A DNA stretch of 38,683 bases. It comes from a virus. This document shows positions 1-38,683 of this stretch, piece by piece. The DNA lies in the IMG/VR virus record IMGVR_UViG_3300020473_000005, positions 1 to 38,683 of that record; one strand, 5' to 3'. The notes beneath the pieces are model-generated. The model was not told where the DNA came from, did no database searches, and saw only the letters and a program-made list of their open reading frames with translations. Position 1 is the stretch's first letter. Each line of letters starts with the position of its first letter. The position numbers were made by a program, and so were the translations under genes.

Positions 1-77
1 CTTGTGTTGTCTCCAGATGAGAAGCGCAAGCAGAAGGCTTTAGAGAAAATTGCAAAAGAGCAGGAGGTTTTGGAAGA
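1..77. repeat. Contig-end direct repeat, left copy (circular closure)
   Basis: These 77 bases are identical to 38607-38683. The terL reading frame continues through the right copy into the left one without a break, so the two ends are the same locus read twice. A 77-base overlap matches a common assembler k-mer size, which points to a circular or circularly permuted genome rather than a biological terminal repeat. Confidence 0.95.
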
Positions 78-1458
78 GGCCAGCCGTCTGTGCAACTTCC
101 CAAAGAACTTTCTGGGCTTAGAGACGTACCAATGGCAGCAGAATGTGTTGGAGGCTTTAGAGGAAAAGGAGTGTCAGGTAGCCCTGAAGGCGGCTAACGG
201 CTCTGGTAAGACAAGTGTTGTCGCAGCATCCGCTATCTTGTGGCATATGGTTCGATTTCCCCAAAGTCTTGTGGTCACCACGGCTGGGGTCTGGCGTCAG
301 GTGGAGGGTCAGCTTTGGCCGAAGCTAAAGGAATACGTTCGTGGGCTGGGTCACGGTTGGAGGGCGACTAGCAACGAACTGGAGTTTTCCAACGGCAGCC
401 GCGCTATCGGCTTTAGTACGAATGACGCAGGCAAGTTTGAGGGTTGGCACAGGCAGGGGCCGACAGAAAACCTTCTAATGATTGTCGATGAGGCTAAGAC
501 TGTGCCTGATCCTATCTTCACAGCCATCGCTCGCTGCCAGCCATCACGACTTTTAATTATGAGCAGCCCCGGAGCCGCTGCGGGCGAGTTCTACGAAGCG
601 TTCACAAAAAAGCGCAAATTTTGGGACTGTCACACTGTTACCGCATTTGACTGCCCCCATCTTACAAAGGAGTGGATTGACACTCAGATTGAAATGTATG
701 GCGAGAATAGCCCGCTGATACGTTCGATGATTTATGGGGAGTTTGTGGATGACAGCGGTGAGGGGCTTGTCCTGAACCAGAAATCCCTAGAGGAGTGTTT
801 GCAGAACCCGCCTGAGTTGCAGACGGGAATGCGGGTTGCGTTCATTGACTTTGCCGCTGGTGGGGACGAGTGTGTATTTGCGTTGCGTAACGGCAATAAA
901 GTGGTGGAGATGGTAACGTGGCGGGAAAAGAACACTAACGTAACTATCGGCAAGATATTGAATTTAATTAAGAAGCACAACCTAGCGCAGGATGAAATCT
1001 ACGCTGACGAAGGCGGATTAGGTCTTCCGTTGTGTGATGCCCTTATGGATGCGGGTTACGACATCCATAGGGTGAATTTTGGCTCGAAGCCGTTTGATAG
1101 CAGGTACTCCAATCGCTCCGCAGAAATGTGGCATGTTGCTGCAAGAATTATAGAGAAGAGGGAGATTATCCTGCCCGATGACGGCATGTTGCATCAGCAG
1201 ATGGTGACACGCAGAGCCGAGGTCAGCCGAACAGGCAAGCTGGGTCTGGAGCCAAAGGACAAGATGCGTTCTCGCGGCTTAGACAGTCCTGACCGTGCGG
1301 ATGCAGTGATGGGCTGCATTTCGTGCGGTGGCGGCGTAGGGGGAACGTGGGAGAGGTTTAGTGGCATAACCCGTCCTACTCTTGCTGAGTTAACCGAAGA
1401 CGCCGAAGCAAGTTTTAAAGAAGATTGCTTGCCAGATGGCATGTTTGTAGGTTATTAG
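1..1458 (+). CDS. terL: Terminase large subunit, C-terminal 486 residues
   Basis: This is the ATPase-nuclease motor that packages DNA into the prohead. The frame is open from base 1, and the true start is at 38472 on the other side of the circular join, giving 530 aa. In full-length numbering, Walker A AANGSGKT is at 109-116 and Walker B (LLMIVDEAKT) has its acidic pair at 208-209. The C-terminal RNase H-like nuclease has candidate metal-binding acids at D328 (in AFIDFAAGGD), D381 (in EIYADEGG) and D479 (in SPDRADAVM). All expected motifs are present, so the enzyme looks intact. The GTG at position 4 would also open this frame, but it lies inside the gene and should not be used as the start. 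The small subunit is directly upstream on the circle and the portal gene is downstream. Confidence 0.96.
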   Translation, partial: LVLSPDEKRKQKALEKIAKEQEVLEEASRLCNFPKNFLGLETYQWQQNVLEALEEKECQVALKAANGSGKTSVVAASAILWHMVRFPQSLVVTTAGVWRQVEGQLWPKLKEYVRGLGHGWRATSNELEFSNGSRAIGFSTNDAGKFEGWHRQGPTENLLMIVDEAKTVPDPIFTAIARCQPSRLLIMSSPGAAAGEFYEAFTKKRKFWDCHTVTAFDCPHLTKEWIDTQIEMYGENSPLIRSMIYGEFVDDSGEGLVLNQKSLEECLQNPPELQTGMRVAFIDFAAGGDECVFALRNGNKVVEMVTWREKNTNVTIGKILNLIKKHNLAQDEIYADEGGLGLPLCDALMDAGYDIHRVNFGSKPFDSRYSNRSAEMWHVAARIIEKREIILPDDGMLHQQMVTRRAEVSRTGKLGLEPKDKMRSRGLDSPDRADAVMGCISCGGGVGGTWERFSGITRPTLAELTEDAEASFKEDCLPDGMFVGY

Positions 1459-1472
1459 CAGTCAAGTAAATT

Positions 1473-1700
1473 TTGCATTTACAGCGGTCAGCATTGAAGC
1501 CCGCTAAGACAGATGAGGGTGTTTGTTTTGTATGCGGGGAGATTGGGCAAATAGTAGCTTACGATACTGTTTGCCGTGGCGGCGTGTGTGATGGATGCAT
1601 AGAGTCAGCAGTCTCAGTAGAAATAGCAATGATAAAAGCTTGGGCGGGCAAGCGAGTAAGGCACCCGTATAGAGGAGAATTTGAAGATGGCTTACGGTAA
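1473..1700 (+). CDS. Small Cys-rich (zinc-ribbon-like) protein
   Basis: This is a 75-residue ORF between terL and portal, and I do not recognise its family. It carries CFVCGE and, about 13 residues later, CRGGVCDGC, a Cys pattern typical of a structural zinc knuckle or ribbon. No ATG is available: the longest frame opens with TTG at 1473, and a second TTG at 1494 is closer to a weak purine stretch, so the start is uncertain. The 3' end overlaps the 17-residue peptide gene that begins at 1687. Its place within the packaging genes suggests late expression. It could be a virion accessory or host-interaction protein. Confidence 0.55.
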   Translation: MHLQRSALKPAKTDEGVCFVCGEIGQIVAYDTVCRGGVCDGCIESAVSVEIAMIKAWAGKRVRHPYRGEFEDGLR

Positions 1701-1740
1701 AGGTAAAAAAAAGAAAAAGAAAACAACCTACGGCAAGTAG
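1687..1740 (+). CDS. 17-residue lysine-rich mini-protein
   Basis: The ORF encodes MAYGKGKKKKKKTTYGK. A strong Shine-Dalgarno (AGAGGAG) ends about 8 nt before the ATG, and the stop is immediately followed by the portal start (TAGTATG), so translation of the two is probably coupled. Eight of the 17 residues are lysine, with tyrosine-glycine pairs at both ends. A similar peptide is encoded at 12677. The strong ribosome site, the coupling and the second copy support a real gene. The function is unknown: nucleic-acid binding, charge neutralisation or simple coupling of portal translation are all possible. Confidence 0.6.
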   Translation: MAYGKGKKKKKKTTYGK

Positions 1741-1741
1741 T

Positions 1742-3631
1742 ATGAGCAAAGAACTTTACACTGACATCGTTGAGGATGTCGCTAGTCGCGCACGATGGGA
1801 AACGCGACAATCCCTATGGTATCAGATGCGGAATGACGGTTTACGCCGCCGCCAGAAACCGTGGGCCAACGCCTCTGACTTTCATTTCCCTCTAATCGAC
1901 ACCACCATTAACAAGCTCAAGCCTGCGTTTTTTCAGCAAGCGATGGGGCTAGATGTGTTGGCGACCTTTGTGCCTATGCGTTCGCAGTTGGGTGCGTTCA
2001 CTACGGCGGCAGAGCATTGGTTTAGCTACAAGCTAAACGAGAAGAGCAACTACGCCACTGAGGTGATGAGTTGGATTGACCATATGCTTGTCAGTGGTCA
2101 GGGGGTTATGAAGATTTATTGGAACCCTGACAAGAAGCAGGTTGAGTTCCAAGCGGTAGACCCAATGTATATGATCGTTCCGCCGTGGACGAAGGGTCTG
2201 GATACGGCTGACCGCATCACGCAGGTCATGCCTATGAGCTTAGAGCACTACAAGCGTTCAGGAATTTACGATACCAGTAAAGAAACCATTGATCGCATCA
2301 AAGGCGGCAACGCAAAAGACTCTGGAATTACTGATGACCTAAAGTATGAGCGGGAAATCCGCGAAGGCATTACGCATTCCAACGATATGGATCAAGTGAT
2401 CGTATGGGAAGTGTACACACAGGACGAGGATGGCAAGTGGATGATGAAGTGTTTCTCTCCGCAAGCCCCAGAGATTCCTTTGCGTGATGATATGGAGGTT
2501 CCGTTTGATCACGGCCAACCTCCTTTTGCTGTCACTAAGTACGAGATCACTGACGGCGGCTGGTACTCGCCTCGCGGAGTGTGCGAAGTGCTTGCGCCTT
2601 TTGAGGCTTCGATGTGCAAAATCTGGAACGAAAAGATGGACGCTTTTACGCTGTTCAACAAACCGCTGTTCCGAGCCGAGCGTGACCTACCAAATAGTGT
2701 CAATTTACGCCTAAATCCCGGCCAAATCCTGCCTTTTGGCATTGCTCCGGTTCAAATGCCGAGCACTCCAATGGACTTCGATAAGGAGGTTCAGCAGACG
2801 CAAGCCATAGCCGAGCAGCGAGTCACCGTTCCCGACTATGGAATAATGGCGGACAGGGATCGCCGCACTGCGACTGAGATCGAATCCGTTAACGCTCAAG
2901 CGCAGCAGAATATGGATTTGCGTCTGCGCCTCTTTCGTCAAGCTTTGGGAGATTTGTTCCGCATGTCTTGGAGCGTACTCCTTCAGTTTGATAAGAAAAG
3001 TCTACAGTATAGATTTCTTGAAGATAGCCTTACCGTTGACCCTGTTGCGTTGCACGACGAGTACCAGTTGGAGCCACGGGGCGGTATGGATATGGTGAGC
3101 AAAGCTATGCTACTAAACAAAGCGGTGCAGCGTAAGCAGTTGTTCATGAACTCGCCGTGGATCAATCAGGTTGAGTTGGACAAGTCTATTCTAGAGCTAG
3201 AAGACCCCTCCCTTATTCCTCGACTGGTTCAAGACCCGAACGAAAAAGCGGCCAACGAGGTTAAGGATGAGCAACAAATCCTTCCTGCTCTTTTAATTGG
3301 CGAGATGATCCCTGTTGGTCAGGTTAACGAGCATCCCGCTCGGATTGGAGTGCTAATGCAGTATCTTGAAAAAGCTAGGCAGTCAAACTTGCAGATTAGT
3401 CCTAATGGGCTTCAGGCAATTATGGCTCGTATGGATCAGTTGCTTTCAGCTTACGAACAGGTTGACACAAACAACGCTCGCTCTATGCGAAAAGATGTTG
3501 AGGATTACTTGAAGCAAATTGGTGCAATTCCTTCGGAGCAGGATCAACAAGCTGCACAGGCTCAACAAACAATGCAAGAAATGCAACCACAGCAACCGCA
3601 GCAGCCGCAACCTGAGCAGATGGCAGTATAA
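1742..3631 (+). CDS. Portal protein (head-tail connector)
   Basis: This 629-aa protein has the position (after terL, before scaffold and capsid) and size of podovirus portals, the dodecameric ring through which DNA enters and leaves the head. The N-terminal half has features usual in portals, including KPWANASDFHFPLIDTTINKLKPAF near residues 38-62 and a long middle segment typical of the stem. The C-terminus ends in a Gln/Pro-rich tail (residues about 600-629), which could lie inside the head as in P22-type barrels. The Shine-Dalgarno is weak, so coupling to the 17-residue gene is likely. The stop overlaps the next ATG (TAATG). The identification rests on family resemblance and synteny. Confidence 0.9.
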   Translation: MSKELYTDIVEDVASRARWETRQSLWYQMRNDGLRRRQKPWANASDFHFPLIDTTINKLKPAFFQQAMGLDVLATFVPMRSQLGAFTTAAEHWFSYKLNEKSNYATEVMSWIDHMLVSGQGVMKIYWNPDKKQVEFQAVDPMYMIVPPWTKGLDTADRITQVMPMSLEHYKRSGIYDTSKETIDRIKGGNAKDSGITDDLKYEREIREGITHSNDMDQVIVWEVYTQDEDGKWMMKCFSPQAPEIPLRDDMEVPFDHGQPPFAVTKYEITDGGWYSPRGVCEVLAPFEASMCKIWNEKMDAFTLFNKPLFRAERDLPNSVNLRLNPGQILPFGIAPVQMPSTPMDFDKEVQQTQAIAEQRVTVPDYGIMADRDRRTATEIESVNAQAQQNMDLRLRLFRQALGDLFRMSWSVLLQFDKKSLQYRFLEDSLTVDPVALHDEYQLEPRGGMDMVSKAMLLNKAVQRKQLFMNSPWINQVELDKSILELEDPSLIPRLVQDPNEKAANEVKDEQQILPALLIGEMIPVGQVNEHPARIGVLMQYLEKARQSNLQISPNGLQAIMARMDQLLSAYEQVDTNNARSMRKDVEDYLKQIGAIPSEQDQQAAQAQQTMQEMQPQQPQQPQPEQMAV

Positions 3632-3870
3632 TGGCTATAGATAAATCCAAAATGAAGTGTAACTCGCCTAAGCGTCAAGTGCAGGGCGGGAAGAAGTTTG
3701 TGGTTAAGGCGTGTAAAGATGGTAAAGAAAAGATCATCCGGTTTGGCGATGCTAATATGACGATTAAGAAAAGCGACCCAGCCAGACGGAAAAGTTTCCG
3801 CGCACGACACAACTGCGACACTGCAACCGACAAAATGACTGCACGTTATTGGTCTTGCAAAAAATGGTAA
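3631..3870 (+). CDS. Small basic conserved phage protein (ARYWSCKKW tail)
   Basis: This 79-residue, lysine- and arginine-rich protein starts in a TAATG overlap with portal. The central segment FGDANMTIKK is followed by RRKSFRARHNCD and a C-terminal ARYWSCKKW. I recognise this arrangement from many phage genomes, where the protein sits near the head genes and has no assigned function. The two conserved Cys (C62 and C76) with neighbouring His could bind a metal. It overlaps the next gene by one base, consistent with coupled late translation. Confidence 0.8.
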   Translation: MAIDKSKMKCNSPKRQVQGGKKFVVKACKDGKEKIIRFGDANMTIKKSDPARRKSFRARHNCDTATDKMTARYWSCKKW

Positions 3871-4250
3871 TGAGATTTTTTAACTTTATATCTATTGCGT
3901 GGCGTCTATCTAAGCATATCCCGTGGATTGGGGAGCCTGAGTGGACAGCGCAAGAATCATCAGTTTTACGCAAGTTTCTTGTGTCTGATGAGGGTAAGCG
4001 GTTCCGAATGGTGCTGCTTAATATGGTTCTCAAACAAAACCAACAAGCGGTGTCCAGCAAAAAAGAACTTGAATTTAATGCTGGTTTTGCAAATGGTGTT
4101 CGTACGGCTGTTCACACAGTTGAAGCTCTTGCGGCTGATGTGGAAGAGCCAGAAGAATTTACATCGGATACACTCGGAGCCGAGTATTCGATGAGTGAAG
4201 GCTCCACAGCAACGGCCAATCGGTTTAGTGCGTTGATTGGACGAGGATAG
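3870..4250 (+). CDS. Hypothetical protein between portal and scaffold
   Basis: This is 126 residues from the ATG at 3870, which overlaps the previous stop (TAATG). An in-frame ATG further upstream would overlap the previous gene more and has no better ribosome site. The N-terminus (MRFFNFISIAWRLSKHIPWIG) is hydrophobic and aromatic but too broken for a clear membrane helix. The middle is predicted helical and the last 35 residues are acidic and serine-rich. I do not recognise the family. Its place suggests a head-assembly role. Confidence 0.75.
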   Translation: MRFFNFISIAWRLSKHIPWIGEPEWTAQESSVLRKFLVSDEGKRFRMVLLNMVLKQNQQAVSSKKELEFNAGFANGVRTAVHTVEALAADVEEPEEFTSDTLGAEYSMSEGSTATANRFSALIGRG

Positions 4251-4269
4251 CACTAATTGGAAGAGCAAA

Positions 4270-5265
4270 ATGCCAGAAGAAAACGGCGAAGTAACCGCCG
4301 AGCAAATGTTGGCCGCAGCTACTGAGTATGACAACTCATTATCTGCGGGGGAACCCGAACCCCAATTTGAACTCCAGCAGGAGCCGGAAACGGAGCCTGA
4401 CGGCAGTCAAGAAGCTGAGGCGCAAGTCTCGGAAGGGGGCGAGGAAGTGGCGACAGAAGCTCAGGCAGATGCGGAGCCGCAATCTGAAGGGCAGGATGCT
4501 GACGAACAAGTAAGTTCATTGACAGAGGGCGAGGCTCCTGAAGCTAAGGAGCAACCCAAAAAGAGTAAGTGGGCTAAGAACGAAGAGCGCAAATCTCGTT
4601 CGTGGCAGGAAATAAATTCTGCCAAGGAGGAAAATAAGCGCAAGGAGCAGGAACTGGAAGACCTCAAAAAACAAATTGAGATTCAAAGGGAAGAGCTTAA
4701 TTCGGGAAAAGCCTACAGGGATGAGGATGGAAGAACTGCTCAAGATTACAGAGAAGCTTCGGAAATCCTAAAGGAAGCAGGAGAGTCTGAAAGGGCTGAA
4801 GAGCTTTTAGAAAAAGCCAGCACTTTAGACGAAAAGTCTGTTGAAATACAAAAAGAAATTGAGAGTAAAAAAGTTGTTGAAAATGTTGTGGATGGTTTTT
4901 CCAGAGCAAAATCAGAACTTGAATCTCAGTTTTCAGACTTAAAAAATCCTGAGTCCGAGTTGACGATGGAGAGCAATTCGATCCTGAAGCAGCACCCTGA
5001 CTTGCTTTATTTGCCTGATGGGCAAGGGTTGCGACATGCAGTGCAAGTTGCTCAATGGAAAATTGGGCATAGCAAGGCTGAGTCAAGCCAAGCTGAAGTC
5101 AAAGAACTTACTGAAAAACTAACTAAACTGGAAAAAAAATTGTCCGTGAATGGCGGTTATACAAACGAGAAGGTCGGTGGAACTCGATCATTTGATGAAC
5201 TATCAGATGACGAGCAGTCTGCTGCTCTTCTCCAAGCTGCTTTGGAACACGATAACCGAGGCTAA
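4270..5265 (+). CDS. Scaffolding-like protein, Glu/Gln-rich
   Basis: This 331-residue protein directly precedes the major capsid gene, where podovirus scaffolds lie. The N-terminal 100 residues are very acidic and low-complexity (repeated EPEPQ, EAEAQ, EGQDADE). Residues about 105-230 are a long charged helical stretch likely to form a coiled coil (KEENKRKEQELEDLKKQ and following), and a second helical stretch follows near 265-300. Scaffolds are typically elongated, helical and acidic, so this fits, but no sequence signature proves it. The ATG at 4270 is chosen because GGAAGAG lies 5 nt upstream. A TTG at 4237 would add 11 residues and overlap the previous gene. Confidence 0.75.
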   Translation: MPEENGEVTAEQMLAAATEYDNSLSAGEPEPQFELQQEPETEPDGSQEAEAQVSEGGEEVATEAQADAEPQSEGQDADEQVSSLTEGEAPEAKEQPKKSKWAKNEERKSRSWQEINSAKEENKRKEQELEDLKKQIEIQREELNSGKAYRDEDGRTAQDYREASEILKEAGESERAEELLEKASTLDEKSVEIQKEIESKKVVENVVDGFSRAKSELESQFSDLKNPESELTMESNSILKQHPDLLYLPDGQGLRHAVQVAQWKIGHSKAESSQAEVKELTEKLTKLEKKLSVNGGYTNEKVGGTRSFDELSDDEQSAALLQAALEHDNRG

Positions 5266-5302
5266 TAACTGCTTCACGGGCTAGTAACTAAGGAATAACA
5301 TT

Positions 5303-6364
5303 ATGGCTACAAATACTAGCTCTACTCTTTCCGACCAGTACCAAAACTTCTTCAGCAAGAAATTGCTGACCTACGCTGTTGAGGCACTTGTGTTGGATCA
5401 ATTCGGTGAAAAAGCTCCGTTGCCCGCGAAAGCTGGCCACAAAGCTATTTCAATGTTTCGCTATGGCTCACCTTCGACAGCAGCAATCGCTGACTTAGTT
5501 GAAGGCACTGCGCCTACTGGCACTCGTTCTTTGACGCTCTCGAAGATTGAGAAAGCCTTAGTCCAACGTGGACAAGTCGTTAAGCTGACGGACATCCTGA
5601 CTGCTACCGACCTGTTCAACAGCTTGCAACAAAGCATCAAGACTTGCGGTGAAGACGCTGCTCTTGATCTGGACACCATCACGCGCAACGTGCTTGTTGG
5701 TTCCAACGCTGCTGGTGACGCTAAGGAGAACGGTGACGGAAGTGCTCTCGACAACAGTGACACTCTTACTGAGATGTACGCTGATGGCGGGACTGACTAC
5801 GCCACATTTGAGGCTACCACTTCGGGCAACACGCTTGACGCTGGTGCAATCCTCGACGCCGTGACTAAGCTGAAAGTAAACCGCGCTAACCCCGTTACTA
5901 GCGGGCATTATGTGTGTGTTGCTTCTCCGCAGGTTCTGAGCGACATCATGAAGATCAATGAGTGGTTGAACGCTGCTCAGTACAGCAATGTTGGTGAACT
6001 CTATAAGGGTGAAGTTGGCTCGTTGTACGGTGCTAAGTTCGTAATGACCACCAATCCGTTCATTAGCGGTATTGCTAATGCCGAGAATGATGATCGCTTC
6101 GACTACGATAACTCCGGTGGTGGCGGTTTGGCTGCTGGCAAGGACGTTCACGCTTCCTTGTTCCTCGGCCAACAAGCCTACGGTGTGCCTGATCTGGGTA
6201 CGCAGTCTCCGTTCAGCCCGAAGGTGATTATCACCGACGAAGCTGATAAGAGCGATCCGCTAAATCAAGTGACCAATGTCGGTTTCAAAACCTTCTGGTC
6301 TACCCTGCGTTTGAACCCGAACTACTACATCGTAATGCGAAGCAAGACCGCTTCGGTTGCGTAG
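5303..6364 (+). CDS. Major capsid protein, N4-gp56-like
   Basis: This 353-residue protein forms the icosahedral shell. The N-terminal part (DQYQNFFSKKLLTYAVEALVLDQFGEK, then SMFRYGSP, LVEGTAPTG, KIEKALVQRGQVVKLTDIL) matches my recollection of the N4 gp56-type HK97-fold capsid family. The middle has a Gly/Asn/Asp-rich loop (DALDNSDTLTEMYADGG) and a DNSGGGGLAAGK loop that may be surface exposed. A good Shine-Dalgarno (AAGGA) lies 7 nt before the ATG. A strong hairpin immediately downstream probably limits read-through, as expected for the most abundant virion protein. Confidence 0.92.
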   Translation: MATNTSSTLSDQYQNFFSKKLLTYAVEALVLDQFGEKAPLPAKAGHKAISMFRYGSPSTAAIADLVEGTAPTGTRSLTLSKIEKALVQRGQVVKLTDILTATDLFNSLQQSIKTCGEDAALDLDTITRNVLVGSNAAGDAKENGDGSALDNSDTLTEMYADGGTDYATFEATTSGNTLDAGAILDAVTKLKVNRANPVTSGHYVCVASPQVLSDIMKINEWLNAAQYSNVGELYKGEVGSLYGAKFVMTTNPFISGIANAENDDRFDYDNSGGGGLAAGKDVHASLFLGQQAYGVPDLGTQSPFSPKVIITDEADKSDPLNQVTNVGFKTFWSTLRLNPNYYIVMRSKTASVA

Positions 6365-6375
6365 TAACTGTCAAA

Positions 6376-6405
6376 GCGGGTGGCGTAGGAAACTGCGCCA
6401 CCCGC
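6376..6405 (+). terminator. Hairpin after the major capsid gene
   Basis: A perfect 10-bp stem, GCGGGTGGCG (6376-6385) with CGCCACCCGC (6396-6405), encloses a 10-nt loop. It is followed by ACTTTATT, a poor U-tract, so it is a partial terminator or an mRNA 3' stabiliser. Attenuation after the capsid gene is common in podoviruses, for example the T7 late terminator. Confidence 0.75.
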
Positions 6406-6416
6406 ACTTTATTAAA

Positions 6417-6695
6417 ATGATTAAGATTCCATTATCGGCCTTGTCCGAAGAAACCGATTCCGGTGAAGGCGTTGCGCCAGAGGCTGGGGATACTGTGGCA
6501 CTCGGCGTTGTCGAGGGTGAAGTAATGGCTGTTGAAGGTGAAGAAGTTCATGTAGAGCTTAAAACCGCCGGAGGCCAGCCTATCGAATATGTTGAGTCTG
6601 CTCCTGACGCCCCCGAAGAAGAGGTTGGCGAGGAAGCAGAGGAAGCAGAGCTTCTTGCTGCTGCTGAAAAAGCAGACGAAGAAGAAGGTTACTAA
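6417..6695 (+). CDS. Small acidic protein downstream of capsid
   Basis: This is 92 residues from the ATG at 6417, just beyond the post-capsid hairpin. No clear Shine-Dalgarno precedes it. The longer frame opening at 6357 would overlap the end of the capsid gene and read through the hairpin, so I prefer 6417. The middle (GDTVALGVVEGEVMAVEGEEVHVEL) looks like a small beta fold. The C-terminal third is almost pure Glu/Ala (EEEVGEEAEEAELLAAAEKADEEEGY). I do not recognise it. A capsid decoration or minor head protein is possible. It is coupled to the next gene (TAATG). Confidence 0.65.
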   Translation: MIKIPLSALSEETDSGEGVAPEAGDTVALGVVEGEVMAVEGEEVHVELKTAGGQPIEYVESAPDAPEEEVGEEAEEAELLAAAEKADEEEGY

Positions 6696-6961
6696 TGCCT
6701 ATTTACTCTTTTGTTTCGGAAGAGGGTGACGTAATCGAGAAGGTTGTTCCGCGAGGTACAGACTCGGTTGACATCGGCGGCAAAAAATATAAAAGGTCGA
6801 TTGTGAATGAAGGCTTTTCCATTGGGAGCTTAGTCAGCATTCCGACACCTGCGGAACAAGTTAAACAGGGTTATCACAAGCTTGAGCAAACGGAAGGCTC
6901 ACGCTTTTTGCGTAAATCGCAGTTTAGTACAAAACAGATTAAAAAAGCTTGGGGGTTTTAA
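6695..6961 (+). CDS. Hypothetical small protein (FmdB-like N-terminus without cysteines)
   Basis: This 88-residue protein starts in a TAATG overlap. The opening MPIYSFVSEEGDVIEKVVPRGTD recalls the MPIY start of FmdB-type zinc ribbons, but the Cys pairs of that family are absent, so any relationship would be to a metal-free derivative. The C-terminal half is basic (SRFLRKSQFSTKQIKKAWGF). It is directly followed by the large fibre gene and is probably translated with it. The function is unknown. Confidence 0.65.
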   Translation: MPIYSFVSEEGDVIEKVVPRGTDSVDIGGKKYKRSIVNEGFSIGSLVSIPTPAEQVKQGYHKLEQTEGSRFLRKSQFSTKQIKKAWGF

Positions 6962-9900
6962 ATGGCTGGCAAGAAGACGATTACCAATTTAAGTGAGTTA
7001 ACATCGGCGGCATCTAATGATGTGTTACCGATTGTGGACGTTAGCGATCAGTCGGTAACGTCTTCTGGTGAGACTAAGAAGATTACCGTCACAAACCTTA
7101 GGGGTTCTTTATCTGGGATTACGACATCTCAAATGGATGCCTCCTCAGTCGTGACTGAAAGCGAAGGTATTTCTAGTAACGACAATGATACCACGCTGCC
7201 GACAAGTGCTGCTGTTAAGGACTACGTTGACACAAACGTAACCGCTCAAGACCTAGATATTCAGGGTGACAGCGGAACTGGGGCTGTTGATCTTGACTCT
7301 CAAAGCCTAGACATTGCTGGAGGCTCAAATGTTACGACTGCTGCGAGCGGGCAAACATTAACTGTTAATTTAGATAGCACACTTACTGGCCTGACTTCAG
7401 TTACCTCAACAGGGTTCACTGGAGACCTTACCGGAGACGTGACCGGAGACGTGACAGGCAATGTGACTGGTAATGTTACCGGAGACGTAACCGGAAACGC
7501 TGACACAGCTACCGCGCTTGAAACCGCAAGGACAATAGCGGGAACCTCGTTTGACGGCAGCGGCAATATTGATATTGAGGCTGTTAATATAAAATCAACA
7601 GCAGAAACTGGCGGCACTAAATTTCTTAGGGAAGACGGGGATGGCACTTGTTCGTGGCAAACGGTTGGCGGAGGCACTGTAACTTCTGTTGGCGGCACTG
7701 GCACAGTAAGCGGCCTTACTCTTAGTGGAACCGTTACATCAATTGGCGACCTGACTTTAGGCGGAACTTTAGAGGCAGACCTTACGAGCGATGTTACTGG
7801 GACACTTCCCGTGGCCAATGGTGGAACAGGATCGACTACAGCCGCTGGCGCAAGAACTGCGCTAGACGTAGACGTTGCTGGTACAGACAATTCTACAGAC
7901 GTTACATTAGCCACAGTAACCAGCAACTACCTTTCTATTTCTGGACAAGTAATTACTGCTGGAACTGTTCCGGTTGCTTTGGGCGGAACTGGCGCAACCA
8001 CAGCTTCTGCCGCTCTTTCTGCTCTGGGAGGAATTGCTGAAGTTTCCGAAGATACTAGTCCTAGTTTAGGCGGCAATTTGGATGTTGTTTCCAACGAAAT
8101 AAACACCAGCACTAGCAATGGTAACATTGTGTTGAACCCAGATGGCACAGGGTGTGTTGAGGTTAAGGGTGATGGAACTACAAGTGGAACAACAGGAGCC
8201 ATTCAGCTTAACTGCTCTAACAACAATCACGGAGTAAAAATTCAGTCTCCTGCACATAGTGCCGCAGCAGATTACACGTTAACCCTGCCAACCTCTGTCG
8301 GCACAAGCGGGCAAGTATTATCAACTGATGGCAATACGTCTGGAGCAACATTAAGCTGGGTAAACAACTCTGGTGGCGGTGGAGGTGGTGGCTCCGTGGG
8401 AGGATCAACAGGTGAGCTACAATTTAATAATGGCGGTAGCTTTGGCGGGGATTCAAATCTCTACTGGGACTCCTCGGCAGAAGGGCTTGGTATTGGTGGA
8501 GTAACCGACTTCTCAAGCTCAGGAGCAAACGCAAAACTGGCCATAAACGCTGGCTTCATTAATGTCGATGATGACTATGGATTAGTGTTCGGCGGTGGAA
8601 CCAGTAGACCTGCTATTCAGGGCAGCAAGGCTGATGGTGAGATTTATATTACGAACGCGAATCTCGGCATCGGAACCTCCGTCCCGTCTGAAAAACTATC
8701 CGTTTCAAGCGGCAATATTTTAATTGATAACAACCAATCCTACCGTAGCAAGAACACGAGTGGGATTACTAGAAGCCTACTAACTCTCTACAGTGATAAC
8801 AAACTGTACGTTCAGTCTCCTTCGGAGATAAAGTTCCAGACGAATCAAGATGCTAGCACGGTCAACGCAATGACCATTGACTCAAGCGGCAAGCTGGGGG
8901 TGGGAGGTTCACCAACAGGTATTGTGTCTTTACAAGGAGACTTCGGCACAACAGAAACTGCTGGGCTGTACATTCAAAATACCGGCACTGCTGCTGCGGA
9001 TGATGTTTCCCCAATTGCGTTCACCACCAGAAGTACAAGCTGGGGTACGCAACACGCAGCTACGATTGCCGCTGGCAATAGCTCCACTTCGGCTGGCGGT
9101 GCGTATCTGACATTTAAGACATCTCCCACTGGCGAGGACCCACCAACCGAACGGATGCGGATTGATTCAAACGGCTGCGGCATCGGTACTGAAGAACCAA
9201 GCGCACCTCTTCATGTCACGGGAGCCACCACTGATGGTGACACTATTGTTCAGGTTGCTCAAACAAGCACGGGATATGCCCTTCACGTCTCAAGAGATGT
9301 TAATTCAGCCGCTAGGCCAATGGCTTGGTTTGCCCAAACAAACGCATCTGGAGGGTCTAGTACGGCTGTTCACATCCAACAGAGTGACTCAGATGAGAAA
9401 GCATTCGGGATAGATACTGCTGGCACACACGGTTCACCGACATTTTCTATTAAAGGCAACGGTGCAATCGGACTAGGTAGCGGACTAGGTAGCGAAGACT
9501 ACGGAACATCAGGGCAGGTCTTAACTTCCGGTGGTTCTTCTGCTGCCCCATCGTGGACTTCTGCGGGAACCGTCACCAGCATCAACGCCACTTCAAATGG
9601 CGGATTAAAAACTGCCAGCGGCTCGGCTATCACGGCCAGCGGCACGTTGGGTCTGGATGTCAACTCACTCAGCAGCGACACCTACACATCATCGAGTAGC
9701 TCAAGCGATTCAAGCGGCTGGGATGAGGGCAATGAGATTGTCGTAGCGGCTGCCAGTGATTCCAATAACACCAAGAAGATCAAAATGCCGTGCGAAATCG
9801 GCATTGCGTGCAGCGACGAATCTACTGCGCTTTCCACAGGGGATGTTGCATCTGTTTTGATACCCAGAGCAATGACCGTAACTGAGGTTAAGGCGTCTTT

Positions 9901-10177
9901 AACCACCGAAGACAGTTCAGACCCAGTTGAGGTGGATTTTTATTACAGTTCAACAACCCCCGGAAGTAGCAATGGGTCAGCAATGCTGACGTCCACCTAC
10001 TTAAATGTCTCTTCGAGTAATTATATGCAAAGCGAGACGGGCATATTTGACGATGGTTCAGGTAGCGCAACAGACACTTACAGTCTAGCGGAAGACTCCT
10101 TTGTTACTGTCAAAGTAGAGTCTGCTGGCACTGAGGCCCGTGGGCTGAAGGTTTGGTTACTAGGTTACTGGAGCTAA
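6962..10177 (+). CDS. Large tail fibre / spike-type protein
   Basis: At 1071 residues, this is Gly/Ser/Thr/Asn-rich throughout with few charged residues, as in trimeric beta-fibrous fibres. Residues about 155-180 hold tandem TGDVTGN units followed by ADTATALETARTIAGTSFDGSGNIDI, a segment I recognise from fibres of aquatic phages. Further motifs repeat: VANGGTGSTTAAGARTAL and VALGGTGATTASAALSAL, then LGIGTSVPSEKLSV and CGIGTEEPSAPLHV, which are typical of fibre shaft repeats. A GGGGGGG linker lies near residue 475. The C-terminus has a compact beta-rich end and finishes YWS. It probably forms a receptor-binding or appendage fibre. Without an obvious N-terminal adaptor domain, its virion attachment is unclear. 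Confidence 0.85.
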   Translation: MAGKKTITNLSELTSAASNDVLPIVDVSDQSVTSSGETKKITVTNLRGSLSGITTSQMDASSVVTESEGISSNDNDTTLPTSAAVKDYVDTNVTAQDLDIQGDSGTGAVDLDSQSLDIAGGSNVTTAASGQTLTVNLDSTLTGLTSVTSTGFTGDLTGDVTGDVTGNVTGNVTGDVTGNADTATALETARTIAGTSFDGSGNIDIEAVNIKSTAETGGTKFLREDGDGTCSWQTVGGGTVTSVGGTGTVSGLTLSGTVTSIGDLTLGGTLEADLTSDVTGTLPVANGGTGSTTAAGARTALDVDVAGTDNSTDVTLATVTSNYLSISGQVITAGTVPVALGGTGATTASAALSALGGIAEVSEDTSPSLGGNLDVVSNEINTSTSNGNIVLNPDGTGCVEVKGDGTTSGTTGAIQLNCSNNNHGVKIQSPAHSAAADYTLTLPTSVGTSGQVLSTDGNTSGATLSWVNNSGGGGGGGSVGGSTGELQFNNGGSFGGDSNLYWDSSAEGLGIGGVTDFSSSGANAKLAINAGFINVDDDYGLVFGGGTSRPAIQGSKADGEIYITNANLGIGTSVPSEKLSVSSGNILIDNNQSYRSKNTSGITRSLLTLYSDNKLYVQSPSEIKFQTNQDASTVNAMTIDSSGKLGVGGSPTGIVSLQGDFGTTETAGLYIQNTGTAAADDVSPIAFTTRSTSWGTQHAATIAAGNSSTSAGGAYLTFKTSPTGEDPPTERMRIDSNGCGIGTEEPSAPLHVTGATTDGDTIVQVAQTSTGYALHVSRDVNSAARPMAWFAQTNASGGSSTAVHIQQSDSDEKAFGIDTAGTHGSPTFSIKGNGAIGLGSGLGSEDYGTSGQVLTSGGSSAAPSWTSAGTVTSINATSNGGLKTASGSAITASGTLGLDVNSLSSDTYTSSSSSSDSSGWDEGNEIVVAAASDSNNTKKIKMPCEIGIACSDESTALSTGDVASVLIPRAMTVTEVKASLTTEDSSDPVEVDFYYSSTTPGSSNGSAMLTSTYLNVSSSNYMQSETGIFDDGSGSATDTYSLAEDSFVTVKVESAGTEARGLKVWLLGYWS
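7421..7500 (+). repeat. 12-nt coding repeats (TGDV/TGNV) in the first fibre gene
   Basis: Imperfect tandem 12-nt units of the form ACCGGAGACGTG encode T-G-D/N-V repeats. A related run lies at 13841-13933 in the other fibre-like gene. Both create long spurious open frames on the opposite strand. Confidence 0.85.
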
Positions 10178-10178
10178 A

Positions 10179-11786
10179 ATGGCGAACATTATTAATCCAT
10201 ATCGGTTTAGTTCAAGCGGCGGGGAGAGTGGCGGCAGTCCTCCCCCCGCTGGTTCTGATTATGTGACCATTTCCACATCAGCCACTATTAATTCCGACTC
10301 CTACTATTCCGATTACAAATACATCGAGTTTGATTCTACGACCACTAGCGCATTTGAAGTCACGGATGCTGGCAGTTCGTCTGGCAGTGATTCGATTGAG
10401 GTCTATGTGATTGGCGGCGGTGGCGCAGGTACTGACCCTTCCGGTAGTTACCCGCAGTCCAGCGTAGGAGCAAGTGGCGGCGGAGGTGCTGGAGGTTACA
10501 TCCGGCAGACTACCTTTACTAACGCCTCGTCTTTGTTGGGTACTTACGATGTAACTGTGGGTGCGGGTGGCACGACCTCTGGAGGAACATCCAACACTGC
10601 CGGAGCAGATTCGCAGGTTCGTAAGCAGACTGATCGGAGCATTGATATTGCGTCTGGCGATTATTTTAGTGCTGACGCATCAAGCAACTTTGATTTCGGA
10701 ACAGGCGATTACACGATTGAGTTCTGGATGAAAACAGACCTTTCAGTTAATACGTCAAACTGGCAGTTACCTATCTCAGTTGGCTCAATGCAACTTTGGG
10801 TTCAAACCTCAAGTAAGTACCTGTCTCCGTACTGGGGAACTAGCTCCATTATTCAAACTTCTAACGATGTGATAAAAGATGATTATTGGCAGCACATTGC
10901 TTTAACCCGTGAAAGTGGCACAACCCGACTTTACGTTGATGGAGTTAATAAAGGCAGCACGACCACCTCAACAAATTTTGGCACTTCTGGTTCTAACGAA
11001 GTTTCATTTGGGGAAAACCTTTATGTGGGCGGAGGGTACTTCACAATGGCTGGAAGGTTTGCTGGCATAAGAATTTACAAAGGTACTGCAAAGTATACAG
11101 GCACTTCTGGCTTTAATCCTAATATGGAAAAGCCCGCAAAAGAAACTAACGTCACTCTTTTAATAAACCCAGACTCCGGTCAATCGGACATCACCGACTC
11201 TTCGGACGGAAGCAACTCCTTCACAGATAACATTACTTGGTCAAGCGATCTGGAAACTGACACCCCATTAATGCGGGCCTTTGGCGGCGGCGCGGCCAGT
11301 AGCTACGGCGGGAGTTGGAACGGGCAAAAGCTAAATGGCGGCTCAGGCGGTGGCGGTTCTTATAGCACGATAACTGGCCCAGCAGGTTTTAATGGGCAAG
11401 GCAATAAGGGCGGTAATCGGGGTTCTGGTTATCAAACAGCCGGTGGAGGCGGTGCTGACAGTGGTGGTTATGTAGGGACAGGCGGAACATATACCTCATA
11501 CGGCGGTGATGGCGGTGATGCTTTAGAAGTTAGCTGGATGTACGATGAGGGCTTGGGTTATGACGGTGACGGAAAGTTTGCTGGCGGCGGCGGCGGTGGT
11601 GGTTTGTACGGCGGCGGCTCCGGTGGCGGCGGTGGCGCAGGTGAAGGTGGGGATAATAGTTCTACCTACGCAAGTGATGGAGAAGCTAATTCTGGCGGCG
11701 GCGGTGGCGGAGACAGAATGTGGGATGATGGCGGTGCGGGCGGCTCCGGCAAGGTCATTGTCCGGTGGGAAAATCCAGATCAATAA
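10179..11786 (+). CDS. Glycine-rich adhesin with inserted LamG-like domain
   Basis: This 535-residue protein is two bases downstream of the large fibre gene. Residues about 70-150 are the first part of a phage glycine-rich domain (IEVYVIGGGGAG, GGGGAGGYIRQTTF, GTYDVTVGAGG). Residues about 152-330 interrupt it with a concanavalin/LamG-type jelly roll (DFGTGDYTIEFWMK, DDYWQHIALTRESGTTRLYVDG, FAGIRIYKGTAKYTG). The glycine-rich domain then resumes at about 365-530 with long Gly runs and ends GGAGGSGKVIVRW. Glycine-rich sandwiches of polyglycine helices form receptor-binding tips in some phages, and LamG folds often bind glycans. The protein is therefore a good candidate for the host-recognition tip. 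Confidence 0.82.
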   Translation: MANIINPYRFSSSGGESGGSPPPAGSDYVTISTSATINSDSYYSDYKYIEFDSTTTSAFEVTDAGSSSGSDSIEVYVIGGGGAGTDPSGSYPQSSVGASGGGGAGGYIRQTTFTNASSLLGTYDVTVGAGGTTSGGTSNTAGADSQVRKQTDRSIDIASGDYFSADASSNFDFGTGDYTIEFWMKTDLSVNTSNWQLPISVGSMQLWVQTSSKYLSPYWGTSSIIQTSNDVIKDDYWQHIALTRESGTTRLYVDGVNKGSTTTSTNFGTSGSNEVSFGENLYVGGGYFTMAGRFAGIRIYKGTAKYTGTSGFNPNMEKPAKETNVTLLINPDSGQSDITDSSDGSNSFTDNITWSSDLETDTPLMRAFGGGAASSYGGSWNGQKLNGGSGGGGSYSTITGPAGFNGQGNKGGNRGSGYQTAGGGGADSGGYVGTGGTYTSYGGDGGDALEVSWMYDEGLGYDGDGKFAGGGGGGGLYGGGSGGGGGAGEGGDNSSTYASDGEANSGGGGGGDRMWDDGGAGGSGKVIVRWENPDQ

Positions 11787-12299
11787 ATGGCACACTTTGC
11801 AGAAATTAATAGTAAAGGCGTAGTTGGCAGAGTTTTAGTGCTGTCCAACGATGTTATCACTCGTGACGGCGAGGAGGTCGAGTCGGTCGGTGTTGATTAT
11901 CTTCAGGGAATGTTTCCCAACACCAACTGGGTTCAGACCAGCTACAATGGGAGCTTCCGCAAGCGGTACGCTGGCATCGGCTACACCTACGACTCTGCCC
12001 GTGACGCATTTCTACCGCCCCAACCGTACCCGTCTTGGACTTTGAGCGAAGAGACTTTGAATTGGGTTTGTCCTAAGCCAATGCCCGAACAGGAGGCTGA
12101 ATTGGGTGAGGAAGGCTTCATCCATTATGCGTGGAATGAGTCTGCTGGGGAATGGCAGGAAGTACCGGAGCAACCCGACGGACACTGGTGGTCTGAGGAA
12201 GATTGGGCGTGGTATCCGCCAATGCCGAATGACGGTCAGCATTATGTGTGGAACAACGAAACCAAAGAATGGGACGTGGATAATTCCGCGCCAAAATAA
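11787..12299 (+). CDS. Tail-fibre-associated protein, Trp/Tyr-rich
   Basis: This 170-residue protein begins directly after the adhesin stop. Its start (MAHFAEINSKGVVGRVLVLSND) and central WVQTSYNGSFRKRYAGIGYTYD...FLPPQPYPSW belong to a small-protein type I recall from many aquatic phages, near fibre genes, with no proven function. The C-terminal half repeats short acidic-aromatic units (GHWWSEEDWAWYPPMP, HYVWNNETKEW). A capsid-displayed or fibre-attached role is plausible, and a fibre-assembly chaperone is the alternative. Confidence 0.7.
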   Translation: MAHFAEINSKGVVGRVLVLSNDVITRDGEEVESVGVDYLQGMFPNTNWVQTSYNGSFRKRYAGIGYTYDSARDAFLPPQPYPSWTLSEETLNWVCPKPMPEQEAELGEEGFIHYAWNESAGEWQEVPEQPDGHWWSEEDWAWYPPMPNDGQHYVWNNETKEWDVDNSAPK

Positions 12300-12318
12300 A
12301 TACCAACAATAAATAATC

Positions 12319-12687
12319 ATGCCTATCAATTACGCATACACACGAGTGGAACCCCGCATCATCGCCTCGCATGAGAGCGGAAAACAAAACGTCATTACTG
12401 ACATTGTTGTCGGCGAGACAGGCCAATGCTCTGACACTGGGCAAGCAGCTTACCGAGACACAATGGTCAAGCTCGACGCACCTACTGACAACTTTGTGGC
12501 TTTCGAGGACATAACGGCTGAATGGGTAGCTCCTTTCTGCCAACAGGCTAGTGAAGAGGGTGGATGGCACGCCAGCATTGAGGCCGAAATTGAAGCTAAG
12601 AAAGCTGCTCCAGTTTCTGCTCAGTTCGAGTGGCAGAAGCCGCAGCCCGAAGCCCCAGCCGAGGAGGAAAAGAAAAATGCCGAATAA
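12319..12687 (+). CDS. Hypothetical protein in the fibre module
   Basis: At 122 residues, this begins MPINYAYTRVEPRIIASHESGKQNVITDIVVGETGQ, a beta-rich N-terminal half, and ends in a charged Ala/Pro/Glu/Lys tail. I recall similar proteins next to the preceding family in aquatic phages but know no function. No strong Shine-Dalgarno precedes the ATG. The 3' end contains GAGGAGG, which serves as the ribosome site for the Lys-rich peptide starting at 12677, so the genes overlap by 11 nt. Confidence 0.7.
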   Translation: MPINYAYTRVEPRIIASHESGKQNVITDIVVGETGQCSDTGQAAYRDTMVKLDAPTDNFVAFEDITAEWVAPFCQQASEEGGWHASIEAEIEAKKAAPVSAQFEWQKPQPEAPAEEEKKNAE

Positions 12688-12733
12688 AAAGAAGAAATCT
12701 AAAAAGGGTAAAAAGGGCAGCTATGGCTACTAA
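12677..12733 (+). CDS. 18-residue lysine-rich mini-protein
   Basis: The ORF encodes MPNKKKKSKKGKKGSYGY. GGAGG lies about 9 nt upstream of the ATG, within the end of the previous gene. It overlaps the next gene by 11 nt. It parallels the peptide at 1687-1740: a Lys core, Gly/Tyr end and strong ribosome site. The function is unknown. It may be a small DNA- or capsid-associated cation, or a coupling leader for the next gene. Confidence 0.6.
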   Translation: MPNKKKKSKKGKKGSYGY

Positions 12734-12887
12734 AAAGAAAGCTCTAACAGCACGTCAACAGGCTACGTTAAAGCGTCACTCAGCTCATCACACTTCCAAA
12801 CATATGGCAGAGATGAGAAAATCTATGAAAGCTGGAAAAACTTTTGGCGAAGCACATAAGGCTGCTATGAAAAAAATAGGTAAGTAA
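12723..12887 (+). CDS. Small basic conserved phage protein (HTSKHMAEMRK type)
   Basis: This is 54 residues from the ATG at 12723, with AAAGGG about 6 nt upstream. A longer in-frame reading from 12630 would run over two other genes and is rejected. The sequence, with ARQQATLKRHSAHHTSKHM then MRKSMKAGKTFGEAHKAAMKK, is a pattern I recall from numerous phages of Proteobacteria. It is annotated there without function and sits close to lysis or tail genes. It is basic and helical. It overlaps the next gene by one base (TAATG). Confidence 0.75.
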   Translation: MATKKKALTARQQATLKRHSAHHTSKHMAEMRKSMKAGKTFGEAHKAAMKKIGK

Positions 12888-13108
12888 TGGCAGAGTACGA
12901 CCCCAATTCATTGTCGGCGCAATTGGCGAGAATTGAGTCTCGTCAAATAGCTATAGCTGATCGCCTTGATGAAATTGCGGAGCGTATGAATAATCATTCA
13001 CTTAGGTTAAAGTATTTAGAGGAGTTTCGTTGGAAGCTCGTCGGAGCAATTGGATTAGGATCAGCGGGTGGAGCGGCAGCGTTTAGTAAGTTGTTTGGTG
13101 GAGAGTAA
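12887..13108 (+). CDS. XhlA-like membrane-anchored coiled-coil protein
   Basis: This 73-residue protein opens the lysis cassette. An N-terminal helical heptad region (QLARIESRQIAIADRLDEIAERMNNHSLRLKYLEEF) is followed by one hydrophobic segment (LVGAIGLGSAGGAAAFSKLF). That layout matches the haemolysin XhlA type, which assists holin-mediated lysis. It is translationally coupled to the upstream gene and is followed one base later by the holin candidate. The assignment is by architecture and context. Confidence 0.7.
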   Translation: MAEYDPNSLSAQLARIESRQIAIADRLDEIAERMNNHSLRLKYLEEFRWKLVGAIGLGSAGGAAAFSKLFGGE

Positions 13109-13109
13109 T

Positions 13110-13304
13110 ATGAAAGATAAACTAAAAAGCAGAAAGTTGTGGGTCGCCATTGGCGGCGTTTTAACCGTATTGGCAACTGAGTGGGCGGGAGTCTCACCGG
13201 AAATGTCAGAGCAAATTATCGGCGCAGTGATTGTCATTGTTCCAGCCTATATTGGCGGACAGGGCATCGTCGATGCAGTGAAGGAATACGCTACCAAAAA
13301 ATGA
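13110..13304 (+). CDS. Holin candidate (two membrane segments)
   Basis: This is 64 residues from the ATG at 13110, with GGTGGAGAG about 5 nt upstream. A longer frame opening at 13068 would overlap the previous gene and is not needed. A basic N-terminus (KDKLKSRKLW) precedes a first hydrophobic segment (VAIGGVLTVLATEWAGV) and a second (IIGAVIVIVPAYIGGQGIVDAV), with a lysine-containing C-terminus. This is a class II holin-like arrangement that would make inner-membrane pores to trigger lysis. The next gene starts in an ATGA overlap. Its neighbours (XhlA-like, lipoprotein) support the call. Confidence 0.75.
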   Translation: MKDKLKSRKLWVAIGGVLTVLATEWAGVSPEMSEQIIGAVIVIVPAYIGGQGIVDAVKEYATKK

Positions 13305-13546
13305 TAGTTGATCTCCTAGCCGCTCTTCGCGCAGTGCCGAAGATTTTGGACGCGCTGGAGCGGTTAGGAGACATCCACACGGCACACGTTGCACAGCAAA
13401 GGAAAGATGAAAAAGATAAAGCTGTTATTGATCTTATTACTGCTGCTCGTGAGCGGCGGTTGCGGCGTGAGCGTGAAGCTGGACGGGTTTCGGGAGATAG
13501 CGGAGAGGCATCCACTGGGGATGGAACAGGTGACGGAGAACAGTGA
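13301..13546 (+). CDS. Rz-like protein candidate (inner spanin position)
   Basis: This 81-residue protein overlaps the holin stop (ATGA). The N-terminus (IVDLLAALRAVPKILDALERL) is amphipathic rather than a clean membrane helix. The middle is a charged helix (QQRKDEKDKAVIDLITAARERRLRREREAG) and the C-terminus is Gly/Ser/Asp-rich. A lipoprotein gene begins inside it in another frame, which is the classical Rz/Rz1 arrangement for spanins. The lack of a convincing transmembrane anchor is a weakness, so it could instead be a peripheral lysis accessory. Confidence 0.55.
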   Translation: MIVDLLAALRAVPKILDALERLGDIHTAHVAQQRKDEKDKAVIDLITAARERRLRREREAGRVSGDSGEASTGDGTGDGEQ

Positions 13547-13616
13547 AAGTCAGGCGTTAGTTATAGAGCTTGCAAAATACATAAACGAACTAGAACGTAG
13601 AATTGAGGCAGAATAA
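13407..13616 (+). CDS. Rz1-like outer-membrane lipoprotein, nested out of frame
   Basis: This is 69 residues from the ATG at 13407, with AAAGGAAAG just upstream. The start (MKKIKLLLILLLLLVSGGC) is a signal peptide with a lipobox-like SGGC, so Cys19 would be lipidated. The mature part is about 50 residues, ends in a charged helix (YINELERRIEAE), and would sit in the periplasm attached to the outer membrane. The first two thirds of the gene lie within the 81-aa gene in a different frame, as in o-spanin/i-spanin pairs. Unlike many Rz1 proteins it is not proline-rich. It is coupled to the next gene (TAATG). Confidence 0.68.
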   Translation: MKKIKLLLILLLLLVSGGCGVSVKLDGFREIAERHPLGMEQVTENSESQALVIELAKYINELERRIEAE

Positions 13617-14797
13617 TGGGTGATTTAACCGGACAAACAGTAGCCAGTACCTACTCGCAAATTTTAAACGTAGCCAGTCTGGACGGCACATTTAGAAATG
13701 TAACTGACGGTGACGGTACTGCCAGTGGCTTGACGCTTTCAACTGCGGGCGTTCGTGCTGGCACCCTAAATGCAACTGGGGCTGTTACGTTTGACACCAC
13801 ACTAGGGGTTACAGGGGTTATCACGGCGAGCGGAGGTGTTACAGGGGATGTGACCGGCAACGTAACTGGCAACGTAACTGGCAACGTAACGGGCAATCTC
13901 ACTGGTGATGCTACTGGCGACTTAACCGGAAACATAAAGACTACAGACGCGAGCGCGGCAGTTACAACTATTTTAAACGCCAATGTCGGAAGTGATGATG
14001 CTGCGACATTTACAGGTAATGTAACTGGCTCTGCTGACACACTAACAACTGGCCGCACTATTTCCGCAACTGGAGATATAGCGTGGACTTCCGCCGCTTT
14101 TAATGGCAGCGATGATGTTACTGGTACTGCAACTCTTTCTGACGATGCTGTAACCACAGATAAAATTGCTGACAATCAAGTTACTGGCGCAAAAATAGCG
14201 ATGGGTAGCGATGCTCAAGGTGACATTCTGTATTACGATGGAACAGACTATGTCCGGCTAGGTGCTGGCACTGCTGGTCAAGTTCTTCAATCTGGTGGTG
14301 CGGGAGCCAATCCTAGCTGGGTGAATCAAACGGAAGGCAGCCCGTCAGTCGGTCAGATAGATTTTTTCACATCTGGCACTTCTCAGACCTTTACAGTCCC
14401 GTCCGGCATCACTCGCATTAAAGTAACAGCAGCAGGAGGTGGTGGGGGCGGTAACAATAGTAATGATAATGGAGAGTCAGGTGGTTATTTTGAAAAGGCT
14501 ATTACTGTAACTGGTGGGTCAAGCGTTACTTACACAGTCGGGGGTGGCGGTGCAGGTCAAGATGCAAGCTCTGGATCGAGCGGAGGCAGCACAACCGTAA
14601 CTTATGACGGCACAACTTATACTGCTGGCGGAGGCTCAGGCGGTGGCAGTGGGAGTGGCGGAACCGCTACTAACGGCGACATTAATATCGCTGGAGGGGG
14701 CAGCACTATTTACCGCGGATACGGCGGAGGCGGAAGCGGCGGAGATGAAAGCACTGGAAGCAACGGTCAAGGCGGCTTCGTGAAAATTGAATACTAA
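13616..14797 (+). CDS. Second tail-fibre-like protein with glycine-rich tip
   Basis: At 393 residues, this starts MGDLTGQTVASTYSQILNVASLDGTFRNVTDGDG. It has TGNVTGN repeats at about 76-105, then fibre shaft segments (LTTGRTISATGDIAWTSAAFNGSDDVTGTATLSDDAVTTDKIADNQVTGAKIA, typical of aquatic phage fibres). It ends with a glycine-rich domain at about 245-393 (TFTVPSGITRIKVTAAGGGGGG ... GGFVKIEY). This C-terminal domain is the uninterrupted counterpart of the glycine-rich domain that holds a LamG insert in the gene at 10179. It lies between the lysis cassette and the tail tube genes. Confidence 0.82.
   Translation: MGDLTGQTVASTYSQILNVASLDGTFRNVTDGDGTASGLTLSTAGVRAGTLNATGAVTFDTTLGVTGVITASGGVTGDVTGNVTGNVTGNVTGNLTGDATGDLTGNIKTTDASAAVTTILNANVGSDDAATFTGNVTGSADTLTTGRTISATGDIAWTSAAFNGSDDVTGTATLSDDAVTTDKIADNQVTGAKIAMGSDAQGDILYYDGTDYVRLGAGTAGQVLQSGGAGANPSWVNQTEGSPSVGQIDFFTSGTSQTFTVPSGITRIKVTAAGGGGGGNNSNDNGESGGYFEKAITVTGGSSVTYTVGGGGAGQDASSGSSGGSTTVTYDGTTYTAGGGSGGGSGSGGTATNGDINIAGGGSTIYRGYGGGGSGGDESTGSNGQGGFVKIEY
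13841..13933 (+). repeat. 12-nt coding repeats (TGNV) in the second fibre gene
   Basis: Tandem 12-nt units such as AACGTAACTGGC are nearly identical at nucleotide level for three copies and then diverge. They encode T-G-N-V/L repeats. They are similar to the run at 7421-7500 and could allow recombination between the two fibre genes. Confidence 0.85.
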
Positions 14798-15522
14798 TGA
14801 CACTTACAGAACTATCTAACTTTGTTACGACGAAGCTTTCGGACACCGATAGCTCGTCCGTATCTGTCTGCAAAGACTTTATCAATCGCCGTTACCAGAT
14901 GATTTGGGACAGCGGGCTGTGGGATGAGACGCTAGGTGTTGCATCTAAGGCTGTAGCCGCAGAGGACACAGAGATTGTGCTGGACTCTACGCCCACAGTT
15001 ACCTTTTACCAAAGCTCTTCTGTGCCCACTACTAAGATTGATTTCCCTGTCGCCATTCGGTTCACCGAAACCGGAGACACTGACGGGGTAAACATTTTTA
15101 ACGAAGAGTGGGTTACGTTTTTTCAGCTTGATCCTAATATGTGGGAGAATGTTTCCTCCCGCAGGGCCACCCCAACCAACTTTGTCAACCTCCCGAAAGA
15201 CGGAAGTGGCAACTGCCGGATCAAGCCTGTACCAGTACCGGACAGTACTGGCACTCTATTTGTGCTGGGCAAGCTGAAGTGGGTTGCATTGGGTGATGAT
15301 GATTCACCAACCCTTAACGGCATCGATAATGCACTTCTTGCTTTTGCAGAGGGAGACATGCTTGAGCGTTCGCGTCAGTATCAGAAAGCCCAGCTTAAAT
15401 TTACTGAGGCTGCATCGCACATCCAAATTATGCGCGACCTAGAAAATGGCCAGAAACAAAACATTAGCCGCATAATCCCACACACTGAACAAGAAATTAA
15501 CTTTCGAGATGTTGTAAGCTAA
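14797..15522 (+). CDS. Tail tubular protein A-like / head-tail adaptor
   Basis: This 241-residue protein resembles the T7 gp11 / P22 gp4 class that docks beneath the portal. The N-terminal helix region has INRRYQMIWDSGLWDETLGVASKAV. The centre is beta-rich with an IRFTETGDTDG loop. The C-terminal helices (ALLAFAEGDMLERSRQYQKAQLKFTEAASHIQIMRDLENGQKQN) are typical of this class. It overlaps the previous and next genes by one base each and directly precedes the nozzle gene, the canonical order. Confidence 0.82.
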   Translation: MTLTELSNFVTTKLSDTDSSSVSVCKDFINRRYQMIWDSGLWDETLGVASKAVAAEDTEIVLDSTPTVTFYQSSSVPTTKIDFPVAIRFTETGDTDGVNIFNEEWVTFFQLDPNMWENVSSRRATPTNFVNLPKDGSGNCRIKPVPVPDSTGTLFVLGKLKWVALGDDDSPTLNGIDNALLAFAEGDMLERSRQYQKAQLKFTEAASHIQIMRDLENGQKQNISRIIPHTEQEINFRDVVS

Positions 15523-17462
15523 TGCCTATACAAGAGAACAGCCAGCTTGATGATCAGATTGCCTTTGACGGGGACGTATCATTTTCCGGTGGTCAGGCAA
15601 GTAACGTGCGAAAAAACACGATTGCCGAGGGTGCTTATGCTATAGGAAAGAACACTGATTTCGACACCTTCGGTAATATTGTAAGCCGTAAAGGCGTGGC
15701 ACAGCTTGTTGGCGATGTTGTTGATTCGATTTGGGATGACATAACAACTAATTGGGAGTCCACATCAACCGTATGGACTGCGACCCTTACAGGTTCCGTT
15801 GGTTCCATTGCTTACTTTGATACTCCCACTGTTGAAAAGATTGTTGTAGCGGAGTCGGACACGAGCGGCGGGACGTATAAGGTTAAGATTGTTGGCGAGA
15901 CTGGCTCCATTGCAGACACGGGAGGCACATTTAGTTCAACAGCAGATTCGGTTTACTTTGCTCAACTTGTTGACCGGATGTATTACTGCGATGGCGTTGG
16001 AAACTTAGCTTATATAGATGATGCGTCCATATCTCAGTCAATTACTGCTGGGAAAATAACCAGCGTCGAGATGACTGAAATCGGGAGTGGCTACACGTCA
16101 GCCCCCTCAACATCTGCTGGCACATTGACATTTTCTGCGGGCAGCGGTTCTACGGCCACAGGAACTGCTGTTTTGGGGTATGGTGGCAAGGTTCAGCGCG
16201 TAGACATTGTTGACGGTGGGAGTGGGTACTCTGCGCTTACCCCGCCTACAGTTTCTTTTTCCGCTGCCCCAACTGGAGGAGTAGACGCTAAGGGCATTGC
16301 TCACATATCTCAAACGCCAGACAAGCCAAAACTACTTATCTCCCACACTAACAGGCTGTTTTGCACATCTGCTGATACCGCTGTTCCCAGTGATACGCTT
16401 TACGTTAGTGACATTCTAGATGGTGAGAGTTGGGACACTATAGGTAACGCTATACGGGTTGGTGACGGTACAGGCGACCCGATAACCGCCATAGCTTCTT
16501 GGTACTCCTACAACTTACTTGTGTTTAAGGAGCGCAGCGTGTGGGTTGTTGAGGCTAACCCTGCTGTGGCAGTGGCTGACTGGCCTATTAAGCTGATTAA
16601 CAACAGAGTAGGATGCGTAGCACACAGATCGGTGCAGCAAGTTGGTTCTGATGTGTTTTTCTTAGCCTCTGATGGCGTAAGAAGCCTGTCTACAATTGAG
16701 TCTGGAGCGCAGACAGATGTTTCCACACCCCTTTCCGCCCCTATAAACGACCAATTTAAGCAGAATACAGACGGGTTCCAGTCTAAATCTTGTTCTGCAT
16801 TTTACGATAAGCGTTATTTAATTTCTGTTTGTTCTAATAATGAAGAGGTTCCGAATCGGACATATGTTTATAACACTGAGCAGAAGTCTTGGAGCGGGTT
16901 TTGGACTGGCTGGCAACCTAATGACTTTACGGTTACAGGGTTTAGCGGGAAAACCCGCCTTCAGTTTGCTGATCAAAGCGGCAAAATCTACACTTGGCTA
17001 AACTTTATTGAGCTAGATGACGAGTCTGAAAGCTTTTACCTAGACCAAACAACCCCTTACGAGACTGAGTTGGTTACTCGCGCCTATAACTTTAAGGAGA
17101 TTTACGCCTCTAAGACTGGCTATCAAGTTGAGTTCGATATGGACAACCAACTGATACAGGATCAGCAGGTTAGCTTCTTTTTCCTTAAAGATATGGACGG
17201 TTACGAGTCCCAGATTTTGCAGGAAAACGGATACGAGTTGCAGAGTGAGGGGGAAGATGACCTTACCCAGACATTCTTAGGAGAGCTTGAGTCCGATGTT
17301 GCAGTGGGCAACGGTAAGCGTCACTTTATTAAGGGATTTAACCTTTTGAGCAAAGGCAAGTTTGAGGACATACAGTTTGTAGTGGCTACAGACTCTGGCC
17401 GACTGTCTTTGCACTCCGTAAAAACGTCAGCATTCCCAGATACTATCAATCCACAGAGATGA
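15522..17462 (+). CDS. Tail tubular protein B-like nozzle
   Basis: This 646-residue protein lies in the position of T7 gp12. The first part (SFSGGQASNVRKNTIAEGAYAIGKNTDFDTFGNIVSRKGV) is the typical opening of these nozzle proteins. Beta-propeller-like segments follow, for example RLFCTSADTAVPSDTLYVSDILDGESWD, SWYSYNLLVFKERSVWVVEANP and SDVFFLASDGVRSLS. Residues about 185-265 hold an inserted Gly/Ser-rich segment with two similar motifs (EIGSGYTSAP and DGGSGYSALT), common in aquatic phage tail proteins. It would form the distal end of the short tail. It overlaps the following gene by 4 nt (ATGA). Confidence 0.82.
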   Translation: MPIQENSQLDDQIAFDGDVSFSGGQASNVRKNTIAEGAYAIGKNTDFDTFGNIVSRKGVAQLVGDVVDSIWDDITTNWESTSTVWTATLTGSVGSIAYFDTPTVEKIVVAESDTSGGTYKVKIVGETGSIADTGGTFSSTADSVYFAQLVDRMYYCDGVGNLAYIDDASISQSITAGKITSVEMTEIGSGYTSAPSTSAGTLTFSAGSGSTATGTAVLGYGGKVQRVDIVDGGSGYSALTPPTVSFSAAPTGGVDAKGIAHISQTPDKPKLLISHTNRLFCTSADTAVPSDTLYVSDILDGESWDTIGNAIRVGDGTGDPITAIASWYSYNLLVFKERSVWVVEANPAVAVADWPIKLINNRVGCVAHRSVQQVGSDVFFLASDGVRSLSTIESGAQTDVSTPLSAPINDQFKQNTDGFQSKSCSAFYDKRYLISVCSNNEEVPNRTYVYNTEQKSWSGFWTGWQPNDFTVTGFSGKTRLQFADQSGKIYTWLNFIELDDESESFYLDQTTPYETELVTRAYNFKEIYASKTGYQVEFDMDNQLIQDQQVSFFFLKDMDGYESQILQENGYELQSEGEDDLTQTFLGELESDVAVGNGKRHFIKGFNLLSKGKFEDIQFVVATDSGRLSLHSVKTSAFPDTINPQR

Positions 17463-17863
17463 CACACCCAGAATCCACAGTAGAAATGGCAGATTTCCTA
17501 GCGGAGAATCTTGACTTCTGTGCGGACTGGGATCGTGAGCGTTTGCTTGATTGGGTACAGTGGTTTGTGAATAATGACCGTTATTACGCTGTCAAGGCGA
17601 AAGGACAGCTAGTTGGGTTGACATTATTACGGATGGTGGACACTGAAAAGCAGTGTCACGAGCATTATAGGGATACGGAAGGGGGCATTTGTTATATAGA
17701 AGCTTGTGTAAGCAGGTTTCCGCGCTGCATGAACCGGATGTACGAGATGTTATGGAACAGATGGTCACAGACCGCACATAGTATGGCGTGGATGCGCCAC
17801 AAATATAATAACAGAGCGACAGTTGTCGATATGGGCAGAATTAAAAGACGTTTTTTAGGATAG
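17459..17863 (+). CDS. Gp13-like internal protein (GNAT-like)
   Basis: This 134-residue protein starts in an ATGA overlap with the nozzle gene. The pattern, with VNNDRYYAVKAKGQLVGLTLLRMVD then ICYIEACVSRFPRCMNRMYEMLWNRW and a terminal YNNRATVVDMGRIKRRFLG, resembles the small acetyltransferase-fold proteins at the position of T7 gp13 in podoviruses. No complete acetyl-CoA binding loop is visible, so catalysis is not claimed. It lies just before the internal core proteins and probably acts in virion assembly. Confidence 0.65.
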   Translation: MTHPESTVEMADFLAENLDFCADWDRERLLDWVQWFVNNDRYYAVKAKGQLVGLTLLRMVDTEKQCHEHYRDTEGGICYIEACVSRFPRCMNRMYEMLWNRWSQTAHSMAWMRHKYNNRATVVDMGRIKRRFLG

Positions 17864-17867
17864 TAAA

Positions 17868-18992
17868 ATGGGCAAAAGATCACCAGCACCACCACCTACC
17901 CCTGATTACGCTGAAGCGAATCGTGAGGGGGTTTTCGCAGACATAGAGACGTTACCAACGCGCCGACTGATTGAGTCAGCAGCGCGTCAGGGGACAATGG
18001 TCGAGTACGAAGACCCTCGGACGGGGGAAATGCGTACTGCGGACTTCAGAGGCTTCGGAGATATTGATCTTACGAAGGCTGAGATGTCCGGCCTGATTGA
18101 TCTTGTCCCGCAGCTAACGCAAGCCCAGCTAGACAATCTCGTTGAGTTCGGCCCGCAGTTCATTACTGCACAGCGGGAGCAGATGCAGCAGCTAGACCCA
18201 GAAGGGTTTGAATTGCGGGAAGATTTTGCTCGCAGACTGCGTGAAGGGCAAGGAACGGCAGAGGAACTGGCGTCAGGAACGCAATATGAGGAGGTTGGTG
18301 ATGCCCCTGAGTTGCGTACTGACACAGGTCAGACTGCCGAAATGCGGCGTCAGCTTGAGGAACAGGTACTAGACCAGCTAATGTCCGGTGAAAGGCTCAC
18401 AGGAGCGCAACAACGCGCATTAGAGCAGGGTGTACGAGGGGCTGCTGCTGCTCGCGGACAGGCTCTGGGCAGCGGTGCTGGATTACGCGAAGCGATTGCG
18501 AAGCTGGAAGGCGGTATGCAGCTAGGTCAGCAACGGCGCGGTGAGGCTCTGGGCTTACTGGCAAGCGGCCAGACTGAAGCTGATCGTTCCAACGCTATGG
18601 CGCAGCAATCGTTTGCTAATGCGATCCAGCGTGTGCAGCAGATCAATCAAGCTCGTAACGTAGGCTCGCAACAGCAACTTGCTGCCCGTCAGCAGGACGT
18701 TGGCAACATCCAGTCCTACTTAGGGTTACAACCGATTGCAGCGCAGGGTGCTGCGATGTCCGGCCTGCAACAGGGTGCGTCACCATTTACGATGCCCCAG
18801 ATGCAGCGCGGTATGGGTCTTAACCCGAACGCTGGAGCGACTGGAGCAAATTTTGCTGCTAATATATTTGGCACTCAAGCAAACATTTATGGAACTCAAG
18901 CCAGTCAGCCTTCTAGCTTTGAGAGATTTGCTAATGTAGCATCTAAATTAGGCAGTGCTGCTGGCGGCACTGGCGGTTTTGGTGGAATCTAA
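17868..18992 (+). CDS. Internal virion protein, gp14-like
   Basis: This 374-residue protein begins MGKRSPAPPPTPDYAEANREGV. Most of the chain is Gln/Ala-rich helix (for example 150-275: EMRRQLEEQVLDQLMSGERLTGAQQRALEQGVRGAAAARGQ). The C-terminal 100 residues are Gly/Ala/Gln-rich with no charge clusters. Proteins of this composition in this position are ejected core proteins that help form the channel across the envelope, as T7 gp14 does. The ATG is 4 nt after the previous stop. It is followed after 13 nt by the next internal protein. Confidence 0.7.
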   Translation: MGKRSPAPPPTPDYAEANREGVFADIETLPTRRLIESAARQGTMVEYEDPRTGEMRTADFRGFGDIDLTKAEMSGLIDLVPQLTQAQLDNLVEFGPQFITAQREQMQQLDPEGFELREDFARRLREGQGTAEELASGTQYEEVGDAPELRTDTGQTAEMRRQLEEQVLDQLMSGERLTGAQQRALEQGVRGAAAARGQALGSGAGLREAIAKLEGGMQLGQQRRGEALGLLASGQTEADRSNAMAQQSFANAIQRVQQINQARNVGSQQQLAARQQDVGNIQSYLGLQPIAAQGAAMSGLQQGASPFTMPQMQRGMGLNPNAGATGANFAANIFGTQANIYGTQASQPSSFERFANVASKLGSAAGGTGGFGGI

Positions 18993-19005
18993 TAAGGACT
19001 TAAAA

Positions 19006-21492
19006 ATGGATCAGGAAAAAGATAAAGATAAAGACTCTAAGCAGGATGTCGTTAACGATCTGATACCCGCTCTGCCGCAAGCACAACCTTCCGCGCCTGA
19101 GCCGCAGGAAGTCGAGCCAGCCGAAATTCAGACATTACCGTATTCATTAGACTTAGAAAAGGGACAGCCCGTCACTGAAAAATCAGAGGTGTCGAGCCGC
19201 GATCTCCCCATTTTTTCGCCTAAAACATCAGATCAAATAGAAGAAGCGTCTGACGCAATGGCGGGCTTAGGCAGGAAAGAGGAGTTAGAAAAAATTGACA
19301 CCATTATCAGCGTTTTAAATAGCGAAACACAAAGGACTGACGCTAGGGCTGGGTACGCTAGGGCAAGAGCCAATAGCATTTTAGAAGAACGAAACAAGTT
19401 TATTAGGTCAGCTACCGCCAGTAATGTTCCTGTATCTAAAGCTGAGAAGCTTGCCTTAATGGCGAGCGGAGGTATTTCTGGATTGCTTTTCGGAACCTAT
19501 GGAAAGATTAAGAAAAATAAAGAGCAGGAAGAATATGCGGGCAGTCTTTTTGACTCCATAGTTGCTAAACAATTAGCAACTGAGGAGACGCTTCGGATAG
19601 CTCAGATAGAGTCTATGATGGGTACTGATGCTGGGGCAAGTATGTCTCAATCTCAAAGAGCAGCCGTTAGAGATACCTTTAGCAACTTAGGCTCTTTTAT
19701 GCTTGCTGGCGGAAATACTAAAGATGTGTTCTCTGATTTCCAGAATGCTGGGGCGGGGGAATATTTAAGTGAAGACAAATCAGTTTTTGAAAATGTTGAG
19801 AATTTAAGGCAACTCGCCGAGAAAGAGCCAAACAAATTTGTCCCGATACTTAAAATGATGGGGCAGTCTTTTGCCTCAAAAACCACTCAAATAAATGAGG
19901 AGTTTGATGATTTTCAAAATGAAATTGGCGACTCAGTGGCTAACATTGTAAAGAAGCTTGGCGATGACGCTAGCTTAGATTCCGTTTTTAAAGAACTATC
20001 TGATCAGGGCTATGACGTTGAAGACAAAAAACGTCAAACATTCTTAGAAAGAGCTTACTACAAGCAAGCTGTCAAATTTCAAAACGAAAAAACTGGTGAG
20101 CTTTTTAGCTATGAACTGGAAAACTTTAAGGCAGCAGGGGCTGCTGGAGAGCAAATACCAGCTTTCACAGAAAGCCAATCTAAACACCAAAAAGAATTGC
20201 TAACCAAAGCCTACGACACAGCCCGAAAGCCGTATCAAAAAGTTTCTGGTGAGAAGAAAGATAAACATGAAGTTGCGTCTTCTTTGGCTAAGTTAGTAAA
20301 TCACGCTGCTTCAGGGGGGAGAGGCAGGATTCAGAAGCCTAAAAATATTTCCCCAGAAAATTGGGCAGAAGCTTTGCGGTCATTTGCAACAAAGCAATCA
20401 GAAATGAATTGGGAGGCGATGATCAACTCCCGACAGTCTGCGGTGCTTGCTGATAATAACTTAGCAACCGCTGAAGGCAAACGTGCAGCATACAACGAAA
20501 AGTCAACCAACCCATACAAGAAAGGAACTACAAAGCATAAGCTCTGGAAAACGGGAAGGGAGGAAGAGTTAACAGCTAATGCTGGGAAGGAGAATGCTCA
20601 GGAAGGCGTAATGGAGGCTTACAGAGCACCACTTGAGTCTTTGTATGCGGAAGTTTACGGGGCTGACGCAGAGTCTGCACAAGCTAGTGTGCGAGACATG
20701 ACGATGGATGAGACAGTTGCGAGGTCAGAACTTAGCAGGCTGAGAAAGCTTAGGGCTGCCCACGCTGGCTACAGGGCTATTGTCTCTACTCTTGGCGACG
20801 ATAAGGAGGCCATACTTTCTGGTGAGGGCCTCAGAGAAATACCAGAGGGGGACTTGAGCGAGGTTGAGGGAGGTTACGCATTTACTGAGCCTGCTGCGGT
20901 TGAGGCTATGACTCAACTTCTTAGGGGTACTATAGCGAAAGATGTTGCTGGTGAAATTGTTAATGCGTACGAAGACGGTGACTATGGAAGGTTTTTCAAG
21001 TTAATAGACGTTCGTGACCCAATCACAGGGACATTTTTAACCCGCAGTTGGGGGTACACTACGGACGCTGTTAATTTAACGGAAGAACAGTTGGGTGTAA
21101 TTGCCAGTAAGGCGGATGAAATGTTGAAGAAGGAGCGGCGTCTAGGCAAACAGTACAGAATGCTTTCGGCTGACAGCCGGATTCCTGTGTTCCAAAAGCA
21201 GCTTAAAGATTTGCAGCAAAAACCCAACCTTACTCCACAAGAAAAAGCAATGATTAGATCGTTGGAGGTTAAGCTAGGCAATTTGGGGGTTTCTGCGGAA
21301 GACATTAAGCCAGAAAACAGTATGGTTGCGACTGAGCTTAACAATCAGACCTTTTTGCAATTGCCAGACTCAGGAGATGAAGAAGGTTTCTTTTATGAGG
21401 AGGGCAAAAACGTGTATCGAGTAGGCGATAAACAGTATTTTATTGAAAAAGTTGGCGACACTTACAAGTACCAACTCCTTAAAGGCAATTAA
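19006..21492 (+). CDS. Large internal virion protein
   Basis: This is 828 residues from the ATG at 19006, chosen because AAGGA lies 7 nt upstream. An earlier in-frame ATG at 18955 lies inside the previous gene. The N-terminus is highly charged (MDQEKDKDKDSKQDVVNDL) and proline-rich to about 90. The rest is long charged helices with no recognisable enzyme motif. Position between the gp14-like protein and the 1654-aa protein matches T7 gp15, an ejected core protein. The family identity is inferred from context. Confidence 0.72.
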   Translation: MDQEKDKDKDSKQDVVNDLIPALPQAQPSAPEPQEVEPAEIQTLPYSLDLEKGQPVTEKSEVSSRDLPIFSPKTSDQIEEASDAMAGLGRKEELEKIDTIISVLNSETQRTDARAGYARARANSILEERNKFIRSATASNVPVSKAEKLALMASGGISGLLFGTYGKIKKNKEQEEYAGSLFDSIVAKQLATEETLRIAQIESMMGTDAGASMSQSQRAAVRDTFSNLGSFMLAGGNTKDVFSDFQNAGAGEYLSEDKSVFENVENLRQLAEKEPNKFVPILKMMGQSFASKTTQINEEFDDFQNEIGDSVANIVKKLGDDASLDSVFKELSDQGYDVEDKKRQTFLERAYYKQAVKFQNEKTGELFSYELENFKAAGAAGEQIPAFTESQSKHQKELLTKAYDTARKPYQKVSGEKKDKHEVASSLAKLVNHAASGGRGRIQKPKNISPENWAEALRSFATKQSEMNWEAMINSRQSAVLADNNLATAEGKRAAYNEKSTNPYKKGTTKHKLWKTGREEELTANAGKENAQEGVMEAYRAPLESLYAEVYGADAESAQASVRDMTMDETVARSELSRLRKLRAAHAGYRAIVSTLGDDKEAILSGEGLREIPEGDLSEVEGGYAFTEPAAVEAMTQLLRGTIAKDVAGEIVNAYEDGDYGRFFKLIDVRDPITGTFLTRSWGYTTDAVNLTEEQLGVIASKADEMLKKERRLGKQYRMLSADSRIPVFQKQLKDLQQKPNLTPQEKAMIRSLEVKLGNLGVSAEDIKPENSMVATELNNQTFLQLPDSGDEEGFFYEEGKNVYRVGDKQYFIEKVGDTYKYQLLKGN

Positions 21493-21496
21493 GACT

Positions 21497-24400
21497 ATGC
21501 CATTTCCAGTCAAAGATAAGGAAAAGCAGGAAGACAAAGACAACTTCGTTAAAACTGCAAGCGAGCTTTCTGCTTTCGGCTTAGAGAAAATTGAGGGCGC
21601 AGACCCTAAGACTCCTGTGGGTCTTGGCGGAAGCGGCTGGTCTTTCTCTAGAGACAAGCTAAATAATGTTAGCCGAAAAAAAATACCGCACCCTTCGGAA
21701 AGCCGAATAGAAGGTCTGAATTACGACCAGCAATTACGCTTGTGGCACAGGCTTACTTCTGAGGGGATGCAAGACTTCAGCAAGATGAACCCTAATAGCA
21801 TGATTGACCCAGAGACTAGGGAGTGGAGCAAGGCTAAGGGGACAGGAGCAGCATCACGAATAAAGGGAGTAGAGGCTACGCCTACATACTGGGAAAAGTA
21901 CGGCGTTAAGGGGGTTGACCCGTTCAACGCACTTTACGAGTTCAGCGGTCTGAATGATTATATTAGTGAAAAGCAGTTTGCAGAAGGAAAGGGTATGGGC
22001 GGCGGACTGGCGGGAATGGCTTACGGGCTAAAGGTAGGGGGAAGGTTAGGCCCAAAAGGCGCAATTTTAGGGGCGGCATTAGGAGGGGCGTTTGGACAAA
22101 GTGTTGCTAAGGGCACTACTAGATATCCTATGACTATGGGGGAGCAGGCAGCAGCCCCTATCTGGTGGGGCTTTGGCTCAACCGCTCCTACAGTAAACCT
22201 CACAAAGACAGCCGTTAAAGAGGCTGGAGCTATGGGTTTTATGGGAGCAACTGTTTCTGAGTTTGCGAAGCAGACGCAAAACCATATAGACAGAGCAGCG
22301 GGGGCAGACATTGAGGCTTTGCCCAATGACGCTGGCTCAATCTTTTTAAGAAACTGGATGGAGTTTGCAGGGTTTGCTGCCGCTGGCGGCATTTCTCATA
22401 AGGCTGTAGCAGCTACTGACAAGTCAAAGGGGGCACTTAAAAAGTATCCAGTTGCTGCCAATCCTCAAGATGATTCTGAGGCATTAAGAAACAGTGCCTC
22501 CACTTTGCTTACCTCCTACAAAAACAGGCTTCACAAAAAGCAGACTGCAAAAGGGGTTCAAGCTGGCAAGGCAAAAAACTACAAGCAAGAGAAAGCTTTT
22601 GTAGACGGGATAATTAAACGCTTAGACAAAGAGGGGCTTGAAGACCTTCCAACTTCGGACGCTTTTAAAGCACTTCAGATACTACGCAAAGAGATGGCAA
22701 TTCAGGGCGGCAAAGAGGTGGACACTATGCTCGCCCCTTTCGTGTGGGACAACGCACCCGCGCTCAGTAGGGCTAGGGCATTGGGAATTTCAGAAGAAAG
22801 CATAAGTAAGTACCCTATGCTTTCTGAGCCTCCTGCGATTGGAAGACCTAGTCAACACACTATAGAAGTTGTTGATGAAGTTCAGAGGATTTTTTCCGCT
22901 ATGCAGTCCGCGAAAGACCCTAAAACGATAATGACTTTTAGGGACAGATTAAGGAAGTTGATAACGACTGACGAGGCTGCTTTAGGGGCTGCTCAAAGAA
23001 TTATAGAGAAAGGGCACGGGAAGCAGAGGGTTAACATAGAGCATTTGGCTACTATGACTCGGCAGGCCAACCAAAAAGGGATGGGGTACGTCAAGGACTT
23101 TGACGATGCGGTAATGGTTCCGTTAAAGGAATCTGGTTTGCACAGGTTTAAAGCAACGCCTGACTCACCAGAGCGTGATTTGTTTAATGAGCTTTTATTC
23201 GCTGAGGGGTTGCTTGCTAGGCTCAAAGGGAAAGGCAAGGCCAGCAGGGAATTAGAGCGTCAATCACTGGCACTTGTTCAAGCTAAGGCTAGAAGAAGGG
23301 GGCTGGTTAGCAGGGGGGAAAAAGGTTTTGACCCCAGCAAGCACGGAAACCTTTCTTATGACGAAGCTCTCGATGCTGTTAATAAGGAGATTAAATTTTC
23401 AGAGAACCAGATTAGCTCTGCTGGCCTCGACGATGTTGTTAAGCTCCGCGAGTTTTTGCAGGAGACTAAGGGTAATTTGACTGAGGTCACTCGCGGCGGC
23501 AGGAAGTCTTTTAACCCGCAGGCATACGGCCTAGACAAGGGTTACGATTATGATGTCTTCGTGAGGGACATGAAAATCAACATTGAGACTGCGGAGCAGG
23601 CATTGTCTCAGTTCAAAAAAACCGATGAAGGGGTTATGGCTTCGAGAACTCAAGAGTTTCTTGAGAACGCTCGTGCAATTCGCAAGTCCCTTATAGACAA
23701 CAAGTCCTCCTACGACCCCTCCAAACACAGCGGGAAAAGTTATGAGAAGGCTTTAAGCGATGCAAACGAAAGCATACAGAAAGCTGAAGCCGCAATACTT
23801 ACTCAGAAATCTACTCTTAATCAGACTAAGAAGAGAGGCGTTGTTTTGGGCATAGGGCCAGAGTCCACAAAGGGGCAGCTTTGGTGGAGTGAAGAGCAGG
23901 CTCTGGCTCTTGTGCAGCAGATCGAAGCAGTCGCTGGGCCTGCGAGGTTTGATAAGTTAATGAAGCTAAAAGCTGCCTTCGTGGAGCAGGGCGATAAAGC
24001 ACTTAAAAGAGCCTACGCTGACGGCCTTATTGATGACGCCTCCTACTCTGTCTTGTCTAAGTCTGATGACCTGTGGGCTACTTTTGCTCTTAGAAAATAT
24101 TTAGAAGGCAGCAAATACACTGAGGGTGCTAGGCGGTCTATGGTCACTAAGTCTTACAACCCGCTGCACGAAACAATGGGTATCAGTGACCCTAATTTTA
24201 ATATCGAAAACATTTCTGAGAGCATGAGAAATGTTATCTTCGGCCGAACAGCTTCTGGTTCTAATAACAGAGATAAGGGCGTAATAACTGAGCAGCTTCT
24301 AAAGGGTAAGATTGCGAGGATCATTGACGAAAGCGAGATTGAAAATTTGTCCTCGGCAGAGGGTTACTACCATTACATGAATAAAGGGCAAGAGGTTCTT

Positions 24401-26461
24401 GTGGCTGTCGATAGAGATGTAGCTGAGATAATTAATGACATTGGTGCGATTACTGACCAGCAGTCTTTAGGGAAATTTTTAGAATTATACTCTAAATACG
24501 GCGGGGCGCAGCTTCAAAGGCGGGCAGTTACTACCCTTTATCCAATGTTTGTTGCGCTTAGTGGCGTGACTGACTTTGTTAAGATAGGCACTGTTTCTAA
24601 AGCTGGCGTTAAAAATCCTACTGACGCATTTAGGTATACTGTTGATTACTTAGAATCTTTTGCTGATGCAGTTAAGGGTGAGACTGGCATAGGGAGCAGC
24701 GAGTGGTATCGCGCTGGGATGCGGTCTGGTGCTCTTGGCACATCAATCAGGGCTGAGTTTGACCCTAGATATACTGGCATAAGAAGGCTAGACCCTCACA
24801 GAGGTTTTTTTGAAGCTAATACATATACACCGTGGGCGGATGACGTAGTTAAGGCTGGTAAAGAAAGGGGTGGGGCGGCCTTATCTGCGGTTGATAACGT
24901 AGCGAGTCTTTTCGCAAACGTTATGGAGCGAACAGGCAAGCTGACAGCTATGCGAAGACTTGCCAGAGATAAGGGCGTTACTCTGCCGGACGATGTCCAG
25001 CAATGGCTTCGGCAAAACCCTGAAGATATGTGGGAGATAATACACCACAGTGGGTCGCCCTACTACGCCAGAGGTAGCGATACTGTTAAGCAGGCAAGCA
25101 TAATACTAAACTTTTTTAATGCTACTGTGCAGGGGCAGGCCGCTACTTGGTCTAGGACTTTTTCGCTTCACAAGCCTGAAGGTCGCGCCGCCTTCGCAAG
25201 GCTAGGTCTTATAGTTGGGCCGCCCACAGCTTATTACGCTAATCACGTTTACTCTGAAAAGTACAGGAGATATTACGACAGGGTTCCAGAGTCCGACAGA
25301 ATGAGCGGCATTATTCTTTTTGAAGACCCAGATGATAAGGACTCCTTTTACTACCCGCTCGACAAAGACGGGAACCCAGTCTCCGATCCTATGCTCAAAT
25401 ACAGAGTTCAGTCGCTTAGGGAGGAGTTGAGGCTGGGCAAGAACATAGTGGAATCACTTTATAAGGACTTTATTGTAGACAGGATTCACGGAGAAGAAGC
25501 CGCTAAGAATGCAGCTAAGATTTTTGTTAGCGACCTGCCAGTTATTGGTGATGTCCAAAGAGCCTATGACCGAGGAGACGGAGTGGCGGCTCTTTCTTCT
25601 GTAGGGGGTCTATTAAAAATACCTCTCTCTCGTCGGGACGGGGACTGGAAAGACCCCTACACGGGCATCTCATCGCTGGGGCCTAGGCTCAGTCAGGCAA
25701 CTGATGGCGAGCTAAGAACTACTGAAAGGGTCGAGGACATCTACAATGATACGGCGAAGATACTCAGAGGTCTTGGCTCTAAGATGGGTCTGGGAATTCT
25801 GGAGGGAATAGGCGGTGCGGATGTTAAAGCTTTCTCTGATATTATGCTTTCGAGGCAGCTATCTAACGCAACTGTCAGCGAGTACGAGCGTAAAATCGGT
25901 CAGGATAACGGACTTATCAACTACCTGATGGGTTCTTTGGCTCCCTCATACTACGCTCAGAGCATGTCTCCTGACTTGAGGAAGGAGTTTGAGAAAGCTA
26001 GAAAGGAGAGCATCAACCAGAGGATAAGGACAGAGAATGAAATGGCGAATGTTTACGAAAATTTTAAGAAGCGAATTTTACCTGCCGATGGAGGCATGTC
26101 TTCTGAAGATTTCAGAGAGGCTGGGGTTGCTTACCTGAATGAAAAGTACCCGATATATCAGGGGCAAGCCGCTGGCGAAAGAAGGTTCAACGAGCTTAGG
26201 CGGACTATGTTTAGCAGTATGATGAAGGAGGAAGGCAAAGTGCCTGCCGATCAATTTATTAGAGCCTTAAAATCCTTAGACAGTGACGAAGCGAAGATTG
26301 GGCCTATAGTAAGAAAACTTAATGAGATGAAGCGGGATGGGTACACTGATGAGGAGCAGGAGTATTTCACGAGTAAGCTGATTAACCAGAAAGTGATACC
26401 AGTAGACATGTGGCCTAAAGTTATTTCAAGACTTCTTACGGGCAATAAAGATGTAGAATGA
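21497..26461 (+). CDS. Giant internal virion protein with polyvalent-type C-terminus
   Basis: This is 1654 residues from the ATG at 21497. The frame is also open upstream, but within the previous gene. Residues about 155-315 hold Gly/Ala-rich hydrophobic stretches (LAGMAYGLKVGGRLGPKGAILGAALGGAFGQ; NWMEFAGFAAAGGISHKAVAA) suited to membrane insertion during ejection. Residues about 605-800 contain three copies of a 61-67-residue helical repeat beginning at F611, F672 and Y739. Residues about 1000-1400 (IILNFFNATVQGQAATWSR, DDKDSFYYPLD) resemble the large polyvalent-protein-associated domain LPD38. No lysozyme or transglycosylase domain is visible. This is the likely counterpart of T7 gp16. It overlaps the next gene by 4 nt. 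Confidence 0.75.
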   Translation: MPFPVKDKEKQEDKDNFVKTASELSAFGLEKIEGADPKTPVGLGGSGWSFSRDKLNNVSRKKIPHPSESRIEGLNYDQQLRLWHRLTSEGMQDFSKMNPNSMIDPETREWSKAKGTGAASRIKGVEATPTYWEKYGVKGVDPFNALYEFSGLNDYISEKQFAEGKGMGGGLAGMAYGLKVGGRLGPKGAILGAALGGAFGQSVAKGTTRYPMTMGEQAAAPIWWGFGSTAPTVNLTKTAVKEAGAMGFMGATVSEFAKQTQNHIDRAAGADIEALPNDAGSIFLRNWMEFAGFAAAGGISHKAVAATDKSKGALKKYPVAANPQDDSEALRNSASTLLTSYKNRLHKKQTAKGVQAGKAKNYKQEKAFVDGIIKRLDKEGLEDLPTSDAFKALQILRKEMAIQGGKEVDTMLAPFVWDNAPALSRARALGISEESISKYPMLSEPPAIGRPSQHTIEVVDEVQRIFSAMQSAKDPKTIMTFRDRLRKLITTDEAALGAAQRIIEKGHGKQRVNIEHLATMTRQANQKGMGYVKDFDDAVMVPLKESGLHRFKATPDSPERDLFNELLFAEGLLARLKGKGKASRELERQSLALVQAKARRRGLVSRGEKGFDPSKHGNLSYDEALDAVNKEIKFSENQISSAGLDDVVKLREFLQETKGNLTEVTRGGRKSFNPQAYGLDKGYDYDVFVRDMKINIETAEQALSQFKKTDEGVMASRTQEFLENARAIRKSLIDNKSSYDPSKHSGKSYEKALSDANESIQKAEAAILTQKSTLNQTKKRGVVLGIGPESTKGQLWWSEEQALALVQQIEAVAGPARFDKLMKLKAAFVEQGDKALKRAYADGLIDDASYSVLSKSDDLWATFALRKYLEGSKYTEGARRSMVTKSYNPLHETMGISDPNFNIENISESMRNVIFGRTASGSNNRDKGVITEQLLKGKIARIIDESEIENLSSAEGYYHYMNKGQEVLVAVDRDVAEIINDIGAITDQQSLGKFLELYSKYGGAQLQRRAVTTLYPMFVALSGVTDFVKIGTVSKAGVKNPTDAFRYTVDYLESFADAVKGETGIGSSEWYRAGMRSGALGTSIRAEFDPRYTGIRRLDPHRGFFEANTYTPWADDVVKAGKERGGAALSAVDNVASLFANVMERTGKLTAMRRLARDKGVTLPDDVQQWLRQNPEDMWEIIHHSGSPYYARGSDTVKQASIILNFFNATVQGQAATWSRTFSLHKPEGRAAFARLGLIVGPPTAYYANHVYSEKYRRYYDRVPESDRMSGIILFEDPDDKDSFYYPLDKDGNPVSDPMLKYRVQSLREELRLGKNIVESLYKDFIVDRIHGEEAAKNAAKIFVSDLPVIGDVQRAYDRGDGVAALSSVGGLLKIPLSRRDGDWKDPYTGISSLGPRLSQATDGELRTTERVEDIYNDTAKILRGLGSKMGLGILEGIGGADVKAFSDIMLSRQLSNATVSEYERKIGQDNGLINYLMGSLAPSYYAQSMSPDLRKEFEKARKESINQRIRTENEMANVYENFKKRILPADGGMSSEDFREAGVAYLNEKYPIYQGQAAGERRFNELRRTMFSSMMKEEGKVPADQFIRALKSLDSDEAKIGPIVRKLNEMKRDGYTDEEQEYFTSKLINQKVIPVDMWPKVISRLLTGNKDVE

Positions 26462-26895
26462 CCGGAAACCTAAAGGTGGGCACTGATGGGGAACTAGCCG
26501 TTGCTGCTAGGATGGCGCAGCTAGGCTACGACATTTCTTTCCCTACCGGAACTACCTCTTACGATCTTATCGCCGAGAAAGACGGAGCCTGCAAAAGGAT
26601 ACAGGTTAAGACGGCATCCCTTTCGGAGGTTAGAGGTAGCTACAGGGTGACGCTGGCTTACGGGAGAGGCCGGAAGGGGCATTACGACAAGAGTCTATGT
26701 GATGCGCTGGTAGCTTACGCGCCCTTCTCTAAAGACTATGATGACCTGCACGAAGACGGTTTTTATGTGATTACAGTGAAAGAGATTCAGAAGCTAAGGA
26801 AGTTTAGTGCTACGCTTTTTCCAGCAGGGAAGGGGCGAGGAAGACTAAAGACTTGTAGTTGGGAGAAGTATAGGGACGCTTGGTCAACTATATAG
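26458..26895 (+). CDS. PD-(D/E)XK endonuclease-like protein
   Basis: This 145-residue protein starts in an ATGA overlap with the giant virion gene. The order GTDGELAVAARMAQLGYDISFPTG, SYDLIAEKDGACKRIQVKTAS fits a PD-(D/E)XK nuclease core: E12, D36 and the Q49-V-K51 signature. It resembles small resolvase-like nucleases sometimes encoded with mobile introns, but no intron boundary is visible. It lies at the end of the late rightward unit, away from the other recombination genes, so it may process packaged or concatemeric DNA. Catalysis is inferred from motifs only. Confidence 0.75.
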   Translation: MTGNLKVGTDGELAVAARMAQLGYDISFPTGTTSYDLIAEKDGACKRIQVKTASLSEVRGSYRVTLAYGRGRKGHYDKSLCDALVAYAPFSKDYDDLHEDGFYVITVKEIQKLRKFSATLFPAGKGRGRLKTCSWEKYRDAWSTI

Positions 26896-26897
26896 TT
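26886..26897. repeat. AACTATATAGTT palindrome, copy 1
   Basis: A perfect 12-bp palindrome across the end of the nuclease gene and immediately before the ATG of the metallopeptidase gene. Other copies are at 29325, 31799 and 33663. Confidence 0.8.
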
Positions 26898-27194
26898 ATG
26901 GCGGTAAGGACTCACAAGTTTAGCACTGGCAAGTTCAAGATTATCTTTGAAGAGATTGACGGGCTGTGTTGTGACACTGACAACCCGCCAGAAGATGAGG
27001 AGAAGTCGATTAGCATCAACCCGCGCCTGAGCAAACGATATCGTTTGGAGGTGCTGATACACGAAATGCTTCACGCTGAGTATCCCAGTATAAAAGAAAG
27101 CAGCGAGGAGCAGTGGGTGGACGAAGCCGCCCGCAATATCTCCTCGCTGCTGTGGAGGTTGGGCTACAGGGAAACTAAAGACCCACGGAGCTAG
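26898..27194 (+). CDS. HExxH zinc metallopeptidase-like protein
   Basis: This is 98 residues from the ATG at 26898. A TTG at 26880 would add 6 residues and sits nearer a purine stretch, so the start is unsettled. The zincin signature HEMLH is at 55-59 within VLIHEMLHAEYP. An acidic D75/E76 in EQWVDEAARN is a possible third ligand, as in minimal metallopeptidases. Small proteins of this sort occur in phages as putative anti-repressor or virion-processing proteases, but no substrate is known. The gene carries a copy of the 16-bp palindrome (27032-27047) in its coding sequence. Its end overlaps the oppositely transcribed gene by 20 nt. Confidence 0.72.
   Translation: MAVRTHKFSTGKFKIIFEEIDGLCCDTDNPPEDEEKSISINPRLSKRYRLEVLIHEMLHAEYPSIKESSEEQWVDEAARNISSLLWRLGYRETKDPRS
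27032..27047. repeat. 16-bp palindrome, copy 1 (CAAACGATATCGTTTG)
   Basis: This is the only fully symmetric copy of the site. It lies in the metallopeptidase gene, where it is read as Lys-Arg-Tyr-Arg-Leu. The remaining copies are at 31360, 34206, 36199, 36490 and 37614. Confidence 0.9.
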
Positions 27195-27417
27195 TCGCTC
27201 TGCCGATCACTATACCTCGAAGCTTTGATCTAACCTTCTTGAGGTGAAAGTATTCCTGCTTTGATTCCTCACTATCCCAGCGGTACTCACCGCAGGCAAC
27301 CTCACCACGGTGGCGCAGAAGTTCTTTAATGCGCTCGTCAAGCATCTCAACGGATGTTTTGATCTCGTACATAGTAAGCTCTTTACGCACGGGAGCGGAG
27401 GCGGTAATGTCAACCAT
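27175..27417 (-). CDS. Hypothetical early protein, last gene of the leftward unit
   Basis: This 80-residue protein overlaps the end of the DnaA-like gene by 8 nt, with GAGG 6 nt upstream of its ATG. It is highly charged and probably helical (SVEMLDERIKELLRHRG; SKQEYFHLKKVRSKLRGIVIG). An internal Met before YEIKTSVEML is an alternative start. I do not recognise it. Its 3' end overlaps the convergent metallopeptidase gene by 20 nt, so the two transcripts collide here. Confidence 0.65.
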   Translation of the reverse strand: MVDITASAPVRKELTMYEIKTSVEMLDERIKELLRHRGEVACGEYRWDSEESKQEYFHLKKVRSKLRGIVIGRATSSVGL

Positions 27418-27823
27418 TGATAACCTCCTCGAACTTCTTCTTGAACTCCTCGTTGCGAGCGATGATATACTTCTTACGCATGTGGTTGAACAGTTCAGCC
27501 GCCTTAACTGACGGCTTGTAGAACTTGTTGTCCGGCTTGTCGCCTATCTCAAACACATCCTCCATCGCCCTACATCCGTGCAGGATTGTGCCGTGATCTT
27601 TAGCCTTCGGGAACAGGAACCCGATCTCAGTAAGGGACATGCTAGTGCCCTTACGCATGATCCAGTAGGTCATCTGCCTAGCTTTGGCGATTGCAACCTG
27701 CCTCCTGTGACGAACAACTATGTCCTCCTCTTCCACATTAAAGGCTTGAGCGGCGGCTATGGCTGCGATTCGGAACACTTCCTGATTAGCTTTATTATTA
27801 TTTGGTTTAACTTTCTTTCTCAT
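27410..27823 (-). CDS. DnaA domain IV-like DNA-binding protein
   Basis: This 137-residue protein lacks any AAA+ ATPase but matches the DNA-binding domain of DnaA. A helix (VAIAKARQMTYWIMRKGTSMSLTEIGFLF) leads into KAKDHGTILHGCRAM (74-88), which corresponds to the DnaA signature G-R-D-H-T-T-V-x-H that reads the DnaA box; the key D76, H77 and T79 are present. It may recruit or block host DnaA machinery at a phage origin, or act as a repressor. A stem-loop lies just upstream and holds its only good Shine-Dalgarno (GGGAGG) in the stem. It overlaps the next gene by 8 nt. Confidence 0.8.
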   Translation of the reverse strand: MRKKVKPNNNKANQEVFRIAAIAAAQAFNVEEEDIVVRHRRQVAIAKARQMTYWIMRKGTSMSLTEIGFLFPKAKDHGTILHGCRAMEDVFEIGDKPDNKFYKPSVKAAELFNHMRKKYIIARNEEFKKKFEEVING

Positions 27824-27832
27824 ATCGATAGT

Positions 27833-27876
27833 AAAACCCTCCCCAAATGAAACTGCAAAACATCGGGGAGGGTTTT
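27833..27876. terminator. Bidirectional hairpin upstream of the DnaA-like gene
   Basis: AAAACCCTCCCC (27833-27844) pairs perfectly with GGGGAGGGTTTT (27865-27876) around a 20-nt loop. Each strand ends in a short T run. On the leftward transcript it lies between the 95-aa gene and the DnaA-like gene, and its 3' arm contains the GGGGAGGG that could be the downstream ribosome site. It may both attenuate transcription and hide that site. Confidence 0.75.
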
Positions 27877-27886
27877 TAATTAAGGG

Positions 27887-28174
27887 TTAAGCTGCGAACG
27901 GATCGTTAGCAACTGCTGCTGCTGACTCTTTAGGCCGAGCGAGAGATGGCTTCATGCCTACTCGCGGGGCATCGTTCTTGTCCACCTCACTCCACCCAGA
28001 GAGCAGGATGTCTACGTTACCATCAGCATCTGCAAACTCTGCGAGCTTGTTGATGTTTATGCCAGCGAGCTTCCCTTTGAAATCGGGATGCGTCTCTGTG
28101 GTCTTGTTCTCGTTCTTGTACAGCCAGCCCTTACCTTCGAGCTTGGCGTACTCCATTTCTTGTTTTTCAGGCAT
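27887..28174 (-). CDS. Hypothetical early protein ending NDPFAA
   Basis: This 95-residue protein has AAAGGA about 9 nt before the ATG. The centre (HPDFKGKLAGININKLAEFADADGNVDILLSGWSEV) is predicted beta-rich, and the C-terminal 25 residues are flexible. A start with KLEGKGWLYKNENKTTETHPDFKG is familiar from phage genomes, often near recombination genes, but I know no function. Single-strand DNA binding is a possibility suggested only by position and size. It is followed by the bidirectional hairpin. Confidence 0.7.
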   Translation of the reverse strand: MPEKQEMEYAKLEGKGWLYKNENKTTETHPDFKGKLAGININKLAEFADADGNVDILLSGWSEVDKNDAPRVGMKPSLARPKESAAAVANDPFAA

Positions 28175-28176
28175 AC

Positions 28177-28770
28177 TTATTTATCCTTTACCTTTTCCTT
28201 AACAGCCACAGCCCATCTCTCCACCGTACCGACGATGGATAACAACCGTTGTTTAACGGCTGGGTCAAGTGGCCCGTCAAGATTCTGTTGCCACAGCAGG
28301 TCAATCTGACCTCCGATGCTGTAGCCAAAAGTCTTAATGGCGGTGCAGCTTTCCTCCCTGCTGCACCATCGGCAATAGTCGCACAACCACGGCGAGCGTG
28401 TGGGATCATTAACCGAATCGACGATAGAGTATACAGTATCCATCGCCTGCTCCAAGGAAATCTTTTCCACATGAGCCTCCCGATACTTCGAGTATACGAT
28501 GTGATATGTGACCTCCCTCAAATCATACCGCTGCATAATTCCGAGGGCGTAGGCGGCCATTTGAGGCCCGTAATCGCGTATCCTGCCAGTCTTTAGATCG
28601 AACAGTTCACCCTCACAGTAGGCATCCACACTTCCGAAGGTCACTTCCTCTCCATCTCGCATGATGCTGACCACCTGCTCGCTGTGAACCTCACGGCCTT
28701 TGGTCTTGTCGAGGATGTATCGTGCCGCCCACAGCACCTCCTTACTAAATGTTTTACCTTTCAGTTTCAT
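28177..28770 (-). CDS. RecB/Cas4-like (DUF2800-type) nuclease, C-terminal part
   Basis: This 197-residue protein has the catalytic half of a RecB-family PD-(D/E)XK exonuclease: D49 (in FGSVDAY), D58-L-K60 (in ELFDLKTG) and the QxxxY motif (Q70-M-A-A-Y74). Three-plus-one cysteines (C130, C133, C136, C142 in CDYCRWCSREESC) are suited to an iron-sulfur cluster. The normal N-terminal segment of such enzymes, with the first cluster Cys and the RG...H motif, is missing here but present in the separate gene at 29959-30183. It starts in an ATGA overlap with the 61-aa gene. It likely trims DNA ends for the ERF annealing protein. Confidence 0.75.
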   Translation of the reverse strand: MKLKGKTFSKEVLWAARYILDKTKGREVHSEQVVSIMRDGEEVTFGSVDAYCEGELFDLKTGRIRDYGPQMAAYALGIMQRYDLREVTYHIVYSKYREAHVEKISLEQAMDTVYSIVDSVNDPTRSPWLCDYCRWCSREESCTAIKTFGYSIGGQIDLLWQQNLDGPLDPAVKQRLLSIVGTVERWAVAVKEKVKDK

Positions 28771-28952
28771 TGTGATTTAGCTCTCCACGCTTTATCCCGC
28801 ATCTCAGTAATGATGTCTACGAGTTGTTGGTTTTTGGACTGCCGCAGGCCGATGTGGATTGCGTCCAGTTCGCTGCGGCTGAGTCCTTTAGTCCTGATTG
28901 CGTCCATAGCAATCTGCTCCCACTGCTCGATAAGCCCCCGTTGGTCATTCAT
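28767..28952 (-). CDS. Hypothetical 61-residue helical protein
   Basis: This small charged helical protein (IEQWEQIAMDAIRTKGLSRSELDAIHIGLRQSKN) is coupled by ATGA overlaps to the 28-residue membrane peptide upstream and to the nuclease gene downstream. I do not recognise it. The GLSRSELDAIHIGL stretch could be a helix-turn-helix-like motif but is too short to be sure. Confidence 0.65.
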   Translation of the reverse strand: MNDQRGLIEQWEQIAMDAIRTKGLSRSELDAIHIGLRQSKNQQLVDIITEMRDKAWRAKSQ

Positions 28953-29035
28953 AATGTTGCCATCTTCAACACCAGACCCAGCATAGCTAAGGCTATGATT
29001 ATGGTTGCAATAGTCTCAAGGTCTTTAAGTTTCAT
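28949..29035 (-). CDS. 28-residue single-pass membrane mini-protein
   Basis: The ORF begins MKLKDLETIATIIIALAM and continues LGLVLKMATL: a short charged start and one hydrophobic helix. It fills exactly the gap between two genes. Its ATG overlaps the upstream stop (ATGA) and its stop overlaps the next ATG (ATGA), so three genes are chained. That precise fit is the main evidence. The function is unknown; small phage membrane peptides often affect the host envelope or superinfection. Confidence 0.62.
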   Translation of the reverse strand: MKLKDLETIATIIIALAMLGLVLKMATL

Positions 29036-29223
29036 AGCTTGAGTATGGGGTCTTTAGGTTTCTTGTAGCCAGTCTTGGCGTGGAACTCGCAGTGCTCACA
29101 CAGCAGCATCTTGAGCCAGCTTTCTATATTAAGGCCGAAAGATCGTGATGCCTTCTCATCGGAGTCCTCGATGTAAACTGTCATTTTGTCTTTGCATTTT
29201 CTGCATCTGGTTTCGTGGTACAT
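29032..29223 (-). CDS. Zinc-ribbon-like protein (CRKC / CEHC)
   Basis: This 63-residue protein has an AAAGGAA ribosome site 4 nt upstream of the ATG, inside the end of the previous gene. CRKC (residues 7-10) and CEHC (residues 42-45) form the two knuckles of a probable zinc ribbon, and the C-terminus is basic (KTGYKKPKDPILKL). The fold suggests nucleic-acid or protein binding. It resembles HNH-associated or transcription-factor zinc ribbons but lacks the nuclease residues. It overlaps the 28-residue gene by ATGA. Confidence 0.7.
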   Translation of the reverse strand: MYHETRCRKCKDKMTVYIEDSDEKASRSFGLNIESWLKMLLCEHCEFHAKTGYKKPKDPILKL

Positions 29224-29705
29224 TTATGTTCCTTTGCTTTGTCCATTGGCAGGAAGGCGTTGGGCTGCTTGACCTTACCGCCGTTGATGGTTGCCTTTGT
29301 GGTTGTCTCCCTCACATCAAACTCAACTATATAGTTACCTTTCTTGTCTGTGATTGGTAGAGTGTAGATAGTTTTTTCCGGTATTAAGTACAGCATACCG
29401 ACGAAAGGTACGGACAGGAAGTAGCTGACGGATTGGCCCTTCTCTATCTTTGAGTTAGCCACCAGCCACTCACCTCCGTAGTCTCCGAACAGTTGTTCGT
29501 GCGTCATGTTGCGGCACTTGACCTCCACCGCTGCGGTCATGATGCCGTCTCGGTGCAGGTACATGATACCATCGATAGCCGCAGGCGAATGCTTGTCAGT
29601 CTCCAGAAACTTAAACTGTGGGTACAGGTTGCAAAACAGGCTGATGCATTCCCGCTCATACTCAAGAGACTTCTGCCCCCGTGGCGTCTCTATTGCTAGG
29701 CTCAT
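29181..29705 (-). CDS. PD-(D/E)XK nuclease-fold protein
   Basis: This 174-residue protein has a helical start (QKSLEYERECISLFCNLYP) followed by AAIDGIMYLHRDGIMTAAVEVKCRNMTHEQL. D45 and E61-V-K63 form a PD-(D/E)XK core, with E18 as a possible extra ligand. The C-terminal part after about 145 is basic and Lys-rich. Similar proteins in phages are of unknown substrate. It starts in an overlap with the 86-aa gene and carries a copy of the AACTATATAGTT palindrome (29325). It lies between the two parts of the split nuclease. Confidence 0.7.
   Translation of the reverse strand: MSLAIETPRGQKSLEYERECISLFCNLYPQFKFLETDKHSPAAIDGIMYLHRDGIMTAAVEVKCRNMTHEQLFGDYGGEWLVANSKIEKGQSVSYFLSVPFVGMLYLIPEKTIYTLPITDKKGNYIVEFDVRETTTKATINGGKVKQPNAFLPMDKAKEHKCTTKPDAENAKTK
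29325..29336. repeat. AACTATATAGTT palindrome, copy 2
   Basis: Perfect 12-bp palindrome inside the PD-(D/E)XK gene, where it is read as Asn-Tyr-Ile-Val. Confidence 0.8.
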
Positions 29706-29962
29706 CGCTTCACCATCTCTTCCAGAGCAGCGACCCGTCTGCGTAGTGTTTTGTTTTCCTCAATCAGGGGTTCGTACTTGTGCTTGAGGGATTGGATGTA
29801 GTGCCAGAAGTCTACGGCTTCGTACTCGATGTCCGTAAAGTTTACGTTCTCGTCGAGGTTACCGCCGTGCTCGTTCTGCCCTACGTCATACTTAACAGGC
29901 GCGACTTGATTAAATCGCGCCATCGACTCGTCTCTGATTTGGTCTGGGGTTCTAGTGCTCAT
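29702..29962 (-). CDS. Hypothetical coiled-coil protein
   Basis: At 86 residues, this has a start (TPDQIRDESMARFNQVAPVKYDVGQNEHGGNLDENV) that looks like a small globular segment. From about 50 the chain is a heptad-rich helix (FWHYIQSLKHKYEPLIEENKTLRRRVAALEEMVKR) that should form a coiled coil. The ATG overlaps the previous stop (ATGA). It is not recognised. It could be an adaptor for one of the flanking nucleases. Confidence 0.68.
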   Translation of the reverse strand: MSTRTPDQIRDESMARFNQVAPVKYDVGQNEHGGNLDENVNFTDIEYEAVDFWHYIQSLKHKYEPLIEENKTLRRRVAALEEMVKR

Positions 29963-30183
29963 CGCTTTTTGATCTCCAGTTCTTTGGGGTTCATCCGAAG
30001 TAACTCTTCGGTCAGTTCGTTGTTGGTCAGAATCTCCTCCAGCATCTCATGCAGTTTGGTTCCCCGCTCTGCCGCTGCACCTGCTGGCTTTGACTTGTAG
30101 CAGGGGCATTTGGACAGGGCGGGTAGACCAGACGGCGGAAAGTCTGGGTGATGATCTCTGGAACTATGGTTTATTTCAGTCAT
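29959..30183 (-). CDS. RecB/Cas4-like nuclease, N-terminal fragment
   Basis: This is 74 residues. SGLPALSKCPCYKSK (residues 18-32) and ERGTKLHEMLEEI (39-51) match the N-terminal signature of Cas4/AddB-like and DUF2800-type nucleases, which have a first cluster Cys followed by RG...H. The chain stops before the D..DLK core, which is instead found in the gene at 28177-28770, with five genes between. The ATG comes only 9 nt after a U-run of a structured RNA element, and no Shine-Dalgarno is visible, so translation initiation is unusual. It may pair with the downstream fragment, or it may be a relic. Confidence 0.65.
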   Translation of the reverse strand: MTEINHSSRDHHPDFPPSGLPALSKCPCYKSKPAGAAAERGTKLHEMLEEILTNNELTEELLRMNPKELEIKKR

Positions 30184-30186
30184 AAT

Positions 30187-30297
30187 AAAAAAGGCTGCTC
30201 ACGTTTGTTTCAAACAGGAACCCAGAAGGACAATAAAACAAAAACTTCTGAGTTCCACCGTTCACGGCTCTCCCGTGACACCATACCGTGAGCAGCC
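30187..30297 (-). ncRNA. Four-helix structured RNA element with terminal U-run
   Basis: Read leftward, an 11-bp outer stem closes a multi-branch loop: GGCTGCTCACG pairs with CGTGAGCAGCC (30287-30297 with 30193-30203). Inside are three hairpins: TCACGG/CCGTGA (30262-30278, loop of 5), a 12-bp arm at 30245-30256 with 30217-30228, and GTTTG/CAAAC (30203-30215, loop of 3; it shares one base with the outer stem). The 12-bp arm is fully paired, with a G-U wobble, only in leftward RNA; the other strand has an A-C mismatch. Six U follow. It sits 6 nt after the erf stop and directly before the next ATG. It could be a terminator-attenuator, a riboswitch-like element or a stable small RNA. Confidence 0.7.
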
Positions 30298-30303
30298 GTG
30301 AGC

Positions 30304-30825
30304 CTACTTGATAAACTCGCTGGCCTTAGCTGCCTCCTGTTTAGCTGCGCCATTGCCGCGCCTACTGGTCTTGGCCTGCATAGCGGTATCACCTACCGCA
30401 GCATTGCCGTCATCATCTGGCTCGTCCGTAGCTACGCATAGCAGGGACTGCAAGGTGTAACGTCTGGCATAGGTGATGGCACTACCGAGAGACTGCATGT
30501 CCTCCTTCGCTGAACGTAGGGGCATACTGGACTGCACTACCTGATCCCCAAACACCAGCTTAGTGGTGATGAAATCTTGTCGTGGGTAATGCACCTTATT
30601 CCCGTCACCATCATTAAGAATGGTGCGCTCTTGCGTGAAGTCGCATACCTGCAACACGGCGATGCCCTCTTTGTTGAGTGCGTCACGGGTTACGGCAATG
30701 ATCTCCTCCAGCCCTGCGTACTTACTCTTGAAGTACGGATTGTCGGAAGACTTCTCAGCCTTCTTGATGGTGAGTTGTGCGCGAGCGATAGCTGCGCCGA
30801 TGGTATCTACTTTTTTATCTGGCAT
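30304..30825 (-). CDS. erf: ERF-family single-strand annealing protein
   Basis: This 173-residue protein catalyses annealing of complementary single strands during phage recombination. Family motifs are clear: SDNPYFKSKYAGLEEIIAVTRDALNKEGIAVLQ (28-60) and LGSAITYARRYTLQSLLCVATDEPDDDGNAA (113-143). The C-terminal 30 residues are Ala/Lys-rich and flexible, usual for partner contact. The ATG lies inside the end of the resolvase gene (19-nt overlap) with no strong ribosome site, suggesting coupling. It works naturally with the neighbouring exonuclease-like and resolvase-like genes and may form concatemers for packaging. Confidence 0.9.
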   Translation of the reverse strand: MPDKKVDTIGAAIARAQLTIKKAEKSSDNPYFKSKYAGLEEIIAVTRDALNKEGIAVLQVCDFTQERTILNDGDGNKVHYPRQDFITTKLVFGDQVVQSSMPLRSAKEDMQSLGSAITYARRYTLQSLLCVATDEPDDDGNAAVGDTAMQAKTSRRGNGAAKQEAAKASEFIK

Positions 30826-31142
30826 TGTTTTACTAGGTTTAAGAACGCATCACCTGTCATTGAGACTACCCACTCTTTCAACTTGCCACCTGTCCGGTAG
30901 CTGGCAACCACTGGCGTCTTGTCGCCGCAGTCACCCTTCGCCTGAATGAGGGCCGCCTCTATGTTGGGGCGTTGCGTATATTTTACTTCAAAGTGGAGGT
31001 GGGGTAGATCGTCACAGATAACATCGGGGCTGTCCTCCGAGCCACTGAACTGCTGGCCTCGCCTAGAGTTTGTGAAGCCAGCAGCCTTTAGCTGGTCGCG
31101 CCACAACCTCTCACCTCTCTTTCCTTTTTCTCTGCTATTCAC
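30807..31142 (-). CDS. Holliday junction resolvase-like PD-(D/E)XK nuclease
   Basis: This is 111 residues with a GTG start overlapping the regulator stop and GGGGAG about 5 nt upstream. KGKRGERLWRDQLKAAGF (6-23), SEDSPDVICDDLPHLHFEVKYTQR (35-58) give the archaeal-Hjc-like core: E11, P39-D40 and E52-V-K54. The family cleaves branched DNA, fitting a role in resolving recombination intermediates made by the ERF protein next door. It is small for a resolvase but within the range of phage versions. Confidence 0.82.
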   Translation of the reverse strand: MNSREKGKRGERLWRDQLKAAGFTNSRRGQQFSGSEDSPDVICDDLPHLHFEVKYTQRPNIEAALIQAKGDCGDKTPVVASYRTGGKLKEWVVSMTGDAFLNLVKQCQIKK

Positions 31143-31302
31143 TGTACTCCCCGACTTTAGCTCCGTCGATGAGGATGCTGATGATGTCCGCGAACGAGCG
31201 TCCGGTTTCTTTCTTCAGCACCTTCAACTTCTCGCCCATATCAGCGGGTATGCGAATATGCAAATCGTATTGTTCTCTGTGTTTCTTAGGTATTTCACTC
31301 AT
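31135..31302 (-). CDS. Arc-like ribbon-helix-helix regulator
   Basis: This is 55 residues from the ATG at 31302. The strand YDLHIRIP (residues 11-18) and helices GEKLKVLKKETGRSFADIISILIDGAK are a standard Arc/MetJ-type ribbon-helix-helix DNA-binding dimer. A longer frame reaching 31380 would run through the promoter and is rejected. A near-consensus sigma-70 promoter ends only 10 nt before the ATG, leaving at most a few leader bases and no Shine-Dalgarno, so the message may be leaderless like lambda cI from PRM. ATRGTACCAT lies in the promoter spacer and the 16-bp palindrome upstream. It is a candidate regulator of either site. Confidence 0.82.
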   Translation of the reverse strand: MSEIPKKHREQYDLHIRIPADMGEKLKVLKKETGRSFADIISILIDGAKVGEYSE

Positions 31303-31312
31303 TGGGATATTT

Positions 31313-31340
31313 ATTATAACAGTTAATGGTACTATGTCAA
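31313..31340 (-). promoter_or_regulatory. Strong sigma-70 promoter for the recombination operon
   Basis: Leftward TTGACA (31340-31335), a 16-bp spacer and TATAAT (31318-31313) are both perfect hexamers. Transcription should begin near 31306. The spacer contains the motif ATAGTACCAT (31335-31326), whose first base is the last base of the -35 hexamer. This should drive the regulator, resolvase, erf and the following genes. Confidence 0.88.
31326..31335. promoter_or_regulatory. ATRGTACCAT motif, copy 1
   Basis: This near-palindrome, ATGGTACTAT on the plus strand, lies between the -35 and -10 of the regulator promoter. The same motif overlaps two further promoter candidates at 36550 and 38076. 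It is a likely operator, possibly for the ribbon-helix-helix protein. Confidence 0.55.
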
Positions 31341-31359
31341 GTACCCTCTGGTGGTAAGG

Positions 31360-31375
31360 CAAACGGTATCGTTTG
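31360..31375. repeat. 16-bp palindrome, copy 2 (CAAACGGTATCGTTTG)
   Basis: It lies 19 bp upstream of the -35 of the strong leftward promoter, a position suited to activation or looping, and downstream of the terminator of the preceding unit. Confidence 0.9.
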
Positions 31376-31382
31376 GGCAATG

Positions 31383-31424
31383 GAAAAGCGGGCCGAGGAA
31401 GAAAGGTAAAGACCCCGACCCGCT
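31383..31424 (-). terminator. Terminator of the first early unit
   Basis: In leftward RNA a 12-bp stem (31424-31413 with 31398-31387), including two G-U wobbles, is followed by UUUU. The same DNA read rightward has two mismatches and no T run, so the terminator is leftward. It separates the small early genes from the regulator promoter. Confidence 0.8.
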
Positions 31425-31443
31425 GGGAGGTGACCCCTAGAGG

Positions 31444-31671
31444 TCACTGATTCTTATTGAATTGAATCCAATCGTCAAGCAACTCCTTAGCAACAGCGGA
31501 TGCTTCGCGGTTGCTACCTTTCTCCGCATAGATTATTGCGAGGCCAACGGCGACTAGAGACTTACCGGACTCCAGCCTGTCGATGCCGCGCACTTCCTCT
31601 ATGTCTACGAGGTTGCCGACTTCTTCGCAGAACTCCTCATGCTGCTCCATTGTCTCTTTGTCTAGTTGCAT
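31444..31671 (-). CDS. Hypothetical acidic helical protein
   Basis: This is 75 residues from the ATG at 31671; a GTG two codons earlier is an alternative. The chain is acidic and helical (ETMEQHEEFCEEVGNLVDIEEVRGIDRLESGKSLVAVGLAIIYAEKGSNREASAVAKELLDDW). It overlaps the end of the upstream gene by 35 nt. It is the last gene before the unit terminator. I do not recognise it. Confidence 0.62.
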   Translation of the reverse strand: MQLDKETMEQHEEFCEEVGNLVDIEEVRGIDRLESGKSLVAVGLAIIYAEKGSNREASAVAKELLDDWIQFNKNQ

Positions 31672-31978
31672 AAGCACTAACCATAAGTGTTGCCTTTCCT
31701 CTCTTTGTTGTCACTACCTCGTTACCCTCATCATCTGTGGATATGATGCGGGTAGGTTTGCCTGCTCTACAACGTGCTCCGCAGGGGGTAACTTCCTCAA
31801 CTATATAGTTGCACTCGTCTACCTCCACCTCGTCGCCCACCTTGAGCAGCCTGCCGAAGCTGGTGCGATGAGGCATAGTCTCCCATACCTCCATCGCACC
31901 GTGCTCCGTGATTACTTTGTCCACTAGCTGCTGGACTCCCCAGCGGCTGTCGCGGAATGGTTTAGTTTTTGACTCCAT
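31637..31978 (-). CDS. Hypothetical early protein with small beta domain
   Basis: This 113-residue protein has a helical N-terminus (WGVQQLVDKVITEHGAMEVWETMP) and then a strand-rich segment (GRLLKVGDEVEVDECNYIVEEVTPCGARCRAG) reminiscent of a small barrel. It overlaps the previous gene by 17 nt and the next by 35 nt. It contains an AACTATATAGTT copy, read as Asn-Tyr-Ile-Val. No family is recognised. Confidence 0.65.
   Translation of the reverse strand: MESKTKPFRDSRWGVQQLVDKVITEHGAMEVWETMPHRTSFGRLLKVGDEVEVDECNYIVEEVTPCGARCRAGKPTRIISTDDEGNEVVTTKRGKATLMVSAYATRQRDNGAA
31799..31810. repeat. AACTATATAGTT palindrome, copy 3
   Basis: Perfect 12-bp palindrome inside the 113-aa gene, in the same reading frame (Asn-Tyr-Ile-Val) as copy 2 although the surrounding proteins are unrelated. 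Confidence 0.8.
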
Positions 31979-32264
31979 ATTTCTTGCGTATGGACAGGGT
32001 CAGCACCCTGCCGTCTGTGTCTGTGCGGGTCTTGAAGTTAGCCTTCAAGTCCTGCTTGTATTTAGATAGTGCATTACGCACGGCCTGCACTGATGTCTCA
32101 GCCTCTTGGCCGTCAGTCATTTCGACCTGCACGGTTTGCCCAGCCGCCATCTTCTTTAGCTCCCCGTACAAACTAGGGAAGCGGGGGATACGCTGGCGTG
32201 TGTGTTGCGCGTTTCGCCGCTTAGTCTTCGGCCACTCGGCATTGGTTACAATGTTGTGTAACAT
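31962..32264 (-). CDS. Hypothetical basic early protein
   Basis: This 100-residue, lysine- and arginine-rich protein (WPKTKRRNAQHTRQRIPRFPSLYGELKKM; VRNALSKYKQDLKANFKTRTDTDGRVLTLSIRKK) has an AAAGAAAGATAAAG purine stretch before the ATG. Its composition suggests nucleic-acid binding. It lies 22 nt downstream of the DUF932-like gene. The family is not recognised. Confidence 0.68.
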   Translation of the reverse strand: MLHNIVTNAEWPKTKRRNAQHTRQRIPRFPSLYGELKKMAAGQTVQVEMTDGQEAETSVQAVRNALSKYKQDLKANFKTRTDTDGRVLTLSIRKKYGVKN

Positions 32265-32286
32265 TACTTTATCTTTCTTTTATAGG

Positions 32287-33138
32287 TTAGCCTGCAATCT
32301 GACCCTGCAGGAGTAGGTCATCCATCGATGTGGAAATCATTTTGGTTAGGTCGCTGATCACATTGGTAGTGTGACGGCGGCTGATTACTACCTCACCACT
32401 GAAGCACAGGTTGTCGCACACAAACGGTGCTACACCCAGAGCCAGCCCAGCAGGGAAGCGCATGTTGTTACTGTTACGGATGCCCAGCACATAGCGGTAG
32501 GACTGAGCCATAGTATCTTGCTGCGGGAACAGAGACTCCTGCTCCACTAGGCTGCGGACACGGTTGCCGTCTGGATCGCAATACTTCTCCAGCAGTTTGA
32601 CAGTCTGCTGGGTACGGGTATTGATGGACTCCAGTCTGGCATTCTCAGACTTGAACCTGCCGCCCCGTTGCAGGACGTGGGTGTACGCTTGCAGGTAACG
32701 CCACACGTTGTGGCCGTAGCTCTGCTCATCTCGCAGCAGGGGGTTACCCTCGGCGTCTGCACCTTCCCGTTCGTACTCCTTCTCCACCGCCAGCATCTGG
32801 GTGACTGGCATGTTCCCGTGCTGGGACATGCGAACGTGCAGGTGGTGACGGTCTTTGACTGACAGTGGGGTGTCGCGGAATATCCGGTTACGCGCATCGA
32901 TAGAGGGGACAGTAAACTCCTCCAACTCTACCAGTCCGAACATGCACTCGCCGTCTTTGGTGACGCCGAACTGCCCGTCCTTACGCTTGATATTCCGACG
33001 ATCCATATCATCGAATACAATGTCCAGTAACTCCCCGTGATCTACGGGGCGGTGAGTGTCCGACTTAGCAGTCGCTTTGATTTGGCGCACCTGATCTTCG
33101 CTTGTCAGGGTCGCTCCGCAATGTAGCATTAGGCTCAT
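32287..33138 (-). CDS. DUF932-like protein
   Basis: This is 283 residues, the largest protein of the early block. A C-terminal segment, SYRYVLGIRNSNNMRFPAGLALGVAPFVCDNLCFSGEVVISRRHTTN (residues about 216-262), resembles the DUF932 family of phage and plasmid proteins (typical pattern: S-x-D-x-S, x-GL, VC-x-N). The N-terminal half is charged. DUF932 proteins are common in phage early regions and have no established role. A good ribosome site (AAAGAAAGGAA) precedes the ATG, which lies within the 69-aa gene upstream. Confidence 0.65.
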   Translation of the reverse strand: MSLMLHCGATLTSEDQVRQIKATAKSDTHRPVDHGELLDIVFDDMDRRNIKRKDGQFGVTKDGECMFGLVELEEFTVPSIDARNRIFRDTPLSVKDRHHLHVRMSQHGNMPVTQMLAVEKEYEREGADAEGNPLLRDEQSYGHNVWRYLQAYTHVLQRGGRFKSENARLESINTRTQQTVKLLEKYCDPDGNRVRSLVEQESLFPQQDTMAQSYRYVLGIRNSNNMRFPAGLALGVAPFVCDNLCFSGEVVISRRHTTNVISDLTKMISTSMDDLLLQGQIAG

Positions 33139-33274
33139 TGTTATTCCTTTCTTTTTGTTTAGGGTTATGCCCGTGTTTACGGGCGTATCTTACGAACTCC
33201 CACGACTCGCGTGAGATTTCCTCAACTGGCAGCCGACAGGGTTGCCAGTCAAAATTGTAATCTTCAGCACTCAT
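33065..33274 (-). CDS. Hypothetical 69-residue early protein
   Basis: The N-terminal half (SAEDYNFDWQPCRLPVEEISRESWEFVRYARKHGH) looks like a folded helical segment. The C-terminal half is basic and Asn/Arg-rich and overlaps the DUF932-like gene by 74 nt in another frame. It has no strong ribosome site and no recognised family. The long overlap lowers confidence, but leaving it out would give an untypical gap in a dense operon. Confidence 0.5.
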   Translation of the reverse strand: MSAEDYNFDWQPCRLPVEEISRESWEFVRYARKHGHNPKQKERNNNEPNATLRSDPDKRRSGAPNQSDC

Positions 33275-33276
33275 AG

Positions 33277-33648
33277 CTAGTTTTTTGAGGGATCACTTTC
33301 GAGAAAGTCGTTGATCAGATTCTCGTAATCATCCTTCCATATACAGTTGATGAGGTTTCCAACGAACCTGCATTCGTAATCCGCATCGACTCTATACATT
33401 CCTCTATTGGGGCTGTTGCCGTCTACTGCAACTGTGACCTCTTCGGGGCCGAACATAATCGTTATGTATCCATAAGAATCCTGAAGCTGGATAGCAATGA
33501 AATCATCGCCACTTTTTTTATTCCTGAGACCTCCTAAGTTTGGCAGGGGGTCGCACCCATCGCATGCTTCTATGATCAGCCCGATTTGATTCAGTTGTCG
33601 TTCGTTTAATTCTGGGTCTTTAGTTTTCTTTAGGTTTCTTCGTTTCAT
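33277..33648 (-). CDS. Hypothetical early protein (123 residues)
   Basis: AAAGG is 7 nt before the ATG. A basic N-terminus (MKRRNLKKTKDPELNERQLNQIG) leads into a mixed alpha/beta chain with YGYITIMFGPEEVTVAVDG and VDADYECRFVGNLINCIWKDDYENLIND. The AACTATATAGTT palindrome lies directly upstream of its ribosome site (33663-33674). It is not recognised. Confidence 0.68.
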   Translation of the reverse strand: MKRRNLKKTKDPELNERQLNQIGLIIEACDGCDPLPNLGGLRNKKSGDDFIAIQLQDSYGYITIMFGPEEVTVAVDGNSPNRGMYRVDADYECRFVGNLINCIWKDDYENLINDFLESDPSKN

Positions 33649-33662
33649 TTGTTTACCTTTCT

Positions 33663-33674
33663 AACTATATAGTT
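33663..33674. repeat. AACTATATAGTT palindrome, copy 4
   Basis: Perfect 12-bp palindrome that includes the stop codon of the 237-aa gene and lies just before the ribosome site of the 123-aa gene, so a protein bound here could affect expression of the latter. Confidence 0.8.
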
Positions 33675-34378
33675 GTGTTCAGTTTCTTTTTGCCTACGCC
33701 GTGAGCGGCGATGGTGATGTTGCGTGTGGATTTACTGGCACTCCCGTTGCACAGTAGGCATTGATCGCAAGTGGTCTTGCGTCCAGCCTCCTCACTGGAT
33801 GGGCATACTATCTCATCCTTAAACTTCTGGGGGAGCTTTGAGGTAGACCGACTCCAGATCGGGGTCGGAGTTATTCTGAAGGTACGCCAGCCGTCTGCCT
33901 GTGCCTCGCGTGCCTCCGCCTCACTGTCTACGCTTGCCATTAGCCATTGCTTGTATGCCGTATGCTTGCGCCACTGGTGGGTGTACCCAGTCCAGCCGCT
34001 AGATGCATTGGCAATCTCTTCAATCATATCTGTGGATAGTATTACCGGATCGCCGTAGGCTCCGAACCTGACCTTACGCCCCTCGAATATGGAGGTGTCG
34101 CCAGCCCAGTGCTTGTATCCTCCCCTATCCCAACACTTCCAGATAGCCAGCGGAGCCTGCCCCAGATTGACGTAGCATGTGCCGTTTCTGTGTGGGCAGT
34201 CGAAGCAAACGGTATCGTCTGCCCCTACCTTACGCGCTGCCACTGGGTTCATGTGCCTGTTGAGCAGCCATATCTGTATCATGTCTGCGGTCTTGCTGTT
34301 GGCACTGCCGCTGGCAAAGCCAGTCGCGATGACCACAACATCCGGTGTCTGAAATAACACTAGTCCATTCTTACTCAT
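33665..34378 (-). CDS. Conserved phage protein with two Cys clusters
   Basis: This 237-residue protein has GGAAAGG 6 nt before the ATG. An N-terminal cluster (CFDCPHRNGTCYVNLGQAPLAIWKCWDRGGY, from about residue 58) and a C-terminal one (CPSSEEAGRKTTCDQCLLCNG, from about 192) could bind zinc or an iron-sulfur cluster. The central RFGAYGDPVILS and WTGYTHQW motifs are familiar from phage proteins related to the gp88/DUF7227 type, whose activity is unknown. I am confident of its being conserved but not of the family name. One copy of the 16-bp palindrome lies in its coding sequence (34206). Confidence 0.7.
   Translation of the reverse strand: MSKNGLVLFQTPDVVVIATGFASGSANSKTADMIQIWLLNRHMNPVAARKVGADDTVCFDCPHRNGTCYVNLGQAPLAIWKCWDRGGYKHWAGDTSIFEGRKVRFGAYGDPVILSTDMIEEIANASSGWTGYTHQWRKHTAYKQWLMASVDSEAEAREAQADGWRTFRITPTPIWSRSTSKLPQKFKDEIVCPSSEEAGRKTTCDQCLLCNGSASKSTRNITIAAHGVGKKKLNTTI
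34206..34221. repeat. 16-bp palindrome, copy 3 (one mismatch, CAAACGGTATCGTCTG)
   Basis: This variant differs from the common form at one base of the right arm. It lies within the 237-aa gene. Confidence 0.75.
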
Positions 34379-34659
34379 TGTTTACCTTTCCGTTTTGTCT
34401 CCCTTATGAATTGCATCTCCCGATTGCCTAAGACGTAACAAGTGTTCACGCAGTTGGTGGTTACCATCCGGCAAATCTCAACAAAGTAAATTGCATTATC
34501 CACAATTACCTCTATTCTCTCTATGGTTGGCTGACCGTACTTGAAGTTACTAACGTTTTGACGGTACTCAATCTCACCGAGCCTGACTTTGCGCCAAATC
34601 CTGCACCTTATAGATGGTGGTATTTCTCCCCACCACCTGTTATTGGGGATAAGTTTCAT
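34375..34659 (-). CDS. Hypothetical basic early protein (94 residues)
   Basis: GGAGG lies 6 nt before the ATG, one of the best ribosome sites in the block. The chain is basic with Trp-Trp near the start (MKLIPNNRWWGEIPPSIRCRIWRKVRLGEIEYRQ) and a strand-rich second half (IERIEVIVDNAIYFVEICRMV). It overlaps the next gene by 4 nt (ATGA). A perfect DnaA-box consensus (TTATCCACA, 34496-34504) lies in its coding sequence. It is not recognised. Confidence 0.68.
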   Translation of the reverse strand: MKLIPNNRWWGEIPPSIRCRIWRKVRLGEIEYRQNVSNFKYGQPTIERIEVIVDNAIYFVEICRMVTTNCVNTCYVLGNREMQFIRETKRKGKQ

Positions 34660-34934
34660 TGATTACCTCCATTCACAGTGATACGGGAAGCGTTCCCTGA
34701 ACGCATCGACGCAGGCATCAGCCGCCTGCTTATTTTCTTCTGGGTCTATCTCATCCCAGTTACACGGTGGCCTGTCTATCCACAGGTGAAGAACCTCAAA
34801 CGAGGGTTCCCTTTCATCCGCTGCCCCGTCTGGGTTAGCGGGTCTCATCTGGACGAGAGCGCAATAGGCTCTGCCTCCAAACTCTACATCATCTACATCT
34901 AGTATCATTCTGTTGTCCTTTCTGTTGTGAATAA
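34496..34934. promoter_or_regulatory. Scattered DnaA-box-like sites (possible origin)
   Basis: TTATCCACA at 34496-34504 is a perfect DnaA box. TGTGAATAA at 34926-34934 is the reverse complement of TTATTCACA, also within the consensus. Two one-mismatch versions lie between, at 34644-34652 (reverse) and 34776-34784. AT-rich DNA follows at 34930-34970. Two exact hits in 440 bp can arise by chance, so this is a weak origin candidate, strengthened only by the phage's own DnaA-domain-like protein. Confidence 0.3.
34663..34908 (-). CDS. Hypothetical acidic early protein (81 residues)
   Basis: AAAGGA lies 8 nt before the ATG. The start MILDVDDVEFGGRAYCALVQMRP is strand-rich, and FEVLHLWIDRPPCNWDEIDPEENKQAADACVDAFRERFPYHCEWR follows after a short Asp/Glu-rich loop. 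It is not recognised. It is the first gene after the 178-nt gap at 34909-35086. Confidence 0.68.
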   Translation of the reverse strand: MILDVDDVEFGGRAYCALVQMRPANPDGAADEREPSFEVLHLWIDRPPCNWDEIDPEENKQAADACVDAFRERFPYHCEWR

Positions 34935-35086
34935 TTTCTACTTGTTGCTTACGGTATAGCTATATATACTAGCTCGCATGAGCTTTTCCGGTTCGCATAG
35001 AGCAAGCGTTACCTAGTCAAACTCAATTACTGATTACCCTCCCCTGAGCCAGCTATTCTAGGCTAGTGTAGCTATCCTGAAGGGGG
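34909..35086. other. 178-nt intergenic gap in the early block
   Basis: No ORF is supported here. A TTGACT with a poor -10 (TATGCG, 15-bp spacer) near 35000-35020 is a weak leftward promoter candidate. Inverted arms AGCTA/TAGCT flank TATATAC at 34958-34974. The AGCTATYCT motif is repeated at about 35051 and 35070, near complementary CCCCT/AGGGG-type ends, which suggests further RNA structure after the transglycosylase gene. Confidence 0.45.
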
Positions 35087-35455
35087 TTATTTGTTTAGGT
35101 TTCTCCATACTTTCTGCCAATATACTTCTGTTGCTTGTTTCTTGTAGCCGTTCGGCCCGCCATTCCAGATGCGGGCATAGTCTTCTATGGTTGGCCGTCT
35201 GCCTAACCTGTTCTCCGTTGCGTATCTGTGCAGGTACGATAGCATAATCTGCTCTGCTTTCTGCCTATCGTAGCAGTCCTTCGGGAACCTAAACTGACTC
35301 AATCCCCTAGCTTTCCGCCACTCATTGGCATCAATCACACATGCTTCCTGTATCTGCAACGGGCCGTGGCTTGCGCCATTGTCACCCACTGCCCTGTCAT
35401 TCCCGCTAGATTCTACCATCATCACGGCCATCACGAATGCTTGCCACGTTATCAT
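35087..35455 (-). CDS. Lytic transglycosylase (SLT-like) / endolysin candidate
   Basis: This 122-residue protein would cleave the glycan strands of peptidoglycan. Catalytic Glu15 lies in VESSGND, followed by SHGPLQIQEACVIDANEW and then IEDYARIWNGGPNGYKKQATEVYWQKV, the expected SLT-fold order. There is no signal peptide, although the first 15 residues are rather hydrophobic. It is encoded on the opposite strand from the holin and spanin-like genes and in the early block, which is unusual for an endolysin. It may instead have a virion or early role. GAAAGGAAAG precedes the ATG. Confidence 0.8.
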   Translation of the reverse strand: MITWQAFVMAVMMVESSGNDRAVGDNGASHGPLQIQEACVIDANEWRKARGLSQFRFPKDCYDRQKAEQIMLSYLHRYATENRLGRRPTIEDYARIWNGGPNGYKKQATEVYWQKVWRNLNK

Positions 35456-35469
35456 TGCTTTCCTTTCTG

Positions 35470-35688
35470 TTAATCCCAGTCAAGTCCTCCGCCCCACACG
35501 AAGCCCGTCATAAAATCGCGCTCACCTCGTGATACATCTCCGCCGCGAGAAACCGTGATGAGTAGCGAGATGAACTTATCAATTTCAGGCTTGGTTTTCT
35601 CTGGATGTTTCTTTTGTTGGCGTCTGATGTACGCCAGCATTGCAGGGCCGAAGAGACTAGGCATCTTGAATCGTTTTCCATCTATCAT
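35470..35688 (-). CDS. Hypothetical basic early protein (72 residues)
   Basis: It begins MIDGKRFKMPSLFGPAMLAYIRRQQKKHPEKTKPEIDKFISLLITVSRGGD. The aromatic end (FMTGFVWGGGLDWD) is unlike the basic start. GAAAGG lies close to the ATG, inside the end of the upstream gene region. It is not recognised. It sits 14 nt upstream of the transglycosylase gene and is presumably co-translated with it. Confidence 0.65.
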   Translation of the reverse strand: MIDGKRFKMPSLFGPAMLAYIRRQQKKHPEKTKPEIDKFISLLITVSRGGDVSRGERDFMTGFVWGGGLDWD

Positions 35689-35691
35689 TGC

Positions 35692-36054
35692 TTAACCTTT
35701 CTCCATATCCGATTGCATTTTCTTAGTCTCCGCTGCGTAAACCCACAGTGGCCCGACATAATCGACGCAATACGGGTCATCGTAATCCTCCTGCGTCATG
35801 TACCCGTCCGGCGTACGGTACTTATCAACCTCAGAAATTGATAGCTCCGTGATCTCAATCGGGAACTCTCTGCAAATCGCCCCGTCTCCCCACCTATCTA
35901 GGATAGCGGCTGACGCATTGTGTATGCGTGGGCCGGTGTCGATAAACACATAGGTTTCGCCGCCTTTGGACTTCCACAGTGGCTCCTCCTCACTGCCGTA
36001 CTGCTCAAGTATCTGAGTAGTAACTTTCGCACATAGTATTCCATCTCCGTGCAT
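35692..36054 (-). CDS. Hypothetical early protein (120 residues)
   Basis: The ATG at 36054 is chosen because AAAGAAAGG lies about 6 nt upstream. The frame is open to 36144, but that extension lacks a ribosome site. The chain is mixed alpha/beta and acidic (GDGILCAKVTTQILEQYGSEEEPLWKSKGGETYVFIDTGPRIHNASAAILDRWGDGAICREFP). It is the first supported gene downstream of the leftward promoter candidate at 36550-36579. It is not recognised. Confidence 0.68.
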   Translation of the reverse strand: MHGDGILCAKVTTQILEQYGSEEEPLWKSKGGETYVFIDTGPRIHNASAAILDRWGDGAICREFPIEITELSISEVDKYRTPDGYMTQEDYDDPYCVDYVGPLWVYAAETKKMQSDMEKG

Positions 36055-36198
36055 ATCTAACCTTTCTTTTGTTAGTGGCTTAATTGCCACACGCCAGAAC
36101 ACGCATCGCATGTGCTGGAGTGTGGCCCCTAACAGGTTGGACAAATTGCTTTGCTCGTTTCCTAACTGCTAGGCTTCACACTTTAGATTGTAAGGTAT

Positions 36199-36214
36199 CA
36201 AACGGTATCGTTTG
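36199..36214. repeat. 16-bp palindrome, copy 4 (CAAACGGTATCGTTTG)
   Basis: An exact copy in the control region, flanked by GGTAT on the left and GGTAT on the right, so the outer bases also repeat. Confidence 0.9.
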
Positions 36215-36489
36215 GTATTGTCAGCAGTCGCTACCTGCTTGTGCATCACTGGCATTGTAGCCCTATGTGGGTGTGATGCGGGAGGCTCCACAAATTCGCT
36301 CCCTACGTCCCTCGCATTGGAACGCCCGCCATCCATACTTTTATCGCGGGTTGGCATTGGAAGGCATGAGCATTGGGTTATGAATCCATTGCCTGCTTTG
36401 TATTGAATGCGAAAGTGCGGGCTACCGTCTCGTGCTTTCGCACGGTTAACCGTCTCCCCTCCGCAGGTTATCTCTCCTTCCCTCAGTGG

Positions 36490-36505
36490 CAAACGGTATC
36501 GTTTG
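36490..36505. repeat. 16-bp palindrome, copy 5 (CAAACGGTATCGTTTG)
   Basis: An exact copy, about 36-50 bp downstream of the expected start of the leftward promoter candidate. A bound protein could act as a roadblock here. Confidence 0.9.
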
Positions 36506-36549
36506 CCGATGTAAAAGACCGTGTTGGCATACCTACCAACAACGCAGCT

Positions 36550-36579
36550 ATAGTACCATTGAATATCCCTTTTTGTCAA
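36550..36579 (-). promoter_or_regulatory. Leftward early promoter candidate with ATRGTACCAT motif
   Basis: TTGACA (36579-36574), an 18-bp spacer and TACTAT (36555-36550). The -35 is perfect and the -10 matches at four of six bases. ATAGTACCAT (36550-36559) overlaps the -10, so a protein recognising it would compete with polymerase. It should drive the genes from 36054 leftward. Confidence 0.6.
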
Positions 36580-36628
36580 CCATAAAGAATCCCGCCATAT
36601 TGGCAAGGGGCGGCCAGTGTGTAGGCAC

Positions 36629-36656
36629 AAAAAAAGCCCCCCGATATCGGGGGGCT
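36629..36656 (-). terminator. Strong terminator after the 249-aa gene
   Basis: A perfect 22-bp inverted repeat (36635-36656) with six G-C pairs in a row in each arm is followed leftward by a run of seven T. There is no T run on the other strand, so it terminates leftward transcription and isolates the 249-aa gene from the early block. Confidence 0.92.
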
Positions 36657-36668
36657 GTGTTGCTAGGT

Positions 36669-37418
36669 TTATGCCTTCGCGGTGGCTTTTTTGCCGCCTG
36701 CGCGTGTACGCTTGCCGCCTTTGGTGGCCGTCTTTTTTGCAATATCTTGCAACTTTTTGCCATTTTCTTTTATGGCATTTTCGACGGTTGCTTCAGCATT
36801 GGCTTGCGCGTTACTGCTCTCTTGAGCCGCATCAGGTGCTTGCGCTTTGTATTCGGCGACAATCTTTTTGGCTTGCGCCCATACGATATCGTGAACAAAG
36901 CAGATGCGCTGCTCATTGTTCATCTTACGCACTACGCTTACGCTTTTCTTTTCGACCGTTTCGCGGTCTTTGGTAGCGTTTGCCCCTTCAATCGCAAATG
37001 CGATCCCCGCCTGAATTCCGGCCCCAGTTAAGCGGGGAAGGATATCGCGCAGGTTGTCAGTGGGTTCGATAGAATCCGCCTCATTTGCAACCGCTTTGGT
37101 GATGGCATCTGCAAGTTTTTTCAAATCATTGCCAGTGCCGCGAGTATTGGCCGTTTTCTTGGGCCATTCTTTTTCACTGATAATGCGGTTACAGATGTCA
37201 TTTATGGTGCGGTAGGTTGGGTGTTCTTTTGGCTTTTTGTTCTCCTTATCTGCATCGCATATTACGGAGATTGTTGCCTCGAGTATTTTCACCAGCAATT
37301 CCGGCCCCTTTTTGGTGGCCGATTTTGGGAAAACGTCCGCTTCTTTTCGGATTGAATCCTCAATTGAAACGCTCCCGTTGTGGAATTGCACCAATTCTTC
37401 ACGCAATGAATCTTTCAT
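36669..37418 (-). CDS. Hypothetical protein with histone-like Lys/Ala tail
   Basis: This 249-residue protein has GAAAGG 6 nt before the ATG. The N-terminal 190 residues are mixed helical with no recognised motif (KGPELLVKILEATISVICDADKENKK; TYRTINDICNRIISEKEWPKKTANTRGTG). The C-terminal 30 residues (KKLQDIAKKTATKGGKRTRAGGKKATAKA) resemble the basic tails of histone H1-like and HU-fusion proteins, suggesting DNA binding. It forms its own transcription unit with a dedicated strong terminator and stands apart from the early block. It could be a moron, a nucleoid-binding protein or a regulator of the 16-bp sites. Confidence 0.75.
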   Translation of the reverse strand: MKDSLREELVQFHNGSVSIEDSIRKEADVFPKSATKKGPELLVKILEATISVICDADKENKKPKEHPTYRTINDICNRIISEKEWPKKTANTRGTGNDLKKLADAITKAVANEADSIEPTDNLRDILPRLTGAGIQAGIAFAIEGANATKDRETVEKKSVSVVRKMNNEQRICFVHDIVWAQAKKIVAEYKAQAPDAAQESSNAQANAEATVENAIKENGKKLQDIAKKTATKGGKRTRAGGKKATAKA

Positions 37419-37613
37419 TTTTTACCTTTCGTTTCCCTGTAGCCTGCAGGGTTATGTCAATCGCGAGTGGCTAATTCTCGCGAGTGCCGCACATGCGCGT
37501 GCACAGTTCTTTTCTACCAAAGGCGGTACCAATGCGCAAGAGAAACTTTGTATTAATCGCAAGTTTTATCCGGTGGCCGTTGGCGTTGGCCGTTGGGGTT
37601 GGCGATTGGTGGG

Positions 37614-37629
37614 CAAACGGTATCGTTTG
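37614..37629. repeat. 16-bp palindrome, copy 6 (CAAACGGTATCGTTTG)
   Basis: An exact copy in the divergent region, at the edge of the GTTGGC-rich run and about 195 bp upstream of the 249-aa gene. Confidence 0.9.
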
Positions 37630-37717
37630 AGGCGGGAAGGGTTGGCGAGGGTTGGGCCTGTTTTTGTGGTGTGGCTTGCGTGTTGGGAATATGGCCTTAA
37701 TGGCGCGAGGTTGCTTT

Positions 37718-37891
37718 ATGAGGGCTTTTTATTCTGTCGGGGATACTGACATTGCCCGCACGAGAAAACGCATCACAGCGCATTCTAGGGCTTTGCCGTT
37801 TTTAGGCCTGAGAATCGCGCGTGCGGCGTTGGCGTATGCTTTCGCTGTGGTAGAGCGGGCGCAGGTTGCGCGAGCTTATAGCAAAAAATAA
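37718..37891 (+). CDS. Doubtful small basic ORF
   Basis: This 57-residue ORF begins MRAFYSVGDTDIARTRKRITAH, with a weak GCGAGG upstream of the ATG. It includes a hydrophobic stretch (ALPFLGLRIARAALAYAFAVV) that could be a membrane or amphipathic helix. It is the only rightward ORF of any plausibility in the divergent region. No family is recognised and the composition is unlike neighbouring genes, so it may be chance. Confidence 0.2.
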   Translation: MRAFYSVGDTDIARTRKRITAHSRALPFLGLRIARAALAYAFAVVERAQVARAYSKK

Positions 37892-38057
37892 GTTTTTCTG
37901 ATGGAGGGAATAAGGGAAGCTTATGCGGGCGGGCGGTAAGCTTGCCTTATGGCTGGCATTAGGTTGGCTAATGGTGGCAGGCGCGGGCGGCGGAAGACGA
38001 CGGGTGGGGTGACCACCCCATCGGCGGCCCTCATAGTAAGTACCCCCCAAAAAGAAC

Positions 38058-38085
38058 TGGACACGTTTTAACTTGATGGTACCAT
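38058..38085 (+). promoter_or_regulatory. Late promoter candidate for terS with ATRGTACCAT motif
   Basis: TGGACA (38058-38063), a 16-bp spacer and TACCAT (38080-38085). The palindrome ATGGTACCAT (38076-38085) overlaps the -10. Initiation would fall at about the terS ATG, so the message would be leaderless. Both hexamers are weak, as expected if an activator is needed. Confidence 0.4.
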
Positions 38086-38091
38086 TTTCAT

Positions 38092-38472
38092 ATGTCCGAG
38101 ATATCGGTGAAGAAGAACCTAACGGGCGAGACGCTCGATCTGTTTCTTGAAAAGCTTTCTAAGGGAGTCAGCCTGACTGGAGCCTGTGCCGCCTGCGGCA
38201 TCAGTGCGAAGCGGGTTGACCAGCTTCGTAAGGAGAAGCCTAAGTTCAATGCGCAAGTGCTGGCGGCTCAAGCTCGTGCCGAGGAGGCGTTCATCGACAA
38301 GATTCTAGAGAGCCGTGACGGGAAGCTGGCATTGTCTTTCCTGCAATCGCGGTTCCCGCACTGGAGTCCGAAGACGGCTGGAAGCGACAATTCGTCCGCG
38401 AAGAGCAGTATCTCGCCTGAGCTTCTCTCGCAGTTGTCTTCGATTCCAGAGCGGATTAAGACTCGCAACTAA
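38092..38472 (+). CDS. terS: Terminase small subunit
   Basis: This 126-residue protein precedes terL with a one-base overlap (TAATG). The segment LTGACAACGISAKRVDQLRKEKPKF (residues about 28-52) is a helix-turn-helix typical of small terminase subunits, which recognise the packaging site and load the motor. A helical oligomerisation segment follows (NAQVLAAQARAEEAFIDKIL), and the C-terminal 35 residues are Ser-rich. There is no Shine-Dalgarno upstream, consistent with a leaderless message or distant control. The gene-poor region immediately before it probably contains the pac or cos site. Confidence 0.88.
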   Translation: MSEISVKKNLTGETLDLFLEKLSKGVSLTGACAACGISAKRVDQLRKEKPKFNAQVLAAQARAEEAFIDKILESRDGKLALSFLQSRFPHWSPKTAGSDNSSAKSSISPELLSQLSSIPERIKTRN

Positions 38473-38683
38473 TGCCCGCTAAAAAGAAGAAGCTCAAGAC
38501 GCTGACGGTTCAGCCAGTCTTTAAGAAAGGTGAGCCTCCTAAGCGTAAGGGTGAGCGGGACATTATTGTACCTCGCCGCAAGATCAAGCCAGCCCCTGCT
38601 CCCTCACTTGTGTTGTCTCCAGATGAGAAGCGCAAGCAGAAGGCTTTAGAGAAAATTGCAAAAGAGCAGGAGGTTTTGGAAGA
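38472..38683 (+). CDS. terL: Terminase large subunit, N-terminal part
   Basis: The ATG at 38472 overlaps the terS stop. This segment encodes a basic leader (PAKKKKLKTLTVQPVFKKG and on to KIKPAPAPSL) and then enters the 77-base end repeat in the same frame as the gene at the start of the window. Joined through the overlap, the protein is 530 aa. The Lys-rich first 40 residues precede the ATPase domain and may contact DNA or the small subunit. Confidence 0.95.
   Translation, partial: MPAKKKKLKTLTVQPVFKKGEPPKRKGERDIIVPRRKIKPAPAPSLVLSPDEKRKQKALEKIAKEQEVLE
38607..38683. repeat. Contig-end direct repeat, right copy
   Basis: Identical to 1-77. Only one of the two copies should be kept in a circular representation. 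Confidence 0.95.

Follow-up and report, generated by a model that had tools for sequence, protein, structure and literature searches.

What recognises the 16-bp palindromes scattered over the control part of this phage genome, and what might they do there? The window, by which we mean the whole stretch of DNA analysed (38,683 nucleotides, IMG/VR record IMGVR_UViG_3300020473_000005), is the complete circular genome of a marine phage, with an end overlap of 77 bp. Its structural genes run rightward (1-27 kb) and its early operon leftward (37.4-27 kb), the latter encoding ERF, RusA-like, exonuclease, DnaA C-terminal-domain and ribbon-helix-helix (RHH) proteins. Relatives are encoded on hundreds of IMG/VR contigs; megablast of the region 27-38.7 kb against known phages returned no match, and known RNA families were not found in the window. 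The host is likely a member of the Verrucomicrobiota, because the terminase is nearest, among isolates, to that of Akkermansia phages (37%) and three of the five distant matches in bacterial genomes belong to Verrucomicrobiota. No dispersed palindrome family was detected in these Akkermansia phages (a single local triplet occurs in DTMo-2021a).

An earlier, sequence-only reading had listed six copies of the palindrome, and all of them were recovered, CAAACGRTAYCGTTTG being present five times and once more with one mismatch:

27032..27047, site 1, CAAACGATATCGTTTG, fully symmetric with a GATATC centre, within the gene of a 104-aa metalloprotease-like protein; kept in L239 and L222
31360..31375, site 2, CAAACGGTATCGTTTG, centre at about -61.5 of the RHH gene promoter
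34206..34221, site 3, CAAACGGTATCGTCTG, one arm mismatch (CGTCTG), within a phrog_2554 gene; L006 keeps the same mismatch
36199..36214, site 4, CAAACGGTATCGTTTG, intergenic; conserved in L092 and L006
36490..36505, site 5, CAAACGGTATCGTTTG, centre at about +45.5, downstream of the promoter at 36579-36550
37614..37629, site 6, CAAACGGTATCGTTTG, 195 bp upstream of the gene of a 249-aa protein

The copies are as rare by chance as had been supposed: allowing up to 3 mismatches, 13 strand-matches were counted against 0.21 expected from dinucleotide shuffles. When repeated palindromes were sought de novo, CAAACG-N4-CGTTTG came out as the top family of the window genome, and 30 shuffled genomes contained no family with at least 3 members of at least 14 bp. 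A G does precede five of the six sites (the exception, 36199, has a T), and the minus-strand promoter at 31340-31313, a 12/12 consensus match, does have the site at 31360 lying 19 bp upstream of it. The common orientation of the centre, which had been taken for a signal, carries none, because relatives aligned at 37614 differ in the centre of this one site (GGTATC, GATACC or GATATC). The described absence of sites from the structural region is true of this genome and not of L239, L194 and L202, in which extra sites lie among the tail genes. The location of two window sites in coding sequence counts against reading them as operators. A second dispersed perfect palindrome, AACTATATAGTT, occurs four times in the window and had been overlooked.

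The sites survived a comparison with close relatives that share the gene order, L006 and L087-L093 keeping them at aligned positions. Around 37614, the aligned intergenic sequences are 98.8% identical in the 12 outer arm bases of site 6, compared to 72.6% over the region, and of 611 windows of this kind in the intergenic region none is more conserved (rank 1). Between the intact arms, the two asymmetric bases of the centre vary freely. The six-site set is real and very probably functional.

The placement of the sites, which like the sites themselves and their conservation comes directly from computation, is far from even: 51 of 89 sites lie at or between gene ends, compared to 14.3 expected. 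The features around which they are arranged in the window are as follows (all promoters reported here are consensus matches only):

36669..37418, minus strand, gene of the candidate cognate DNA-binding regulator, 249 aa, Lys/Ala-rich, flanked by sites 5 and 6
36635..36656, minus strand, intrinsic terminator closing the regulator gene, 9 pairs with a T tail, then GTGCC
36550..36579, minus strand, P_left, promoter-like TTGACA-18-TACTAT of the leftward operon (consensus match)
31313..31340, minus strand, promoter-like TTGACA-16-TATAAT of the RHH gene, 12/12 with TG (consensus match)
31135..31302, minus strand, gene of a 55-aa RHH protein (phrog_7146, weak match), an alternative and disfavoured binder
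38092..38472, plus strand, small terminase subunit gene (terS); in several relatives, though not in the window, a lineage-specific palindrome is found at its 3' end

In most lineages a single leftward gene, situated just before the divergent terminase genes, has palindrome copies on either side. The order regulator, terminator, palindrome is conserved, the GTGCC block after the terminator is common to most lineages, and in most lineages the regulator terminator is followed by TTTTTTTGTGCC. A strong promoter separates terminator and palindrome in the window, L111, L136 and the TAAGT group; elsewhere the two are immediate neighbours. Relative to this promoter the site centre is at +45.5 in the window, +43 in L111 and +42.5 in L136, although the three palindromes are unrelated, and in the TAAGT group the sequences place the site roughly 90-120 bp downstream of it. 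Because it is downstream of the RNA polymerase start, a site near +45 fits a roadblock or stoperator better than promoter occlusion. At the RHH promoter the site centre is upstream instead (-61.5 in the window, -52.5 in L111, -55.5 in G002 and -50.5 in G005), and sites at about -50 to -61 possibly have a second role.

Dispersed sites could also serve as centromere, replication or nucleoid-organising sites, at which a protein bridges, condenses or partitions the phage DNA with only secondary effects on transcription; the basic, Lys/Ala-rich tails of several of the regulators and the DnaA C-terminal-domain protein encoded in the genome would suit such a role. We consider this improbable, given that the sites are single, prefer gene borders and keep a fixed distance from a promoter in three lineages, that the ParA family (AAA_31, PF13614) had no match in 12 related records, and that the sites do not resemble DnaA boxes. 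DnaA boxes and iterons were rejected as candidates, the site being unlike TTATCCACA and DnaA-box-like words occurring at unrelated positions.

The window motif, searched with up to 2 mismatches, had no match in 31 more distant records. Many of these distant relatives carry a dispersed palindrome of their own, 12-22 bp long, and at least 12 different ones were found:

AGTACTG..CAGTACT in G001, G002 and L095-L107 (GTACTG..CAGTAC in 11 copies in G001)
TTTACTG..CAGTAAA in G006 and L128 (7 copies in G006)
TAAGTACTGCGCAGTACTTA in G005
AAGTTACCGCGGTAACTT in L139
TAAGTGTTCGCGAACACTTA in L290
TAAGTGTTAGCYAACACTTA in L361
TAAGTTGTAGCTACAACTTA in L123
AAGGTTGACNNNGTCAACCTT in L111
AAGGTTGATGCRTCAACCTT in G003
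TTCACAAATTTGTGAA in L136
ATTGTGTWACACAAT in L141, L142 and L146
AGTTATACGTWACGTATAACT in L144
CTTCACATGATCATGTGAAG in G007
ACTCTCGCGAGAGT in L145 (CTCTCGCGAGAG in 6 copies)

As a positive control, the palindrome script was applied to phiC31 and phiBT1, from which it returned CTACTCACGTGAGTAG in 15 and 16 copies; we take these to be the known CIR operators bound by the c repressor. The G004 lineage yielded no palindrome family, and no recognisable regulator either.

The counterparts of the 249-aa protein in the other lineages are 200-365 aa long, rich in Lys and Ala, and hypervariable. At E<0.03 the 249-aa protein itself matched nothing in Pfam or PHROG, a search of PDB sequences gave no relative, and no DNA-binding domain was identified in it. 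Across the lineages none of the regulator proteins gave a convincing Pfam, PHROG or PDB-sequence match, and no homology between the regulator classes was detectable by profile comparison, so that calling them the same gene rests on position and composition. An AlphaFold model of the 249-aa protein (from 4 sequences) reached a pLDDT of 44 and was discarded as useless. For the G002-type counterpart the model was all helical with a pLDDT of 66; it found no fold match by Foldseek (best E 1.1 in the PDB and 0.36 among viral models), and with VIA-align the Z-scores were at most 6.7, mostly to designed or unrelated helical proteins and within the expected noise.

The sequence of the sites co-varies with this gene, as the computations show directly. 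Half-site identity correlates with regulator identity over 20 genomes (r=0.42, 0 of 5000 permutations); within the main clade the Mantel correlation is 0.53 (0 of 5000 permutations), and given terS the partial r is 0.49. Unrelated regulators go together with unrelated palindromes in L139/L105 and in L290/L111, in spite of terS being 96-98% identical. One comparison speaks against the association: the window and L092 share the same palindrome, and their regulators are only 28% identical, mostly in the C-terminal half.

Among the proteins that had been proposed for binding tests, the 249-aa protein is the best candidate, and the 55-aa RHH protein is disfavoured. In favour of the sites being operators of this conserved protein, a site lies just upstream of the RHH promoter in most lineages (in the window, G001, G002, G005, L111 and L290 it precedes the RHH start by some 38-60 bp), and autoregulation is common among RHH repressors. 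The palindrome, however, does not follow RHH identity (r=-0.02 over 8 genomes, in which the regulator gave 0.52, p=0.02); L111 and L290 have identical RHH proteins and different palindromes around their control regions; the LHVR strand of the G003 RHH protein is the same as in the TACTG group, yet the palindrome is another one; and in G004 the RHH gene is present but the palindrome family is absent. Co-variation led us to reject the RHH protein as the binder, and operators of this protein appear to us an unlikely explanation of the sites.

At some loci the sites can be seen to change in place. The junction of terS and terL carries the palindrome GTTCGCGAAC in L290, GTTAGCCAAC in L361 and GTACTG..CAGTAC in a third group (the sequence from terS stop to terL start is TAAGTGTTCGCGAACACTTATG in L290, TAAGTGTTAGCCAACACTTATG in L361 and TAAGTACTGCACAGTACT in L103-L105). 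Each variant matches the other sites of its own genome, and other phages have nothing at that spot. In near-identical terS-terL flanks (L290 vs L120, L116 and L111) the whole palindrome is cleanly present or absent, as would suit small, self-spreading mobile palindromes of the REP type that have no regulatory role. We nevertheless regard such elements as very improbable, since the arms are conserved above background, the placement at the control locus is consistent, and the sites correlate with one gene and show co-ordinated base changes at orthologous positions.

L111 and L290 share blocks that are about 98% identical, and their regulators are unrelated. Both phages carry two palindrome families, a point against the operator reading. 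Each has mainly its own plus one or two sites of the other's, as expected if the regulator cassette had been exchanged and old sites were lingering. The same pair bears on the possibility that the sites belong to a host DNA-binding protein exploited by the phage and differ with the hosts. Hosts may indeed differ between lineages, but the different control-region palindromes of phages sharing long, nearly identical blocks speak against such a factor; moreover, the site changes accompany one phage gene, and we hold the host-factor explanation to be improbable. Our tentative view, to which we would give somewhat less than even odds, is that the regulator of this genome-wide network, a new and hypervariable class of DNA-binding protein, is exchanged at one locus and the operator sets are rewritten in step, giving rise to many private regulatory 'languages' among otherwise near-identical phages of a large group without detectable lysogeny genes. 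Under this cassette-exchange reading, the TAAGTG sites in L111, and perhaps AACTATATAGTT in the window, would be relics of earlier 'languages'.

The sequence-only reading had offered several roles for the sites; the comparative data favour operators plus stoperators of a phage repressor, leave the iteron and centromere roles unsupported and disfavour a host factor. Private phage operators are the most likely, because the palindrome changes together with a fast-evolving gene that is flanked by sites. We therefore give a probability of roughly 0.6 to the reading that the 16-bp palindromes are operators of a phage-encoded, dimeric, sequence-specific DNA-binding protein, most likely the 249-aa product, both its role as the cognate protein and repression by it being inferred. 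The 249-aa protein would bind the palindromes as a dimer, and it is probably autoregulated, because its gene sits between two sites. Bound at +45 of P_left and at gene borders, it may block or arrest RNA polymerase as a stoperator-like roadblock, whereas at -61 of the RHH promoter it could insulate the gene from transcription or modulate it. Regulator and sites would switch specificity jointly, in the manner of immunity repressors and their operators, and for this reason superinfection immunity or a carrier state would be the likeliest selective force. Binding to the sites and immunity are likewise inferred.

Several known systems show a similar organisation. As with the CIRs of phiC31 and phiBT1 (a 16-bp core palindrome in about 15 copies genome-wide), one palindrome is repeated at or between gene ends, and a site lies next to the regulator gene (a phiC31 CIR is 73 bp upstream of the repressor gene). 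A difference is that phiC31 and phiBT1 share one palindrome where the window's group has at least 12; in both an integrase is annotated, and the repressor gene measures about 1.7-2.1 kb. The stoperators of L5 and other Cluster A phages are dispersed repressor sites, the motif of which diverges between phages together with the repressor; they are asymmetric, 13 bp long, predominantly in one orientation to transcription, and number up to about 30 per genome (PMC6550527, PMC9283540). A site upstream of the Cluster A repressor gene has been proposed to serve autoregulation, and binding has been proposed to stop elongation (PMC6550527, PMC9283540). The motif here likewise diverges with the candidate regulator (main clade), but the sites are palindromic, 6-12 per genome, with a centre that flips between relatives, and the candidate regulator, unlike the Cluster A repressor, has no detectable relatives. 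The C1 repressor of P1 has many single operators (asymmetric 17-mers) dispersed over the genome of a phage that need not integrate, and by this description the single dispersed sites of the window are alike except in being palindromic. ParB/parS and N15 SopB provide dispersed palindromic sites for one protein, a likeness that stops at the ParA partner, which was not found in the 12 related records. Lambda-type CI/Cro (XRE) control differs in that no HTH_3 repressor (PF01381) was matched at E<=0.001 in 12 related records. The best reading appears to be a network resembling phiC31 CIRs or L5 stoperators, with rapidly rewritten palindromes and a new regulator family.

No tyrosine-type Phage_integrase (PF00589) was found in the 12 related records. 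The network may serve a carrier state without integration, or else the timing of the lytic cycle. With moderate confidence we favour an immunity-like role, because the diversification of operators among near-identical phages resembles Cluster A immunity (PMC6550527).

If this reading is correct, the group would provide a natural collection of at least a dozen protein-operator specificities on a common genome backbone, in which orthologous sites are preserved in different states, and it would make testable how a dispersed operator set switches specificity without breaking the phage, a question that concerns stoperator- and CIR-type immunity. A likely role could be assigned to an unannotated, fast-evolving phage gene beyond the reach of homology search, and a lineage-specific repeated palindrome flanking a gene may be a way to find other such systems.

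The 77 bp at positions 1-77 of the window recur as a direct repeat at 38607-38683, so the record is circular, and the gene for the large terminase subunit (TerL) spans its two ends. Upstream of the small terminase gene, terS, the aligned close relatives share a strongly conserved block, CCCCCCAAAAAGAACTGGACACGTTTTAACTTGATGGTACCATTTTC (window 38041-38085), which is accompanied by the promoter-like sequence TGGACA-16-TACCAT.

The terminator of the hypervariable regulator gene ends in a conserved sequence, TTTTTTTGTGCC (window 36624-36635), that is common to lineages with unrelated regulators (counterparts occur in the related phage records L139, L141, L142, L144 and L145). In some relatives the regulator locus is adjoined by ArdC-like antirestriction genes:
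L333 (G002), 9062-10069, ArdC-like gene
G004, 24968-25972, ArdC-like gene
L117, 400-1455, ArdC-like gene

The promoter behind the regulator is surrounded in TAAGT-type phages by three to six iterated copies of a TATGGGYGG box; the corresponding locus of the window lacks them. The arrays lie at:
L139, 1301-1450
L290, 2117-2266
L361, 2351-2500
L123, 934-1037
L347, 5030-5124

The palindrome AAGGTTGAC was compared between L111 (at 2173) and L290 (reverse complement, at 2584), where its flanks are nearly identical but the three central bases occur in reversed form (ATC against GAT), which resembles the outcome of an inversion of the centre.

Besides its 16-bp palindrome, the window carries another perfect palindrome, AACTATATAGTT, of 12 bp, scattered in four copies:
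26886, spanning a stop codon
29325, within coding sequence
31799, within coding sequence
33663, spanning a stop codon

This second palindrome is retained in three relatives (L006, L222 and L239). Its copies are possibly relics of operators with an earlier specificity, or else the sites of a second regulator.
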